Below are positions 1-64,000 of a DNA stretch of 64,000 nucleotides, one piece after another. The translations under genes and the position numbers were made by a program. Source of the stretch: a virus. Location: the IMG/VR virus record IMGVR_UViG_3300042471_000228, positions 1 through 64,000 of that record; one strand, 5' to 3'. Numbering within the stretch: position 1 is the first letter of the stretch; the number at the start of each line of letters is the position of its first letter. The notes under the pieces are model-generated. The model saw nothing but the letters and a program-made list of their open reading frames with translations. It did no database searches and had not been told where the DNA came from.

Positions 1-1
1 T

Positions 2-382
2 GATGAATTAAAACATACTATTCTTAGTACTCCAGTAGCTCCACAAGAAGCATTTCCTGTAAACATCCCGGAGACAGATCCTAATCAAATAAACATCTTT
101 GATGTTATTTCAGAAGAAGAGGAGTTACATGTAGATATGACTAATGATTTATTGATTCCAGACTTTGATAATGTAGAAAATACAGGTTCAGATTTTGACA
201 TTGATAAAGAACCTGTAAATGAACCTGTAATTTTTGACTTTGAAGAAGAAGAAATTCCATTAGATACAGCACCTGTACCTGATGCATTCTATGAAGATGA
301 AGAAAAAGAAGAAAATTCCTTGTCTCAAGCTGAAGAATTCTTTAACTTTGATGGTGATATCCTAGATTTACCAGAATTGTAA
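2..382 (+). CDS. Acidic C-terminal end of a protein that begins before the window
   Basis: The frame is open from base 2 to the TAA at 380-382 with no stop upstream, so the methionine at 137 is probably internal and the true start lies outside the window. The visible 126 residues are very rich in Asp and Glu, with short hydrophobic patches, and end in a D-I-L-D-L-P-E-L type tail. Such tails occur on single-strand DNA-binding proteins and other nucleic-acid proteins, where they recruit partners or mimic DNA, but no domain is visible here and no function is assigned. It is on the plus strand, in the short block that converges on the late genes. A strong hairpin follows it. Confidence 0.6.
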   Translation, partial: DELKHTILSTPVAPQEAFPVNIPETDPNQINIFDVISEEEELHVDMTNDLLIPDFDNVENTGSDFDIDKEPVNEPVIFDFEEEEIPLDTAPVPDAFYEDEEKEENSLSQAEEFFNFDGDILDLPEL

Positions 383-388
383 AACACG

Positions 389-428
389 AACCCGGGGGGT
401 ATGACTCTTGCATGCCCCCTCTGGGTTC
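389..428 (+). terminator. GC-rich hairpin between two plus-strand genes
   Basis: The arms AACCC/GGGTT (389-393 and 424-428) enclose a second pairing, GGGGGTATG with CATGCCCCC, which includes one G-U wobble and a 7-base loop. It is by far the most GC-rich stretch in the first kilobase. It lies 7 bases after the stop at 382 and 12 bases before the ATG at 441. No T-tract follows, so it may be an attenuator, an RNA-processing or stabilising stem, or a weak terminator rather than a classical one. Confidence 0.45.
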
Positions 429-440
429 TAACTTAATGTT

Positions 441-971
441 ATGAACAGAATAGAATTTAATAACTTAGTAGATAAGCGCAAAGAACTTATTGAATCTGTA
501 TTAAAAAAGAAAGGTGGCGAGTATGCCAACGAAGCAAATGTTTTTCACAACTTTGAAGAAGGTTCTAAAATGTCTTTCCATAGCAACCGTGAAATGGTAG
601 CATGGGAATACATGATTAAACATCTCCAGTCTATTAAGGATATGATCAGTACTAACACACCGTACTCTGAACACATGATTCGTGAGAAGTTTGGTGATGC
701 TATCAACTATCTTATCTTGATAGAAGCTATGATGCTAGATTCTAATGGTCTACACAATAGATTTTGTGATGCTGTTAAAGAAACTAAAGCAAAAGCTGAA
801 AAGAAGATGGAAGACCTCCGCACTCCTGGACATCTTAGAGGAATGGATCAACTAGGTTTACCTAGAATAACTGCTGATAATCCTCTGACTAAAGCAAATG
901 ATCCGCTAAATAAAATGAAGTTTCAACAACTACCACCTAACTACGATGAGTGGTATTATTCTAGTTACTAA
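441..971 (+). CDS. DUF1599-like phage protein
   Basis: The 176-residue protein has the pattern K-K-G-x-E-Y-A-x-x-x-x-V-F-H-N-F near residues 23-38, then K-H-x-x-S-I-K-D-M (about 60-68) and E-K-F-G-D-A-I-N-Y-L-I-L (about 83-94). This resembles the DUF1599 family found in phages and bacteria, an all-helical domain sometimes linked to nucleotide metabolism. Its biochemical role is unknown. The last 60 residues are proline- and asparagine-rich and probably extended. The ATG at 441 follows an A/T-rich leader without a Shine-Dalgarno site. The stop at 971 is one base before the next gene's preferred ATG, a MazG-like pyrophosphohydrolase, so the two are probably co-expressed and may act on the same nucleotide pool. 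The assignment rests on motif spacing recalled from the family. Confidence 0.6.
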   Translation: MNRIEFNNLVDKRKELIESVLKKKGGEYANEANVFHNFEEGSKMSFHSNREMVAWEYMIKHLQSIKDMISTNTPYSEHMIREKFGDAINYLILIEAMMLDSNGLHNRFCDAVKETKAKAEKKMEDLRTPGHLRGMDQLGLPRITADNPLTKANDPLNKMKFQQLPPNYDEWYYSSY

Positions 972-972
972 T

Positions 973-1362
973 ATGCAAGACATAATTAATGCTGTAAAGC
1001 AATTTCATGATGTATTCGGACAACACTATGCATCAGAACCAAGTTTAATTAAAGAGAAAGAATACCAACTAAGACATGATCTACAAGCTGAAGAACTATT
1101 TGAATACCTTATGGCATGTCGTGATAACGATTTGGTGGGTATCGCTGATGCTCTTGGTGATCAGTTATATATACTTGTGGGCACCATTCTTAAACACGGT
1201 TTGCAAGACAAGATCGTGGAAGTATTCGAAGAGATACAGAGATCGAACATGAGTAAGTTAGGTGAAGACGGACTACCTATCCTGAGAGAGGATGGAAAAA
1301 TTTTGAAAGGACCTCAATATTCTAAACCTGACATTAAATCTATCCTAGAACAAAAAAAGTAA
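973..1362 (+). CDS. MazG-like nucleotide pyrophosphohydrolase
   Basis: Taken from the ATG at 973, the protein is 129 residues long. The open frame extends back to an ATG at 946, but that start would overlap the preceding gene by 26 bases, and the family normally begins at the I-I-N-A-V-K-Q-F-H-D-V-F-G segment. The helical signature is R-H-D-L-Q-A-E-E-L-F-E-Y followed by D-A-L-G-D-Q-L-Y-I-L-V-G, giving the E-E...E and D...D acidic residues that bind Mg2+ in all-alpha NTP pyrophosphatases. The S-N-M-S-K-L...D-G...R-E-D-G-K-I-L-K-G segment is typical of the phage/bacterial subgroup. The expected role is hydrolysis of (d)NTPs to monophosphate and pyrophosphate, for pool cleaning or interference with alarmone signalling. 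The substrate is not predictable from sequence. It is the last plus-strand gene before the terminator. Confidence 0.8.
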   Translation: MQDIINAVKQFHDVFGQHYASEPSLIKEKEYQLRHDLQAEELFEYLMACRDNDLVGIADALGDQLYILVGTILKHGLQDKIVEVFEEIQRSNMSKLGEDGLPILREDGKILKGPQYSKPDIKSILEQKK

Positions 1363-1402
1363 ACCGTTAAGTTTACTTTTAAGATGATATAGTAAGACTA
1401 TT

Positions 1403-1440
1403 AGTTTACCGGATTAATTATTCGGTAAACTTTCTTACTT
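1403..1440. terminator. Bidirectional terminator between converging blocks
   Basis: A perfect 9-bp inverted repeat, AGTTTACCG (1403-1411) and CGGTAAACT (1423-1431), has an 11-base loop. On the plus strand T-rich sequence follows it (up to about 1445); on the minus strand the upstream arm is preceded by the end of the GIY-YIG gene. It sits exactly between the plus-strand MazG-like gene and the minus-strand endonuclease gene, where convergent transcription must stop. Confidence 0.75.
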
Positions 1441-2100
1441 TTTTAAAGTCCATCCTGTTTTAGTCATAGTTATTCTTCCCATTTTAATATGATTAAAAGT
1501 AGAAGCTGTTAATCCTGTATATCTTGCCATATCTGTACAAGAAAGATTTTGAGTTTCTTCTGTTTTAATATTTATCCAAGTTAAAGCATTCTTTTTATTT
1601 TTTGAATCTTTCATCTTTTGTCGAGATTCATCTGAATGTTTATAACCTTTAGGATGAATGTATCCTTTACTTTTTTTAGTAATCCAGGCTTTATTAGATC
1701 TGTTCTTTCTTTCCTCTTCAGTTTGGTTTTCTAAAGGATGTTTATTATTGGAATAATAGTTTTTTAAAGAGTTTGATATTTTAATCTTAGTCTCTTCACA
1801 ATGAATACCACCATTACCACCTTCTGTTAAATTATAACCTAATGGTGATATTGTTTCTAAAAGTTTAATGTAATGTTTTTCTTTTTCCCAACATTGTTCA
1901 ATTGAATTACAATATTCTAAAATTTCCCAAGAAAAAGATTCCGCTCCATACTTACGAAGCGCGTTTTTAAAAAGATAGAAATAATCAGTTTTTGACTTAG
2001 ACTTTCTTATATGATTTTGTTTTCTTTCTTCTAAGGTTAATGTTGTATAACCAACATATTTTTTCTGATTGACTTTATTAGTAGCTACGTATATAATCAT
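1435..2100 (-). CDS. Free-standing GIY-YIG homing endonuclease
   Basis: The 221-residue protein starts I-I-Y-V-A-T-N and has Y-V-G-Y-T at about residues 15-19, which together are the two halves of the GIY-YIG nuclease core. The catalytic arginine region is E-E-R-K-Q-N-H (about 24-30) and the glutamate is in W-E-K-E-K-H-Y-I. Downstream, H-S-D-E-S-R-Q-K-M-K (about 156-165) is a NUMOD3-type DNA-binding repeat. The C-terminal C-T-D-M-A-R-Y-T-G-L segment resembles a NUMOD1/helix-turn-helix unit. Such enzymes cut a phage allele lacking the gene and spread by recombination. It lies at the junction of the two transcription blocks, last in the minus-strand series, with a perfect hairpin just before its ATG. 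No intron or split host gene is seen around it, so it appears to be free-standing. Confidence 0.9.
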   Translation of the reverse strand: MIIYVATNKVNQKKYVGYTTLTLEERKQNHIRKSKSKTDYFYLFKNALRKYGAESFSWEILEYCNSIEQCWEKEKHYIKLLETISPLGYNLTEGGNGGIHCEETKIKISNSLKNYYSNNKHPLENQTEEERKNRSNKAWITKKSKGYIHPKGYKHSDESRQKMKDSKNKKNALTWINIKTEETQNLSCTDMARYTGLTASTFNHIKMGRITMTKTGWTLKK

Positions 2101-2102
2101 AA

Positions 2103-2129
2103 TTGTTGTATACTTACAATATACAACAA
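2103..2129 (-). promoter_or_regulatory. Perfect inverted repeat covering the homing endonuclease leader
   Basis: TTGTTGTATA (2103-2112) and TATACAACAA (2120-2129) are exact reverse complements separated by a 7-base loop. The stem ends 2 bases before the minus-strand ATG at 2100-2098, so in the mRNA it would occupy the ribosome-landing region. Alternatively it is an operator for a dimeric regulator. In T4, I-TevI and related endonuclease mRNAs are known to carry such start-blocking hairpins. The function here is inferred. Confidence 0.6.
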
Positions 2130-2155
2130 ATTACTCATAATTACAAAAAGTCTTA

Positions 2156-2302
2156 TCAAGGTCTACCTTGTGATCTATAACGCTTAACGTAGTTCTTACT
2201 TGTTTTTAGTTTACTTGTTTTTTTCTTAGCTACAATCCCCGGGCGCTTCTTACGTGCGCCTGCGGGTGCGTAGTTATTCTTCGCGGTGTTTACTTTCGCC
2301 AT
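2156..2302 (-). CDS. 48-residue very basic protein
   Basis: A short frame runs from the ATG at 2302-2300 to TGA at 2158-2156. About one third of its residues are Lys or Arg (for example K-K-R-P-G-I-V-A-K-K-K-T), with a few Tyr and no acidic residues. It begins inside the last codons of the preceding small gene (13-base overlap), which supports translational coupling. The composition suggests nucleic-acid or membrane binding, or a small virion-packed protein, but no family is recognised. Local GC is higher than in its neighbours because of Arg and Pro codons. Confidence 0.6.
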   Translation of the reverse strand: MAKVNTAKNNYAPAGARKKRPGIVAKKKTSKLKTSKNYVKRYRSQGRP

Positions 2303-2403
2303 AGGTTTGGATTCTTAGGTTGTTTAGGTTTTTGTGTGCGAGCTTCTTTGATAATACTATCAAGTTTATTATTCTCGGGTTTGAAAGATGGCTTCTTTTC
2401 CAT
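2290..2403 (-). CDS. 37-residue basic protein
   Basis: The ATG at 2403-2401 overlaps the TAA of the previous gene by one base (TAATG). The frame ends at TAA 2292-2290, inside the next gene. The product is Lys/Pro-rich (K-K-P-S-F-K-P-E-N-N-K-L-D-S-I-I-K-E-A-R) with one short amphipathic helix. No function is assigned. The tight overlaps on both sides are the main evidence that it is a real gene. Confidence 0.45.
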   Translation of the reverse strand: MEKKPSFKPENNKLDSIIKEARTQKPKQPKNPNLWRK

Positions 2404-2630
2404 TATTTTCTTTTCTTAACAGATCCACCTTTTTTAGCCACACTCATAGAACTAGATGGAGGCATACCTAGTTTCTGTTTCTTTGATTCATTTTCTTTTT
2501 TTGCTTTTTCTAGTGCAGCTTTATTTACAGCATCCACGTTTGATTGCTGTGAAGATTTTGTAGCTGAATTTGTAGATGAACTTTTCTTAGATGTTTGTCC
2601 ACCATTTTGACATTTTTTCATTTTCTTCAT
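2403..2630 (-). CDS. Small basic protein with C-terminal K-K-G-G-S-V-K-K-R-K tag
   Basis: The 75-residue product starts M-K-K-M-K-K-C-Q-N-G-G, has a Ser/Lys/Ala-rich middle likely to be disordered or helical, and ends A-K-K-G-G-S-V-K-K-R-K. The same ending, with A for S, closes the 62-residue protein at 63201-63389, about 60 kb away at the other end of the late block. Both also begin with Lys-rich sequence containing Cys and Gly-Gly. It is therefore probably a paralogous minor virion or packaging component, though the role is not known. It is the start of a chain of one-base TAATG overlaps with the following small genes. Confidence 0.65.
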   Translation of the reverse strand: MKKMKKCQNGGQTSKKSSSTNSATKSSQQSNVDAVNKAALEKAKKENESKKQKLGMPPSSSMSVAKKGGSVKKRK

Positions 2631-2642
2631 ATACTAATATAA

Positions 2643-2798
2643 TCAAGATCCGCAATATAAACAACCATCATCTTCATTATCATGCCAGTCACCATGTTCT
2701 TCCATGATTTTTTTAACCTCTTCATTGATTTGTTCTTGAGTCCAATCAGGATTCATAGCACGTATCTGTGCTCTTAAAAAATAAAAATTACTGTCCAT
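2643..2798 (-). CDS. 51-residue protein with C-terminal CxxC
   Basis: It starts at ATG 2798-2796, sharing one base with the TAA of the upstream gene (TAATG), and ends at TGA 2645-2643. The protein has a helical N-terminal half (N-P-D-W-T-Q-E-Q-I-N-E-E-V-K-K-I-M) and an acidic, His-containing tail ending C-L-Y-C-G-S, which could bind a metal ion. No family is recognised. The overlap, the spacing and its composition support it as coding. Confidence 0.6.
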   Translation of the reverse strand: MDSNFYFLRAQIRAMNPDWTQEQINEEVKKIMEEHGDWHDNEDDGCLYCGS

Positions 2799-3259
2799 TA
2801 GTTTGTTACGATTAGCAAAGTACCCAGTATTAAGGTACTACAAGCTAACCCAAACGTCCAATTCTTAATGGTATTATTTTTAGTTTTTAACACTTCATGA
2901 TCGATAACCAGCTTATTATACTCTTCTATGAGACCATTATACTTTTTACCCAGTTCTTTTTGATCACCTATACAATTATTATACTTAGATGTTAATAACT
3001 TGATCTCTAAATTCTTATCAACAATTCTTTTTTCGAAATCTAGGATTATACTATCTCTTAGAGATACACCTTTAGAATAATAACGTAGATCTACCAATGC
3101 TGTAAGTACAGCACGTTCTTCAACAGGAGTAAGAAATACCCCTGACTGTCCGTTAATTACTAATCTTTGGGGAGTAAATTGACCAGAGACTGTCAAGCTG
3201 CTCATTAGAAGCACGCTTAATAATATCAATGTCTTGGTTGCGCTGATCATTGTTTGCAT
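2798..3259 (-). CDS. Exported coiled-coil protein with C-terminal membrane anchor; spanin-like
   Basis: The 153-residue protein has an N-terminal signal segment (about 8-27, T-L-I-L-L-S-V-L-L-M-S-S-L-T-V-S-G-Q), a soluble part with a long helical stretch (about 75-130), and a C-terminal hydrophobic segment (about 134-151). This would make it a periplasmic rod tethered at the C-terminus, as in single-protein or outer-type spanins. No lipobox cysteine is visible at the signal cleavage site, so an acylated anchor is not supported. Its first 107 bases overlap the end of the preceding membrane protein in another frame, an arrangement typical of Rz/Rz1 spanin pairs. The lysis role is inferred from this and from the adjacent cell-wall enzyme and holin-like genes. 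Confidence 0.6.
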   Translation of the reverse strand: MQTMISATKTLILLSVLLMSSLTVSGQFTPQRLVINGQSGVFLTPVEERAVLTALVDLRYYSKGVSLRDSIILDFEKRIVDKNLEIKLLTSKYNNCIGDQKELGKKYNGLIEEYNKLVIDHEVLKTKNNTIKNWTFGLACSTLILGTLLIVTN

Positions 3260-3527
3260 TATCTAGATCTTTTAAATGTTTAATATGAATTACGCGTAGA
3301 CTATCTACATGTGCTAGACTATCGTGTAGGATTTTCATCTCGAGAGAATCTTGTGTTAGACTATCTAGTGAGATCTTTTCTTTCAGTTGGTTAGTGTGTA
3401 TCTCTAAAGTTCTAACTCTAGACATCTCATAGACAAATAGAGTAGCTATAATACAGATTATTGCAACTATTAGAATGTCCTTAATTAGTCGATTCGGATT
3501 CTCCCTCATTGTTTTCTTCATTACCAT
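3153..3527 (-). CDS. Inner-membrane coiled-coil protein; i-spanin-like
   Basis: The protein is up to 124 residues, and starts at Met1, Met3 or Met7 are possible. One transmembrane helix (about 17-34, I-L-I-V-A-I-I-C-I-I-A-T-L-F-V) follows a short basic N-terminus, so the long C-terminal part would face the periplasm. That part is helical with repeated D-S-L units (L-D-S-L, Q-D-S-L, H-D-S-L, V-D-S-L). This is the layout of an inner-membrane spanin. It overlaps the upstream holin-like gene by 47 bases and the downstream exported protein by 107 bases. No sequence family is recognised, so the assignment is by topology and position. Confidence 0.6.
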   Translation of the reverse strand: MVMKKTMRENPNRLIKDILIVAIICIIATLFVYEMSRVRTLEIHTNQLKEKISLDSLTQDSLEMKILHDSLAHVDSLRVIHIKHLKDLDNANNDQRNQDIDIIKRASNEQLDSLWSIYSPKISN

Positions 3528-3753
3528 GTTTCTTATTAATCCATTTATCTACTGATGCAATACCAAAGCATGCTACTGTAAGTAGTTTAAAAGAATCAAA
3601 GATAAATTCATTTACTAGTAGAGGCTTATTCAAGATACCTGTGATTATATCTACGATAGCAAATATAATCATTACTATAAACGCACCAAACCCAATAACT
3701 GCTTTTTCATTTAAAGAGTTATTGTCATCAAACATTGTCCAAAACTTTTTCAT
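3481..3753 (-). CDS. Two-helix membrane protein, holin-like
   Basis: The 90-residue protein has two hydrophobic helices (about 19-41 and 53-68) joined by a short loop with a conserved-looking D-I-I-T-G-I-L. It also has a charged C-terminal tail rich in Lys, Glu and Asn. Size and topology fit small phage holins, which form membrane lesions that release or trigger the endolysin. It overlaps the gene before it by 4 bases and the one after by 47. The cassette also contains a pair of one-helix proteins that could be the holin instead, so this assignment is tentative. Confidence 0.55.
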   Translation of the reverse strand: MKKFWTMFDDNNSLNEKAVIGFGAFIVMIIFAIVDIITGILNKPLLVNEFIFDSFKLLTVACFGIASVDKWINKKHGNEENNEGESESTN

Positions 3754-4436
3754 TTTTTATATTGTGTTTTATATTTCCAAACTTTCTTTTCTTCTAGTTT
3801 AAGATGAGGTAAGTATTCTATGTTCATTTCATTTCTAAATCTCCACACTGCTTTCTCATCTAATCCATATGCTTTAATAAAGTCTTGATATTTTTTATAG
3901 TCCCGTGGTAACATCTTAGCCATCATGATACCAAAATCATGAGTTGTCATATAGTAATGTGACAAATCCATAAGATACACATTAGTGTTATCTGGATAGC
4001 TTGTGTAAATCAACGTAGGACCAAGCGCCCATTTCCATAGACTATCTTGTAAAGATGAGAACTGTGTATTAATACTGTCTTTATCTGTCTCAATATAAAC
4101 TACTTTCTCGTTGTACTTAGTAATGGTATCAACCTGAGTCTTGATTACTATTTCTTGTTTTAGAATAGTATCCGTTTGAGTTTTGATAATTACTTTTTGC
4201 TTAGTAATAGTATCTTGCTGTGTCTTAACAGTAGTCTTTAACGCATTAAGTTCAGCTTCCATCTCCTTATATTTCTTATTTATAAGGTCAGCTTGATCAG
4301 TAGTCATTACTACTATCCTAGTAACACCATCCTCATCAACTGTGGTATATGGATAATTCTTATTTGATTGGGACAATAAGTTCCCAAGAGTCAATAGGAT
4401 GAGAATTACGAGCAGAGTCAGCTTTTTCATATGCAT
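3750..4436 (-). CDS. Exported coiled-coil protein with tandem heptad-type repeats
   Basis: The protein has 228 residues from ATG 4436, or two fewer from the next ATG (M-K-K-L-T-L-L-V-I-L), which gives a more typical signal peptide. The signal covers about residues 3-22 and has no lipobox Cys. Residues about 55-125 form a coiled coil with three near-repeats of I-K-T-Q-x-D-T-I-x-K-Q. The C-terminal 90 residues are globular and Tyr-rich. It overlaps the upstream membrane protein by 77 bases in another frame, as spanin genes do, and may form a second envelope-spanning pair with it. It could also be an envelope or exclusion protein unrelated to lysis. Confidence 0.6.
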   Translation of the reverse strand: MHMKKLTLLVILILLTLGNLLSQSNKNYPYTTVDEDGVTRIVVMTTDQADLINKKYKEMEAELNALKTTVKTQQDTITKQKVIIKTQTDTILKQEIVIKTQVDTITKYNEKVVYIETDKDSINTQFSSLQDSLWKWALGPTLIYTSYPDNTNVYLMDLSHYYMTTHDFGIMMAKMLPRDYKKYQDFIKAYGLDEKAVWRFRNEMNIEYLPHLKLEEKKVWKYKTQYKK

Positions 4437-4650
4437 CTACAGTTGTTTCTAAAACTTCAACCTTCTGAGTTAGTTGGTGATTCTCATTAGTTAGCGCTTG
4501 ATTTTGTTTTGTTAATGTTGTATTCTTTTCTTCTAATGTTACATTCTCTTCTACTACTACTACATGTCCGTTACCTGCCATACCAATGCTTAGAACTACT
4601 AAGCTTACTAAGGCGATTAGAACTCCGTATAGTAAAAGATTCTTCTTCAC
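4360..4650 (-). CDS. Small membrane-anchored coiled-coil protein, i-spanin-like, GTG start
   Basis: The start codon is GTG (CAC at 4648-4650), forming a 4-base GTGA overlap with the TGA of the upstream gene. The 96-residue product has one N-terminal transmembrane helix (about 5-25) and then a Glu/Thr/Leu-rich coiled coil (about 32-80) with clear heptads (L-T-K-Q-N-Q-A-L-T-N-E-N-H-Q-L). This is the topology of an inner-membrane spanin subunit. The last 77 bases lie within the next gene in another frame. No family is recognised by sequence. Confidence 0.6.
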   Translation of the reverse strand: MKKNLLLYGVLIALVSLVVLSIGMAGNGHVVVVEENVTLEEKNTTLTKQNQALTNENHQLTQKVEVLETTVDAYEKADSARNSHPIDSWELIVPIK

Positions 4651-4925
4651 TTCTTACTAAGTAATATAATCTCACGTAAATCTCTGAGAGCTTGCGTGTT
4701 ATTGTCTAAAGCACTTTGTATCTTTCCAGTATCTGTTTTAATATAGTCATTAAGTTCTTTCTGCAAATCATCAACTTTCTTTTTCAAAGAATCTTCAGAT
4801 GCTATTTGACGCTTCAACATAAACCATAATACAGCTCCTAAACCTAGTACAATAACTCCAAGAGCTCCATACTGAGTTAGTGTTTCAAATACACCAAAAG
4901 ATGGTGCTGCTTGTAGTAATGTCAT
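4647..4925 (-). CDS. One-helix membrane protein, holin-like, tandem paralogue A
   Basis: The 92-residue protein begins M-T-L-L-Q-A-A-P-S-F-G-V-F-E-T-L-T-Q-Y-G-A-L-G. One transmembrane helix (about 21-39) is followed by a coiled coil. The first 50 residues align with the 58-residue protein encoded immediately upstream, so the two arose by tandem duplication. Its ATG shares bases with that gene's TGA (ATGA). A role as holin, antiholin or envelope tether is plausible from its place directly after the cell-wall enzyme gene, but it is not shown by sequence. Confidence 0.6.
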   Translation of the reverse strand: MTLLQAAPSFGVFETLTQYGALGVIVLGLGAVLWFMLKRQIASEDSLKKKVDDLQKELNDYIKTDTGKIQSALDNNTQALRDLREIILLSKK

Positions 4926-5098
4926 TTATCTTTTTCTTCTAGTTTACGACGTAGACGATCTTGTTCATCCATATTTCTTTTAATAAAGAACCATGCTAAT
5001 GCACCAAGTGCTAATGCTGCTAAACCTAAAGCACCATAGTTTGCTAACTGTTCAAATATTCCAAAACTAGGAACAGCTTGTTCTTGTAAGAGTACCAT
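4922..5098 (-). CDS. One-helix membrane protein, tandem paralogue B (58 residues)
   Basis: The frame runs from ATG 5098-5096 to TGA 4924-4922. The protein starts M-V-L-L-Q-E-Q-A-V-P-S-F-G-I-F-E-Q-L and shares P-S-F-G-[IV]-F-E-x-L-x-x-Y-G-A-L-G with the next gene. It has one transmembrane helix (about 22-39), then R-N-M-D-E-Q-D-R-L-R-R-K, a short charged coil. Compared with its paralogue it lacks the extended C-terminal coiled coil. Such long/short pairs are known for holin-antiholin systems, which is one possible reading. It is coupled to the next gene by an ATGA overlap and follows the cell-wall enzyme gene with a one-base gap. Confidence 0.65.
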   Translation of the reverse strand: MVLLQEQAVPSFGIFEQLANYGALGLAALALGALAWFFIKRNMDEQDRLRRKLEEKDK

Positions 5099-5099
5099 A

Positions 5100-5645
5100 T
5101 TAGAATTCTTTCAAAAGTGTATATGTAAACTTCTTGAACCCTGACTTTTTACACTTACTTAGTAACTCTGCAAATTGTTTTGGGTCGTTAAGAACTTGAC
5201 ATCCTGCAGACCATTTATCAATAAGTTTAGATACCATAGTAGGATTAGCACGGTGAATGTTGATACCAAAGATACCAGTCTCAGTTACTGAAGATTCTTC
5301 AGCTACGTCATTCTTGTTACCGTCTCTGAATACAGTTACAGGAGCACATTGTGTTAATGCTTCGTACTTACCTTGGTGCATACCAATCTGCCAACAGTCG
5401 TCCCATTGACCAGGTTTAAGTAACGCTGCACCTTTTGCATTCAACAAATTCTGCAACCAGTGAGTACCGGGGTTAGTAGTACAAGTGTACCAAGTAATAT
5501 TATCTTTTTCTATTACTGCAATAAGATCATCAAACTGATTCTTAAGATTAGCATTAGATCTGATACCTACAAGATGAAATGTAGGGAAATCATAACCGTG
5601 TTTTTTGAACTCTGCTTTAAGTTCGTCTATTGTATACTTTTTCAT
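5100..5645 (-). CDS. Putative cell-wall enzyme (YkuD-like H...SxGC pattern), lysis cassette
   Basis: The 181-residue protein has a conserved-looking core, with T-N-P-G-T-H-W-L-Q-N (about 56-67), F-G-I-N-I-H-R (His131) and K-W-S-A-G-C-Q-V (Ser146, Cys149). A His followed by S-x-G-C is the active-site pattern of YkuD-fold L,D-transpeptidases, and related phage proteins are commonly placed in lysis regions. No signal peptide is seen, so export would need a holin. It lies first in a cassette of holin- and spanin-like genes, which supports a role in degrading or remodelling peptidoglycan at the end of infection. Whether it hydrolyses or transfers cannot be decided here. The start is the only ATG that keeps the full N-terminal helix. 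Confidence 0.6.
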   Translation of the reverse strand: MKKYTIDELKAEFKKHGYDFPTFHLVGIRSNANLKNQFDDLIAVIEKDNITWYTCTTNPGTHWLQNLLNAKGAALLKPGQWDDCWQIGMHQGKYEALTQCAPVTVFRDGNKNDVAEESSVTETGIFGINIHRANPTMVSKLIDKWSAGCQVLNDPKQFAELLSKCKKSGFKKFTYTLLKEF

Positions 5646-5646
5646 G

Positions 5647-6141
5647 TTATAATAAATTAGGATAAACTCTAAATTCTAACCAAACAACTGTATTATATAT
5701 ACTATATAAAGGATTAGTAAATACTACTTGATACTGAGGAACTGTTTGAAAGCTAGAAGGTTCTATAGTACCAGATGCACCAGTTCCACTAAAACTTGTT
5801 AGAAGTGTGACATTTGTAAAATCTGCAATACTGACGTTATTTTTAAGTACAGTAATACTTGTAGTATAAGTGTCAGTACCAAAATCATAAACATTTGTTT
5901 TAAGAATGTTAAAGTCATTAAAATCTCCTTCTGCTAAATCACTATAAAAGACTTCATATGTTGCATAATTAGTATCTTCTGGATCTGATGTAATTTTCAA
6001 AATATAAGAGTAATACTCTTTTGTAGGAGTCTGATTTGACAGTTGATCATACAAAGCATTGACGTGACCATACCTAGCAACTTGAGAATCGCTAGGTTTA
6101 GAGAAGTACTTCTTAAAGTTGAATATGTCTATGAAAGCCAT
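5647..6141 (-). CDS. Fibre-like protein 1 with shared N-terminal anchor
   Basis: Residues 1-32 (M-A-F-I-D-I-F-N-F-K-K-Y-F...Q-V-A-R-Y-G-H-V-N-A-L-Y) are nearly identical to the start of the protein encoded just upstream. After this, the 164-residue protein changes to an unrelated Thr/Ser/Asn-rich, beta-strand-rich domain (E-P-S-S-F-Q-T-V-P-Q-Y-Q-V-V-F-T). A conserved N-terminus with divergent C-termini is usual for small phage appendage proteins, in which the N-terminus docks to the virion and the C-terminus faces outward. Its place after the giant virion proteins and before the lysis genes agrees. The role in host binding is inferred. Confidence 0.6.
   Translation of the reverse strand: MAFIDIFNFKKYFSKPSDSQVARYGHVNALYDQLSNQTPTKEYYSYILKITSDPEDTNYATYEVFYSDLAEGDFNDFNILKTNVYDFGTDTYTTSITVLKNNVSIADFTNVTLLTSFSGTGASGTIEPSSFQTVPQYQVVFTNPLYSIYNTVVWLEFRVYPNLL
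6046..6141 (-). repeat. Duplicated fibre anchor, copy 1
   Basis: These 96 bases encode the N-terminal 32 residues shared with 6446-6541. Similarity ends abruptly after A-L-Y, marking the boundary between anchor and variable domain. Confidence 0.8.
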
Positions 6142-6142
6142 C

Positions 6143-6541
6143 TTAGTTGATAATTAAATAGTTAAGAACTACATCTTCAGCGTCAATAGAATCATCATTA
6201 TGTAATACAATATGGACATCACCTGTTCCTGCAGATCTTGTTGTAGCAACTAATGCAGCATCATTTGAAGAACCAATTGTCAATAAAATAACTGAGCTTG
6301 GTAATATTTCTGTACTTGCTAAGTTGAAAGAAGCTCCACCCATATCAATATCACCTAAAAAAGTAATCACTCCAGCTTTTGTAGTTACAGTCAAATCTCC
6401 CTCAGTAATATCAAAATCATAAGAACCTACTGTAATCTTTAAATTTGTGTATAAAGCATTCACGTGTCCGTAACGTGCTACTTGTGAGTCACTTGGTTTA
6501 GCAAAGTATTTCTTGAAGTTAAAGATGTCGATAAAAGCCAT
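6143..6541 (-). CDS. Fibre-like protein 2 with shared N-terminal anchor
   Basis: The 132-residue protein has the same first 32 residues as its downstream neighbour except for a few substitutions. Its C-terminal part is different and beta-rich (V-G-S-Y-D-F-D-I-T-E-G-D-L-T-V-T-T) with Gly/Ser/Thr and Asp. That part resembles small trimeric fibre tips or decoration domains in composition only. It is separated from the next gene by one base, so the two are co-translated. Domain exchange behind a common anchor would explain the pair. Confidence 0.6.
   Translation of the reverse strand: MAFIDIFNFKKYFAKPSDSQVARYGHVNALYTNLKITVGSYDFDITEGDLTVTTKAGVITFLGDIDMGGASFNLASTEILPSSVILLTIGSSNDAALVATTRSAGTGDVHIVLHNDDSIDAEDVVLNYLIIN
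6446..6541 (-). repeat. Duplicated fibre anchor, copy 2
   Basis: This is the second copy of the 32-residue anchor. The DNA has diverged at many third codon positions while the protein is nearly unchanged, so the anchor is under selection rather than recently copied. Confidence 0.8.
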
Positions 6542-6589
6542 GATGTTTATTCTTAATAGTTTACATATATAATATACAAAAGATTTACA

Positions 6590-9500
6590 TCATTTGAAAC
6601 GATTTTGTGCACTTTCAAAGTTTTTAAGTGCGTTAACCGGATCAATGATTTTACCTGATAATCCCACAGATTTTAACAAGTAGTTAAGAGTTTTGTATTC
6701 TCCTTCTTGTTGCCACTCATATGGTCCAACTGCACGTTTGTATCGTGCACTAGGATCTTGTAACAATAACTGAGTGATTGCTTGTAAGGTTTTACCCATA
6801 TTAACAACCGTACTACTAACTGCTACAGAATCTAGCTTTAACATGTTGATATAATCATCATATCCAAACATAGGTGTCATAGCTTCAAGCTCGTTCATGG
6901 TTGTTTTACCCAGGAACAACGCTTGATTCTCTAACCAACCAGATGCATTAAACTCAAATGCAGAGTCTGCTACAAGGAATCCGGGTAATGGACCAGAATT
7001 CTCTCTGAGTTTAGCAAAACGATCTTCATCGTCATCATCGTAATCAAACAATAGACCTATTAAACCTGCACCTAATAGTATGATACCCATCTCGGTCATC
7101 ACCTTTTTAGCTGCTGCTATTTCCCTAGGAGTCATATATTTAAAGTCTGCACCTAGTGTAGTAATACCGCGTCTTAGTGTGTCAAGTGCTTGAACATAGT
7201 AACCAATAGTCATGTCATTTGCTTGTACATCCCAACGTGCTCCTGGATTTTTCCAGTTACCACGGAATCCCCATCTTGACATGAACTGACGAGTAAACCA
7301 CGTCTTCATATAAGCTACCATTCTATATAGAAGGTATCTATTTGCCATAGGTTGATCCATCTTTGAGAGTGATCCGTTCAAGTTTTTGTTAGCAGCTTGA
7401 ACTTTATTACGTACCTCTAAGAATTTCTTACCACCTACGTCCCAAGATTTGTCAATACCTTCTTTAAGAGTTAGTTGACCGTCTTTGATTTCCCAAGCGT
7501 CTATGTACGCTATCTCTCTAGATACACCATTGATAGTCTGATTAACCTTTTGGTGATTCATCATTCCACCAAATAACTGTAGTACCGAGTTTAGCTGTGT
7601 CCAAGATCTAAAGTTTGTAAACCATTGCATGTTAGCAACGTCACGTGTTAATGTGCGAGTAGCGCTTTCAGAAAACTTGCGTCCAGCATCTTTATCAAAA
7701 CGTGTTGCTTCAGGATCAAACATCTCTACTAACTGAACATTAAGTGACTTCGGTCCGAACTTATATATTTCAAATGATATCTGACTTGTTGCAAATTGTG
7801 CCCAATATGCACCTTTAGAAAGACTTGTTAGATCTAAATTATCACCACCAGCTGCAGCTATAACTGACTGGAACTGAGCGTTGAACGCGTTCTTCAATGC
7901 TGATGCTGCATCAAATGCAAAGAATGCAAACGATGACATCTTCATCAAGTTACCTGCGAGTTTGTTTGCCCATGCTAGATTTTCAGTAACACCGACTAGT
8001 TGTTTACCTTCTAGCTCCCGTTCAATCATAGCATTGATTACTTGTGACCTAACAGAACGTCCTTTACGTGTAGCAAAATTTGTAATACCTCTTGTCAAGT
8101 AGTCTTGTTTGTTAGCCGTCAACATATCTTTGATACCACCGACTTCATCATTAACTACTTTTTGGATTGCTCTTACATTAGGATTAATCTCAATAAGTTT
8201 CTTCTGACGCTCTGCTGATAACATATATCTCATCATACCCATGATGGTATCTTCAGATGTTTCTTCGATACTCAAGTCCGCTCTACCCATAATAGGGATA
8301 CCTGATACTTGAGAGTCAAACATATCAAGTGTTACATATGTTACCTGGTTTTCTGCATTATATCCTTCTTCATAATCATCCGCAGCTTTTGTAAATGATG
8401 CTTTGAAGTTTTTAATCATTGATGTTACTTTATCTTTAGCTTCACCAGATACTATTGATTCATAGTTATCTTTTCTAAATCTAGGTAAATAAACACCAAG
8501 TCTTGCATTCTTATTAAGACCTTCTTGATTCTGCTGATGATATAGATGTAAATTATTCAATAGATCAAACTGAGTTCTATTAGTTGTTTTTAATCTATAG
8601 TACTCATCATTTCTATACTTACTATCTGGTTTTGGTAACCATCTTCCTTGCTCATCGACTGTAGCTAGACTAACGTCTCCCATTTCAAGCGCTTCTTGGA
8701 ATGTAACACGTTTTGTTCTGTACTCATCTTTAAGCTGACGTCTCCAAAACTTGTTAGTTGGGACACCTGGAATTTGTTCTATTACGTTTCCTGCATCATC
8801 ATATAGATCTGTCTTCTCGTAGTACTCCTCACTATTAGGTCTTGTTACACTCCAAGCACTTGATCTCTTGTAAGATGTTTTTTCACTACCCTTGTTAGGA
8901 CCATACTCATATACAAAAGTTCTCTTTTGGTGATTTGCTGAGAACCATTTTTCAAACTCAGGACTCTCCGCAAATAGACTCTCTAGAAAAGGTATATCAT
9001 CTAATAGAGTATTTATGTTAGTACTATCAAATTCTCCTACACCCATTCTATTTCTCAAAGTACTTGGTTTGATACCAGTTCCGTCTGCTGCTGTTTTGAT
9101 AAATGAATTTACTTTAGTAATATACTGCTTAGTTGCAGTTCTACTTCTCAAAGCATTCAATTTCAAAAGTATATCAGAGACTGCTTCTTTAATTGTAGGA
9201 TCTCCTTCAGCACTTCCCATTGCATCTGTAATCTCATCATAGTATGCAGTATCGTCTGGATTAAGATCACGGAACTCATTGTAAAGTTCTGTGTACTGCT
9301 CCATGTCCATACTAAGAGGATCAAACTTTGATTCAACATACTCAGTTGCTTTTCTTGCAAACTCTTTTCTGAATTCTTCTTGTTCTTCAGTGATTCCTGT
9401 GTATGCTGCTAGTGATGCTCTTGCTGATGCAATTTTTTGATCAAGTTCTAAGATACGATCAAGTTTAGCTTCGCTCATAATCAACGCATCTGGTTGACCA

Positions 9501-12500
9501 TCTTCATCACGGAATGCACTCATTTGATCATTAAGTTCCTTAAACAATTCATCAAGATCCATTTGAGAAACCATATCTACAGGCATAGATCCTTTTAGAA
9601 CTTTTAATTGTTCAATAAGATCTTGAACGTCTTGCCAGAACTGAGGTTTAATTTTAACCTTTGTGTTGTTCTCAATCCACTCATTTCTCTTTTCATCAAA
9701 CTCTTTACCAGTGATACCTTGTACTCTAAGTTGTTCTTCATAAGATCTTAGTGATCCTTGGAACATACCTTTGATAGGAACCCACTCATAGAATTCTCTT
9801 GATGCTTCTCTGTGCTCGAGCAATCTTTTTGTAATCTCATAATCATCTGTACCCGGTTGTTTCAATGTACCATCGGGATATGAGTATGCATATAACTCAG
9901 CATATTCTTGCCAGTGTAAATCTCTCTCAGCTTGAAACTCACTGTCATACAAATCTGTTTTTTGTTTGATTGTAGCATCTAAGTTTCTAAGTTTGTTTAG
10001 AATATTCTGTCTAGCAATGTATGCTTTCTTACCAATTTCATCTTTTGTAAACAAAGCTTCTGATGCAAATACTCTAGAGTCATAATCGTTATAGAACTGT
10101 TCGTGTAATAACTTATTCAACTCTGCACGTAGTGCATCTGTTTCAGTGCTATCACCAGTCTCTACACGTTTCTTTTCTGCTTCTCGTATTTGATCTTGTA
10201 GTTTTCCGATCTCTGCTCTCCATCCTTTTAAGTGATGCAAGAACGCATGCCTTTCTCTTTCTACATAGTTACCTTCAGAATCATAGATAGGTTCTTTCTC
10301 TTTATAGGTAACCATCTTATGTAGAGCTTCGTAATCTTTTAATCCAAGTCCTGCATTTCGGAGCATTGGTTCAAGACTCATCAAAATACTATTCTGTCTT
10401 TGTTGTGCTTTAACTAGTACTTCACTAATATTATCGTTGATATATTTAGCTAAACCAAATACAACAGGATCCTGGATATTCATAAATGACTCTAACCATG
10501 CACTAATAGCATGTGTGTCACCACGTTGTCCAGATAACCACTCTCTAAGATCACCCTCATTCAAAGAAGCTTGTTTGTATTCTTCTTTATATCTATTTAG
10601 TAATCTTTCAGGTGCTCCTTTCTTCTCAAGTTCAGCAATAATCTTTTCGTAGTAGTCTTTTACTTTTGCTGTAAGAGGTTGTAGTGTTTCTTTCAACAAC
10701 GTAATCGATCCTTCAAAGCTCATCTGAACATCTAATTTCTTAGCAGTATTCAATAAGCTTTCTATGTTTCCTATTACGTCTACAACTGGACCAGTTACAA
10801 CATCCTCTCTAGTCATCTCACCTTTGATCCTTTCTATAATCTTAGACCAGTCTTCTACTAATTGATTATAATAGTAAAACTTCTTTACGTTCTCTGGACT
10901 ACTTTCTTCTTTCAACAGTTCTTTCATATGAAGCACCATCTTGGAGCTCATATACTTTATTCTATATAGAGAATTTACAAGAGCGGTTGCTCTCTGTGTT
11001 TCGTACTCTAGTCTTTGCGCAGCGTCTAGCATTCCATCCTCAAGTTCTTTTTGATACTGACTTAGGTTGCTAATAATACTTTTGTAATCAGACTCATCGT
11101 ATCCAGACTTAAGAATTTCTGCCATCTCTTTAAGATTGCGATTCTTTACAAGTCTATCTATGTGCTCTCTTGATATACGTGTTAGATCAGAGATCATTGA
11201 CTTGATTGCAATAGCTCCCGAGTCTGTGTTTCCGATATTCAAGAATGTATCTATCTCTTCTTTGACACGTCTCTCTTCCGCAATTACATCATCCTGACTT
11301 ACGGCTTCTATATCAAACGCAATTTGATCTGCGGATAATAACATCTTACTAAGATCATCTATTGTAGTATCTACATCTAGATTAGATACTTCTACTCTCT
11401 TACCAAAGTATTTTCTAAATGCTTGTTTAATTGCATATAGGATTCTACCAACTAAAGATTTGAACGCTTTGTTTTCTGTTGCCTCTAGTGCTCCTGTCAT
11501 TTTAAGTTTTGCAGCGCGAGTCAATGCTCTTACGATTGCTTCTTCTTTAAACAACGGATCTTCTTTACCATAGAGTTTCTCAGTTGTATCTAATACTTTT
11601 TGACCTTCTGCTGAAAGACTCAAGTCATTAAATAACTTCTCAAATAGTTCAGGGTTCTCTTGTTGGATTGCTCTAACAAACGGGTGACTAAATTCGTGAA
11701 TAGCTGTTTCTAGATTCAACTGTTCAGCTACTAAATATACTTTACCACCTACATAAAAACCTGCTTGATCGGTAAATGGTTTACCTGCATTCTCTAATAT
11801 TGTTCTAGCTTCATCAGCAGTTACAAACTCATATGGAACACTAAGTCTACTAGATAACTGTTGCACCATAGCTTGAACAAGACCATTTGCTTTTCTTACA
11901 TCTGTCTCTATAGGTGTGAGTTCTATCTTACTGGAATATGTACTAAGACCAGGTGTAGTCTCAATCATATCTGCGATCATATCATCTAAAGGTTGCTCTT
12001 GAGTAGTTTCAGAAGTTGAAACATCCTCCATAGCATAGTCTATAGATGATTCATAGTTAACGTGTCTAAATCCTGCATATCCAAAATTATAATTATCTTG
12101 TGATTGCATGTAGGGTATAAATGCTTTCCAATCAATGAAGTCTTTATCTCGACCCATCTTTATTTTAGCAAGCATAATTTCTTTCCATAACTTAAAATAG
12201 TTATCATGCTCTTCTTGGAAAGGAGTAAGTCGTATAAAGAAATCTACTTGATAACCTGTACCTTTTATATATTCTCCTTTTTCATGAAAAACTATTTTGG
12301 TACCTTTTTGCTTAACCGGTTTTTTAGTTACAGGATCTTTTGCGTAGTAATTATATTCTTCTTCATGTGTACCACTTGAGTCATAGAATTCTCCGTCTAT
12401 TACACCCTGTACGGTGATTGATTCAAAGTTAGTATGTTCTTTTCCATAGAAACCATTTGTCATTCTAAATGACGGAAAGTTTTCTTCAAACTGTCTAAAC

Positions 12501-13612
12501 CAAGTAAACTGAGCTACATGGTTCATTGTATTCTTTGCAACTTGTGATAGACCTTTTAGTCCAGCAACATCTTCTCTCTCTACATATGCTGGGACAATCA
12601 TATTGATCTTATCTAGTATATGCATGTTTCTAGCATTACTGCTTTCTTCATACGGTACTACAAAATCTATATCATGTAAAGTTTCTTCTGCATTTCTAAA
12701 TACAGTTCCTGCTCTTCTTAAAGCTAATGATCCTGTCAAAACTAAACCTAATGATTTAGAAACATCCACAATGCTTTTTGCTTTCTCATCAGATTCAATT
12801 GTATCTTTATAATACTTTCTAATCTGATCATCTGCTAAACCGTAATCATAATACTCATAGTTTTGAGTAAGTACTTCATCAGCAATTGCTAAACCTAAAT
12901 TCTCAAGATCCGCTCTGCGTTCTTCATTTCCAATACCAAAATTGATATTCAACCAGTTCTTTATTGCTCTTATGAATTTTTCCCAAAGAGTAAAATCTTC
13001 ACTTGTCCATTTAGTATCAAGATTCTTTTTAAAGTCTGTAGGATTCTTGTAGTAAGATAATAGATTCTCCTTTAAGAAATCTATAATAACACGATCTTTT
13101 ACATTGTCTTTTCTTTCTGCATCATTAAACTTAGCTTTACCCAATCGTTTATTAAGTATAGCTCTATGGAAAGAACTTCTTTCTTTATACTTACTCCACT
13201 TACTAACTAGATATCTTAATTCTGATTTAATTTTATTGTTCTGTTTACCTAGCATCATATATGCAAAGTATGCTACTTCAGGAAGAATAGATTCTCCTTC
13301 ATTATATACAATTCTTTTGGTAATTAAATCAGATGCTGTAAAGGCATCAATACCCAAGTCGTCTTTTATAGATTGGTATTCTTCAACACTTATATTAAAG
13401 TCTTTTAGGAAACCTTCCACTAAGATCTTTTCTAAATCCGCTATCTTACTGTTTACAACAGGTTTAGATTTTAGAAAGTTCTTTTCTGCTAAAACTACTT
13501 TAGGGTCACGAATGGTTTCTCCGTTCTCAATATAATCTCTGTAAGCTTCAAATTCACCTACAGCTTTAACTAATTTGTTCCATTCTGGTCCCCCTGGACA
13601 TGCGTTTATCAT
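6590..13612 (-). CDS. Giant virion protein with nucleotidyltransferase and zincin domains
   Basis: The 2340-residue protein has a Pol-beta-type nucleotidyltransferase domain at about residues 280-500. Its parts are G294-S295 in T-G-S-L-A-L-R-R-A-G, D314-x-D316 in H-D-I-D-F-V-V, a third Asp at D457 in Y-Q-V-D-F-F, and then A-K-I-K-M-G-R-D-K-D-F-I-D (about 482-493), a hallmark of MNT/AbiEii-type enzymes. A zincin metallopeptidase motif H-E-F-S-H follows (H639, E640, H643), with a likely third ligand in K-E-E-A-I-V-R-A-L. The middle is long charged coiled coil (about 750-1500). The C-terminal part has hydrophobic helices (about 1885-1925 and 2174-2190) and a D-Y-D-D-D-D-E-D tract. It is expected to be carried in the virion and ejected. 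The start overlaps the polymerase stop as TAATG. The domain calls are from motifs; host targets are unknown. Confidence 0.8.
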   Translation of the reverse strand: MINACPGGPEWNKLVKAVGEFEAYRDYIENGETIRDPKVVLAEKNFLKSKPVVNSKIADLEKILVEGFLKDFNISVEEYQSIKDDLGIDAFTASDLITKRIVYNEGESILPEVAYFAYMMLGKQNNKIKSELRYLVSKWSKYKERSSFHRAILNKRLGKAKFNDAERKDNVKDRVIIDFLKENLLSYYKNPTDFKKNLDTKWTSEDFTLWEKFIRAIKNWLNINFGIGNEERRADLENLGLAIADEVLTQNYEYYDYGLADDQIRKYYKDTIESDEKAKSIVDVSKSLGLVLTGSLALRRAGTVFRNAEETLHDIDFVVPYEESSNARNMHILDKINMIVPAYVEREDVAGLKGLSQVAKNTMNHVAQFTWFRQFEENFPSFRMTNGFYGKEHTNFESITVQGVIDGEFYDSSGTHEEEYNYYAKDPVTKKPVKQKGTKIVFHEKGEYIKGTGYQVDFFIRLTPFQEEHDNYFKLWKEIMLAKIKMGRDKDFIDWKAFIPYMQSQDNYNFGYAGFRHVNYESSIDYAMEDVSTSETTQEQPLDDMIADMIETTPGLSTYSSKIELTPIETDVRKANGLVQAMVQQLSSRLSVPYEFVTADEARTILENAGKPFTDQAGFYVGGKVYLVAEQLNLETAIHEFSHPFVRAIQQENPELFEKLFNDLSLSAEGQKVLDTTEKLYGKEDPLFKEEAIVRALTRAAKLKMTGALEATENKAFKSLVGRILYAIKQAFRKYFGKRVEVSNLDVDTTIDDLSKMLLSADQIAFDIEAVSQDDVIAEERRVKEEIDTFLNIGNTDSGAIAIKSMISDLTRISREHIDRLVKNRNLKEMAEILKSGYDESDYKSIISNLSQYQKELEDGMLDAAQRLEYETQRATALVNSLYRIKYMSSKMVLHMKELLKEESSPENVKKFYYYNQLVEDWSKIIERIKGEMTREDVVTGPVVDVIGNIESLLNTAKKLDVQMSFEGSITLLKETLQPLTAKVKDYYEKIIAELEKKGAPERLLNRYKEEYKQASLNEGDLREWLSGQRGDTHAISAWLESFMNIQDPVVFGLAKYINDNISEVLVKAQQRQNSILMSLEPMLRNAGLGLKDYEALHKMVTYKEKEPIYDSEGNYVERERHAFLHHLKGWRAEIGKLQDQIREAEKKRVETGDSTETDALRAELNKLLHEQFYNDYDSRVFASEALFTKDEIGKKAYIARQNILNKLRNLDATIKQKTDLYDSEFQAERDLHWQEYAELYAYSYPDGTLKQPGTDDYEITKRLLEHREASREFYEWVPIKGMFQGSLRSYEEQLRVQGITGKEFDEKRNEWIENNTKVKIKPQFWQDVQDLIEQLKVLKGSMPVDMVSQMDLDELFKELNDQMSAFRDEDGQPDALIMSEAKLDRILELDQKIASARASLAAYTGITEEQEEFRKEFARKATEYVESKFDPLSMDMEQYTELYNEFRDLNPDDTAYYDEITDAMGSAEGDPTIKEAVSDILLKLNALRSRTATKQYITKVNSFIKTAADGTGIKPSTLRNRMGVGEFDSTNINTLLDDIPFLESLFAESPEFEKWFSANHQKRTFVYEYGPNKGSEKTSYKRSSAWSVTRPNSEEYYEKTDLYDDAGNVIEQIPGVPTNKFWRRQLKDEYRTKRVTFQEALEMGDVSLATVDEQGRWLPKPDSKYRNDEYYRLKTTNRTQFDLLNNLHLYHQQNQEGLNKNARLGVYLPRFRKDNYESIVSGEAKDKVTSMIKNFKASFTKAADDYEEGYNAENQVTYVTLDMFDSQVSGIPIMGRADLSIEETSEDTIMGMMRYMLSAERQKKLIEINPNVRAIQKVVNDEVGGIKDMLTANKQDYLTRGITNFATRKGRSVRSQVINAMIERELEGKQLVGVTENLAWANKLAGNLMKMSSFAFFAFDAASALKNAFNAQFQSVIAAAGGDNLDLTSLSKGAYWAQFATSQISFEIYKFGPKSLNVQLVEMFDPEATRFDKDAGRKFSESATRTLTRDVANMQWFTNFRSWTQLNSVLQLFGGMMNHQKVNQTINGVSREIAYIDAWEIKDGQLTLKEGIDKSWDVGGKKFLEVRNKVQAANKNLNGSLSKMDQPMANRYLLYRMVAYMKTWFTRQFMSRWGFRGNWKNPGARWDVQANDMTIGYYVQALDTLRRGITTLGADFKYMTPREIAAAKKVMTEMGIILLGAGLIGLLFDYDDDDEDRFAKLRENSGPLPGFLVADSAFEFNASGWLENQALFLGKTTMNELEAMTPMFGYDDYINMLKLDSVAVSSTVVNMGKTLQAITQLLLQDPSARYKRAVGPYEWQQEGEYKTLNYLLKSVGLSGKIIDPVNALKNFESAQNRFK

Positions 13613-16600
13613 TATGAAATACCTTTACATTTATTAATATAATCACTAACTTCTTTGTCTGTTTTGCGCTGGATATCTTTTGACTTATAGTATTCTTGTA
13701 TGAATTCTAATCCAGTACCCATTCCTCCAAGTTCTTCTGTATTAAAGTTCTTTGTTATCAATTCAAACTTAGGATTTCTGTATCCGAAGTTCTCAAGAAG
13801 TTGTCTAGACAAATATAAGTACAAGTCTGTATTCCTCTCAGCATTTTCTCTTAAAGAAATACTACCCATGTTATTTCTATAGAACCCTAATAACTTAGCA
13901 CCTATACCATTTGATGGAAATACAACTGTCTTACCACTTTCTTTTAAAGCAACTAGTTCTTTAATATACTGATCTATGAGATCTTTAGCTACCGCATTTC
14001 CTTTAGGATTTGGTAGAGAACCATCTTTCTTCACTACAGGTATTGCGAAACTGTTTCCAGTAGCTAATCCTGCACGGAATGCTTGTTGATCTATCTGAGT
14101 AGGTGTTGTTGGTCTATCTCCTACAATAACATTACCTTCTGAGTCTAGTTTAACAGTAGGATATACATCTTCGAATACATATACTGCTTCAGGATTAGCA
14201 TCGAACATAGCTTGTACTGTCTCAGGAGTAACTTTGTATTCTGTTTTAGTATAGATTTGTTCGTCTCTTCCTGTAAAACTCTTAGAAGTTTCAAACATGC
14301 TTTCGTTATACTGATATACAGCTTCTATCTCACCAGTGTCTTCGTTAAGAAATACACTACTAGTCTTTACTTTAGACTGAGATACTACTATAGGTATAGT
14401 ACTCTTTGCAACTGTTGGGGCAGCCGCTGCATAGTTTGTATATACAAACCTTCCACGAGTTCTATAACTTCTAATAAACTTCTCACTAAAGTCAGAAAGT
14501 TCTTTTTCAATATCAGATCCATCCGCAATCTTCTTTACATCAGATGCCATATATGCTGCAAGATCTTTGTTATCAAAGATTGACATCATATATAGATTAG
14601 ATAGTTTATTGTTTCCTGCTTGCAAATACGCTATGGTTTTCATCTTAGCAAAGAAGTTACTTATATACAAGTTCTCTTCGTCATTCTTTACTTTTTGAAC
14701 AGCAGGATTCGCTAAGTCATTCATCTGATTCTTATACGATGTAAGAATAGTTCCATCAGAATTACGATCATTTAGTTTAAAGAAGCGCATGGTTCCGCTA
14801 GATGCTACACCAATGATATCAAGAACCGGATATGATTTTGCAAGATCAGGATGTGACTCTAGAATATCAGTAAACTTAGCAGTAGCATTTATAATACCGT
14901 TTCCTACAGTATAACTAGCATCAAATAGAGCTCCGTCTATATACAAATTCTCGAGAGCTTTGTTTCTAATAAACTCTTCATAGCGAGCTGGTATATCTGT
15001 ATTTAATTGTCTCTGAGTCAAGAACTTAATAAACTCAAAATTACTTGTTATAGTCTCATAAGGTATTGCTGCGCGTAAGTATTCTCTTTCAAGAACAAAC
15101 TTATAATACATAGGTATTTGTTTGTCTTTAGATAATCTTGAGAATGTAGACTCTGGGAGTTTCGCTAGCTTTACTTGACCACCGTATCCATCTTTAGAGA
15201 ACGCACGTGACTTAAAGTCTTTTATAATCTGTGCTTTATCTACTAAGAACTCTCCTGTTTCTGGATCTAAAAATGCTCCGTACTTTAAGAAAGCTTGTTC
15301 TTTAATAGGTACTGTGTCATTAAGTTCTATAGATCTATACGTGTCTTTGCTAGAATCAAATGTATATAACTTATTTTGGAACAAGTATAATATGAAGTCG
15401 TCATTGAATTCTTTAGCAAAGTCTTCTATCTCCTCTGGATCTAAAGACTGATCTGATATAACAGCATCTAATGTATTATTTAATTGAGTGTTTGCTCTTA
15501 CTGGAAGTGCTGTTGCAATAGCTGCTCTTAGCAAGTCAGTAGTTCTGAAACTCTTTAGTACTGTTTTATCAAGAAGTCTTTCGATAACATCTTTTGAAAA
15601 CGCACCGTCTAAAATTTTATACAAACCTCTTTCTTGTTTCTGTGCATCAAAGTAACTAGTGTTCTTTAATGTATCAAAACGAATTGCCATCTTCAACTCA
15701 GTAAGTTTGCTCGCCATATAGATTATCTCTACAAAGTGCGCAAACTGTTGTTCGTTAAAAGCTGCATTAGATTTCTTTAGATTTTCTTTTAGATTCTCAA
15801 ATGTAAATATTGGTTCTCTATCAACATCTTGTTCAAAATCTAAGAAGCTATTTCTTAGATTAACCAACATCTGAGGAGTATTGATAAACGTATTAGGATC
15901 TCCTTCTTTGTTTACAGGAAACACACCGGGCATTTCTTTATCTAAGATAACTTGTATGATAGCTTGTCTCTTCGCAAAGTTTGTATTAGATAATTCTATC
16001 TCAGGATTCAATACAGAATAAGGACTAGAGTATTCTCTGAAGTATCTCAAATACTCTCTTACGTATGGTTGTGCTAACATCAATGCTGCTACTTTTACAG
16101 GAACACCTGCGAGCATCATAAATTCAAACTCTGGTTCTAATTGCTTAATAGCATTGATAGAATACACCCAGTCTTTCTTAGCAACGTCCAAGTATCCGTT
16201 CATCAATTCTGATACAACGTCTCTTACGTACTTATCAAGATCCGCATCTTTGAAGCTAGAGAAATCTATTTCTTTTTGACCATTAATTATTTTAGAGTTA
16301 TGTGGTACTAATAGTTCTTGAGTTAGAGTATACGTAACTGGTTTTCTCTTTACAAGTTTAGTCTCTTCTCTTACAGGACTCATTGTGGTTCCTGAAAGTG
16401 TAGCTAAAGCATGGAAAGTATTACCAGTTGCTAACATACCAACACCTTGCTTACCATTATTAAGTGCAGAAGCTTTGACAATGTTATAACGGTTTTCGAA
16501 GATCTTAGTTGGAGACATCTTCTTACCATTTAACGGATTAGTCTTAGTAGACTTACTATTGTATTCTCTGTTATATGGATCTAAAGCATCAACAATACTC

Positions 16601-19600
16601 TTATCATCAATTACTGGATCTTCTGTATAGATATTAGTACCATTAGGTCTAACAAGGTTGATATAGTTATCAGGTCTGCTGAGAATGTTTTTCATAGAAT
16701 CCATTACATCCTGTTGGAATGCTTTAGGATTGTATGAGTTTTGCTCTCTGTTTAACTCTCTAAGTTTTTGTTTGAGCGGTGCTATCTCGTTTATATACTG
16801 ATCAAACTCACCTTTTCTAGTCTCGAGTATGTCTTTCTCTAGTTGATCATATATTTCATCAATTTGTTCTTTAGCACTATTAATACGACTATAATACTTC
16901 TCACTAGCTCCACCTACATAATAGTTGTTAGTCCATTGAGACAAGAAATCTTTATAAGCATCTACCTGTTCTTGTTCAAGTTTTGTAATCTCTTCTTGAA
17001 ACTCGGGCTTCAGATACTGTTTGATATACTTCTTACGTAATTCCTTAATCTCTTTTAAGGTCTCTGCTTTCTGCTCAAGAATTGTGTTAAGAAGTTTTTT
17101 AGTTGCTTTTGGTTTCTCAATCTCAATAACACCTTCGTTATCTACGATACCGGGAACCATTGTAATTAACTTATCGATATCAAAGTCACCACCTGATTTA
17201 GCTACAATCTCTAAAGGTAGGATCATAATATTACCTGCTATCTCTGGTAAGAACTCAAACACTTCCATGAACTCCATAGAGTTAGGACCTTGAGTTGGGA
17301 TACGTGCTCCTATAAGAGTAACCATCTTACGATGATCTCCTTTATCTAACCACGTATCTTCTTTAAGCATTGCGTTCAAGCGATCAAGTGTTCCGATAGC
17401 TTTTCCGTCTAAGTGTTCTAGTTTCAAAAGATTCTTAAACTTACCGTGCAAGCTTATCTTAATCTTCATTGCAGAAGCGCTCTTTTTATCACCATTAAAT
17501 TTATAGAATGGTAATCCATCAGAACCGTATTTGATCAAATCATCTACAGTAGGTTTAGAGAACTTCTCAAATCCTACACCTGAACCTTGAATATATTGCT
17601 CTCCGTATACAGGTTGTTCATTAATTCTTTTGTTTACAATAGAACTAATAATCTTTTCAATCTTACCGGGATCAGATGACAGATCCAATGGATATACAAA
17701 TTTACCATCATCACCTATAGTAATGAAATCTATATCTTGTTCTGCTAGATCTTGTGCTGTTAAACTATTTTGAATATACTCAACAAACTTCTGTAGATTA
17801 ATAGAAGGTTCTCCTTTACGTCTTGATTTAGGATCGTTGTAACCAAGTTCCATTTTCAATTCGTTCTCGGCAACTTTCTGCATCTTATCTATATTAGATA
17901 AATAAGATTTTACCAACGGACTGTCTTCAGTCAAACCAATAGTAATCAGTTTACGAATCTGTGTTGGGAATTTGATTTTCTCCTTAAACTTATCCTTTGT
18001 AACCAACTGTTCTTTAAGATAGTTTACGAAAATAAAATTCTTTGTAAAGTTAAACTCATCACTTTCCCATTTAGGAGAAAGATCATCTGTATAGAATCCG
18101 TCAAGTTCTTTCTCAGAACCTAGAGATGCTACTTTAGAACCAGAGTGAGTTACCGCATATGCTAATCCTTGAGATATAAGTTTATTATGTAATGACTCTA
18201 AACGTGTTTGTTTAATCACACTAGGAATAAGTGGAATCAAAGAGTATTTATGAAACGCATTAGCTGCAAAGTTCTGTAATCTAATTGGTCCAGAGTACTG
18301 TAGTTTCTTTACAGGCATAAATGCTTTTAGTGCTACAGCATCATCCACTTGTTCTCCATTAAGAATCTTATTGTATAGTTCTTCTTTATATGGTGACCAG
18401 TTATTAAAACGTAACTCAAGTGCTCTATACGCATCGAATGTAATCCATGATTGTGCATCTGCAACTTTCATGTTCTTATACTCATTGAAATCACTCTCAG
18501 CTAAACCTGCTTTCTTAGCAGCTGCAATCATCTCATTTAAGTATACAGATGTTACTCTAGGATCTTCTACTACAGCAACTGGTATAATAGTAGATTGACT
18601 TGCCATTGTATTTGTTGGCTCAGGATATCCTGAATTCTTAAACCATGGTGACTCGTGATATCTACCTTTGTTTTTTTCAATGAAAGTATTCATTGATCTA
18701 TCTGTTCTACCAATTCTACCAGTAGCAAAGAAACCGGGAATACGCTTCATGTGTTCTTCTTTGTCGTGGAAGAACAAAGCAGGATCTCCGTAAGTTAAAG
18801 TACCTAACTCAATCCTGTGTATAAAACTGTTGTATGTAAATGCTTCGGATGTTACTTTCAATAATGTATCATTATTTGAGTTTGTCATACCAAGTCTACT
18901 CTTTACAACATCAAAGAAACCAGTAGCTTTAGTAACACCATAGTTTTTTAACTGAGTATAATCTTCTAAAGCTAACTTATCAAAGTAGTCATTCAGATCT
19001 TTAATAATTCTTTCTTGTAGTTCAGGTCTCTCAACTAATAAAGCTTGAAACTCTTCTACAGTATTTACGTCAAGTCCTTTTAAGGTTTCTTTTAGATCAT
19101 TTTTAAGGATGTCATCAAATATTACAAACTCAGAACCCGCGCTTTGATATGTTATCTGCTTACCAGGAGAACCCCCGGTAAGAATAATGTCACTAGCATT
19201 TTCTCCAACAGCATTCTTTGTATTTACTTTCTTGATTCTCTCAAGTTCTGATGCTACGTATCCAAGTAAGATTTTATTAGCTTGTTCTCTTCCTGCGTTT
19301 CCTGAGAAATTTTTAGGATTAACATAGTAAAGAGTCTTACCTGCAACAGCTCTAACAATATACGCAGATGTTTTATCAGCATGTCTAAATGCTTCTGATG
19401 CACCGTGTAATATATTTAACATGTAATCTCTAAGATATGCAGTCTGCTCATCGGATGCAGATGACTTCATACCTTTTATGATACCAACTATTTCGTTATC
19501 GATAACATCAACAGCTTGTGTTCCTAATAGAGACTCTACTGACAATTCTATTTTCTGACCATCTGCTGTATTTTTATATCCTAAGTTATTACCAAATAAT

Positions 19601-22600
19601 AACTTAAATAATCTAGATGTCTTTACAAATGGATTTCTATCAGTGCTGTAGTGCTCTGTCTCGGGATTATTTATTAACTCTGCAAAAGTGTTTGCGTTAT
19701 TAATATAGTGTATCTGATTACCTGCAGTACTAGGATTGTTCATCTCAGACTGAGGATCACCATTTACGTTAGTAAACATGTAACCAGCATTGAATCCTGA
19801 GAACTTACTTTCTAGTTCTAATAATCTACTCCATAGTTTATTTTGATCATAGAATAGATGATTGGGATTTTCTGGAGATAAACCTACAACTTGTTTCTTA
19901 GTTGCAACTTTGCTAACAACTAAAGCATCAAACATATCACGTAACAAACCTTTGTTAAGCTCGTTAACAATACGAAGGTTATCTGTAATATCAATACCCA
20001 ATGACTGTAAGAACTTCAGAGGTTGTGCGCGAACTGTCTGAATATCAGGAAAGTCTTCGTACAGCTTAGCAAGATCTAGAACATATTCATTAGTCTTTCT
20101 ATCTTTAGTGATGTAGTCTGATTGAACACGTCCTGTTTGGAAACGTTGGTTCAACATTCTTCCGAATGCTTTATCTGCAGAGTCTGATTCTCCTACAACA
20201 ACTCGTACTCCATCAAATGAATCTTCTTCAGTAATCGCTGAATGTTTTTGTACAGTTACTTGTACTCCAGATTGTTTATCTAATCTAGCAGCAAAGAAGA
20301 ATTCACCCCAAAGTCTTTGAGTAATAAAGTTATTTGCTGAATCAGGATTACCTAGTTTAGATACTAATTGCTTTAAGAATTCAAACTTATAGTTTGTTTT
20401 ACCATTCTTAGTTTTAGTATTTGAAGATAGTATAAGATTGTCATACATCTCTTCAGGTGTAAGAGTATTGTTAGTACTAGATATGATTACTGCAAATGCT
20501 GTATCAAAAGGTACAGTTTGCCTAAATCCTAAATCATTATATACAAATCCATCAGCTGTCTTTTCAAATAATGAGTTTAGTATAAATACCATACTATCAC
20601 CCATTCTATCTTTTGCAGAAAACTCAGTACCACTTCCAGCAAACATACCTTCTCTATCCGCCATCAAATCAGGATCTATATCAGATTGACCAGCTACAGT
20701 CATATCTTCATCCATGATTTTAGCATCTAGTTTGATATCAAAGAATCCAGTTCTTTCATTATAGTACTTTAAGAATCCTTGATTAGGTTTATCTACATCA
20801 AATTGACTAGTCACCCACTCTAAGGTTTGTATTGATCTCTCAAGTTTTTCTTTCTCAAATCCTACAGCGTTATCACTCTTTAGTTTTAACTCAGTAATTT
20901 TATTAATGAATTTTAATTTTGCTTCTGTTAGAATAGCATTCTTAATCTTCTCATCAGAGAATACACCTAGTGTAAATTTATTAGTTCCTGTTTTAGCATT
21001 GAACTCATCAATTGTACTAGATATAGCATCTGTCAATCCATCGACTGCCATTAGTGATGCTGTTACATTCAAAGTCTTAATGGGACTAGTGCTATCAGCT
21101 AATGCTGGTATACCGCTATTAAGTCTATTAAACTGAATGTTAGATTGATCGAAACTATAGTTCGTTAAGTCACCTGCTCTAAGTTTTTGGAATACTTCTC
21201 CAATACGCATACCAGGTGTTAACTGGTCTTCTGGTGTAGAGAATCCAAATAATGCTTTAATAGCATCTAGTATAATTCTAAATATAGACTTCTGCTTTGC
21301 TGTCTTCGGTGTATACTTACCTAATGAGAACTCTCTGAACTTTTCAGCAAGATGTTCTTCTGCGTATAATATATGCTCTGGTTTATTAAAATCTAAATCA
21401 GAACTCTTCATGGTTTTCCAACCATTGTCATAATACGATATAGTTTCACCAAGAGACTTGAGGTCATTATATAAATCTAATTTCTGTTTACCAGTTAAGA
21501 ACAACTGTGTAAACCCGTGCCATGCTTCATGGTAAAGATCTGAGTAATCAGATCCTTGGAACAAAGTAATTCCTGCTCTTGTCCATGTAGCTCTAACATC
21601 ACCATTACTATTAGCAATGTTAAACATTGTAGTATAAGGTATGACCTCAGATAGTTTCTTTCTAACCACTTTACCTGTAGAGTCAGTAAAACTAATCTCA
21701 GTGTTTTCAAACCAAGTCTTAGCTTCAGCAACTTGTGTAGGTGTTGCTACTATATCAAAACCAGTCATGTCTCTTCTTTCAAGAAGATTACTTAATTCTG
21801 ATATATCTGTGTCAGTTAATCCTTCTAACTTAACTGTCTTGTTTTTTTGTTTCTCTTCTTGTTCTTTTTTAAATGCAGCTATCTCAGCATCTGTCATTTT
21901 TTTAGAAGCGATGATTGAACTCTCGATAGGTATAGTGAATCCTATGTAAGCATTTTCTTCTCTGATCTCTCCTTTGACCACTTTAACGCCAGACGTTGCG
22001 TTCTTAAAAACCCAATCTTTATAAGGACTCTGTTCTATAGATATATCTAATCCTTCTTTTGTAGGAGTTAACTTAAAATCATAGATATTACCATCTATGT
22101 TTTTAGCACTATAATAAAGTTTATTTTTGTAGGTAACGGTTTCATTATTACCAACTGTGTCTTTAATCTCTCTAGTTAAGAAATCTACAATCTGTTTCTT
22201 AGCTACTTCTTTATCCGCACTTACTGGCTCTCCATTAATACGTACAGTGTTTGTAGCAAGATCATAAGTAAAGTTCTTGCCGATATCTAGTTTTATATAC
22301 TGAGATATAATCTGACCTTTTGACTTAGGAGATAGTAATTCATTTTCATAGAATACATCATTAAGTAATAAGTCAGCAGTTCTTTCAGCAAGATCTGTAG
22401 GAAGCTCATTCATTACAAAAGGAACAGGTTCTGATACACCTGGATACATGAAAGCAGTCTTTACCTCACCTTTTGCTTCAGTAGAAGTTATAATAATGGG
22501 ATCGAATGCAGACGCATCCATTAATTCTGATAGAGGTTTTTTATTATTAAACTCTCTATACAAGAACCCATGAGTCGCGTAGTTAAAGTTTAATTTCAAT

Positions 22601-23640
22601 CTTTTTTTGAAATTACCCTTTGTAGTTAGATACTCCATCATTGTATATAGAGTATCGTACTCGTTGTTTATTTGATCACGTAATGCTTCTTCTGTAATAG
22701 TAATACCTTGTCTTTGTTTACTTTTAATAATAGAACCTAGTGGTTGAATCTTACTATTCTTAATACTTTCGTTTATATCAAATATGCGCTTACCATTCTC
22801 GACAGTAAAACTTGGTATAGTTCTTAAAGGAAAATAAATTATATCTCCTGTGTCATCAGTTAGATTATAATCATTATCAAAGTATACAAGCTCTCCTTCA
22901 GGATTAGTAAATACAATATACATTTGCTTAGATATTCTAAGCTTGATATTTTCTTTGTCTCTCTCATATGGGTATAGTTTATCTTGTGGTAAACTGTATC
23001 CCGGAGTAAGCATGATTTGAATTTTCTGACCTCTGTAGAAGATAGTACCATCTTCATCGGGTAACATCTGTGTGTTAAGTAACTTTATAAAGTTATAATA
23101 CCAACGTAGGTCACGCTCTTCTCTTACTTCTTCCCCTGATGTAGTTAATACGTTGTCGGGTACTTGTACGAATCCTCCTTCAGATGCAATATCATTTACT
23201 GTATCTTTTATTCTAGGTTGAATAGAAACAACACTATTTACTTCTTTAACAGTGTCTTGTACTTTAGGTGTTAGAGTACTTCTGTAATCGTTTAAGTACT
23301 TAGTTACATTATCTATGGACTTATTAAAAGATATAATAACATCTTCTAGTGATCCTGGATCTAGTAACTTCTTCTCTCTTAAGGGTACGCGGATGCTTTC
23401 ATAAACACTCTTAGCTAATTCAATAGAACTAGGAGTAAGTCTAGCAACAGCTAATGCTTTTTGTTGGTCTCCAGTTTTCTCTAGCACCTCATTAAAGATA
23501 CCATTTATAAACTTTGGTAGGTCGACAACAGAATTCTTCTCAATTTTTTGAGCAAGCATTCCTGCTACTTTTCTATCAATTTTTGAGATATCTTCTTTAG
23601 ATAAACTCCATTCCCCTGAAGGATCACAAATTATACTCAT
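13612..23640 (-). CDS. Giant virion RNA polymerase of crAss-like type, with zincin domain
   Basis: The 3342-residue protein carries the catalytic loop K-S-G-G-D-F-D-I-D-K with D2152, D2154 and D2156. The loop is preceded by G-A-R-I-P-T-Q-G-P-N-S-M and followed by G-K-Q-G-V-G-M at about residue 2395. This is the two-double-psi-barrel arrangement of crAss-like virion RNA polymerases, related to YonO and eukaryotic RNA-dependent RNA polymerases; the three Asp bind catalytic Mg2+. Its role is to enter the cell with the DNA and transcribe early genes. A separate metallopeptidase motif H-E-A-W-H (H704, E705, H708) lies in the N-terminal third, with E-E-H-L-A-E-K-F as a candidate third ligand region and an amphipathic I-F-R-I-I-L-D-A-I-K-A-L-F-G-F helix after it. 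The polymerase and peptidase may be separated by processing. It is much longer than the roughly 2200-residue phi14:2 enzyme. Confidence 0.87.
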   Translation of the reverse strand: MSIICDPSGEWSLSKEDISKIDRKVAGMLAQKIEKNSVVDLPKFINGIFNEVLEKTGDQQKALAVARLTPSSIELAKSVYESIRVPLREKKLLDPGSLEDVIISFNKSIDNVTKYLNDYRSTLTPKVQDTVKEVNSVVSIQPRIKDTVNDIASEGGFVQVPDNVLTTSGEEVREERDLRWYYNFIKLLNTQMLPDEDGTIFYRGQKIQIMLTPGYSLPQDKLYPYERDKENIKLRISKQMYIVFTNPEGELVYFDNDYNLTDDTGDIIYFPLRTIPSFTVENGKRIFDINESIKNSKIQPLGSIIKSKQRQGITITEEALRDQINNEYDTLYTMMEYLTTKGNFKKRLKLNFNYATHGFLYREFNNKKPLSELMDASAFDPIIITSTEAKGEVKTAFMYPGVSEPVPFVMNELPTDLAERTADLLLNDVFYENELLSPKSKGQIISQYIKLDIGKNFTYDLATNTVRINGEPVSADKEVAKKQIVDFLTREIKDTVGNNETVTYKNKLYYSAKNIDGNIYDFKLTPTKEGLDISIEQSPYKDWVFKNATSGVKVVKGEIREENAYIGFTIPIESSIIASKKMTDAEIAAFKKEQEEKQKNKTVKLEGLTDTDISELSNLLERRDMTGFDIVATPTQVAEAKTWFENTEISFTDSTGKVVRKKLSEVIPYTTMFNIANSNGDVRATWTRAGITLFQGSDYSDLYHEAWHGFTQLFLTGKQKLDLYNDLKSLGETISYYDNGWKTMKSSDLDFNKPEHILYAEEHLAEKFREFSLGKYTPKTAKQKSIFRIILDAIKALFGFSTPEDQLTPGMRIGEVFQKLRAGDLTNYSFDQSNIQFNRLNSGIPALADSTSPIKTLNVTASLMAVDGLTDAISSTIDEFNAKTGTNKFTLGVFSDEKIKNAILTEAKLKFINKITELKLKSDNAVGFEKEKLERSIQTLEWVTSQFDVDKPNQGFLKYYNERTGFFDIKLDAKIMDEDMTVAGQSDIDPDLMADREGMFAGSGTEFSAKDRMGDSMVFILNSLFEKTADGFVYNDLGFRQTVPFDTAFAVIISSTNNTLTPEEMYDNLILSSNTKTKNGKTNYKFEFLKQLVSKLGNPDSANNFITQRLWGEFFFAARLDKQSGVQVTVQKHSAITEEDSFDGVRVVVGESDSADKAFGRMLNQRFQTGRVQSDYITKDRKTNEYVLDLAKLYEDFPDIQTVRAQPLKFLQSLGIDITDNLRIVNELNKGLLRDMFDALVVSKVATKKQVVGLSPENPNHLFYDQNKLWSRLLELESKFSGFNAGYMFTNVNGDPQSEMNNPSTAGNQIHYINNANTFAELINNPETEHYSTDRNPFVKTSRLFKLLFGNNLGYKNTADGQKIELSVESLLGTQAVDVIDNEIVGIIKGMKSSASDEQTAYLRDYMLNILHGASEAFRHADKTSAYIVRAVAGKTLYYVNPKNFSGNAGREQANKILLGYVASELERIKKVNTKNAVGENASDIILTGGSPGKQITYQSAGSEFVIFDDILKNDLKETLKGLDVNTVEEFQALLVERPELQERIIKDLNDYFDKLALEDYTQLKNYGVTKATGFFDVVKSRLGMTNSNNDTLLKVTSEAFTYNSFIHRIELGTLTYGDPALFFHDKEEHMKRIPGFFATGRIGRTDRSMNTFIEKNKGRYHESPWFKNSGYPEPTNTMASQSTIIPVAVVEDPRVTSVYLNEMIAAAKKAGLAESDFNEYKNMKVADAQSWITFDAYRALELRFNNWSPYKEELYNKILNGEQVDDAVALKAFMPVKKLQYSGPIRLQNFAANAFHKYSLIPLIPSVIKQTRLESLHNKLISQGLAYAVTHSGSKVASLGSEKELDGFYTDDLSPKWESDEFNFTKNFIFVNYLKEQLVTKDKFKEKIKFPTQIRKLITIGLTEDSPLVKSYLSNIDKMQKVAENELKMELGYNDPKSRRKGEPSINLQKFVEYIQNSLTAQDLAEQDIDFITIGDDGKFVYPLDLSSDPGKIEKIISSIVNKRINEQPVYGEQYIQGSGVGFEKFSKPTVDDLIKYGSDGLPFYKFNGDKKSASAMKIKISLHGKFKNLLKLEHLDGKAIGTLDRLNAMLKEDTWLDKGDHRKMVTLIGARIPTQGPNSMEFMEVFEFLPEIAGNIMILPLEIVAKSGGDFDIDKLITMVPGIVDNEGVIEIEKPKATKKLLNTILEQKAETLKEIKELRKKYIKQYLKPEFQEEITKLEQEQVDAYKDFLSQWTNNYYVGGASEKYYSRINSAKEQIDEIYDQLEKDILETRKGEFDQYINEIAPLKQKLRELNREQNSYNPKAFQQDVMDSMKNILSRPDNYINLVRPNGTNIYTEDPVIDDKSIVDALDPYNREYNSKSTKTNPLNGKKMSPTKIFENRYNIVKASALNNGKQGVGMLATGNTFHALATLSGTTMSPVREETKLVKRKPVTYTLTQELLVPHNSKIINGQKEIDFSSFKDADLDKYVRDVVSELMNGYLDVAKKDWVYSINAIKQLEPEFEFMMLAGVPVKVAALMLAQPYVREYLRYFREYSSPYSVLNPEIELSNTNFAKRQAIIQVILDKEMPGVFPVNKEGDPNTFINTPQMLVNLRNSFLDFEQDVDREPIFTFENLKENLKKSNAAFNEQQFAHFVEIIYMASKLTELKMAIRFDTLKNTSYFDAQKQERGLYKILDGAFSKDVIERLLDKTVLKSFRTTDLLRAAIATALPVRANTQLNNTLDAVISDQSLDPEEIEDFAKEFNDDFILYLFQNKLYTFDSSKDTYRSIELNDTVPIKEQAFLKYGAFLDPETGEFLVDKAQIIKDFKSRAFSKDGYGGQVKLAKLPESTFSRLSKDKQIPMYYKFVLEREYLRAAIPYETITSNFEFIKFLTQRQLNTDIPARYEEFIRNKALENLYIDGALFDASYTVGNGIINATAKFTDILESHPDLAKSYPVLDIIGVASSGTMRFFKLNDRNSDGTILTSYKNQMNDLANPAVQKVKNDEENLYISNFFAKMKTIAYLQAGNNKLSNLYMMSIFDNKDLAAYMASDVKKIADGSDIEKELSDFSEKFIRSYRTRGRFVYTNYAAAAPTVAKSTIPIVVSQSKVKTSSVFLNEDTGEIEAVYQYNESMFETSKSFTGRDEQIYTKTEYKVTPETVQAMFDANPEAVYVFEDVYPTVKLDSEGNVIVGDRPTTPTQIDQQAFRAGLATGNSFAIPVVKKDGSLPNPKGNAVAKDLIDQYIKELVALKESGKTVVFPSNGIGAKLLGFYRNNMGSISLRENAERNTDLYLYLSRQLLENFGYRNPKFELITKNFNTEELGGMGTGLEFIQEYYKSKDIQRKTDKEVSDYINKCKGIS

Positions 23641-23652
23641 TTTTACTTTCCT

Positions 23653-26600
23653 TTAACAACTGAATAAATCCTCGTCATTAGTTTTCTGCTCGTCCTTATT
23701 GAAAGGATCGAATCCTTCTAAGCTTTCCTTTCTCTCGTTAACTGATTGATCTGCAGCATTTTGTCCGGAATTAGACTGTTGTTTAGTAGTAGTATCTGAC
23801 TTATCAACTTTTGTTTCCTCTATCATACCGAGAACTTTTTCATTAACATCTCTCTCTGCTAATTTAAGACTTTTTGCTTTAGATCCCAAACCTGCATAAG
23901 ACAAATCATCAACATCTACAAACAATCCACCTTGAGCACCTTTGTTATATTCGTCAGTGACGTCTTTTATCTCTAGCTTGTTATCCTGAGTCTCTCCAAT
24001 AACCAGACCTATTCTCTCCTCATTCTTCTTATTCAAGAATCTTATTAGAGTATTCTCTCCTTTATTTACTAAGTCTTTAATAGATAGCTGCTTATTAATT
24101 TGTTCTCTCTTTTGATTTCGTAAAGCAATGTATTGATCTAGTGGTAAGTTTTGTTCTTCTAGTAACTCATCAAGTACACCAGTTCTCTCTAAAGTATTGA
24201 GCATCAGCATAGTAGTATTAAAGTCTTCTTTATTATTAACACCATTTAGTAATGCTCTTATGTCTTTTAGTTTCTTTGGAATCTGTGATTTAGGACCTCC
24301 TGTAATAATACTTTCAGAAGAATCTGTCATTACACGTTTCTTAGTTCCAACAAATAGTCTTTCTTTATCAGCAATACCGGTTCTTCCAGTAGGAGTTACC
24401 GGAGCAGTAACTGTGAATGAAGACATACCATTTAGGATTGCTAAGTCTATTCTACCATATGGTAAGATAGAGGGTGAATCAAAAACCACAGTCTTATTTG
24501 TACCAGACACCAGTGTGTTAGCTTTAGATAATGCTACTGGATATATCATACTAGATATACTAGAATCCCCGTCTCTCTCAAGTGTAGCTAACTTATATAG
24601 GAAGTTACCCTTACCTGTAATGTTATCAGGGGTAACTCCGTTTTTATTTATAAAATCTAGCAACGCTTTTGCGGAAGAACCAATCTTACCTTTGTCTTGT
24701 GCTAATGTTTCTAAGCGCGCTTTAACAGCATTGATATCTAATTCTAGAATAGCTTCCTGTATTAGATCAGAACCAAGAATAAGATCTTCGGAGTGAGTAG
24801 ACATGTTACCTACTGTATAAGCATCTGGAGTAATATAGATTACTTTTCCTTGTAATGACTTAGCAATAGATTTGTTATCGTATGTTTTAGTGGGTTCTTC
24901 TTTACCACCTTCTAAAGCATCTAGTTCTGCATAAGCTTTACTATCTTTTCTACCAGCTTCTTCAAGAGCTTGCATAGCTTGCTCTCTAGTCATTGTACCT
25001 TTTTTAACAGCATCTATATATTCTGCATCATATTTAGCATTAATTTCTTTTTCTACTTCTTCTTTTGTTTCTTCCCTTATAGTTTCAGTATCTCTATATA
25101 TTCCAGAAGGTTTACCATTACTATCTATAATTTCACTACCTGCTACATTATACGTACTAACATATCCTCTACCAGCATCAAAATTAAGACTTGTTTGAGT
25201 TATCCATCTTAAACTAGAGCTTCTTCTTTTTTCTATATCAGCTTTCTTAGCTTCTATATCAGCTTTAGCATCTGTAGAAACAGTAGGTTGCTGAGTAGTC
25301 AATTGTTCATTTAATGTTTCTAATTTTGATAAAACTTCCTGACCCAATCTATATGGAAATCCTGTAGCATTATTTAATACAACATTAAATATATCATTTA
25401 CTTCTTGATTATTATAAGTAGACTCAATGACACTTCTGATCTCATCTATTATCTTAGTGTAATTTTCTGTACCAATAGCATCTTTAAGATTACCTAAATC
25501 AATACCTTGGTTTATATACTTTTGTCTTATTTGCTCAATAGCTACTCCAGCTTTGTAAAATGCTCCACTTAAAGCTTGAATAAAATAGTCAGTGCTAAGC
25601 ATAACTCCTTGACCTCCTGTAAACAAATAATCAGCAGCTATCATTCCATAAGGAGATATTTTAGCATCTGTACCAGTTTGAGTACCAGCAGGTGCTGCTT
25701 TCTTTTTAATAATCTCATTAATCTCAGAAGTTTTACCATTAAATATTGCAGTCTCTCTTTGTGAAAGAGTTTCTCGTTTCATTACTTTATCTGCAATAGA
25801 ATCAAGAATATCTTGAGGAACAATGTTATTATCAACAAAGTTATTATAAATGTCATCTGCAATTATATCCGTAACTGTAGGCGCACCTTGTTTCTTAATA
25901 GGATTCTCTGGATATGTAGTAACTGTTTGAGTTACAGCAGGAATATTAAGATCATATATAGTCTTTGAATTATCTACAGCAATAGAATAACCACCTACTC
26001 TAATTACATTCTGTCCTTGCTCGTTTTCTGTAATGCTTAGAATCTCTCTTTCTAATTGAGCTTGTGACATAACACCACTCTTAGCAGTGCTTGTAATAAT
26101 CGGGAATATATTAATACTATCTACTTCTAATCCTGTATTCTGACGAAGTAATTCTTTATAAGCAAGCTGTTGTGCTCTATCATCTATTACATAGAATATC
26201 TGAGCTTTAACATCATTGCCTTCACTTATTGATTTTTTCTCAACTGGGAAGTTATTTAGAATCTCATCCAACTTATCTTCTATCATAGCTCGCTCTGCAG
26301 GATCAGTATAACTATCGATAGTTCTCTTAATATAATAATCGTTTTCTTTAAGCTTTGTAGCAAAGTCTGTAAAGTTAGCACCTAGTGCTTTAGACATCTT
26401 ATTATATACATCATACGCTAGTCTTCTATTTGTATAGGAAGACTTCATATCAATAATGAATACTTTACCAGCTTTATTGTAAGCAAGGATATCCATCTCA
26501 CCTGCAGTAGGTATGTTTCCTAGCATTCCCGAAATGATTGGGAAATCCGGAATAACTTTAAGACCTTTTTTATTAAGTTCTCTTTGAACATTTCTTACAA

Positions 26601-29600
26601 TATCAAAAAGATCTTCAAGCATTGCATCGTTAAAGTTTACATAAGCATTCCTGGGTTTCTTCTGTACTTCTGTATAGTATTTCTTAAACTCCTCAAATGA
26701 TTGTATATCTCCTAATAGATACTTCTTATAGAGAGCATCAATTATATTTCCTCTAGCTGCTGCAACATTATTTACGCTAGACTTATTTTCTTTAACAACA
26801 GTACTAACACGTTCTCTTTCTGTTGCGGGAATCGGATTACCATTCTCATCGTACTGCACATATTGTTTACCATCTTCTGTAAGAGCTAAGTTTAATACTG
26901 CTGCTTTTTCTTTAGCAGTATTCATTTGAACATCTATATCTCCCCAATCTTGTTGATTAAGGTTAGGTACAAATCCTTTAGCTATTTCGTCACGTCTGTT
27001 GTAAAGATCATCTATCTCAGTATCTGACAAAGCATTTATCTCTTCTATAGTATATCCTATAGATGTTAGAGTGTTTCTTTTAATAGCAGCTGTGACCATA
27101 GGTGATCCGCCACCTTGAGTACCAGCAGCTTGTTGTCTAATTTTATCCGCTTTATGTTTTCTAGTTATCTCTAGTGCTCTGGAATCAGAAATCATCCAGC
27201 TATCGAAGTTCATTCTAGACGCATCCTCTGGAGTCATACCAGCAATAATAGCATCATACTTCTCTCGAAGTTTTGCCATCAGTTCAGCATCTTGTTTGTC
27301 TACATCAATAGGAGATTGTGTTGGACCAGGTGATGGTGTCTGTGGTGTACCTGCAGGTTTTGTTCCTGTAGTAGGTTGTGATAACTTATTAAGTGTCACA
27401 GCCATTGCTTCTCTATAGAGAGAGGTATTAAAACCTAAGATGTTCTTTAGAAGATCGTTTAAGATATCTAAGAACTTAGACCACATTGTAGTAGCTTCTG
27501 CTGTAAGATCTGTTTGCTCACCAGTGTATTCCATACCAGCTAAGTGCTCTTGGAAATCACCGTTAGTCAACAACTCACCTAAGAAAGCTCTATCATTAGC
27601 TAAAGCGTATTTGAATAATAGTTTTTCAGTATCGTTAGATCCATTAACTGCAAGTGTTCTTAACTCAGATATCTTAGTCGCAAACGTGGTGTCAGATAAA
27701 CTATCTGTAATAACTTTCTGCATTATAGCATTTAGAATAGAGTATTCTAATGGTACAGAAACCTTAGCTCCGTAATCTGAAGAACTATAACGAGCATCTA
27801 CTATGATTCCATTCTGTGTATCATATGTGCTGTTCATATAGTGATTAGATCGGAAAGTAACTACTTCAGTCTTATCAGTTAATGTGATAAGTTTTCTAGC
27901 TAATTCTTTCTGAGCTTGTGTTGCAAACTTATTATTAATAATTGCGTTTAGGAGAGTATCAAGTTTAACTTGAGATTCGTTTCTTCCTTTATCAAATCCA
28001 TATTCAGCAGCTAAGTCAGAGAGTGTTCTCTTGTCTCCAGCTTCGAATTGAGGAACCAATTGACCAATTTCTTTATCTGTACCTTTAACGGTTCCAGCAA
28101 GTCTTACTCCAACATCTTGTCTAGTAGGTTTGAATAATCTTTGTCCTGTACGCTCAAAGAAGATCTCATCATATTGATCAATAAGATCTAATATCTCATC
28201 ATACTTTTGAGCTTCTTTTCTAGGATCAATCTCATACCCGGTATCTGCATTGATAAACTTAGTAGGAACTATATCATTATTAAGATATGCTTCAGCTTCT
28301 TCTTCACTAACAAAAACATTATACTTACTCAGTAAGTCATTTAAGAAATCATTTGTAGCATATCTCTTCTGATATTCTACAGCCATCTTCTTTGCTTCTT
28401 CAGCTTTAACACGATCTGCTTCTGATGCTGCTGTAGCTAATCTTTCGACAGACTGTGCGAATAACTCTGGATTATAAAGTATGTTTATTGCGTTAGCAAT
28501 GTTTGCTTTGTCAGCATCTAATCTCCAGTAATCTTTATACTTCTGAAATAACTCGTCTATTGTTTTATCAAAAATACCAGTTGCTGCACCTGTAGCACCG
28601 CTAGTACCAATAGTAGTAAGATGCTTTTTGAATGCATCATATAGTAACTTTTCAGCTTCATCAGCACGTTCTATATTGTCTTGCTTCTCTTGGTCTGTTA
28701 AGTTCTGACCATTTAATAATTTATATGCAGTAACAGCATTCTGTACAGATACAGATAGTGTCTGTAATGTATTTCTTTTTGCAGTTAACTGATTTCTTCT
28801 TCTTACAAGTTCTGGTTCGGTAGCTCCTTTTAGATTATCAATTTCTTGTTTTAATAATTCTAATTCTGATTCCATTCCTAGGTTATCAGTAGCACCCATT
28901 AGAATGTTACCACCTCGACCGACACTGAATAAGTTTGCAATATCTCCATATAGCGGATCTAAACCAACAGAACCCATCATAGTTTTGATATCATCCTGTA
29001 TAGATACCATTCTGTTACCTACACGATTGTAACTAAAATCATTATACGCAACTAGATCTCTAGCTTCTTCAAAACCTAACCAGTTAAAGAAGTCTGCTTT
29101 TGCATCATAAGGATTTGCAATCTTCTCTACTTCAGTAAGATGTTTATCTACATCATCTATTCTATTAAGTACAGATTGAATTCTTTCTCCTACTGTTTTC
29201 TTATCAACAGGATTAGCACCGGGTTTTTCATTGAATGCTTCAGCTAACTCATCATTAGATAATTCTGATAAACCTTGTAATTGCTCTTTGAATAAGTCTA
29301 GTGTTCCGCTCTTTCTTAAAGTTTTAATATGAGTGAAAAGAGAATCATCATTTGTATCAATAGCAGTTTTAGTATCATTGTTTAACGCTGCATCTTCAAA
29401 TACATCCGCTAGATCTTTTTGTTCCTTTACGTTTCTGTAAAGTTTAGAGAAGTATTCTTTTTTATTCTTAGTTAGATCATTAAGTGCTGTAACTACTTTA
29501 CTATCCCAATCTTTAAACTCATTTAGTTTTTTAGTATATGGATTCTCTTTACCTGCATTTTTAGGATCTGCTGTAAATGCTTTCTCTTGACGTTTAAGAT

Positions 29601-31152
29601 TAAGCATTTGTGTATACTGTCCGGTTTTTGTTACTGCTAAATTTACAGCTTGTATCGGACCCGCCATCAAGAAACCTGATAAGAATACTTCTAAACCTTG
29701 ACCACTCATTTGTGATTTAAGTCCGTGTTCCAAAGATTCTTTCATAAAACCTTGATGCGCACGAGAAGGATCATTATAAGTACCTATGTAATACTTCTTC
29801 ATTGCTTCAGCTACACCTTCTTGATACACTTCTTGTGTACCTTCCATGACGTTAGCTGACATATATCTTATACCATTCTTAGGAAGATTCTTTACAGATT
29901 GTTTTAAAAACTCTTTGTTTGCAAGTCTTCCTATACCATACAATACTTCATATGGATTCTTTCCACTCTTTAACCAATCAGCATTTTTAATTATACTACC
30001 ACGAACAGACTTAGAAGCAGCATGTTCTACTTGCGCCATACCGGGAATACCTTTAAGTAATCTGTTGAGTACAACTTTATTACTTGCATAGATACCTGCC
30101 ATGTTAGCGTAACTTGTAGAGTATCCTGCTTTTAATGCTTGATCATATATCTTCTTAGATTCTTGATCATTAGGATCTCTACCTTCTTTTGCTCTAAATT
30201 CTTTTATTAGATCATTAGCAACTTCATTCTGTACAAATCCTCCTTCGAGTTTTGCTTCAGATGATACTAAGTTAATCTCACGTAAGTCTCTATAGAATGA
30301 TCCAAAAGATTTATACGCTTTTGCAAAATCATCCATTTTATCCCAACCCATTGCAGCTCTCTCACTTTTTCTGAAAAGATCTGCTGTATTTTGAAATGGT
30401 AATATAACACGTGATACTTTACCTACAGCATCCCATGTTTTTCTTGCTTCGTTTATATTAGAACCTGTTCTAAATACATCTGATAATCTATCAAATGCTT
30501 TACCAAGTCTTAATATATTTTTTGTAGTACCTGCTGCAGCAACACCTGCTCCTACACCAGTCGCTGCTAAACCAGCAAAGACTGCTTCTTCTGCAATAAT
30601 AGATCCTATAACACCTGCAGTATATGCTGAGTTTACACCAAAGTTTACTGCTTTAGCACCGAAACCTTCTCTTGAAGATGAACCGATATTCATATATCTT
30701 TCCATCTCAATTGCATTATCTACATCAGGTCTTCCTGAAAGAAGATCATCCCAGTTACCAAATGTTCCACTAGCTGCTAATCCTACAAGACGTGGGAACT
30801 GTTTAGAAGCTCTTAGAGTATCATCCCATAGACTAGACTTTTCATTATATATAGTTTCGTTATCTCTGAATGGAGAAAATCCTAATTGTTTAAACTTAGG
30901 ATGCGCATAATATCTATCAAAGTTTTGTCCGTTTACATCTGAGTTAAAAGTATACGGTTTATCATATTTTAAAACATCTGCTTTAGGAGCTTCAGTAAGA
31001 AACTTATTCATGTCAGCCATCGCTCGCTCGCGAGCTTCTGCTGCAGTTTTTGGTGCAGGTTGTGGATTTGGTCCTGTTAATGCGTTACCTACATTTTTTC
31101 TAATATCAACATTAAAAGGCTTACCACTTGGTAAATTATATATTCTACTCAT
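23653..31152 (-). CDS. Giant virion protein with RecB/Cas4-like nuclease domain
   Basis: The 2499-residue protein has a PD-(D/E)xK nuclease domain at about residues 1470-1700. Its parts are A-R-G-N-I-I-D-A-L (motif I region), G-E-M-D-I-L-A-Y (D1554), F-I-I-D-M-K-S-S (D1568, K1570), and later Q-Q-L-A-Y-K-E-L-L (the Q-x-x-Y motif). This is the RecB/Cas4 exonuclease pattern. A block at about 1100-1255 resembles the zincin domains of the neighbouring giants, but the metal motif position reads V-P-L-E-Y-S-I-L, so it is probably inactive. An N-terminal hydrophobic stretch (about 175-205, Gly/Ala-rich) may cross a membrane during ejection. Long coiled coils fill the middle. Its start overlaps the preceding gene by 8 bases. 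Host-DNA degradation or phage-DNA processing after ejection is the inferred role. Confidence 0.8.
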   Translation of the reverse strand: MSRIYNLPSGKPFNVDIRKNVGNALTGPNPQPAPKTAAEARERAMADMNKFLTEAPKADVLKYDKPYTFNSDVNGQNFDRYYAHPKFKQLGFSPFRDNETIYNEKSSLWDDTLRASKQFPRLVGLAASGTFGNWDDLLSGRPDVDNAIEMERYMNIGSSSREGFGAKAVNFGVNSAYTAGVIGSIIAEEAVFAGLAATGVGAGVAAAGTTKNILRLGKAFDRLSDVFRTGSNINEARKTWDAVGKVSRVILPFQNTADLFRKSERAAMGWDKMDDFAKAYKSFGSFYRDLREINLVSSEAKLEGGFVQNEVANDLIKEFRAKEGRDPNDQESKKIYDQALKAGYSTSYANMAGIYASNKVVLNRLLKGIPGMAQVEHAASKSVRGSIIKNADWLKSGKNPYEVLYGIGRLANKEFLKQSVKNLPKNGIRYMSANVMEGTQEVYQEGVAEAMKKYYIGTYNDPSRAHQGFMKESLEHGLKSQMSGQGLEVFLSGFLMAGPIQAVNLAVTKTGQYTQMLNLKRQEKAFTADPKNAGKENPYTKKLNEFKDWDSKVVTALNDLTKNKKEYFSKLYRNVKEQKDLADVFEDAALNNDTKTAIDTNDDSLFTHIKTLRKSGTLDLFKEQLQGLSELSNDELAEAFNEKPGANPVDKKTVGERIQSVLNRIDDVDKHLTEVEKIANPYDAKADFFNWLGFEEARDLVAYNDFSYNRVGNRMVSIQDDIKTMMGSVGLDPLYGDIANLFSVGRGGNILMGATDNLGMESELELLKQEIDNLKGATEPELVRRRNQLTAKRNTLQTLSVSVQNAVTAYKLLNGQNLTDQEKQDNIERADEAEKLLYDAFKKHLTTIGTSGATGAATGIFDKTIDELFQKYKDYWRLDADKANIANAINILYNPELFAQSVERLATAASEADRVKAEEAKKMAVEYQKRYATNDFLNDLLSKYNVFVSEEEAEAYLNNDIVPTKFINADTGYEIDPRKEAQKYDEILDLIDQYDEIFFERTGQRLFKPTRQDVGVRLAGTVKGTDKEIGQLVPQFEAGDKRTLSDLAAEYGFDKGRNESQVKLDTLLNAIINNKFATQAQKELARKLITLTDKTEVVTFRSNHYMNSTYDTQNGIIVDARYSSSDYGAKVSVPLEYSILNAIMQKVITDSLSDTTFATKISELRTLAVNGSNDTEKLLFKYALANDRAFLGELLTNGDFQEHLAGMEYTGEQTDLTAEATTMWSKFLDILNDLLKNILGFNTSLYREAMAVTLNKLSQPTTGTKPAGTPQTPSPGPTQSPIDVDKQDAELMAKLREKYDAIIAGMTPEDASRMNFDSWMISDSRALEITRKHKADKIRQQAAGTQGGGSPMVTAAIKRNTLTSIGYTIEEINALSDTEIDDLYNRRDEIAKGFVPNLNQQDWGDIDVQMNTAKEKAAVLNLALTEDGKQYVQYDENGNPIPATERERVSTVVKENKSSVNNVAAARGNIIDALYKKYLLGDIQSFEEFKKYYTEVQKKPRNAYVNFNDAMLEDLFDIVRNVQRELNKKGLKVIPDFPIISGMLGNIPTAGEMDILAYNKAGKVFIIDMKSSYTNRRLAYDVYNKMSKALGANFTDFATKLKENDYYIKRTIDSYTDPAERAMIEDKLDEILNNFPVEKKSISEGNDVKAQIFYVIDDRAQQLAYKELLRQNTGLEVDSINIFPIITSTAKSGVMSQAQLEREILSITENEQGQNVIRVGGYSIAVDNSKTIYDLNIPAVTQTVTTYPENPIKKQGAPTVTDIIADDIYNNFVDNNIVPQDILDSIADKVMKRETLSQRETAIFNGKTSEINEIIKKKAAPAGTQTGTDAKISPYGMIAADYLFTGGQGVMLSTDYFIQALSGAFYKAGVAIEQIRQKYINQGIDLGNLKDAIGTENYTKIIDEIRSVIESTYNNQEVNDIFNVVLNNATGFPYRLGQEVLSKLETLNEQLTTQQPTVSTDAKADIEAKKADIEKRRSSSLRWITQTSLNFDAGRGYVSTYNVAGSEIIDSNGKPSGIYRDTETIREETKEEVEKEINAKYDAEYIDAVKKGTMTREQAMQALEEAGRKDSKAYAELDALEGGKEEPTKTYDNKSIAKSLQGKVIYITPDAYTVGNMSTHSEDLILGSDLIQEAILELDINAVKARLETLAQDKGKIGSSAKALLDFINKNGVTPDNITGKGNFLYKLATLERDGDSSISSMIYPVALSKANTLVSGTNKTVVFDSPSILPYGRIDLAILNGMSSFTVTAPVTPTGRTGIADKERLFVGTKKRVMTDSSESIITGGPKSQIPKKLKDIRALLNGVNNKEDFNTTMLMLNTLERTGVLDELLEEQNLPLDQYIALRNQKREQINKQLSIKDLVNKGENTLIRFLNKKNEERIGLVIGETQDNKLEIKDVTDEYNKGAQGGLFVDVDDLSYAGLGSKAKSLKLAERDVNEKVLGMIEETKVDKSDTTTKQQSNSGQNAADQSVNERKESLEGFDPFNKDEQKTNDEDLFSC

Positions 31153-34100
31153 TTGTTTGTTCCTGTGATGGTGTTCTCAATAAATCAAAGTTTTGCTTGT
31201 ATCTAGATGCAAGCTCAAGATTAATCTTTTCATACATATCATTTACATCAAAGTCACCGTAGTCACCCATTACTAATTCTTCTAATTGACCAGTTTCAGG
31301 ATTCATATACTTACGTGTTAATGTAAAGGATTTAGTACCGCTAACTGGATCTTTTACAATAGAACCGGTTCCACCAAATTCATTGTAAGCATTTACGTCA
31401 ACTCTTCCATTATTATGTAGTAAGAACTCTTGAGGTGTTGGTTCTGTCGATGTAAAGAAAGTTGAACTTACTTTATCTCTATCAAGTAATAGAGAGACTT
31501 TATTATCTCCTGATTCTGCAAGACCTGCTGTAATACCGGGATTGTTCTCACTACCATCATATTTGTTTATGAAGTCTTGATCAATCTCAAATGTTACAGC
31601 TACTTTGTTAGGATTATTTTGTGTAATACCAACTCTTGTAATATCAAACAATGGACGTTTACTATCTTTAGTTTTCCATTTTGTTGACAAAGATTCTTTT
31701 AAAAGATTTGAAATAATAGATTGTGCTTGTGTAGAGTTGTTAACCTCATCTTCTCCGGTTATGTTTGTAGCATCTCCTAATGTAAACAAAGCACCTTTCA
31801 TAGTAGGATTACTTAATGCAGGAGCAATATCTTTCAAGTATAGATCTTTTACAACAGCTCTAAGTGGTCCAGGTTGAGCAGGATCAAAAGAGAATCTGCG
31901 ATTGTTTCTTCCAACAAGACCACCACCTTCACCAACAGTATTTACACCAATACCTAATCCGGGAACTTCACCTCTATCATAAACACGATTGTATCTTTCC
32001 ATTGCTGTCTCATATACATCGGCAGCGTCATCCATAACAATATCCATAACAAATGTTGCTGCAGGATTCATCATAGGATTATCAATTGTGTTTCTATATT
32101 TTCTAGAATATTCATTGATAAATTCCCGCTCACTTCTTCTATGACCAGTCTCATCAATTAATAATTCAGTACCATCATTACCATATAATCCAACAAGTCT
32201 TTGACGAATTGCTAAATCATCTTTACGTGCTTTCTTAAATGCAGATTGACGCATCTGATCAGCTGTCTGAATTCTTTGATTAATTTCAGTAGATCTTGAC
32301 TTAAATGTTTGCTTTCCTCTGAAAAGACCATTACCTTCAGTTGCAATAAAACTATCTAGTCGCTTATTAATATTCTGAATGTTATAAGGACTATTAGGAT
32401 TACTAGCATCTACGTGACCTTTAACATTTACTATTCTACCAGAATCATCAACATAACCACCTTGTGTTACTGTAGGAGGTACTGTTTCTTCATCATCTGA
32501 TAGATAGTTATATAAACCTGCTCCAACAGCAGTTACTCCTGCTGCTACTAACAATCCCCAACCTACTGGGTTCCATGCATTTACTGTACCTGCTGCTGCT
32601 AATGGTACAGCTGCACTTGCGGCAGCTACACCAGCGGTACCTGCTGCTACTGCGATACCTCCTGCAGCTACTCCTGGTGTAAGAGCATCAGTACCTCTTT
32701 GAGCTTGTGTTGTAGGTGTTGATACAACTTGTGCTTTACCAAATATTTCTTCTTTCTGTCTCTTAGCACTTGCAACTTGTTCTTTAGAATATGCACCTGG
32801 GTTATTAATAATGCTATCAAGTTCAGAAAGTACAAATGTCATCTTCTCTTGAACAGCCATATCATAATCACCCATCTTCGCTTTCACTTGTTGTTGTGCT
32901 ATTGCAGCAGCACCACCTTCAGGAATACCTGTTCCACCTGGTCCAGGTTCAACAGGAATACCTTGTTCATTAAAGTCAAGTGTTGATTCACTACCAGGTA
33001 GTCCACCATTCTCTAATGTATATTCAAATAATTTTAATTCTTTTTGTTTATCGAATTTAAGCATCTCCATCTCATAATCGATAGCTGCTTTGTATTCGAT
33101 CTCTTCCATTTTTAAACCATGATCAAATGATGCTAGAGCATATTTATCTTCGGTTATCTCTTCTTCCATTGTAAGATTAGCATACTGTGATGCATAATCA
33201 AACATTTCAGATGTCAATAAACTCTGTGCTTTTGCAGAGTCAACTCTATAACGCATTGACTCAATATCTAAATTCTGAGCATTCTCAGTTTCATTGAGTG
33301 CTTGTGTAGAAGCATTTGCTACACTATTAGCAGATTCTTCTTGACTATTTAGATTGTTTAAATAATCTAAGAAGTTTTGATCTGCTACATCATTAACGGG
33401 AACGTCGTTTATACTTTTCTCTGCAACTTTATTAGAATCGCTAATAGAAGTTTTAACAGACTCAGCGTCTTTTAATAACTTCTTCTGTTGTTCATTAATC
33501 TTAGCGAGTGCATCATTTAGATATATTCTCTCAGCTTCTTCATCAGAACCATAAACACTAGCGTTACCTGTAATAAAATCTTTTCTATCTAAGTAAGCTT
33601 GTGTTTTATACATCTCTATAGCCTGTGGATTATTCAGAGTTCTATTCATGAATGTCTGAGTCAAGTCTTCAACAATACCAGGACCATTCTTAACAGTTAC
33701 TCTATATTTACCATCAGGAGTTAGAGTTACCTCAGTTCTTTCAAAACCCATTTCTTTTGCAAACGCCATTACGTCTTCGTAAACATTTACATAAGGTGTA
33801 TATGTAGGATTCTGAAATGATAGAGATTGATCAGCTGTAGCTTTTACAAAATCTTCAGCTTGATAATTTAATGCGCGAACACCACCATCCCACCATTTTC
33901 CTCCACACTTTTTAGGATCTGTACAATTTTTAAGTGCTTCAGCACGAGATTGTTGATTTCTCCAATTCTTAGTATAAGAAATATCTTTTTGAATATACTT
34001 ATCATCTATGATAGGTTGAAATACTTTTTGAGCAGCAGATACATTTTGTTCTTTAGATAGATCTAACCCCGCTACCTTTTTTATTTCATTATCAATTTGT

Positions 34101-34306
34101 GTAAAGAACTGATCTCTTCGTTCTATATTATCAGAACGAAGCATTTCTGAGTTTAGTAATGTCCCATAGATGTTACTTAATTTTTCATAACCTGCTTTAT
34201 ACTGAGCTTCTTTTGTTTGAAGAGCATTAGTATAAAAATTAAAGTCGGGTTTAAAAGGTTGTAACCTAGGTATATAATCTGTTATTCCTTGTATATAGGT
34301 AGCCAT
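31145..34306 (-). CDS. Internal virion (cargo) protein of crAss-like type
   Basis: The 1053-residue protein begins with I-P-R-L-Q-P-F-K-P-D-F-N-F-Y-T-N-A-L-Q and L-S-N-I-Y-G-T-L-L-N-S, then D-N-I-E-R-R-D-Q-F-F and I-K-K-V-A-G-L-D-L-S. I recognise this as the N-terminus of a conserved large structural protein encoded beside the polymerase in crAss-like phages. Residues about 275-440 are coiled coil. A Gly/Ala-rich hydrophobic stretch at about 540-600 (A-A-G-V-T-A-V-G-A-G-L-Y) could span the membrane. The stop is TAG, and the next gene starts 8 bases before the end of this one. It is probably ejected with the giant proteins to form part of the channel or cargo; the exact role is unknown. Confidence 0.7.
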   Translation of the reverse strand: MATYIQGITDYIPRLQPFKPDFNFYTNALQTKEAQYKAGYEKLSNIYGTLLNSEMLRSDNIERRDQFFTQIDNEIKKVAGLDLSKEQNVSAAQKVFQPIIDDKYIQKDISYTKNWRNQQSRAEALKNCTDPKKCGGKWWDGGVRALNYQAEDFVKATADQSLSFQNPTYTPYVNVYEDVMAFAKEMGFERTEVTLTPDGKYRVTVKNGPGIVEDLTQTFMNRTLNNPQAIEMYKTQAYLDRKDFITGNASVYGSDEEAERIYLNDALAKINEQQKKLLKDAESVKTSISDSNKVAEKSINDVPVNDVADQNFLDYLNNLNSQEESANSVANASTQALNETENAQNLDIESMRYRVDSAKAQSLLTSEMFDYASQYANLTMEEEITEDKYALASFDHGLKMEEIEYKAAIDYEMEMLKFDKQKELKLFEYTLENGGLPGSESTLDFNEQGIPVEPGPGGTGIPEGGAAAIAQQQVKAKMGDYDMAVQEKMTFVLSELDSIINNPGAYSKEQVASAKRQKEEIFGKAQVVSTPTTQAQRGTDALTPGVAAGGIAVAAGTAGVAAASAAVPLAAAGTVNAWNPVGWGLLVAAGVTAVGAGLYNYLSDDEETVPPTVTQGGYVDDSGRIVNVKGHVDASNPNSPYNIQNINKRLDSFIATEGNGLFRGKQTFKSRSTEINQRIQTADQMRQSAFKKARKDDLAIRQRLVGLYGNDGTELLIDETGHRRSEREFINEYSRKYRNTIDNPMMNPAATFVMDIVMDDAADVYETAMERYNRVYDRGEVPGLGIGVNTVGEGGGLVGRNNRRFSFDPAQPGPLRAVVKDLYLKDIAPALSNPTMKGALFTLGDATNITGEDEVNNSTQAQSIISNLLKESLSTKWKTKDSKRPLFDITRVGITQNNPNKVAVTFEIDQDFINKYDGSENNPGITAGLAESGDNKVSLLLDRDKVSSTFFTSTEPTPQEFLLHNNGRVDVNAYNEFGGTGSIVKDPVSGTKSFTLTRKYMNPETGQLEELVMGDYGDFDVNDMYEKINLELASRYKQNFDLLRTPSQEQTNE

Positions 34307-34332
34307 AATTCTTTGTAAATATACTAAATAGT

Positions 34333-36951
34333 TTAACCTTGATCATAATAACCACCATATCCAGCTCCTGTTTGCACAGGATACATTGATGCTAATGATT
34401 TCATATAGTCATCTGCGTAATTGGATTGAGTATTATCTGACATTAATTTCAAGAGTGTTTCATCATCTTCTTCTGGAAAACGATTTCTCAATAATGCAAA
34501 AGCATCCGCTTTCTGTTGACTATAAGGATTACTTGGATTTAGTTCATCACCTCCTGTAAATTCTACAAAACCACCAGAAGAAGGATCTGTCATATAGTGA
34601 TTACCATACACTTCGTTTAGTGCTTGTCCTTGTGCTCTATTAGTAATGGCATTAATTAGAGATTCTCTAATTCCTTGTCTTGCTTGAGCATTAGCATTAT
34701 CAAACTGTTGATTAGCAATAATAGTTTTATCATAGTAATCTTGCGCAGATGCTGCGTTTGCCATTCCAGTTTGATTGAATATATTTGCTTTTGTCAACTC
34801 AAACTGATTTGCCGCACCTACATTTATATTGTTGTATCTACCTAGTGTATCAGCAGTAGCTTTAGCAGCATTACCTTGAATCTGAGAAGCGCGTGCGTTG
34901 TATGCTTGTGCAGGTGCATATGCTCCAGCACCTTGAGTAGCAATATTTGCTTGCTCAGATATTGCAGCAAGTTCTCTAGTGGGATCGTAAAAAGTTGGTT
35001 CTGGTATATACGGTGCTAACTTAGGTGTCCACGGCATGTATTTCTTTACACGCATTAAATCACCAAAAGCACCTGCTGTAGCAATAGCATCTTGTAACCA
35101 CCATTCAGCACCAGGTCTTTCACGTCTTTGAGTTACATCAAGTTCATTTGTTGGTATTTCTCCTGGTCCTTCTGTTTCATCAACTTCAACATCTTGCATC
35201 TCAGGATCAATAGTGTATGCATCTAAATGATCTAGACCAATTTTTGCATCATCAGCACTTCTATAAATTTTACCTTCTGCACCTTTAAATGTTCTTTCAT
35301 TTCTTGCCGTCAATCCATCTTTAGGATCTGTTACAAACTCTTTAGTATATAGTTTAGATGGATCGTTTACTTTATCTCCTAGTTTCTTTACATCATAACC
35401 ATACAAACTAAGCATACCTTTACGATTTTGAATCTTAGACGAATCATCTAAATTTTCATAATCATCAAAAGTACCATTAGGATTAGTAGCTTGCCAGTAT
35501 CTGAATTCTAACATATCAGGATCAGCAAATCCATAGAAACCATCATCTCTTTTCTTTCCTTTTCCTTTTGGTACATTAGCTTCAGTTGCATTTTCATATT
35601 GAGATTGTGAAGCAATTTTAAATCCAGGAGCACCAAGATCTTTTAATCCTGTGCCTTTATTGTAAGATGATACTTTTGTAATAAAGTCTTTATCTTTTAA
35701 AGACATTGCATCTTTTGCTCCTGCATAGATGATCCAACCATCATTTGTTTTTTTAGCAAATCCTTTTTTATCTAGATCTTCTAAAAGAGCATTTGCTGCT
35801 TTTACATCCTCTTCAATAGATCCGTACTGAGGTTTATAATTCTCAGCACCTGAGAAAGACTGTCTTGTAGGAGTATTCTTATAGCCTATTTTAGTTACTT
35901 GTCTAAGTTTACCATTAGCATCTCTAAAGTAGTCACCAGCTTTTAAACTAGGATCACCTTGTTTTTTTACCTTAGACTCATCAATTTTTGCTTTAGATGG
36001 TTTACTCTGACTTACAGTTTTCTGAGTAGTCTTATTTGTTGTAGTGTTCATTACTGTACCAGGCTTAATAAAATCATTTGGTACACTAACACTTTGCGGC
36101 ATTGCAACACCTCTTCCGTCTACATAATACGCTCTACCTTGTGGATCAACATTTAAGTATATACCACTAGTAGGATCGAACTGTTGCTGTTGTCTTAGTC
36201 TATCTAATCTCCTTTGCAAACGATTCTGTCTTCTTACATTCATACCAAACTGTGCTTCCGGCATAGTTTCTTCATCTACAAATTCTTGTTCAGAAGGATT
36301 CTCCATTTCATACATGTCATCATCCAGCATCTCTTCCTGACCAGTCTCTTCAGTTCTTAATGGTAGCATATCCTTAGGATCAATCTGATTTACCATCATA
36401 TATGGAAGTGCTACAGTAGGAATACCATCTGGGAATCCTTTCATAGATTCTTGATATGCAGCAAGCTTTGCTAACTTAATATTGTAGTTAGAAATCATCT
36501 GCTCAGCAGTTTCCTTGCTACGCTTATCTAAATCAGGATCAGCAAGAATCTCACGATACTTATTGATATCATATTTCTTAGCAATAGCTGCAGGAGTTTT
36601 AGATTTAGTTTCTCCAAACTCTGCAAGAATCTCAGGATCCTTTATAATCATTGCACGAGTGTCACTAAAAATAAAACTCTCATCTGGTACATTTAAGGGT
36701 ACACCTCCTTGAGCATGTCTTTTACCTGATATATTAAAATGTGCAGGTAGACCACCAACTTTAGTTAGTACTGTTTCACCACCTTCAGCTTCTATAGTAG
36801 CTTGCTTTCTAGGTGCAGCTGTCAAGTTTTTTCTAACCTTCATAGGTTCTTGACTCATACCATTAGGTATGTACATTGGAGCTAGTTGATTGTAACTAAC
36901 TCCTCCGTCTTTTTTCTGAGGTATGCTTTTTATTTTTACTCTTCTAACCAT
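34333..36951 (-). CDS. Virion protein with conserved A-E-G-G-E / H-A-Q-G-G / I-F-S-D region
   Basis: The 872-residue protein starts with R-R-V-K-I-K-S-I-P-Q-K-K-D-G-G. A conserved-looking block at about 50-105 reads E-A-E-G-G-E-T-V...G-K-R-H-A-Q-G-G-V-P-L-N-V...F-I-F-S-D. Such blocks recur in large structural proteins of Bacteroidota phages, but the fold is not known to me. The middle is Gln/Arg-rich and then Gly/Lys-rich. The C-terminal third has an Ala/Gln-rich helical region (about 650-760) and ends Tyr/Gly-rich. It lies between a disordered virion protein and the cargo protein, so it is probably an internal or tail-channel component. The first residues match the C-terminal tag of the 2258-residue protein. 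Confidence 0.6.
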   Translation of the reverse strand: MVRRVKIKSIPQKKDGGVSYNQLAPMYIPNGMSQEPMKVRKNLTAAPRKQATIEAEGGETVLTKVGGLPAHFNISGKRHAQGGVPLNVPDESFIFSDTRAMIIKDPEILAEFGETKSKTPAAIAKKYDINKYREILADPDLDKRSKETAEQMISNYNIKLAKLAAYQESMKGFPDGIPTVALPYMMVNQIDPKDMLPLRTEETGQEEMLDDDMYEMENPSEQEFVDEETMPEAQFGMNVRRQNRLQRRLDRLRQQQQFDPTSGIYLNVDPQGRAYYVDGRGVAMPQSVSVPNDFIKPGTVMNTTTNKTTQKTVSQSKPSKAKIDESKVKKQGDPSLKAGDYFRDANGKLRQVTKIGYKNTPTRQSFSGAENYKPQYGSIEEDVKAANALLEDLDKKGFAKKTNDGWIIYAGAKDAMSLKDKDFITKVSSYNKGTGLKDLGAPGFKIASQSQYENATEANVPKGKGKKRDDGFYGFADPDMLEFRYWQATNPNGTFDDYENLDDSSKIQNRKGMLSLYGYDVKKLGDKVNDPSKLYTKEFVTDPKDGLTARNERTFKGAEGKIYRSADDAKIGLDHLDAYTIDPEMQDVEVDETEGPGEIPTNELDVTQRRERPGAEWWLQDAIATAGAFGDLMRVKKYMPWTPKLAPYIPEPTFYDPTRELAAISEQANIATQGAGAYAPAQAYNARASQIQGNAAKATADTLGRYNNINVGAANQFELTKANIFNQTGMANAASAQDYYDKTIIANQQFDNANAQARQGIRESLINAITNRAQGQALNEVYGNHYMTDPSSGGFVEFTGGDELNPSNPYSQQKADAFALLRNRFPEEDDETLLKLMSDNTQSNYADDYMKSLASMYPVQTGAGYGGYYDQG

Positions 36952-36957
36952 AATTAA

Positions 36958-39417
36958 TTAGTCTAAGTATTCAACTTGTCCACCCATGTTAATGATCTCC
37001 TGAATCTCTTCGTCACTCAAATAATATTCTCCACCTTTCTTATAGGATCCTCCATATCTAGCATATGGTGATGTAAAGTTATATCCGGGAAATTGTACAG
37101 GTACTTGTTGATCAAGTCTAAAGTATCCTTGATCATTATAATCACCTCTGTCCTTTTTTGTATTTTTTGTATATACCTGATCGGCAGACATTTTATTATA
37201 CACTTCCTTTTTCTTCTTTTCATTACCCATATTCTGAGTAAAACCTTCTATAAGATTTAAACCTGCCAACATTGTTGGTGCTTCGTATGGATTATAACTT
37301 CCCAATTTTTGTCTTACTCTTGTACGACTCTTTAGTTCAAGATCTTCATTTGCTCCTTCAGGCGCTTCTTCGTAAATAGTATTACCTGCGTAATCTTCAC
37401 GTTCTGTAGTATCGTATCCATCCATACTATAACCAGCTGTTCCAAATGGATCTTCTTCTTCTTCTTCATATTCAGAACCCATTTGATACTGAATGAGACC
37501 ACCATATTCTTTTATGTATTCAGGTCTCATATATTGAGAGAAAGTTTCTGCTTCAGATGGTCCCATCATTCCAGGTGCAGGTCGCCAATTACCTATTCTA
37601 TTATAGCGATTCTCTAATCTGTCTAGTTTATTGGATTCTCGTCTAGTTAAACCTTGTCCGTATTGCTCTCCTAAATTACCTTCACGTTGATACAACTCAT
37701 CTATTCTAGAACCTAAATTACGTCTTCTATTCTGGAAAGATTGATTACGCAGTTCAGAATATGCATTGTTATAACCTCTTGGATCATACACAGATTTCAT
37801 AGGAATCTGTTCTTTCTGAGATTTCATTTCTCCGACAGACATAGGATTTCCTCTCTCTGTATAATTAATATCACGATTATTTCGTGCAGCTCTATTAAAG
37901 ATAGAACCTCTTTCACCAGTAGATTCTGCAGATTCTGCAGATTGAGATCCTGCGGTATTACCTAATGCATTTCCTGAAGGACCATATGTATCAAAATAAA
38001 AGTCTATAGACTTAGCTCTGTTACCAGGTAATAGAGCACGTCTCTTATTGATACTCATACGAGATAAGAAAGTTCTGTATTCAGCTGGTGTCATTCCTGC
38101 TGCAGCAGCTTCTTTCTTTTCTTGTTCACTTCCTGCTGCGGGTGCTCCTGCATTTGTAGAAGTTCCTTCTTTAGTTCCTTCTTTTCTTGCTGCTGCTTCC
38201 TCTTCTTTCTTCTTAGCAATATCATCTATAGTTTTTTCTACAATAGATTCTTTTTTAGAATCATCTTCTGTTTTTAAAGTAGTAGGACCTTTTGATTGCA
38301 ATTTAACAGGGGAATCCGTAAAAATAGGATCAATTATACTAGCATCAATTTCTTGAGGTGCAGCATTAGGATCTATGGGAACAGGTAGATATTCTTCTTC
38401 TTCTCCTTCAGGAATTAGTGAGATATTACGCATTTTATTTCGAAAATCTAATTGAGATTGAATATCAGTAGGATTTTCTGGAATGTATTCGTTATCCGGA
38501 TATGGTGATAAAGAATTTCTATTTATTTCATATTGTGAACGTACTTCAATAGGTGTTCCTGCTCCAGGTACATTTTCTGAAAGAATGTTTTGATTATATG
38601 ATGGATTCTGAGTAGTAAGACCTAATGATGGAATACTTGGAACATAGTTAACTATATTAGGATTAACTCCTTGTGCAGCATTAGGATCTATAGGAATAGG
38701 TAAATATTCTTCTTCTCCTTCAGGAAGTAGTGAGATACCAGAACGTAATATAGGAGGATTCATATGATCAAACGGTAGTGTTGCTTGATCTCTAAAATTA
38801 CGACCCATCTGTGCAATAGGCATCTGTTTAGTCTTTATCTTTTTAACGTACACATCATCAGGTGTACCCGCCCATTCTTCAGCAAGTGTTAAGAAATTAT
38901 CTTGAAGTTTTCCTATATTAGCATTATTACTATATGCATCCATCCAAGCATTTGCTTTTGTGAAATCAGGTTGAGGACCAGCAAATCCACCGTATTGGAA
39001 CATATTAGTCAATTCATTCTCGTACTCAGAAGCTTCGTTCATTAACTCTTCTTCCATAGTAGACATAGCTTTTTCTTTGACCTTTCTCAAGAAATCAGCT
39101 ACTCTTGTTGACTTTTGAGAACCCATGTCCATGGAAGATCCACCATCCTGCATCTTTCCATAATGCTGCATGTACTGCATATTCATCTTCTGAATATCAT
39201 TCATTGCTCCACCATCCTGAAAAACAAAAGGTGTTTTAGGAGTAGGTGCACCATAGTTAAAGAACTGGTTCATAGTAGGTGCTTGTGGAAATGCTTCACC
39301 ACCGGTTTTTCTAATCCGTGGTGCAAAACGTGATGGGTTACTATACATAAGGAAATCTCTTAATTCTATTGCAAGAGGATTGTTTTTTTTATTATTACGA
39401 GAGTTTCGTCTTTTCAT
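36958..39417 (-). CDS. Low-complexity virion protein rich in Gly-Gly motifs
   Basis: The 819-residue protein has a very basic first 20 residues (R-R-N-S-R-N-N-K-K-N-N) and many short Gly-Gly motifs preceded by K, D, Y or M (K-T-G-G, Q-D-G-G twice, Q-Y-G-G, E-Y-G-G, R-Y-G-G, K-K-G-G, M-G-G). A 21/22-residue internal repeat (I-S-L-[LI]-P-E-G-E-E-E...P-I-D-P-N-A-A) occurs at about 228-248 and 332-353. Acidic tracts and Arg/Asn-rich stretches alternate; little globular structure is predicted by eye. It may be a packaged, DNA-associated or scaffolding protein. No enzymatic motif is visible. Its stop is 6 bases before the next start. Confidence 0.6.
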   Translation of the reverse strand: MKRRNSRNNKKNNPLAIELRDFLMYSNPSRFAPRIRKTGGEAFPQAPTMNQFFNYGAPTPKTPFVFQDGGAMNDIQKMNMQYMQHYGKMQDGGSSMDMGSQKSTRVADFLRKVKEKAMSTMEEELMNEASEYENELTNMFQYGGFAGPQPDFTKANAWMDAYSNNANIGKLQDNFLTLAEEWAGTPDDVYVKKIKTKQMPIAQMGRNFRDQATLPFDHMNPPILRSGISLLPEGEEEYLPIPIDPNAAQGVNPNIVNYVPSIPSLGLTTQNPSYNQNILSENVPGAGTPIEVRSQYEINRNSLSPYPDNEYIPENPTDIQSQLDFRNKMRNISLIPEGEEEEYLPVPIDPNAAPQEIDASIIDPIFTDSPVKLQSKGPTTLKTEDDSKKESIVEKTIDDIAKKKEEEAAARKEGTKEGTSTNAGAPAAGSEQEKKEAAAAGMTPAEYRTFLSRMSINKRRALLPGNRAKSIDFYFDTYGPSGNALGNTAGSQSAESAESTGERGSIFNRAARNNRDINYTERGNPMSVGEMKSQKEQIPMKSVYDPRGYNNAYSELRNQSFQNRRRNLGSRIDELYQREGNLGEQYGQGLTRRESNKLDRLENRYNRIGNWRPAPGMMGPSEAETFSQYMRPEYIKEYGGLIQYQMGSEYEEEEEDPFGTAGYSMDGYDTTEREDYAGNTIYEEAPEGANEDLELKSRTRVRQKLGSYNPYEAPTMLAGLNLIEGFTQNMGNEKKKKEVYNKMSADQVYTKNTKKDRGDYNDQGYFRLDQQVPVQFPGYNFTSPYARYGGSYKKGGEYYLSDEEIQEIINMGGQVEYLD
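38359..38424 (-). repeat. Internal 22-residue repeat, copy 2
   Basis: This is the second copy, with substitutions I for L and V for I and one inserted Glu. High DNA identity suggests a fairly recent in-gene duplication. Confidence 0.8.
38674..38736 (-). repeat. Internal 21-residue repeat, copy 1
   Basis: It encodes I-S-L-L-P-E-G-E-E-E-Y-L-P-I-P-I-D-P-N-A-A, near-identical to 38359-38424, which has one extra Glu codon. Confidence 0.8.
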
Positions 39418-39454
39418 CTGGCTAATATAGTGATTATATACAAGATACTAAAAT

Positions 39455-42400
39455 TTACTGAGTATTCCTAGGAAGACTCTTGATCTTTACTTTTCTAACA
39501 GAACCTCCATTGTTTTTAAAATAAAAGTCTCTACCATCAGGATTTGATATACCATCAGGTAGCATGTTTTTAGCTGAGGCTTTATATAGAATTTCTTTTT
39601 TAACTTTATTAGGTATAGGTAATAACCCAATTGTTGTACCAGTAGCATTATTAAGTATGTCTTCTAATGCTTCTCTTCCTTTATATTTTAATGGTCTATC
39701 ATCATTAAATATTGTACCTAGTTCATGTCCTACTCCCATGATGTTTGCACCTAACCAACCTAGTGCTGGAGAAACAATTGGTATATTACCTGTTTTATTT
39801 GCTATAGCTTGTTGAGTATACATTCCAGCTAAAGGATGTCTAAAATTATCTACTGGATCTTCTCCAGGTTCTAATCCTTCTGCTGCTTCACGAGCTGCTT
39901 TACCCATAGGATCTCCTAATGATTTATTTAATCTATCTTCAAATGACATACGTCTACTGCGAATCTTTAGAGGTTTTTCACTATGAGTAGAATCCCAAGT
40001 ATTATCTTGAGGATCATATATCATAGAAAACTTTTGTAATTCAGTAACAGGAATAATATTACCATTTGAATCTAGATATCTAGCATAAGATTTAAAATTA
40101 GGATCTAGATAAATACTTTGTCCAGTAGGTGTTTTATATTCCTTACCTTTAGTAGATCCACCTTCTTGTTTAACAGGTATTGAATCAAGTATCTTTTTTG
40201 TAAATGCGTTTCTGCTAACCATATCCTTACCTTTAGAGGTTCTCTTATATTCCTTTAGCATTTTCTGATGCGCTACTTCTTTTTCCTTAGGAGTTTTTGC
40301 ATTACTATACTCATCTATAGCTGAAGTAAACTTTGTAAAGTCCTTTATTACACCATTGTAAGTATAATCTACTATTAGATCTTTTAGCGTGTCAGGTACT
40401 TTATCAAAAGCATTTTTTCCATGTCTGTTGTTGTAAACTCTTTCAGCAGTAATTAGATGGTTTGCTAGATCTTTATTAAATAATTCTTCAGCTTGTTTTT
40501 CTGTTATACCTTTAGAGTATGTTCCCTTTCGTACTTCTTCATCAGTCAACTTATGTCCGTAAGCAATAGTTTTATTACCACCTTCTTTTGAAGCATGTGG
40601 TAACCACTTTTGAGAATTCTTATTAAATCCTTCTCTAATACCGTTCTCCTCTATTTTTAATGCCTTTATGTATTCTTCTGTTGGAGTATACTTTTTACGA
40701 AGTTGTTTAGGTGTACTAGGAACAGTTGTAGCATTAGCAGCAAATGGTTGGAAGTTTTCTCCCCATTGATAATTACCTATATCTCTAACTGCTCCAATAG
40801 TTTTAGGAACTAATGGATTTGAAGCAGTCTCTAACAATTTTGCTTGCTTTGCAACTTTATTTGCTGCTTTAGTAGCATTAGCTAATTTAGCAGTTTGTTG
40901 TGCTGCACGTAACCATTTAGCAGCACCTGCTGTAGCAATATTTAATCCATCTAATGCAGCTCCTGATAAATCTCCTTCATATAAATTTTTACCTAATCCT
41001 ATTGCAGATGCTCCCATTCCTATATATCCTGGTACAAAAGATGCCGCATCTAATGTTAAATCAAATGCATCAGACGTATCTGTTGATGGTTTGGTATTTC
41101 TTTTCCAATTTGCATTTTTATATTCATCAACGGTATTCCATCCCATAGCTTTCGCACGTCTCTCTAATTCTTTTTGATCAACTTGACCTTTAGATTGATA
41201 CTTTACTAAACCCCCGTCTTTGAATTCGTACTTACCCAAATAGATACCTTCTACTGCACCACCTTTTTTCATTGTTTGTTTATCATACACGGTAACTAGA
41301 TCTTCATATTTGAATCTATCATTTCCTGCAGCTTTAGCTTGACTCCTTCTATTGTTTATATAGTTATCATAGGAACCAGCATCTACTAGATCTTTTGCAA
41401 TCTTTCCTACAGACTGATTGTATGCAATACCAGAAAGTTTTGCTAATTGATCCGCTGTCAGATTGATACCTTTATTATTAGATATCTCTTTTAAGAATAG
41501 ATAGTCTTTTGCAATTTTATAGAAAGTTGGTAAAGCTGCCTTCTCAGGTTTATCTAACTCATAATCAGACTTTATCAGTTTTTTCCTTAACTCTTCATTT
41601 AGATTAGTTTCATCTTTAAGTTTTGTTAAACCCATTGACTTCTCTCTATCCGAAAGGAATGTATCCTGTAATGTTTTTTCAAATGCATTAACTTGTTCAG
41701 AACTTTTACCAGCATATGTTTCAAGTGTAGGTATTGCTCTTGATACACGCATCAATTTATCAAACTCATTCTCAGATATTGGAATATCTTTTAACAAAGC
41801 TTTTTTGTTATTCTCAATTGTCTTCAAGAATTTGTAAGTAGTCTTTCCAGAAATACTTTCAGCTAATCCATCAAATTCATTTCTTGCTAGTGCTCCTTTA
41901 GGATTAAACTTACCATATTCAGTTTGATAATAGTTAACACCTTGTTCAGGAATACCGGATCCATCAGCTAGTGCACCTTCATAATAGTTAGGTCTAGTGA
42001 TACCAGATATCATTGAAACTTTGTTCTTTCCATTACCTTTAACCTTTCCTTCTAAGAAGTTAGTTAAAGGATCTTTTTCAACTTTACCGTGTACGTTGTG
42101 CTCAACAAATAGTTTACCTTGGTCATCTGCTTTTACTACACCAACGTGTGTTGTAAATAATCTATTATTTAATGACTTAGTTTGATTGTAAGCTTCTTCT
42201 GTATAGTTAGATCCTTCATAGAATATATTAACAACGTCACCTGGTTTTACTTTACTATCCCAAGTAACACCTCCACCTATAATATCTTTTAGATAAGATG
42301 CTTGATTCTGTAAGTTAGATTTTATAAATGATGCAATCTGATCTTTATTTTTTAAATCAGGAACCTGATCTCTTTCTGGTAAACCTGCAAATACTAATTT

Positions 42401-45400
42401 ACCACCTTTACTTTGAATGTTATCTGATATGTGCCATGCAGAACCACTTAAACCTAGATTCTCACGCGCTTCAAATCCAGCAGCATCTTCGTCACAAATA
42501 GTTCCATTAACATACTGAGCACACATTCCAAATGGTGTCTTAGAATCAGGGTTTAATTTAAACTTAAACGCAACTCTAGGATTAAACTCAGTTATATCAT
42601 CCGTGTTAAACTTGGTACCTTTGAAATAACCTTTACTATTTAGACTCTTTTCAAAATCTCTTATAGCTTGGTTTGAAGCACTGATATTAGCAGAACCATC
42701 TTCTTGAATAAATGTATTAAGATCTAATGGCGTCTGTATACCAAGTGTGGTTTTAGAATCATTTTGATTTTTAAAATCCTTTATAGCTTTTTTGGTAACG
42801 TCATCTAGAACACCTTCTTTATAAGGTTTATTATGTTCATTGTATTTCTCAACAGCTTCTCTTGTTTTTTTACCAAATATTCCATCAATACCATCTTTGT
42901 TAGGACCGTATTTACCTAACATATCCATGAGTCCGTTACTAGCTAGGAACTTCTGAAGCTCAATAACTTCTTCTTTAGATTTATAATTTTTAGGATCAAT
43001 CTCTTTAGACTCAAATACACCAGCGTTTTTAAAATTATTCTGTATGCTTTTAATATCATCTTCAGAATAGTCAGACTCATTCATGAATCTTAGTTTATAG
43101 TCTGCAGATTTTTTATAGTCCTTTACTAGATTCTCTTTGTTATTATATAGAGGTTCTGTGGAACTGAACTTTGGAGAAGTTTCATATTGCTTAATTTCTT
43201 TTTGAATTGCCGCTTCTTCTTGTGCAGTTTTTAATGCTGGAAACTTATCTTGAAAATAAGCATCCATGTTTTTCAAATCTACTTGTGGTTTCTGTAGAGC
43301 GATCCTTTCTTGTGGTATACCTAAAGCTTTTTCAAATCTATCTTTTTGAATAGCTTGTGCGTATTTCTCAGAACCACCGTCTACCATTTTCACAAGACCT
43401 CCATCTCTAAACTCATACTTACCTAGATAGATACCACCATCTCTCATTCCTTCCGGTTCTTGAGATCTATTATATAATTGTGAACCTACATATCCTGCAC
43501 CTATAGCAGGTACTGCAGCTGGTAACATTTTAATAAGTCTTCTCTTTTCTTCTAAAGATGTTTCTGGTTTAAAGTGTTTATTAAGATTTCCTGTTTCAAT
43601 TAAGTAATCTGTAAAATCATCTCTATCTTGTTTAATAACATCAATAGCTTGTTGCATAGATAAACCATCTCTTTTCATGAGCTCTGATGCTAGATTTGCT
43701 CTAGCTCCTGATAACTCAGCGTGTAATTCAGTAGGAGCAGACGCCCACGTTCGATACGTCTTAGGAGCATTTGGTTGAACCATTGCTCTATTAAAATCTG
43801 CAGCAATAGGATTATTTGCATGACTTGTAAAATACTCATACTGAGGATCATAACTTTCTAAAGTTGATTCCCACTTTCCTATCTTTTGAGCATCGTGTGC
43901 TATTTCATGAGCATTTGTGTGTCTTATTTTGTTAGGATCAATTAATCGATTTTGATTAACATCAACTAATACATCCTTAGTTTTTGTTTTAAAAGGATTT
44001 GATAAACTCCGAGGTAACTTCTCTTTTGCTAAGTGAGTTGTTAATACAGGACGACCCTGAGTACCTAGTGTAATTGTACTATGCTGAGTTCTTACACCAC
44101 CTATATTATCAATATTTCCTTTTAAAAATAGCTTGTCATATTCTGGTAAGTTTTGAAAACTAGGATCATTCTCATCAAAGTATACTAGTTTATTTTTTTT
44201 ATCATTTGGCAGAACAGTTTCTAATTTATCAACATCTCTATCAGCATTTGCTCTTTTTAAATCTAATACTTTTCTTTCAAACTCAGGATCATAAATAGAA
44301 GTGCTATTTTTTAATTCATTTACTTTATTTAGATCTACATCATGAGAAGTAACCCAGTCACTTTCAAGTTTTCTACGATCATCCTGTAGTTTAAAAAACT
44401 CATCGGATAAACTTTCAAATCTTTCAAAGTTATTAGGATCTTTTAATTGCTCACTTATACTCTCTAATTGGTTATCTATATTATCAATATTCGCAGAAAA
44501 CTCTGAGTCAGCTTTTGATCTTGCTTTTGAAATTTCATCAAGTTGTGGTTTTACCCTAGTGTTGTAATCATCTAATCCAGCTTGATTATATGTCCATTTT
44601 TTTTGAAATTCAGTAGCATCATCAAAAGCTTTTTGTTGGTCAACTCTTGTAAAGTTTTCTGAATAACCCGATTCAGGTACTCTATCTATACTTACTCTTT
44701 TACGTTCTAAATCCTGTAGACCTTCTAACTCTATGTCATCTACACTTCTACCAATATTATTTTCTTTAAAGAATTCATCTATAGTATAATTGTCATATGT
44801 TTTAGGAGGTATGCTTTTTGAAACTTTTTTTGCAAACGATCCAAATGGTAAAAATCCTGCAGTGTTTAATCCTAGTTCTCCAGCACCACCCCAAGTAGTA
44901 TATGTTTCTTTTTCACCTAAATCTCTACCAACTCTTCCTACATCCATTAATACAGATGCTGGATTGAACGCTCCTATTACATCACTCATAGGAGATGATG
45001 TAGGATAGTTACCACTTAGGTTACCTTGTGGTACATAACCTCTTTGCATTAAAGATCCTACTGCATCAAGAGGTTGATCCATTGCGTAAATAAACTGATT
45101 CTTTAATCTCTCAGTACCATCTGTAGCAGGTTTTATTTCTCCTTGATCTAATAGTTGTTGCTTGATTTGTTCTTTCTTTTCTTCCTCAGCAATCTTCTTT
45201 TTAGTAGCTGCAGCTTTAACTTTCTTTGCGGGAGTCATACCATCCCTTTCATCTCTTTTAGCCTCTTCTACTCTAGGATTAGTTACATAAGTATTATCTT
45301 GAACAGCTGTTTGAGGTCTCAGACCTTCCATCATATATTCATCAAAACTAACTTGTCCTTTCTTCTGATACTTTACTAAACCACCATCTTTGAATTCGTA

Positions 45401-46231
45401 GTCTCCCATATAGATACCACCTCCTTGCTGTTTTTTAATAGTACCTTTTTCTCTTTCGTAATCTATCTCTTCTTGTTCTGCTGGTTTGTTTTGCCATCTT
45501 TTAAGATCTTTATCGTAATAGTAAGTTCCTTTCTTTAATTGACCGGACTTCTGTGTATAGTTAGGATCATAAGAATCAAGAGTTCTATTCTTACTAATAC
45601 TTAAATTAACTGGTTGCAATTTAGTTTCTGATACTGGTAACTTAGTAATCGGTCTAGGTTCTACTCTTTCTAAAGGTGGTTCAAATACAACAGGTCGAGT
45701 TGGTTTTTTATATTGCGGATATAGTGTATTAATATCACCCATAGTGGGTTTATTACCATTAGCAAAAAAATTACCAGGATCTAAATAATAAGGTTTATTT
45801 CTTGGGGTTCTTATTTCCTCACCAAGTTCTCTAGCTCTTTGAGCAACTAAATCATGTGATACAATATTCCAATTTTCTCTTCTAGCATCTTCTAAAAGAC
45901 CAGGCTCATTAAAAGCGTTATATAAACTTAAACTATCAGCATATGCTTGATTAGCTATTTTAAATTCTTTAGGATCTGATATAACACGTGGCACTTGTCT
46001 ACCTTTTTGATATTTACCTAATGGTACTTCAGTAACATACTTACCAGGAAATTCATATTCTCCACCGGGCATCATCATCTGTTGATTACCAAGATCATCA
46101 ATACCAAGTATTGGGAACTTAACATCCTTCATAGTAATCCTGTTACTAGGAATGATGTTCATGTCATTAAATCTATCAGGACTATCTGGTAAATAACCCG
46201 TGTTCGTAATTTTTACTTTACGCTTATTCAT
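39455..46231 (-). CDS. Multi-domain virion cell-wall enzyme (zincin, PG-binding, NlpC/CHAP-like, GH24 lysozyme-like)
   Basis: The 2258-residue protein has, in order: an N-terminal virion region starting K-R-K-V-K-I; linker repeat 1 (about 272-289); a zincin motif H-E-I-A-H (H775, E776, H779) with P-T-E-L-H-A-E-L as candidate third ligand region; linker 2 (about 933-950); a peptidoglycan-binding-type domain (about 1088-1145, E-L-Q-K-F-L...D-G-I-D-G-I-F-G-K-K-T); and an NlpC/P60- or CHAP-like domain (Cys1237 in M-C-A-Q-Y, His1362 in T-H-V-G-V-V, with K-P-G-D-V-V-N between). Then come linker 3 (about 1662-1679), a GH24 lysozyme-like domain (about 1850-2010, I-E-E-N-G...I-A-Y-G-H-K-L-T...D-Y-T-Y-N-G), and a C-terminal tag V-R-K-V-K-I-K-S-L-P. 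It probably opens peptidoglycan during entry. The ATG overlaps the muzzle gene stop as TAATG. Confidence 0.8.
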   Translation of the reverse strand: MNKRKVKITNTGYLPDSPDRFNDMNIIPSNRITMKDVKFPILGIDDLGNQQMMMPGGEYEFPGKYVTEVPLGKYQKGRQVPRVISDPKEFKIANQAYADSLSLYNAFNEPGLLEDARRENWNIVSHDLVAQRARELGEEIRTPRNKPYYLDPGNFFANGNKPTMGDINTLYPQYKKPTRPVVFEPPLERVEPRPITKLPVSETKLQPVNLSISKNRTLDSYDPNYTQKSGQLKKGTYYYDKDLKRWQNKPAEQEEIDYEREKGTIKKQQGGGIYMGDYEFKDGGLVKYQKKGQVSFDEYMMEGLRPQTAVQDNTYVTNPRVEEAKRDERDGMTPAKKVKAAATKKKIAEEEKKEQIKQQLLDQGEIKPATDGTERLKNQFIYAMDQPLDAVGSLMQRGYVPQGNLSGNYPTSSPMSDVIGAFNPASVLMDVGRVGRDLGEKETYTTWGGAGELGLNTAGFLPFGSFAKKVSKSIPPKTYDNYTIDEFFKENNIGRSVDDIELEGLQDLERKRVSIDRVPESGYSENFTRVDQQKAFDDATEFQKKWTYNQAGLDDYNTRVKPQLDEISKARSKADSEFSANIDNIDNQLESISEQLKDPNNFERFESLSDEFFKLQDDRRKLESDWVTSHDVDLNKVNELKNSTSIYDPEFERKVLDLKRANADRDVDKLETVLPNDKKNKLVYFDENDPSFQNLPEYDKLFLKGNIDNIGGVRTQHSTITLGTQGRPVLTTHLAKEKLPRSLSNPFKTKTKDVLVDVNQNRLIDPNKIRHTNAHEIAHDAQKIGKWESTLESYDPQYEYFTSHANNPIAADFNRAMVQPNAPKTYRTWASAPTELHAELSGARANLASELMKRDGLSMQQAIDVIKQDRDDFTDYLIETGNLNKHFKPETSLEEKRRLIKMLPAAVPAIGAGYVGSQLYNRSQEPEGMRDGGIYLGKYEFRDGGLVKMVDGGSEKYAQAIQKDRFEKALGIPQERIALQKPQVDLKNMDAYFQDKFPALKTAQEEAAIQKEIKQYETSPKFSSTEPLYNNKENLVKDYKKSADYKLRFMNESDYSEDDIKSIQNNFKNAGVFESKEIDPKNYKSKEEVIELQKFLASNGLMDMLGKYGPNKDGIDGIFGKKTREAVEKYNEHNKPYKEGVLDDVTKKAIKDFKNQNDSKTTLGIQTPLDLNTFIQEDGSANISASNQAIRDFEKSLNSKGYFKGTKFNTDDITEFNPRVAFKFKLNPDSKTPFGMCAQYVNGTICDEDAAGFEARENLGLSGSAWHISDNIQSKGGKLVFAGLPERDQVPDLKNKDQIASFIKSNLQNQASYLKDIIGGGVTWDSKVKPGDVVNIFYEGSNYTEEAYNQTKSLNNRLFTTHVGVVKADDQGKLFVEHNVHGKVEKDPLTNFLEGKVKGNGKNKVSMISGITRPNYYEGALADGSGIPEQGVNYYQTEYGKFNPKGALARNEFDGLAESISGKTTYKFLKTIENNKKALLKDIPISENEFDKLMRVSRAIPTLETYAGKSSEQVNAFEKTLQDTFLSDREKSMGLTKLKDETNLNEELRKKLIKSDYELDKPEKAALPTFYKIAKDYLFLKEISNNKGINLTADQLAKLSGIAYNQSVGKIAKDLVDAGSYDNYINNRRSQAKAAGNDRFKYEDLVTVYDKQTMKKGGAVEGIYLGKYEFKDGGLVKYQSKGQVDQKELERRAKAMGWNTVDEYKNANWKRNTKPSTDTSDAFDLTLDAASFVPGYIGMGASAIGLGKNLYEGDLSGAALDGLNIATAGAAKWLRAAQQTAKLANATKAANKVAKQAKLLETASNPLVPKTIGAVRDIGNYQWGENFQPFAANATTVPSTPKQLRKKYTPTEEYIKALKIEENGIREGFNKNSQKWLPHASKEGGNKTIAYGHKLTDEEVRKGTYSKGITEKQAEELFNKDLANHLITAERVYNNRHGKNAFDKVPDTLKDLIVDYTYNGVIKDFTKFTSAIDEYSNAKTPKEKEVAHQKMLKEYKRTSKGKDMVSRNAFTKKILDSIPVKQEGGSTKGKEYKTPTGQSIYLDPNFKSYARYLDSNGNIIPVTELQKFSMIYDPQDNTWDSTHSEKPLKIRSRRMSFEDRLNKSLGDPMGKAAREAAEGLEPGEDPVDNFRHPLAGMYTQQAIANKTGNIPIVSPALGWLGANIMGVGHELGTIFNDDRPLKYKGREALEDILNNATGTTIGLLPIPNKVKKEILYKASAKNMLPDGISNPDGRDFYFKNNGGSVRKVKIKSLPRNTQ
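41195..41248 (-). repeat. Gly-Gly linker repeat 3
   Basis: It encodes G-I-Y-L-G-K-Y-E-F-K-D-G-G-L-V-K-Y-Q, followed by S-K-G-Q-V, and lies between the cysteine-peptidase-like and lysozyme-like parts. Confidence 0.9.
43382..43435 (-). repeat. Gly-Gly linker repeat 2
   Basis: It encodes G-I-Y-L-G-K-Y-E-F-R-D-G-G-L-V-K-M-V, followed by D-G-G-S, and lies between the zincin region and the peptidoglycan-binding domain. Confidence 0.9.
45365..45418 (-). repeat. Gly-Gly linker repeat 1
   Basis: It encodes G-I-Y-M-G-D-Y-E-F-K-D-G-G-L-V-K-Y-Q, followed by K-K-G-Q-V, and lies between the N-terminal virion region and the zincin region. Confidence 0.9.
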
Positions 46232-49200
46232 TATCTAGGAGAATATTGATTTTTAACATTGGTGATCTTAAACAACATTTTAACAGGTCCTGATACACTT
46301 CTAGATAAAAGGACATGTGTAGTATAGTGTCTAAATTTCTTTCTTTCAAAAGATGCCTTTTGATAATCTAAGTTATTAATATTTAAGTCTCTTTTGTAAC
46401 CGTTTAGTTCAGTGTTCCAAATTGGTTGTTGTACGTTCGGATATGTGAACTCTCCACGGTCACGAGTGATATCCCAGAACTGATTGAAGCGATACTTCTG
46501 TTCTTCTTTACTAAAGATGATATCAATACTTGTGGGATTAATCTTAGGATATTGTAGAGCAGCAATAGGATTACCTTTAGGATTTAGATTTAGATTTAAT
46601 ACCCCGGATACTTGTTCGGTGTTATGTACAATAGCATGATCAAAGTTAAAGTCAAGCACATGATACATATCTATACCATCAATATCGTAAGTATAACATT
46701 CTAAGTCATACTCTAAAGATTTAAGAGTGTTTACAGTTTGTCCAGTAGCAGCTATAAATTCAATCTCAAAAGGATAACTTATTCCGTAATATCTACAGAA
46801 CTCATAATCATTATCATTATGTTTCCATATACCACCAGCTTGAGACTGTAAGGTCTTGGTGGTAATAAAATAGTTCTTACTTGATATAGTTAGTTCTGGA
46901 TGCCAGTCATGGAAAGAGATCCACATTTTATTTTTAGGATCATAACTTATTGTCCAACTACAATCTTCAAAGTAATCAGGATCTCCTAATGTGACTTGAA
47001 TTGAGTCATTTATTAAGAACTTATTATAGCCGTATTGAGGTGCGTATTGAAACGATCCTGCAAAATCTCTACGTCTCCTAAAATCACGTTTAGAGAAGTA
47101 TAGTATCTGATTAGTATTATCAAATACTGATTGACAACCAATACCTACTACAGGATTATCTGTTAAGTAGTAATTAGGAAAATCTTTTATCAACTGATAA
47201 GGTAAATATTTGTTGAACCACCAACGCATTGCTGCAGCTGATATTTCTTCAATACCATTACCTGTTACAGCAAATACTTTTCCTTGAGACTGACTTAAAT
47301 AATAAACTCCTGCTGGTGTATTTGTCACAGACAATCTATTCTGACAAGATCCATGTTGAAACTCTGCATCAGCATTTGTAAGATACTGTAATGGTTGTGA
47401 GAATAATCCACCATCACCAATTGTAATCTTAGTTCCTGTATCTGTTTGTAAAGTATCTACACCTAAGAACTGTGCTGGAGATTGTGTTTCAAACAAAAGC
47501 AAAGCTCCATTTTTAGAAATCTGTTTTACACTTATAGGTTTTGATGTAAAGTCTTTATAGTTGTTAGGTAAGAAAACTCTCCAATAATCTTTTACCGCTT
47601 CGTCTTGCTGTGGTAAAGAATAGATTACTCTATTAGGATAATATGTAAAACATGTTTCTGCTACACTTGGATTATAGTATGTAGGCTGCATGTTTCCCCA
47701 CGATATAAAATTATTGAATATCTTAGATACACTTAATGATATATCATACTTAAAATAATTACCAGATTTAATGTGATCGATATCAAATAACTCTCTTAAA
47801 TTAGTATATGCATATGGATCATAGTGTCTTTCTGAAGGATCTTCTCCCCAGTCTCTTAAATCAATATTGATTTCAGACTCCACAAACAAATCAATAACAC
47901 CTGACTGGAATAAATAGAAATAGGCATTCTTTTTTAAGAACCTCAATCTATTTGCACTTTTCATATTATTAACAGCACTTCCGTCAATAGCATCACTAGC
48001 ACTATTTATAAAATCTAGCAATCCTGAAAAAATACCAGGATCTTCTTCGCTTGATGCATTTATATAAGAACTTACTGTTAGCTGTTCATCCAAATCCAGA
48101 TTAAACATGTTAGTTGGTAAACCTTCTAACATCTGACCAAAGTTTCCATCAACTGCTTTATTCAAAGCAGTATTTAAAAAACTAGTTATATCAAATTTTG
48201 TAAAGTCTGCCCAGAATCTAGGATTAGAAACCATTGTTCTAAGACGATAGTCAAACTCGGTACCATCGGGTTGATTAGATAACCAATCGTAAAAATAAAA
48301 GAATGTATTCTTTTCTGTATATCTACCTATATAAACATCTCCTCCAAAAACTAGTGAACTTTCAGCAATTACAGGAACTGTATATATATTACTTATATTC
48401 AGTAAAGGTTTATATGGAAATCTACAACGTGTTGTTAACTGCTTAACAGATGTTAATTGACCATACTGATTTCTAAAAGCTAACTTTAATGCACCATAAT
48501 ACATATAAGAGTTGGAATAGAAAGGTCTGCTAATACCTTCATCTGTTATATTAGCAGCTGTAACACGATCACTTAATATTTTTAAACTATCATCTGTACC
48601 ACTAGGATCATTTAGATTACCTATTAAATCCAGAGCAACAAATCTACCTCTATACAAATTATTAATTGTCTTATCTCCAATACTCTGTAATTGATTATCT
48701 ATATATCCAGCATCCTTTATAAATCTTCGGGAGTTGGTAGCAATATCTACATTACCTTTAGATGAATAATGAAAGTATCCATGTGATGTATAAGCTTGAG
48801 CATACTGAGTGTAGCTCATAATATTTAATAATATATTAAATACAGATTGAGCACCTTCTGCAAAGTAATTTAAATAAGTAACTACACCAACTGCGCCTCG
48901 TAATAAAGTAGGTAAATAGTTTTGATCACTAGGTTCTATAGTAATTTCTCTAGTGGATCCTTCACCGGTTACGCCTGGTGTAAGAAGTGCAGCGTCACCA
49001 ACCGCATTAGCAATAAGATATGTTGTTACTGCAGGATTGACACCTGTTACCGCTTCTGTAAATATTCTAGTAAAACCAGGAAACCTGCTCTCTAATGCTG
49101 ATTCATCTAATGCTGCTAAAGCAGGAGCAGGATTTGCTGGAAGAGCTCCAACAAGATTGGAAGTCCTACCTGACTTTAATACACGAGTATGTTTACCGTG

Positions 49201-51429
49201 CACACTCTTTCCTGCTAAACCTAAACCTATTACAGCTGATATAAAGAATACTAGGTTGGTTGGTAACTTCTCTAACGGGTGACCGTCTACAGGTGCAAAA
49301 GTTCCTTTGATATTTTGATACCTACCTAATTGTTTATATAGATGTAATTCGTTTGCTGATAGAAAAGGATTTTTAAATTGAGTATCTGGTGAATGAAAAC
49401 TTAAAAAACTTTGACTATAATCTGTTAGAAAGTTAGATGGATTGTTCCAAGCACCATCACTACCTGTTGTATACTGAGATGGGTTACCTGAATAGAACGG
49501 AAGTTTAGTTAACGACTTATCAGCACCTCTAAAGTTATAAGGATAGTTTTGATAGTAAATTGTTTCATTATCTACGTTTTTATACGAACGCATATTTTTA
49601 ACAACACCCTTTGCAATAATAGATCTATTACCATCACGAGAACTTCTTAGAATTTCATATGCAACAATACCGGGAATTGGATTACCATCGTTATCAAGAG
49701 GTGTATATATATTTTTAAAACGTACTCCTAATATTCTAATTGCACGCGCAGTGTTTTTAATTTCATATGAAGATGCGTTTAAAACAGGATTTCTTGTTAT
49801 ACCCAATCCTTCTGTTCCTTGTAAATTAGTTGGTGAATAATCTAATATTTCACCAGGCATCTTATGATGACGAATAGGTTTACCACATAAGTCATGATTA
49901 GGATTTCCTGAATTTGACCAAGTATGATAAGAGGAATTCCATACTTCTGGTTTAGTATCAGGATACTTTTCCGTAGATTCCCAATAACCCATCTTACCAG
50001 TAGCTATTGTTTTAAAAGGAATCACTTGCTCAGTGTCTTGTAAGTTTACATCTAAAGATGTTACATATGCAGTATTAACACTTCTCCAAAAAGGATCTGT
50101 AGTTAAATTTGTTAGATTATTAAATACAGAAGCTTGATGGGCGACGTCATTAGAACTTCCGGGAGATAATATTTCATATTCAGTTCCGTGATTATCAATT
50201 TCTCTACCCACTTCTTTTGCTCTACCAGGAATATGATAAGAACTACTGTAGTCACCTGTATTATAAACGAATCTAATCCAGAATGCATATTGTTCATCAC
50301 GCATATAACCGGTAACATTTCCACCTTTTCTATAATAATCAATAGGTGCTTCTATCATTACCCATTCTGTTTCAATTTTATTAGCAATAGGTTGATAATT
50401 AAAATCAAAACGTCCTGTAGGAGAAGTTCTTAACATGTAAGGACCATTAACAAAAATACCTTCTGACTTCTCAATTACTTGAGATCGTATTGGAATTTGC
50501 TCAATAGGTATTGTAGGTAAACTTTCATTTATATAATCGATGGCAATTTCTACATCTCCCTTTGTACTATATAGACCGATCCTCTTAGCACTAGTTTGTT
50601 GATTTATAGTTCTTACTATAACTAATTCAAACTCATCAAATGTTTTAGAATCTAATCCACGGATTGTTAACTCTAAAGATCCTGATGCATTAGCATGAGA
50701 AAATAAAGGTTGTACTATACTAGGTGAGTAATATTCTGTAACCTTCTGTCCATTTACGGAATATGCAATAACTGCATAATAAGATCCATTAAGTAGTGTA
50801 CCAGAAGATGCTCCTTTCCTAATCTCAATACAAGGTGTTGAAATTAATCTAGCGAGTCTTATTTCCTCACAGTCTAGTGTATATGGTGTACTTGGTTGAC
50901 AATCAACACAATCTGGATCAGAGTTAACATCTTCACAAATATATGGTACACCAGGCCATGGTTGTTCGAACGGTCCTAATCTAACATCACCTATGTTAAG
51001 AGTTCTATCAGGATTAACACCATCAGACCAATAAACCTGAAAAGTACAGTCAAAGTTCTCTTTAGATGTTCCTATAATAAGATTCGACTTTTTAAAATTC
51101 AAACAAGAGTCATTGACTACTTTAGTATATAGACAGTTACCTTCTGTAAATATTCCTATTTCTGAATTAAGATCGTTTGTTGAAAAGATTAAAAAGTGAT
51201 CACTTGTAATTCTAATTTGACCTATAATCGTATAGGGTGCTAATGCACATAGTTTATTACCTTGTTCGTTACCTATTATCCCTTGATCACCACCTACCGT
51301 AAAGTTTGTTGCGTTACGTGCATGTGACCATGTACCTTCTGGATAGAAGATATCATCATAGTCTTTGATCAGACCTTTATTAAAAATTTCTGATTCTTGA
51401 CTGATGGATGAATCTTTAGACTTTGCCAT
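46231..51429 (-). CDS. Muzzle / tail stabilisation-type protein
   Basis: The 1732-residue protein begins F-N-K-G-L-I-K-D-Y-D-D-I-F-Y-P-E-G-T-W-S-H-A-R-N-A, then G-G-D-Q-G-I-I-G-N-E-Q-G-N. An N-K-G-h...D...P...G-x-x-x-x-A-x-N...G-N-E start is typical of the large beta-rich tail protein of crAss-like phages (muzzle, or P22 gp10-like stabilisation protein), which forms the distal tail. The rest is long, beta-strand-rich and without enzyme motifs. A Cys-rich patch (C-V-D-C) occurs near residues 165-175. It sits directly after two ring/hub-type genes and before the cell-wall enzyme, as expected for a tail tip. The call is by N-terminal pattern, length and position. Confidence 0.7.
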   Translation of the reverse strand: MAKSKDSSISQESEIFNKGLIKDYDDIFYPEGTWSHARNATNFTVGGDQGIIGNEQGNKLCALAPYTIIGQIRITSDHFLIFSTNDLNSEIGIFTEGNCLYTKVVNDSCLNFKKSNLIIGTSKENFDCTFQVYWSDGVNPDRTLNIGDVRLGPFEQPWPGVPYICEDVNSDPDCVDCQPSTPYTLDCEEIRLARLISTPCIEIRKGASSGTLLNGSYYAVIAYSVNGQKVTEYYSPSIVQPLFSHANASGSLELTIRGLDSKTFDEFELVIVRTINQQTSAKRIGLYSTKGDVEIAIDYINESLPTIPIEQIPIRSQVIEKSEGIFVNGPYMLRTSPTGRFDFNYQPIANKIETEWVMIEAPIDYYRKGGNVTGYMRDEQYAFWIRFVYNTGDYSSSYHIPGRAKEVGREIDNHGTEYEILSPGSSNDVAHQASVFNNLTNLTTDPFWRSVNTAYVTSLDVNLQDTEQVIPFKTIATGKMGYWESTEKYPDTKPEVWNSSYHTWSNSGNPNHDLCGKPIRHHKMPGEILDYSPTNLQGTEGLGITRNPVLNASSYEIKNTARAIRILGVRFKNIYTPLDNDGNPIPGIVAYEILRSSRDGNRSIIAKGVVKNMRSYKNVDNETIYYQNYPYNFRGADKSLTKLPFYSGNPSQYTTGSDGAWNNPSNFLTDYSQSFLSFHSPDTQFKNPFLSANELHLYKQLGRYQNIKGTFAPVDGHPLEKLPTNLVFFISAVIGLGLAGKSVHGKHTRVLKSGRTSNLVGALPANPAPALAALDESALESRFPGFTRIFTEAVTGVNPAVTTYLIANAVGDAALLTPGVTGEGSTREITIEPSDQNYLPTLLRGAVGVVTYLNYFAEGAQSVFNILLNIMSYTQYAQAYTSHGYFHYSSKGNVDIATNSRRFIKDAGYIDNQLQSIGDKTINNLYRGRFVALDLIGNLNDPSGTDDSLKILSDRVTAANITDEGISRPFYSNSYMYYGALKLAFRNQYGQLTSVKQLTTRCRFPYKPLLNISNIYTVPVIAESSLVFGGDVYIGRYTEKNTFFYFYDWLSNQPDGTEFDYRLRTMVSNPRFWADFTKFDITSFLNTALNKAVDGNFGQMLEGLPTNMFNLDLDEQLTVSSYINASSEEDPGIFSGLLDFINSASDAIDGSAVNNMKSANRLRFLKKNAYFYLFQSGVIDLFVESEINIDLRDWGEDPSERHYDPYAYTNLRELFDIDHIKSGNYFKYDISLSVSKIFNNFISWGNMQPTYYNPSVAETCFTYYPNRVIYSLPQQDEAVKDYWRVFLPNNYKDFTSKPISVKQISKNGALLLFETQSPAQFLGVDTLQTDTGTKITIGDGGLFSQPLQYLTNADAEFQHGSCQNRLSVTNTPAGVYYLSQSQGKVFAVTGNGIEEISAAAMRWWFNKYLPYQLIKDFPNYYLTDNPVVGIGCQSVFDNTNQILYFSKRDFRRRRDFAGSFQYAPQYGYNKFLINDSIQVTLGDPDYFEDCSWTISYDPKNKMWISFHDWHPELTISSKNYFITTKTLQSQAGGIWKHNDNDYEFCRYYGISYPFEIEFIAATGQTVNTLKSLEYDLECYTYDIDGIDMYHVLDFNFDHAIVHNTEQVSGVLNLNLNPKGNPIAALQYPKINPTSIDIIFSKEEQKYRFNQFWDITRDRGEFTYPNVQQPIWNTELNGYKRDLNINNLDYQKASFERKKFRHYTTHVLLSRSVSGPVKMLFKITNVKNQYSPR

Positions 51430-51431
51430 GT

Positions 51432-52337
51432 TTAGACAGCGTTATTTATATTAAACTGAGTAGGGTGAGAATATGATTTGAACATGTCATAGTACTTAGA
51501 GTACATTGCTTTTCTATTCATCGCCCATACTTTTTGCATTTCGGAGAAGTTCGGTGTATTCACAATACTTAATGCATTGTTTCTTGCTGCACGAAGTTCC
51601 GCATTAACCAACTGAAATTGATTACTGACTGTAGGATTACCATCCATAAGCATATTCTCTAATATACGTTTCTTAAGAGCATACTCATAGAATTCATTTA
51701 TCATCGGATGATCCACAACTAGCAAGTTACCATCATCGTCTTCCATATTACCTTGGTAGTTAATATATAAGTTTCCGGTTTCAATATTCGTAAATATAAA
51801 ACCATCTTTGATATAACCTTCATCTTTTCCTTTATAATTAAGATCTGCACAATCACAATTGATCATGTATGAATTCTTAAATCTTAAAGGTGTTAGCATA
51901 TCGTAAGTGCGAGTTTCTGTCCCTATTACTTGAATCAAACTATATGTAGTACCACATTGAGTTAGACAAGTTGATTCTGGAGGAAGTGTTGTTCCTGAAC
52001 AAAGATTTGATTCAACCCAAGGTTTATAACTAGGCACTACTTCTTGAATATTAGTACCTTGTGGTACTTGTGTAGTAATACTATATGATCCGCAGATTAA
52101 TGCAAAGTTCATTACGTGAAAGTTCTCAGGAAGTCTTGCTCGATAGTGTTCAATCTCAAGGACTTTCTCCATGGTCTTTTCTACACGCAATCCTAGATCA
52201 TAATTAACCTTCATGGCAATCTTAATAAGTTGCGCAGGTTCAATAGCACCATCTGTAGCAATACTTCTTAGATCCGTTCTAACGTCTTCTAATAAAGATT
52301 CAAATGTTCTATATTTGAGAGTGTAATTGTAGTTCAT
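51432..52337 (-). CDS. Tail ring/hub-type structural protein (301 residues)
   Basis: The protein starts Y-K/R-T-F-E-S-L-L-E-D-V-R-T-D-L, with an alpha-helical N-terminal third (E-P-A-Q-L-I-K-I-A-M-K-V-N-Y-D-L-G-L-R) and a beta-rich middle with several Cys. A helical C-terminal part with A-E-L-R-A-A-R-N-N-A-L-S-I-V-N-T follows. Proteins with this start lie next to the muzzle gene in crAss-like genomes and belong to the tail ring/hub set. Which ring it forms cannot be told from sequence. It is separated from its neighbours by 2 bases on each side, so it is in one translational unit with them. Confidence 0.6.
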   Translation of the reverse strand: MNYNYTLKYRTFESLLEDVRTDLRSIATDGAIEPAQLIKIAMKVNYDLGLRVEKTMEKVLEIEHYRARLPENFHVMNFALICGSYSITTQVPQGTNIQEVVPSYKPWVESNLCSGTTLPPESTCLTQCGTTYSLIQVIGTETRTYDMLTPLRFKNSYMINCDCADLNYKGKDEGYIKDGFIFTNIETGNLYINYQGNMEDDDGNLLVVDHPMINEFYEYALKKRILENMLMDGNPTVSNQFQLVNAELRAARNNALSIVNTPNFSEMQKVWAMNRKAMYSKYYDMFKSYSHPTQFNINNAV

Positions 52338-52339
52338 AA

Positions 52340-53005
52340 TTATCTAAGTAAGCTTTGTTTATCAGCTGGTGCAGGATCTGTATTTATCTGCATGCTTCTC
52401 ATGAAGTCATTTATAACCTGTTGTTCTATTTGTGCAAATAAATCACCTGGAATATTTAAGTATTGTGATTGAACAGATTGACACTCATTATCACAAGTTA
52501 ATCCGGAAATCGATCCTTCAAATATTCCATCTATCTGAGCACTGTCCCATTCTACATTAGGAATGAATAAGTACCCATCTAATAACCAGTAATACTTTTT
52601 CTTATTATATTTGAATCCAGATGTTTTTTGTAATGACGTGTATAACTGAGGAGTGGTTCTAAATACTTCAACTGATCCATCTATTGATGCGACAGTTCTT
52701 AGTAATGGACCATTAGATCCTTCTAATATAGAGGGCAGCTTTTCTTTTGACCTTTTAATTTTAACACCAGACTGAACCTCACAACAAGCGGCAACTTTAT
52801 CCACCTCAATAAGATCAATGCAAGGTATTCTTTTATATAAAGAATTAAACTTTGCTTGCGATGTTTGTCCATCTTGACGTTTGATAAACATCTTAGCATA
52901 CTTAAGTATGTTACTGTAAATCAAACGGTCTGTGATAAAAGAATCAGCATCAACAGCTTTGATTCCATTACGTACTCGTGATATTGCTTCAGCGATTGTA
53001 TTCAT
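52340..53005 (-). CDS. Tail ring-type structural protein (221 residues)
   Basis: The N-terminal helices read I-S-R-V-R-N-G-I-K-A-V-D-A-D-S-F-I-T-D-R, then I-Y-S-N-I-L-K-Y-A-K-M-F-I-K-R-Q-D. This pattern is familiar from crAss-like ring/adaptor proteins beside the muzzle. The C-terminal half is beta-rich with a C-x-x-x-C and Tyr-rich stretch and ends in a helical segment (I-E-Q-Q-V-I-N-D-F-M-R-S-M). It overlaps the previous gene's stop by one base (TAATG). The assignment rests on recalled family pattern and gene order. Confidence 0.6.
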   Translation of the reverse strand: MNTIAEAISRVRNGIKAVDADSFITDRLIYSNILKYAKMFIKRQDGQTSQAKFNSLYKRIPCIDLIEVDKVAACCEVQSGVKIKRSKEKLPSILEGSNGPLLRTVASIDGSVEVFRTTPQLYTSLQKTSGFKYNKKKYYWLLDGYLFIPNVEWDSAQIDGIFEGSISGLTCDNECQSVQSQYLNIPGDLFAQIEQQVINDFMRSMQINTDPAPADKQSLLR

Positions 53006-53568
53006 TATTCAAATTCATTATAGTCTTCAGAGACATTTGTTTTCTTTCTAGTTTTTTGTTTATGGTAGTTAGATATATAATCCTTACCATTAACCTCTAC
53101 ATACATTTTCCAGTTCTCTGGAAATACCTTAGCGACCAATCGCTTAAACTCACGAGCTGGTTTAAATATCCACAAAGTACTATCTTCTATTCTATACTTT
53201 ACATTAGTGTTAGTATAGAATATCTTACCCAATTGACCATCGGTTGTCCAGTTCTTGTGCATTACTTTTACACCGTACTTAATAGACTTTCCAAAGTCAA
53301 TGTTTTCTTTCTGAACTAAGTGACAACTTCCTATAAACACTCTACCAATACCTTGTGATAGATCTACTCCTTCTCTCGTATTTATAATAGCATCAACGAC
53401 TTTCTCTTTGTTAAAGTTGCGGATGATCTTTGTTATCTCACTCTTCTTATACTTTTTAAACTCAGGATACTTTTCATAGAGTGTCTTGAAAAATGTTTCA
53501 TCATGCACCATCTTTCTGGGTACTCTATATCGAGGTTTATTAAGATTAGGTTTTCTAAAGTTCTCCAT
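53005..53568 (-). CDS. Conserved tail-module protein, function unknown
   Basis: The 187-residue basic protein has a helical N-terminal part (F-F-K-T-L-Y-E-K-Y-P-E-F-K-K-Y-K-K-S-E-I-T-K-I-I) and then a mixed alpha/beta region with I-G-R-V-F-I-G-S, Y-G-V-K-V-M-H-K-N-W-T-T-D-G and Y-R-I-E-D-S-T-L-W-I-F-K-P. A basic tail (K-Q-K-T-R-K-K-T) follows. It is the first gene after a terminator and candidate promoter, and it leads the ring/muzzle operon. I do not recognise a named family; similar proteins occur near tail genes of crAss-like phages, so a neck or assembly role is possible. Confidence 0.5.
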   Translation of the reverse strand: MENFRKPNLNKPRYRVPRKMVHDETFFKTLYEKYPEFKKYKKSEITKIIRNFNKEKVVDAIINTREGVDLSQGIGRVFIGSCHLVQKENIDFGKSIKYGVKVMHKNWTTDGQLGKIFYTNTNVKYRIEDSTLWIFKPAREFKRLVAKVFPENWKMYVEVNGKDYISNYHKQKTRKKTNVSEDYNEFE

Positions 53569-53605
53569 AGTCCTTATTATAATTTACAAAATTTATTCGA
53601 GGTTT

Positions 53606-53637
53606 GAAAGATACAACGCATTTAAGTGATATCCAAA
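53606..53637 (-). promoter_or_regulatory. Candidate Bacteroidota-type promoter for the tail operon
   Basis: On the minus strand TTTG (53637-53634) is followed after 20 bases by TATCTTTC (53613-53606). This is close to the Bacteroidota housekeeping promoter, TTTG about 20 bases before TAnnTTTG, with the last base differing. It lies between a terminator and the 187-residue gene, 37 bases before its ATG. A phage-specific promoter is equally possible. Confidence 0.35.
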
Positions 53638-53639
53638 AC

Positions 53640-53668
53640 GAAAAACCCCAGTTTCCCGGGGTTCTTCT
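53640..53668 (-). terminator. Rho-independent terminator after the appendage cluster
   Basis: On the minus strand AACCCC pairs with GGGGTT around an 8-base loop (GGGAAACT), followed by TTT. It lies downstream of the fibronectin-like gene (53704-54252) and before the tail operon, so it splits the late block into transcription units. Confidence 0.85.
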
Positions 53669-53703
53669 TTGGTAGTCACGCTAAACCAACAAACGTAGAC
53701 TAT

Positions 53704-54252
53704 TTATAAATTAGTTGTAAATGATATAACTGCAGTAATACTAAATTGAATATCGCAGTTAGTAGTAAGTCGAGCGTAATAAGTTGTTCCAGCGGTTAAA
53801 TTCTGAACTGTAATTGAGTTATTGGTTATGTTTGAAATAGTACTGATTTCATCAAATGTTGGTGTAGTACTAATTTCCAATGTATATGTATCACCTAATT
53901 CTATTGTATTAGTCCAGCTAAATACAACAGCTGTAGTACCTAGGTAACTTAAATGTAAGTCTGTAGGACATGGACAAACAGCGTCCCAAGATGTTAAAGA
54001 CAGCATCTGATATACTTGTTCTAAAGTAGTATTAGGAGTAATCTCTAAACCTGTAAATCCAAGACCATTTATAGCATTGAAAATAGTATAGTTAGGTCTG
54101 TGTTTAACACACGTATCTAAAATAGTCTCACTACAAGGACTAGGATCTGGAAACAATGGATCTGGTGGACACTGTGGTACAAATGGTACTACCACCGGAG
54201 TGTCTTTACAACCACAAGTGTTGTTTGATGTATTACATTTAGTGCAAGCCAT
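53704..54252 (-). CDS. Cysteine-rich appendage protein with a C-terminal FN3-like domain
   Basis: The 182-residue protein begins with paired cysteines (C-T-K-C, C-G-C), then a Pro-rich segment (V-V-P-F-V-P-Q-C-P-P-D-P). A short helical domain follows, then at about 95-182 a fibronectin type III-like domain (W-T-N-T-I...Y-T-L-E-I-S-T-T-P-T-F...L-T-A-G-T-T-Y-Y-A-R-L). This is typical of virion-surface proteins that add loose adhesion domains. It is last in the cluster and followed by a terminator. Its N-terminal C-x-x-C...C-x-C could bind zinc or form disulfides; which of these cannot be decided from the sequence. Confidence 0.65.
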   Translation of the reverse strand: MACTKCNTSNNTCGCKDTPVVVPFVPQCPPDPLFPDPSPCSETILDTCVKHRPNYTIFNAINGLGFTGLEITPNTTLEQVYQMLSLTSWDAVCPCPTDLHLSYLGTTAVVFSWTNTIELGDTYTLEISTTPTFDEISTISNITNNSITVQNLTAGTTYYARLTTNCDIQFSITAVISFTTNL

Positions 54253-54267
54253 GATTATCTTTAGTTA

Positions 54268-55776
54268 TTATAAAGTTGTTATTGGTATAAATGCTCCGTA
54301 TCTTACGTATGTTCCGATTTGAGTACCAATTCTTATGTTATAATTTGTACTAGAAGCTAAACCTAAGAATTGACCAAGTGTCTCTAAAGCAGACTGAGGA
54401 TTTACAATAGATATTGCAGAACCAACAGGTGTAGTTGCTGTAGAATCATATAACTGAACATGGAATGTTTTAGATAATGATGGAGCACCTGGATCTGTAA
54501 AACTGAACGCTATATCATTTGCTGCAGGAATCAATGTCAAAGTTGGAATCATAGCTGCATTTTCAAAGAATACAGATATTGTTGACGTACAAGCTATTGA
54601 ACTACTTCCTGTTTCAATACAGTATGTAAGAATAACATTGTAGTCTGTCCATTGTGTAACAGATGATGTACTAAGATTAAGTGAAATAGGTGTAGCATTA
54701 ATAGTTGAAATAATACTTGGTGTAGTATTATACATGTTGTTATACATGTCTTTTACTGTAAGTACTGTACCAGTTGTGCAGTCCGTAGATGTAGATGGAA
54801 TACTACCTAACAAAGGAATTGTCAATGTAGGTGCTGCATATATTAATGATCCGAAGTATATATCAACAGTGTTACATACTAATGAATCATTACAGCATGT
54901 ATTTAAAATATTATCTACAGCGGATCTAAGATCACAAACTGTTAACCATAGATTGTTAATAGCATCTGCTGCAGATGCATACTGACCACCAGCAACCCAA
55001 CCGGAAATATTAGACATGATCCCGTTTCCGTATAATGTAGGAGAACTATCTAGATTACTACACTGTTTTTGAATAGCTGAATAAACTTTTGAAGGATCTC
55101 CTACAGCACTTTTCAATTGACAAAATTGTTGCTCTAGTGTTTGGCAAAATATAGTTACTTGAACTACATTTCCTGGGAAAAGACAATTTGATAAAGCACT
55201 TGGAATTACAGGTGCATAGTTATTAATCCAGTTTTCAACTGATAATAAACGAGCACCCTGATTAGCAACTGTAGATTGAAGTGCAGAAAACTGAGTCGAT
55301 AAAGTACAAACTTTTGTTCCTATTGCAGCAGCATAGTCTGCAATATTCATGGTTGTTATATTATTTCCAAAGTTGTCTGTGTATTGAAAACATTGTGCTA
55401 CTGTTATAACACAATCTGGACAGTTACCAGTAGCTTGAACATTAGTTGTTAAATTAGTACTTGTTGGAGGTGTAGTTACTACAGTTTGATTACAACAATT
55501 ATTAAGTTCACATAGCTTGTCAATCAAAAATTGAACAAGTTGTTGAAAGTTATCAGGTTTAGGACAAACTGGTTCAAAGCATGTTAAGTCATAATTTAAT
55601 ATGTCAGTTTGTTCTAAAACTGTACACAATTCCAAAGCAAGCTTATAAGTAACATCACTTACAGTATCACCTTTCTGAAGATTGATACACGCGATATCTG
55701 GTCCTTGCCAAGTAACACAGTTACTTGATATAGGATTGCAGTTCTGCTGATTATTTGAAGGTTTTACAGGAGTCAT
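54268..55776 (-). CDS. Virion appendage protein with conserved C-V-T-W-Q-G-P-D-I start
   Basis: The 502-residue protein opens with C-V-T-W-Q-G-P-D-I-A-C-I-N-L-Q-K-G-D-T-V and K-L-A-L-E-L-C. This short domain is common at the start of structural proteins in Bacteroidota phages, and I read it as a virion-docking segment. The middle (about 130-300) is helical with many Cys (C-C-N-Q, C-N-N-C-C). The C-terminal part (about 330-502) is beta-rich and Ser/Thr-rich with the look of two immunoglobulin- or FN3-like domains. It is probably a head or tail fibre. A weak TTTG-N19-TAAATTAT element lies just upstream at 55784-55814. Confidence 0.6.
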   Translation of the reverse strand: MTPVKPSNNQQNCNPISSNCVTWQGPDIACINLQKGDTVSDVTYKLALELCTVLEQTDILNYDLTCFEPVCPKPDNFQQLVQFLIDKLCELNNCCNQTVVTTPPTSTNLTTNVQATGNCPDCVITVAQCFQYTDNFGNNITTMNIADYAAAIGTKVCTLSTQFSALQSTVANQGARLLSVENWINNYAPVIPSALSNCLFPGNVVQVTIFCQTLEQQFCQLKSAVGDPSKVYSAIQKQCSNLDSSPTLYGNGIMSNISGWVAGGQYASAADAINNLWLTVCDLRSAVDNILNTCCNDSLVCNTVDIYFGSLIYAAPTLTIPLLGSIPSTSTDCTTGTVLTVKDMYNNMYNTTPSIISTINATPISLNLSTSSVTQWTDYNVILTYCIETGSSSIACTSTISVFFENAAMIPTLTLIPAANDIAFSFTDPGAPSLSKTFHVQLYDSTATTPVGSAISIVNPQSALETLGQFLGLASSTNYNIRIGTQIGTYVRYGAFIPITTL

Positions 55777-55826
55777 CTTATATATAATTTAAGTATTTTT
55801 AAACGTCTTTCAAAATTTAATTGGGT

Positions 55827-56357
55827 TTATGTACCAGATGGTGTAGGTGTAGGTAACGGTGTTCCGGTTGGTTCTATACATACTTCAGGTTCTGGTGCAG
55901 GATCTGGTATGATACACGCAGAAGCATCATATAACTTTGCAAGATCTATTTCTCTTTTCTTAATAGTTATCTTGTTAAGATCAATATTATCACATCCAGA
56001 TTCAATACCATGTTTAAGAGACTTGAACAATTCCCAATAAGCATTTGCAAACTTAACATTAGTATCTATCTCGCACTGATCTTCTATAGTTTGTGTGAAG
56101 TTTTCAAAATACTCTGGTAAAACCTTAGGAATGTTTTCAATTACAATATTCAAACATTCAAGACAATTATCAAAAGTTTCTGTAACTACTACAGGTTCTA
56201 AAGGTTCGATTATCTCAAAAGGATTAGGATCAATTGTAAAACAAGAGTCCTGACCAGTGATTTTAATTGTCTTACCTATATAGAACTGAATAGGTTCAGG
56301 TGCTTGTAGAGTAGATTGAAAATTCTTGCAGTCTATTAAGTTATATCCGTTTGCCAT
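55827..56357 (-). CDS. Small Cys-containing structural protein with Pro-rich tail
   Basis: The 176-residue protein has an N-terminal beta-like segment (F-Y-I-G-K-T-I-K-I-T-G), then C-L-E-C and a helical part (Y-W-E-L-F-K-S-L-K-H-G-I-E-S-G-C). It ends in a Pro/Thr/Glu-rich tail (P-D-P-A-P-E-P-E and T-P-L-P-T-P-T-P). Such tails act as extended linkers on the virion surface. No known family is recognised. It lies 6 bases after the adhesin gene, so it may be a partner or chaperone of it. Confidence 0.55.
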   Translation of the reverse strand: MANGYNLIDCKNFQSTLQAPEPIQFYIGKTIKITGQDSCFTIDPNPFEIIEPLEPVVVTETFDNCLECLNIVIENIPKVLPEYFENFTQTIEDQCEIDTNVKFANAYWELFKSLKHGIESGCDNIDLNKITIKKREIDLAKLYDASACIIPDPAPEPEVCIEPTGTPLPTPTPSGT

Positions 56358-56363
56358 TTTTTA

Positions 56364-59300
56364 CTAGTTATAGTCAATACAACATTGACAGTCATCAAAA
56401 ATTTGTTTAATAGTTACCTCCATTATATCTCCTGATGTAGCTACTTCCGCAGCAGTCCAACATAAACCTGGTAACTCATTTAATTCAATAGATTTACTCA
56501 ATGCTGCAGGTTCTGCAAAAACTTCATTATCTGTATACAAGAAGATTGTAGGATCATCGCATCTTGAGAGTTTGTATAAGAATCCCGCACATGTTACACA
56601 ATCTGCAAAAACATCCATTACAATAACATCTGAGAAATTTAAAGGATCACAATAGTCTTCAGTAGTACTTTGGAAAATAAAACATCCTTCAACAGGAAGT
56701 CCATCTACTTGAATTTTTGCAACTTGTCCTGGAACTAAATCATTAGTTGTACAATATAATGGAGTTTCAAATGTTGTGTCATCACAAGCATAAACTTTTG
56801 TTATACAAGGACTTATATCTAAGACAGATTGACAATTACAGCGAACATTGTCACCATCTTGTACAGGTGTGCAATCTCCACAATCTACAGGAATAATTGC
56901 TGTACATAGATTAGATGCAATTGCAGGTGCCATTATATCAGCTGCATTATCGAAAGTCTCTATGTAAAAATCAGGATTTCCATCAACTCTAAGACTAGTC
57001 ATTGGAATCCAAGATGGATCAATATCTGCGGGATCACAATCCCATATACCAAGGGGATTAAATCTTCCACTAGTGTCCCCCACACAGTTAGTAGTACTAC
57101 TGGTTAAAGTGATATTATTATATGCTATAGGTAATACTGCCCAAGATCCTACAACACTACTAAAAAGATTATAATCTAATGGATTATTACAGTATTTATA
57201 CAGGAGTCGTCCAAAAGGTATACCTTCTGCTTGACCTGTTAATCCAAGATTACCTAAGTTTCCTCCAACTATAGGATTAGGTGGTTCATAACCAGATACT
57301 ACATAATAATCTGCATTTGTTGGATCTTCTGAAGGTGGAAATATATGAGTCATCTGATCTACGAATCCTAAAATTAGTGCTCTATGTGTCAAGTAAGATT
57401 CAACTCCAAAAGCATTACCTGGATTCTGAGTTGGTGTAAGTAACTGCTGAAATGTATAAGCGGGTCCTCCATTAGGAAGTGATGATAAAAATCCTGCAGT
57501 AATAGATACACCATCCAATGTTTTAATATCATGTGCAACTTCCATTGCAGTTTTAAATGTCATACATCGATCACAATCTGTTAAAGTGGAGGAAATTCTT
57601 CCACAAGGTGTATTGTAATCATGATACATAGGATAGGTTCTTGTTGGTGTATCTACTTCATATATAATACCTGAAGGAACTACTGTAGCATTACTTGCAA
57701 AAACACTACCTCTTAAAGTAGATAGATTACTTGCATTAAAATAAGGTGCAGCTGTAACTTTAATTGTAGTACCATCAACAACTTCTAATATAACACCTTC
57801 ATTATCTATATTAAATTTGTATTGAGGAGGCATTCCAGAAAGCAACTTTATAGTCATACCTGCTTCAAGACCTGCTGTAGTATTTAAGGTTAACGTAGCA
57901 TATTCAGGATAAGATTGTGCAACATTACCCAATAGTATATTGGCAGCTGTATTTGTACTATCTGCTGTAGTAGTGTATTGAACTTTTGTACCATCTGTAA
58001 TAGTTATTAGATTTTCAAATGGAACAGAACCTTGTGCATGTTCTACACCATTCGGCCAACCATCAGTTAATATTACCATCTTTTTAATACTATTAGGATT
58101 GTAATAATTAGTATTAAATAAAAGATTCCTAGCAGCTGCTAAACCTATTGCAGTATTTGTTCCTCCTGGAGATGAAGCTACAAAAGTATTTATGTGATCA
58201 ATGCAGCCTTGTAAGTCAGATGTTGGTGTTAATTGACTTACTAAATATGTACTAAATGTAATAGCAGCTATCCTAAGTTTGTTTTGATTTATTAAATCTA
58301 CTATAGCAGCTTGATAAAAGAACCCAGAATTAGGATCTGTAAAAAAGTTTTTTAAACCAGCAATTTCTGTTCCATTAACTGAAGGACCTACGTCAATAGC
58401 AAACACAAGATCAATAGATGGACAATCGCATTCTCCTTCACAAATACACTGCTCTTCATCTGGATCATATGTAAATCCAGCAGGACAGACTAGATCTCCA
58501 ACACTTGTACCAATACATTGATTACTATAAATATCTTGAATATATTGAGGAGGGCATTGATCGCATTGATACCATTCTGTTTTAAAATCTAAAATTTGAT
58601 TTCCTGTATTTAGTAAATACTGTGATGTTAAAGCACCATCAAAACTTATATATAGATCTAATCCTTGTGTAAAATACAAACCTGGATAAACAGATGTCTC
58701 ATCATCAAATCCAATCAGTTTATTTACTGGATTTGTTGTATTACCAGTAGGTACTTGAATAACAGACCAAGTGGATCCTAAATCTTCGGATACTATAATT
58801 TCACCAGGCACATTGTTTATACAAAATAACTTACCTTTAGAAAAAGTAAGTGCTATAGGAAAATTTAATATAAACTGTGAAGGAAACGTATATACAGGAT
58901 TGAATACAGCGCCATCATTAGTTGATTTAAATATTCCAGTTCGTGTAACAGTTACAATTGCATCGTTAACAAAATCCGCAAATAAGTTTTGAACTATCGT
59001 TCCACTTACAGGTGCAGATATTGCATTAGGTAAAAGTTCCCATGTTATACCACCATCTAAAGTTTTAAATAATTGAGGAATAGCTGTTGAAGAACTTAGA
59101 CAAATGTAACCAGATGAAATACTATTAAAAGAAAGAGCTATTTTACTAATCGTAGCTCCTATAAAATACAGAGTAGATAGATCTACTAATAAATCAAATG
59201 TTAGTCCTGAATCAGTAGATAGAAAAATATAATTAGTATCATAGATTAGTATCCTCTCAGAACTAAGATACAAGACACCTGATCCGTTATTTGGATTTAA

Positions 59301-59570
59301 GTTTATAGTAGAACTATACGTAAACCAATCTCCTATAGGAGTATTAAAAGTAAGACCATAATCATTTGATACAGCAATCTGTGTAGTATTTGTAGCCGGA
59401 TCAGTTCCTGCAAAAATAACATTGTTACCATTATTAGGATCTATTCCAATAACAACACTATATCCTGAGAATGCACCAGTTAATGCTGAAGATTCTGTAA
59501 AAGATAAACCATCTAAACTATAATTACATGATCCTGTATCTTTTAAATGATAATAGCTTTTAATTCCCAT
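56364..59570 (-). CDS. Large adhesin: seven Asp-box propeller, Cys-rich linker, vWA-like domain
   Basis: The 1068-residue protein has seven Asp-box (BNR-like) motifs of type S-x-D-x-G-x-T-[WF] at about residues 18, 68, 118, 171, 216, 261 and 309. Their even spacing of 45-52 predicts a seven-bladed beta-propeller. Residues 336-383 are Cys-rich (C-D-Q-C, C-I-C-E-G-E-C-D-C). A von Willebrand factor A-like domain follows (F-A-I-D-V-G-P-S with D393 and S397, G-G-T-N-T, V-I-L-T-D-G-W), holding most residues of a metal-ion-dependent adhesion site; Gly replaces the usual first Ser. A C-terminal Cys-rich region (about 890-1068) ends it. It is probably the receptor- or glycan-binding protein of the virion. 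The stop is TAG followed at once by TAA. Confidence 0.75.
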   Translation of the reverse strand: MGIKSYYHLKDTGSCNYSLDGLSFTESSALTGAFSGYSVVIGIDPNNGNNVIFAGTDPATNTTQIAVSNDYGLTFNTPIGDWFTYSSTINLNPNNGSGVLYLSSERILIYDTNYIFLSTDSGLTFDLLVDLSTLYFIGATISKIALSFNSISSGYICLSSSTAIPQLFKTLDGGITWELLPNAISAPVSGTIVQNLFADFVNDAIVTVTRTGIFKSTNDGAVFNPVYTFPSQFILNFPIALTFSKGKLFCINNVPGEIIVSEDLGSTWSVIQVPTGNTTNPVNKLIGFDDETSVYPGLYFTQGLDLYISFDGALTSQYLLNTGNQILDFKTEWYQCDQCPPQYIQDIYSNQCIGTSVGDLVCPAGFTYDPDEEQCICEGECDCPSIDLVFAIDVGPSVNGTEIAGLKNFFTDPNSGFFYQAAIVDLINQNKLRIAAITFSTYLVSQLTPTSDLQGCIDHINTFVASSPGGTNTAIGLAAARNLLFNTNYYNPNSIKKMVILTDGWPNGVEHAQGSVPFENLITITDGTKVQYTTTADSTNTAANILLGNVAQSYPEYATLTLNTTAGLEAGMTIKLLSGMPPQYKFNIDNEGVILEVVDGTTIKVTAAPYFNASNLSTLRGSVFASNATVVPSGIIYEVDTPTRTYPMYHDYNTPCGRISSTLTDCDRCMTFKTAMEVAHDIKTLDGVSITAGFLSSLPNGGPAYTFQQLLTPTQNPGNAFGVESYLTHRALILGFVDQMTHIFPPSEDPTNADYYVVSGYEPPNPIVGGNLGNLGLTGQAEGIPFGRLLYKYCNNPLDYNLFSSVVGSWAVLPIAYNNITLTSSTTNCVGDTSGRFNPLGIWDCDPADIDPSWIPMTSLRVDGNPDFYIETFDNAADIMAPAIASNLCTAIIPVDCGDCTPVQDGDNVRCNCQSVLDISPCITKVYACDDTTFETPLYCTTNDLVPGQVAKIQVDGLPVEGCFIFQSTTEDYCDPLNFSDVIVMDVFADCVTCAGFLYKLSRCDDPTIFLYTDNEVFAEPAALSKSIELNELPGLCWTAAEVATSGDIMEVTIKQIFDDCQCCIDYN

Positions 59571-59571
59571 T

Positions 59572-59712
59572 TTACTTTTTTTGTGTTGTAGGATTTAATA
59601 GTTTACTCTTCATGCTATTAATACACTTAGAACATCCTACTTTTCCGTCTGGTGTTACTCTTTTTTGACATCCGCAACTCATTGTTGCTTTACAATTTGG
59701 ACAAGTACTCAT
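59572..59712 (-). CDS. 46-residue zinc-ribbon-like protein
   Basis: The frame runs from ATG 59712-59710 to TAA 59574-59572. It contains C-P-N-C near the start, C-G-C at about 13-15, and C-S-K-C at about 27-30, a compact set of paired cysteines for one or two zinc ions. The rest is basic and ends P-T-T-Q-K-K. It fits exactly between two structural genes with 1- and 20-base gaps. Function is unknown; it could be a small virion stabiliser or nucleic-acid-binding protein. Confidence 0.65.
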   Translation of the reverse strand: MSTCPNCKATMSCGCQKRVTPDGKVGCSKCINSMKSKLLNPTTQKK

Positions 59713-59732
59713 ATTTGTTGGTTTTTAAAGGG

Positions 59733-60290
59733 TTAACATGTTTCACATCCGCAGTTACAACTAAGCTTAGTCAATCTAGACATTACGTAGTTATAGATGT
59801 CCATTCCTTGTTTAGGATTGTGGCAATACTCTACTTTTGCTTTTGCTGCTTCTAACATAGTTTGTAGCAAATTTAGTTCACGCATCTTATCTTTCAAAGG
59901 TTGAATAGGTTCACAGTTAGGAACATCTAAACAACAGAGTATAGTTTGAATCTTAGCTAGTGCTGCAGTAATACGTAAATGATTGTATTCTACATATACG
60001 TATTCATTAGGAGCTACGCTGTATTTAATAGCATATATACCGTCGGGAATACTATTACGAACAGTTGTGCAGTTTGTTGTTTGTAAATCCAAGTCACAAG
60101 CTGTAAGACTCAAATTGAATCCGGAACTTGTTGGATAGTAAGCAACAGCGTTTGTGTATCCTGGTGCAAGAACTTCAAGAGTTAATGATCCAGGAGTCAT
60201 ACTAGGATCGTATGTACTAGTGTCTACCACTCTGAGAATACAAGTATTCAAAGTGTTAGGCATATCTAAAGATAAAAGATGTTTTGCCAT
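59733..60290 (-). CDS. Conserved structural protein with C-terminal C-N-C-G-C-x-x-C
   Basis: The 185-residue protein has a beta-rich N-terminal domain (about 1-100; I-L-R-V-V-D, G-S-L-T-L-E-V-L-A-P-G-Y, G-I-Y-A-I-K-Y-S-V-A-P) and a helical C-terminal half. The end has five cysteines (S-C-N-C-G-C-E-T-C), likely to bind metal. I have seen this N-terminal pattern in structural-gene regions of other Bacteroidota phages, but its function is unnamed. It follows the abundant structural gene and its terminator, so it starts the appendage transcription unit. T-A-A-T-T-T-T-G, an exact match to the -7 box, lies in its leader without a clear -33 box. Confidence 0.55.
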   Translation of the reverse strand: MAKHLLSLDMPNTLNTCILRVVDTSTYDPSMTPGSLTLEVLAPGYTNAVAYYPTSSGFNLSLTACDLDLQTTNCTTVRNSIPDGIYAIKYSVAPNEYVYVEYNHLRITAALAKIQTILCCLDVPNCEPIQPLKDKMRELNLLQTMLEAAKAKVEYCHNPKQGMDIYNYVMSRLTKLSCNCGCETC

Positions 60291-60331
60291 ATACTATTAA
60301 ATTACAAAATTAATCACAATAAATGAAATAA

Positions 60332-60362
60332 AAAAGGGTGAGATTTGATTCCCACCCTTTTT
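60332..60362 (-). terminator. Rho-independent terminator after the abundant structural gene
   Basis: On the minus strand AAAGGGTG pairs with CACCCTTT around a 12-base loop, followed by TTT; the arms are flanked by A and T runs, so it may work in both directions. It isolates the 540-residue gene from the appendage genes. Confidence 0.9.
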
Positions 60363-60380
60363 TTATAGTCAGTAAATAGA

Positions 60381-62003
60381 TTAAGGAATAATAGGAGCTG
60401 CTACGTTAAATGGAGCATAAGTACAACCATCAGCACAGTTAATAGGTACTAAACGATTACTACTAAATGTAGCAATGCAACCTGAATTAGCATTGTTTAA
60501 CCAATCTTCCATAAATCCTTCAAATGTTGCTAAACTTGATTCAACTGCGTCAACAACAAATTCTAAGTAATTACCTGCAACTACTGTTTCAGCATTACCG
60601 ATAGTAATTTCATACATACCTTCGTATAAACCAGAAGTATTAGGAGTTGGTGCAATAGCAGTTACGTTAGAACCACTATCAGTACCATCAATATACATAG
60701 ACTGTCCAATAACAATACCAGAAGTATTCCATACATATACAGTTGTAGATGCGCTATCTGCAGCAGCATACTTAGAAACTCTTGGTACCAAGATCTCTAA
60801 CAAATATTGATCGTTATCAAAAGTACCACTTGGGTTATTAAAACGAGGAACATTATGTTGGATATAGTAACGAGTATAAGTACTAGTACGAGAGATAGCA
60901 TCTTTAACATCATCACCATTAGTGATTTCACGAATACGCAAATCAGTTCCAGTATAGAAAGGTTGTTGCATGTAAGCTTCAGTCATGATCAAATCACGAA
61001 TAGCAGATTCACCGAATCCAGTACCTTGATTACCAGCACAAACATTAGCTACACAAATTCCACCAAATGCACAAGGATCGCCATTCAAATCTACTTCAGA
61101 AGCATATACTTTAACTGGCTCCAAGAAAGCAATGATAGAATCACTAGGATAGAAAGTACAATCGTTGAAACGAGTATCAACATAAGCACCAGTGATAATC
61201 AAACCAGCACGACCAAGACCTGGAGTAACAGTACCACCTGAAACAGTATCATAGTTTACAACAGCAGGAAGAGGATCAGTACCGTTAATATAATTCTCTA
61301 ATTGCTCCAAGTTTGCTTTAGAATTAGTACCATCTGTACCAGCAAGTTCTTGCCATGCTGCAGTTGCAGGATCTGTACTATAAGTAATACGAACTTGAAT
61401 GAATGGAGCAATCAAAGGAGAATTCAACAACTGATAAGCCCATTGTACATAAACAATCAAAGGATTAACTGGTGCTCCGATTCCATCAACACCTTCAGCA
61501 CAACATCCTGTATAAGCAGCTGCTGTATAATAAGTGTTACGAGTCAAGAAACGCAATACAGGAGAACCTTTGATATCAACACGCAAGTTGTAAGTGCTGT
61601 TACACAAGAACTCACGGTTAACAACAGTTCCTGAATTAAGATTGCAATCATAGGTTTCAGAATTACTTCCTACAGTAATTTGCATCTGCTGCAAAGGACA
61701 AGGATTAACCTTATAGAATGCAGAAACATACTTAGGATTAATAGTCTTAGACTTTACAGATTCAGAATAACCACCTGCAAAAGGACCGATTTTATCGTTT
61801 TCTAAGTGAATTGATGCTGACGCTAATACAAGTGGACACTTCAATGCAGAACTTGTATCTACATCTGCAGGTACTTCCCAAGTTTTAGGGTCAACAAAAG
61901 CAAACTGACCAGCAGCCAATTCACTAGTTTTTGTTCCTGAGGAACTAACAAAACCATTCGTTCCTACGAAAGTTTTGTTAAAGGCATGATTAAAATAACT
62001 CAT
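60381..62003 (-). CDS. Abundant-type structural protein, major capsid candidate
   Basis: The 540-residue protein starts with G-T-N-G-F-V-S-S-S-G...L-A-A-G-Q-F-A-F-V-D-P-K-T-W. It has a conserved-looking core with F-L-C-N-S-T-Y-N-L-R-V-D-I-K-G-S-P-V-L-R-F. Later come I-R-D-L-I-M-T-E-A-Y-M-Q-Q, D-L-R-I-R-E-I and N-V-P-R-F-N-N-P-S-G-T-F-D-N-D-Q-Y. I recognise this set from structural proteins of Bacteroidota phages. A strong terminator, a separate candidate promoter and its size favour the major capsid protein. The N-terminal pattern also resembles tail tube or sheath proteins, so this is not settled. The ATG follows an A-rich leader (AAAAACAAAAAACT) typical of highly translated Bacteroidota genes. 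Confidence 0.6.
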   Translation of the reverse strand: MSYFNHAFNKTFVGTNGFVSSSGTKTSELAAGQFAFVDPKTWEVPADVDTSSALKCPLVLASASIHLENDKIGPFAGGYSESVKSKTINPKYVSAFYKVNPCPLQQMQITVGSNSETYDCNLNSGTVVNREFLCNSTYNLRVDIKGSPVLRFLTRNTYYTAAAYTGCCAEGVDGIGAPVNPLIVYVQWAYQLLNSPLIAPFIQVRITYSTDPATAAWQELAGTDGTNSKANLEQLENYINGTDPLPAVVNYDTVSGGTVTPGLGRAGLIITGAYVDTRFNDCTFYPSDSIIAFLEPVKVYASEVDLNGDPCAFGGICVANVCAGNQGTGFGESAIRDLIMTEAYMQQPFYTGTDLRIREITNGDDVKDAISRTSTYTRYYIQHNVPRFNNPSGTFDNDQYLLEILVPRVSKYAAADSASTTVYVWNTSGIVIGQSMYIDGTDSGSNVTAIAPTPNTSGLYEGMYEITIGNAETVVAGNYLEFVVDAVESSLATFEGFMEDWLNNANSGCIATFSSNRLVPINCADGCTYAPFNVAAPIIP

Positions 62004-62029
62004 AGTTTTTTGTTTTTATAAATATATAA

Positions 62030-62061
62030 GTAATATAAGAAAGCTTTCTAAACTTTCCAAA
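62030..62061 (-). promoter_or_regulatory. Candidate promoter for the abundant structural gene
   Basis: On the minus strand TTTG (62061-62058) is followed after 20 bases by TATATTAC (62037-62030), the same spacing as at 53.6 kb, with a 26-base A/T-rich leader to the ATG. The -7 box matches TAnnTTTG in four of six fixed positions. Confidence 0.35.
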
Positions 62062-62062
62062 T

Positions 62063-62488
62063 TTATTTCAAGAAAATTAACTTGTATTTAGTACTGTTAA
62101 TCAATGACTTAATCTCATCGATTGTGTTTATGATCTCTGAATGTTCACACATATCCTGAACCTTATTGCACATGTCATAAAGACCACGAAGATAAGTAAC
62201 ACATTCTTCCGGAGTACTACATTTTGCTAGTTCAGCTGATGTAGGAAATTCTAGTAACTTCTCACTAAGACCTTGCCATTGTTCAGCAAGACTATCAGCA
62301 AAGTCACCAACTTCATCATAAAATGCACCCATTGTCATGTGTGCTGAATAACTTGTTGTTTTTAAATGTGCGATATGAATTTTAGTTACTCCATTTAGTA
62401 ACTCAAATGTAAGAGCTGTGATAGCTCCCGTCATTTGTTTCATTGCATTTCCGGTAGCTCCACCACCTTCAATTTTCAATTGTCTCAT
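62063..62488 (-). CDS. Ferritin/Dps-like protein (DUF5856 type)
   Basis: The 141-residue all-helical protein carries H-I-A-H-L-K-T-T-S-Y-S-A-H-M-T-M-G-A-F-Y followed by D-E-V-G-D-F-A-D-S-L-A-E-Q-W-Q-G. The H-x-x-T-x-S-[YF]-x-x-H...D-x-x-D-x-x-A-E-x-x-x-G pattern resembles Dps and related four-helix proteins and the phage family DUF5856. Dps proteins oxidise and store iron and protect DNA. The phage versions have no proven activity. It lies between a conserved 235-residue protein and the abundant structural gene, so it may be virion-associated. The family name is from memory of the pattern. Confidence 0.65.
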   Translation of the reverse strand: MRQLKIEGGGATGNAMKQMTGAITALTFELLNGVTKIHIAHLKTTSYSAHMTMGAFYDEVGDFADSLAEQWQGLSEKLLEFPTSAELAKCSTPEECVTYLRGLYDMCNKVQDMCEHSEIINTIDEIKSLINSTKYKLIFLK

Positions 62489-62490
62489 TA

Positions 62491-63198
62491 TTAACTATTT
62501 TCTTGTACTGATTGTTGGGATACTTGATATTGAGTCATGTATTCAATATCTCCGGAAAGAATGTTAACCGCAGCATCTACTAGAATCTCAGCAATATCAT
62601 CTTTAAATTCACAAAGTACATCTGTTGTAGACTGGGTTGTTGTATAAGGATCTACACATCCATTTAATTCCACAAAAGTAGGAAGTCTATAATACATGAG
62701 TTTAACCTCATGCATTTCAAAATCATTGTTTGTATAGATACGAACTTTGTTACCTACTAGGGTACAGAAGGTTTCTCCCCATTCAAAACTAGGTTTTTTT
62801 AACTCGTCTGATAGGAGTAATGGAACATTCTCTTCCTCTGCAAGGTATGTAATAGTCATTGCCATAGGATTGTCACAACAACCTTTATTAGCATGACCAT
62901 TAATACGTTTAAAGAATAAGTAATCTGCAGGAAGATCATCAGACTCCATATAAAGATCTTTCTTTTTTAGAGTTACGTTCTTTTCCTTTAGTAATCTTTG
63001 CAAGTCATCAATGCGCATTTTAGTTTGCTCATCACCAGTTTTGGTGATATTTACACCTTGTACTTGACGACGTATCCACTCTACTTGAGCTTTATTAAAT
63101 GCTTCAACGATCTGCCAACATTGTAGATTGTCATAATCCTGACTATCTAACTTGTTCAGACGTTGTTTAATTTTTAACTGTAGAGTAGTGTTATTCAT
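62491..63198 (-). CDS. Conserved head/neck-region protein (235 residues)
   Basis: The protein starts with helices L-K-I-K-Q-R-L-N-K-L-D-S-Q-D-Y-D-N-L-Q-C-W-Q-I-V-E-A-F-N-K-A-Q-V-E-W-I-R-R. A D-L-P-A-D-Y-L-F-F-K-R segment and a beta-rich C-terminal half with M-Y-Y-R-L-P follow. This layout (helical start, then the D-L-P-x-D-[YF] turn and beta strands) is seen in phage head-tail connector or ring proteins of Bacteroidota phages. It lies between the basic small proteins and the ferritin-like gene. The role is inferred from neighbours and pattern only. Confidence 0.55.
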   Translation of the reverse strand: MNNTTLQLKIKQRLNKLDSQDYDNLQCWQIVEAFNKAQVEWIRRQVQGVNITKTGDEQTKMRIDDLQRLLKEKNVTLKKKDLYMESDDLPADYLFFKRINGHANKGCCDNPMAMTITYLAEEENVPLLLSDELKKPSFEWGETFCTLVGNKVRIYTNNDFEMHEVKLMYYRLPTFVELNGCVDPYTTTQSTTDVLCEFKDDIAEILVDAAVNILSGDIEYMTQYQVSQQSVQENS

Positions 63199-63200
63199 GA

Positions 63201-63389
63201 TTACTTACGTTTTTTTACAGCTCCTCCTTTCTTCATAGAGGACTTCTTTGCACCGACAATTCTATCAGCTGCTGTAGGTTTAGGATTATTATCCACACCT
63301 GCTTTTACTGAAAGCATTCCGAAAGATGTAGACCCACCAGATTTCATTTTCTTCATGGATCCACCACATTGCATACATTTCTTTTTCAT
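63201..63389 (-). CDS. 62-residue basic protein with C-terminal K-K-G-G-A-V-K-K-R-K
   Basis: It starts M-K-K-K-C-M-Q-C-G-G-S-M-K-K-M-K-S-G-G and has one short non-repetitive middle (S-V-K-A-G-V-D-N-N-P-K-P-T-A-A-D-R-I-V-G). Three Gly-Gly motifs follow basic residues or Cys. The ending matches that of the 75-residue protein at 2403-2630. C-x-x-C may bind zinc. It is probably a small packaged protein; no family name is known to me. Confidence 0.65.
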   Translation of the reverse strand: MKKKCMQCGGSMKKMKSGGSTSFGMLSVKAGVDNNPKPTAADRIVGAKKSSMKKGGAVKKRK

Positions 63390-63391
63390 AA

Positions 63392-63535
63392 TTATTTATT
63401 TTTTGCGATTCGTTTTAAAGTTTTAGCAAGTGCTTTCCTCTTAGGAGTACACGTAGGTTTAGTCATTGGAGTACAATAACCCTTGTGTTCTGGGTTGATT
63501 GCTTTTTGAATCCATTTTTTATCTTTCTTCGCCAT
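63392..63535 (-). CDS. 47-residue basic protein starting M-A-K-K-D-K-K-W-I-Q-K-A-I
   Basis: The frame runs from ATG 63535-63533 to TAA 63394-63392. The W-I-Q-K-A-I start is familiar from very small basic proteins encoded next to phage structural genes. A C-T-P-M-T-K-P-T-C-T-P-K segment has two cysteines, and the C-terminal helix is Lys/Ala/Leu-rich. It is likely a DNA- or capsid-associated minor protein. Confidence 0.65.
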   Translation of the reverse strand: MAKKDKKWIQKAINPEHKGYCTPMTKPTCTPKRKALAKTLKRIAKNK

Positions 63536-63541
63536 AGTGTT

Positions 63542-63793
63542 TTAACACTTCCATTTACGGAGTGACTTATTAATTCTGCTGTTAGGATCATTAGCTGTCT
63601 TAGATGAGGTATTCTTCTTCTTCATACCTTCCATTCTAGCACAGAATGATCTCTTTCTAGGACCACCTTCTGGTTGTGGTGCTTTTAAATCTGAACCAGG
63701 ATTCTGTCTTTCATAAGACTTTCTTCCTTTTTCATTAAGACCACCAGAAGGTGACTTACCAGCTTTACGAGTCCATGCAGCAGATTTCGCCAT
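63542..63793 (-). CDS. DUF6321-like small basic protein
   Basis: The 83-residue protein has W-T-R-K-A-G-K-S-P-S-G-G-L-N-E-K-G-R-K-S-Y, P-G-S-D-L-K-A-P, R-S-F-C-A-R-M-E-G-M-K and D-P-N-S-R-I-N-K-S-L-R-K-W-K-C. I recognise this as the DUF6321 family of short basic phage proteins, often found in structural regions of Bacteroidota and other phages. Function is unknown. The high charge and two Cys suggest a nucleic-acid or capsid contact. Its ATG overlaps the upstream stop by one base (TAATG). Confidence 0.8.
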   Translation of the reverse strand: MAKSAAWTRKAGKSPSGGLNEKGRKSYERQNPGSDLKAPQPEGGPRKRSFCARMEGMKKKNTSSKTANDPNSRINKSLRKWKC

Positions 63794-63939
63794 TACTTCT
63801 TTTTCTTACGCATTAGCATTTTCTCGCGCTTCTCTTCTTTCTTACCCTCAGTCTTTTCATGCTTCATAGCAGCAGACTTAGAAGAATAGCGCTCTTCTGC
63901 TTTAGTACCTTTGTACTCAATGATCTTTTTCTTTTTCAT
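63793..63939 (-). CDS. 48-residue Lys/Glu-rich protein
   Basis: The frame runs from ATG 63939-63937 to TAA 63795-63793. The protein begins K-K-K-K-I-I-E-Y-K-G-T-K-A-E-E-R-Y-S-S-K-S-A-A-M-K-H-E and ends M-L-M-R-K-K-K-K. It is one long charged helix. It sits in the same series of small basic genes and shares a TAATG junction with the DUF6321-like gene. No function is assigned. Confidence 0.65.
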   Translation of the reverse strand: MKKKKIIEYKGTKAEERYSSKSAAMKHEKTEGKKEEKREKMLMRKKKK

Positions 63940-63940
63940 A

Positions 63941-64000
63941 TTACAATCCTTCTAAAAATTCAGTTGTTAAATCTTCCCATTCTCCAACACTATTATATTT
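63941..64000 (-). CDS. C-terminal end of a gene that continues beyond the window
   Basis: Nineteen codons are open to the window edge and end at TAA (63943-63941), one base before the next ATG. The visible residues are acidic (G-E-W-E-D-L-T-T-E-F-L-E-G-L). By position it belongs to the head-gene region; nothing more can be said. Confidence 0.55.
   Translation of the reverse strand, partial: KYNSVGEWEDLTTEFLEGL

Follow-up and report, generated by a model that had tools for sequence, protein, structure and literature searches.

A putative nucleotidyltransferase module on a gp49-type virion RNA polymerase cargo protein of crAss-like phages

A giant protein encoded by a viral genome carries, within an N-terminal extension, a domain (NT) that very probably belongs to the nucleotidyltransferase (NTase) superfamily, an assignment made by sequence rather than by fold. 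We propose, with a probability of roughly 0.6, that this domain is part of an active, exchangeable effector module on a gp49-type subunit of the virion RNA polymerase (vRNAP), which would be ejected early and would transfer NMP to a host molecule. The source is the 92.5-kb IMG/VR virus record IMGVR_UViG_3300042471_000228, positions 1 to 64,000 of which constitute the stretch of 64,000 nucleotides analyzed here (hereafter the window). The features of the locus, with the basis for each, are as follows.

6590..13612, minus strand (13612 to 6590): NT-bearing giant protein of 2340 aa, RNAP-associated cargo of the gp49 type that is extended at its N terminus (ORF and gp49 match).
12908..13447, minus strand: companion domain, helical, residues 56-235, typically preceding NT (hmmsearch of NT-bearing proteins).
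12023..12907, minus strand: NT domain, residues 236-530 (51-sequence alignment, AlphaFold2, DUF6036 profile match).
12728..12733, minus strand: motif I, G294-S295 (conserved 51/51).
12665..12673, minus strand: motif II, D314-I-D316, the putative metal-binding pair (conserved 51/51).
12242..12244, minus strand: D457, the putative third catalytic acid (50/50 where covered; on a predicted strand).
12131..12166, minus strand: K483 and R488-D-K-D-F-I-D494, counterpart of AbiEii motifs III and IV (+DxxD) (conservation).
11995..13497, minus strand: swappable segment, residues ~39-540 (replaced in L001; 97.2-97.3% DNA identity in the flanks and none inside).
11213..11935, minus strand: zincin-like metallopeptidase region, HEFSH at residues 639-643 (HExxH motif; aligns to the EEFAH region of crAss001 gp49).
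6593..11170, minus strand: gp49-like RNAP-associated body, limits approximate (match to crAss001 gp49).
13612..23640, minus strand: neighboring vRNAP, 3342 aa (DFDID, HEAWH, gp50 profile match).

The N-terminal extension thus comprises a leader of 35-55 residues followed by the companion domain, NT, and the zincin-like region. A sequence-only reading of this DNA had named G-S (294-295), D314/D316, D457, and an RDKDFID signature (R488-D494), and all of these occur exactly at the quoted residues of the 2340-aa protein. Conservation of the three Asp in homologs had been named beforehand as a test, and they are kept in every homolog that covers those positions. Among 51 aligned relatives (alignment A6; 21-60% identity to the window domain), G294, S295, R299, G302, R306, E310, H313, D314, and D316 were invariant (51/51), D457, K483, R488, K490, and D491 were present in 50/50 of the sequences covering them, and D494 in 49/49. 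Degenerate DNA patterns for GS...DxD (GS...HDxD) and for K..GRxKDxxD (AK..MGRxKDxxD) each matched the window once, with 0 matches expected in shuffles; as judged from sequence, the named motifs are not chance occurrences. A short motif alone would not be evidence, because a loose G[SG]...DxD expression matched four further places in the large proteins of the window. As measured against a related locus (L002), NT is under purifying selection yet evolving more quickly than the remainder of the protein (dN 0.35 and dS ~2.0, the latter near saturation, for NT; dN 0.20 outside NT).

Searches of Pfam, PHROGs, NCBIfam, PADLOC, and PDB sequences with the protein and with alignments returned nothing credible for NT, and Pfam matched none of the 51 family members. 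Astro_capsid and DUF matches were dismissed as chance. Profile-profile comparison with families drawn from genomes identified DUF6036 (PF19502), a group of NTases to which no function is assigned, as the best match (probability 93%, P = 3.2e-7, aligned over 140 columns that begin at the GS helix and reach GRxKDxxD). The score of 54.3 compares with a mean of 11.5 and a maximum of 19.0 for 197 column-shuffled DUF6036 alignments, and the significance varies with the sequences compared (P = 3e-4 for a cleaned DUF6036 set; 1e-3 to 2e-3 when NT is represented by the window subfamily alone). The match to AbiEii was weak (score 22.3, with a maximum of 16.2 in 98 shuffles; hhalign P = 0.02) and that to NTP_transf_2 was the weakest among NTases (P = 0.036). 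As a yardstick, AbiEii against DUF6036 scored 62.5 (P = 1.2e-8) and a HEPN decoy gave P = 0.63; reversed, HEPN, and N-terminal controls in the NT comparison were null. These comparisons place NT in the Pol-beta superfamily on the AbiEii/DUF6036 side. The earlier claim of a Pol-beta-type NTase domain is supported by the DUF6036 match together with the catalytic Asp retained in all covering homologs. The more specific attribution to the MNT (NTP_transf_2) type is not upheld, given the different spacing, a closest profile that is DUF6036/AbiEii-like, and the failure of PF05168 to detect a HEPN domain in the companion.

An AlphaFold2 model of NT (pLDDT 84, pTM 0.82) has the element order helix-strand-GS helix-strand(DxD)-...-strand(D457)-K helix-KDxxD helix. 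In this model, a short strand precedes the helix that opens with GS; DxD sits on the next strand, D457 on a later one (219-226 in model numbering), K483 in the helix after that, and KDxxD in the last helix. Comparison of the predicted fold gave a divided answer: the model is confident and its strand order is compatible with Pol-beta, but Foldseek returned no NTase among the matches listed (best E 0.12 in PDB and 0.034 in BFVD). An earlier AlphaFold model built from 10 sequences was poor (pLDDT 63), and its Foldseek search was uninformative.

AbiEii/DUF1814 (PF08843), which includes the MenT tRNA-nucleotidyltransferase toxins, resembles NT in the order of its elements (hG[GS], R, DhD, third acid, K..R, and +DxxD) and in its C-terminal helix pair. 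All AbiEii residue classes that are essential by mutagenesis (G, R, DxD, K, R, and +DxxD; PMC3985639) have counterparts in NT. NT differs from AbiEii in falling below Pfam detection, in the position of the R (8 residues before DxD rather than 4), in a K-x4-R (K483-x4-R488) instead of a K-x6-R arrangement, in the extra invariant E310 and H313, and in its phage virion context without an antitoxin (AbiEi) gene; the three genes downstream gave no AbiEi match and the upstream neighbor is the vRNAP. The sequence-only reading was correct about motif order but not about spacing, which is GSx18DxD in NT, longer than the GSx10DxD of MntA (PMC7641770) and than the x9-13 of Pol-beta and x15 of AbiEii (PMC3985639). 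MntA also has a HEPN partner, of which PF05168 gave no sign in the NT companion domain. DUF6036 proteins are small (~150-190 aa) and chromosomal, have GG instead of GS, and share no giant-protein context with NT. Among the closest characterized relatives, MenT modifies tRNA and MntA modifies a toxin protein (PMC7641770).

The body downstream of NT matched crAss001 gp49 (E = 5.9e-45; hhalign 99.3%, P = 2.7e-20; reversed control P = 0.09), and the upstream neighbor matched crAss001 gp50 (profile E = 3.4e-39), with tblastn also recovering annotated crAss RNAP genes. This neighbor carries the vRNAP motif DFDID (residues 2152-2156; window 17173-17187), and HEAWH occurs at residue 704. The window thus shares with crAss001 a gp49-like body, a gp50-like vRNAP upstream, and the same gene order (PMC10172136). 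Since the body is homologous to gp49 whereas crAss001 gp49 (1349 aa) lacks NT and the companion domain, the window protein is best described as a cargo subunit of the gp49 type that has been extended at its N terminus. Virions of crAss001 contain gp47, gp49, and gp50 by mass spectrometry, and these are described as RNA-polymerase-associated cargo (PMC10172136). As a homolog of gp49, the window protein is very probably packaged in the virion, in agreement with its earlier description as a giant ejected protein; from the same homology, we infer that the NT-bearing protein would be delivered with the DNA. Its claimed position beside the virion RNA polymerase was borne out by immediate adjacency in the window and by covalent fusion in some relatives. 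In all 26 contigs whose available DNA includes the vRNAP ORF, the NT gene adjoins it, lies within one small gene of it, or shares its ORF (26 of 67 NT contigs; the other 41 mostly have flanks that are too short). NT is absent from crAss001 gp47, gp49, and gp50 and from ctcc615, and NT as a universal part of the crAss RNAP was rejected on these grounds.

The module appears to be exchanged as a cassette. In a related phage (L001) that is 97.2-97.3% identical in DNA on either side, window positions 13497-11995 are swapped in frame for an unrelated 3.1-kb module of ~1030 aa, which lies in protein P0002 and carries its own HEYAH motif; NT was not found elsewhere in the 42.9-kb L001 record. The vRNAP genes of the two phages differ as well, with about 835 bp, open in frame, in L001 (4971-5805) versus 44 bp in the window (15851-15807), a second in-gene module difference between these 97%-identical phages.

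Several other architectures were observed. In five loci (L005, L007, L008, L014, and L019) NT stands as a gene of its own, flanked by the upstream giant gene on one side and the gp49-like gene on the other, and another clade encodes free-standing NT proteins of 580-599 aa. In L092 and L106 one polypeptide carries both NT and the vRNAP DFDID motif, and in L071 NT, a HEYAH zincin motif, and the DFDID RNAP motif share one 1803-aa (incomplete) ORF. A 3096-aa protein in L098 (reverse strand ORF, 1495-10782) has two NT domains, both of which keep GS, DxD, the third D, and GRxKDxxD. In most of the family NT is preceded by the companion domain, as judged by hmmsearch (E down to 1e-86 in close relatives, and between about 1e-20 and 1e-5 in many of the divergent ones). 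Its identification as a HEPN domain was not supported by PF05168, the one HEPN profile tried (P = 0.22). In L003 (8433-8435) and also L004, the NT-bearing gene has an in-frame TGA where relatives have Trp, identical in two assemblies; the neighboring long ORFs are free of in-frame TGA, so that this is one recoded, read-through, or broken codon.

Elsewhere in the window, a 2258-aa protein (39455-46231) with a PG_binding_1 domain (8e-8), a weak Phage_lysozyme match, and a HEIAH motif is possible wall-degrading cargo. A 1068-aa protein (56364-59570) has a von Willebrand A domain and a weak sortilin/BNR-type match, and a gene at 1435-2100 encodes a GIY-YIG-type homing endonuclease.

A whole-protein search of IMG/VR recovered eight related loci, to which an alignment search added a few. 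Two independent IMG/VR searches, one using just the C-terminal motif and the other just the N-terminal motif, recovered largely one and the same family, and nearly all matches to the N-terminal motif score as homologs across the whole NT domain. In total, NT was identified on 67 distinct contigs, comprising 66 viral contigs and one from a metagenome-assembled genome (MAG). The latter was the single genuine match in a search of genome contigs; this 6-kb sequence (L118; NZBH01000026.1) had been assigned to a MAG labeled archaeon and is probably a mis-binned phage contig. No homolog was detected in 395 genomes of one bacterial phylum, in a search that was run without a positive control, and tblastn of four different NT domains against named phages and plasmids gave no match. 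What appears to be new is the NT family itself, its restriction to phages across the searched collections, and its link with the RNAP cargo of crAss-like phages.

The polyvalent proteins surveyed in 2017 (PMC5512222) offer a precedent in that a Pol-beta NTase occurs with a zincin-like peptidase in a large, multidomain, injected protein. The window protein likewise combines several unrelated domains, as is characteristic of polyvalent proteins, namely NT, the zincin-like region, and the gp49-like body. The zincin-like region is assigned by its HEFSH motif only and has no Pfam match. Pol-beta NTases in that survey were confined to polyvalent proteins of conjugative elements, where they are fused to ArdC and are four-stranded and NTox45-like (PMC5512222); NT differs from these in belonging to another family and in residing in the RNAP cargo of crAss-like phages.

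Other roles for NT can be considered against these observations. That NT is an inactive, merely NTase-like domain kept for packaging or structure would fit the lack of a database family match and of an NTase among the Foldseek matches listed, but exactly the catalytic set is strictly conserved down to 21% identity and the profile match to NTases is significant, which makes this reading highly improbable. Nearly as improbable is a role within the transcription machine, in which NT would act on vRNAP transcripts or subunits (primer making, 3' tailing, or self-nucleotidylation) rather than on the host. The constant adjacency to the vRNAP and the fusions in L092, L106, and L071 speak for such a role; however, NT is not needed for the polymerase, because it is absent from the crAss001 proteins and ctcc615 and is replaced in L001.

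Jumbo phages commonly encode Pol-beta NTases for RNA repair (PMC7824862), and NT might accordingly re-add nucleotides to tRNAs cut by host anti-phage nucleases, as do phage RlaP or CCA-adding enzymes. We regard this as quite unlikely, since the neighbors examined include no RNA ligase or kinase, NT has no profile match to RlaP or CCA enzymes, and repair enzymes are usually later-expressed soluble gene products rather than virion cargo. A further possibility is an anti-defense AMPylator that, like MntA, silences a host toxin or defense protein (e.g., a HEPN RNase) before the phage genome is expressed: NT and MntA have superfamily and chemistry in common (PMC7641770), NT would be delivered first, and both the module swap and the faster change of NT fit an arms race. 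Nonetheless, the GSx18DxD spacing departs from that of MntA, NTP_transf_2 is the weakest of the NTase profile matches, and HEPN was not found in the companion domain with PF05168, and we consider this specific role unlikely.

The favored reading is that of an exchangeable effector module, spanning residues ~39-540 and consisting of the helical companion and an active Pol-beta-superfamily NTase of the AbiEii/DUF6036 side. The module is attached to the gp49-type subunit of the vRNAP complex; the protein would be packed in the capsid and leave it together with the vRNAP, before the DNA does. NT may be cut loose by the zincin-like region on its C-terminal side, as Iyer et al. propose for the release of polyvalent proteins (PMC5512222). 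Once inside the cell, as infection begins and phage transcription has yet to become established, NT would transfer NMP from NTP to a molecule of the host. By analogy with the characterized relatives, the most likely class of target is a host tRNA (as for MenT) or a host defense protein (as for MntA). A fuller version, with odds that we place slightly below even, is that NT represents a phage-restricted family of virion-packaged NTases that are coupled mechanically to the crAss-like vRNAP, nucleotidylate host tRNA or protein in the first minutes, and are exchanged as cassettes between near-identical phages.

The free-standing natural versions of NT, of about 525-600 aa, could be produced on their own, and the window and L001 constitute a natural near-isogenic pair that differs by the module. 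One giant crAss-like cargo protein thereby gains a testable predicted enzymatic activity with named catalytic residues. These results would also extend Pol-beta NTases to injected proteins of the phage type, in which the main polyvalent-protein survey (PMC5512222, 2017) had found none. If the fuller version is true, NT would represent a new class of injected phage effector.
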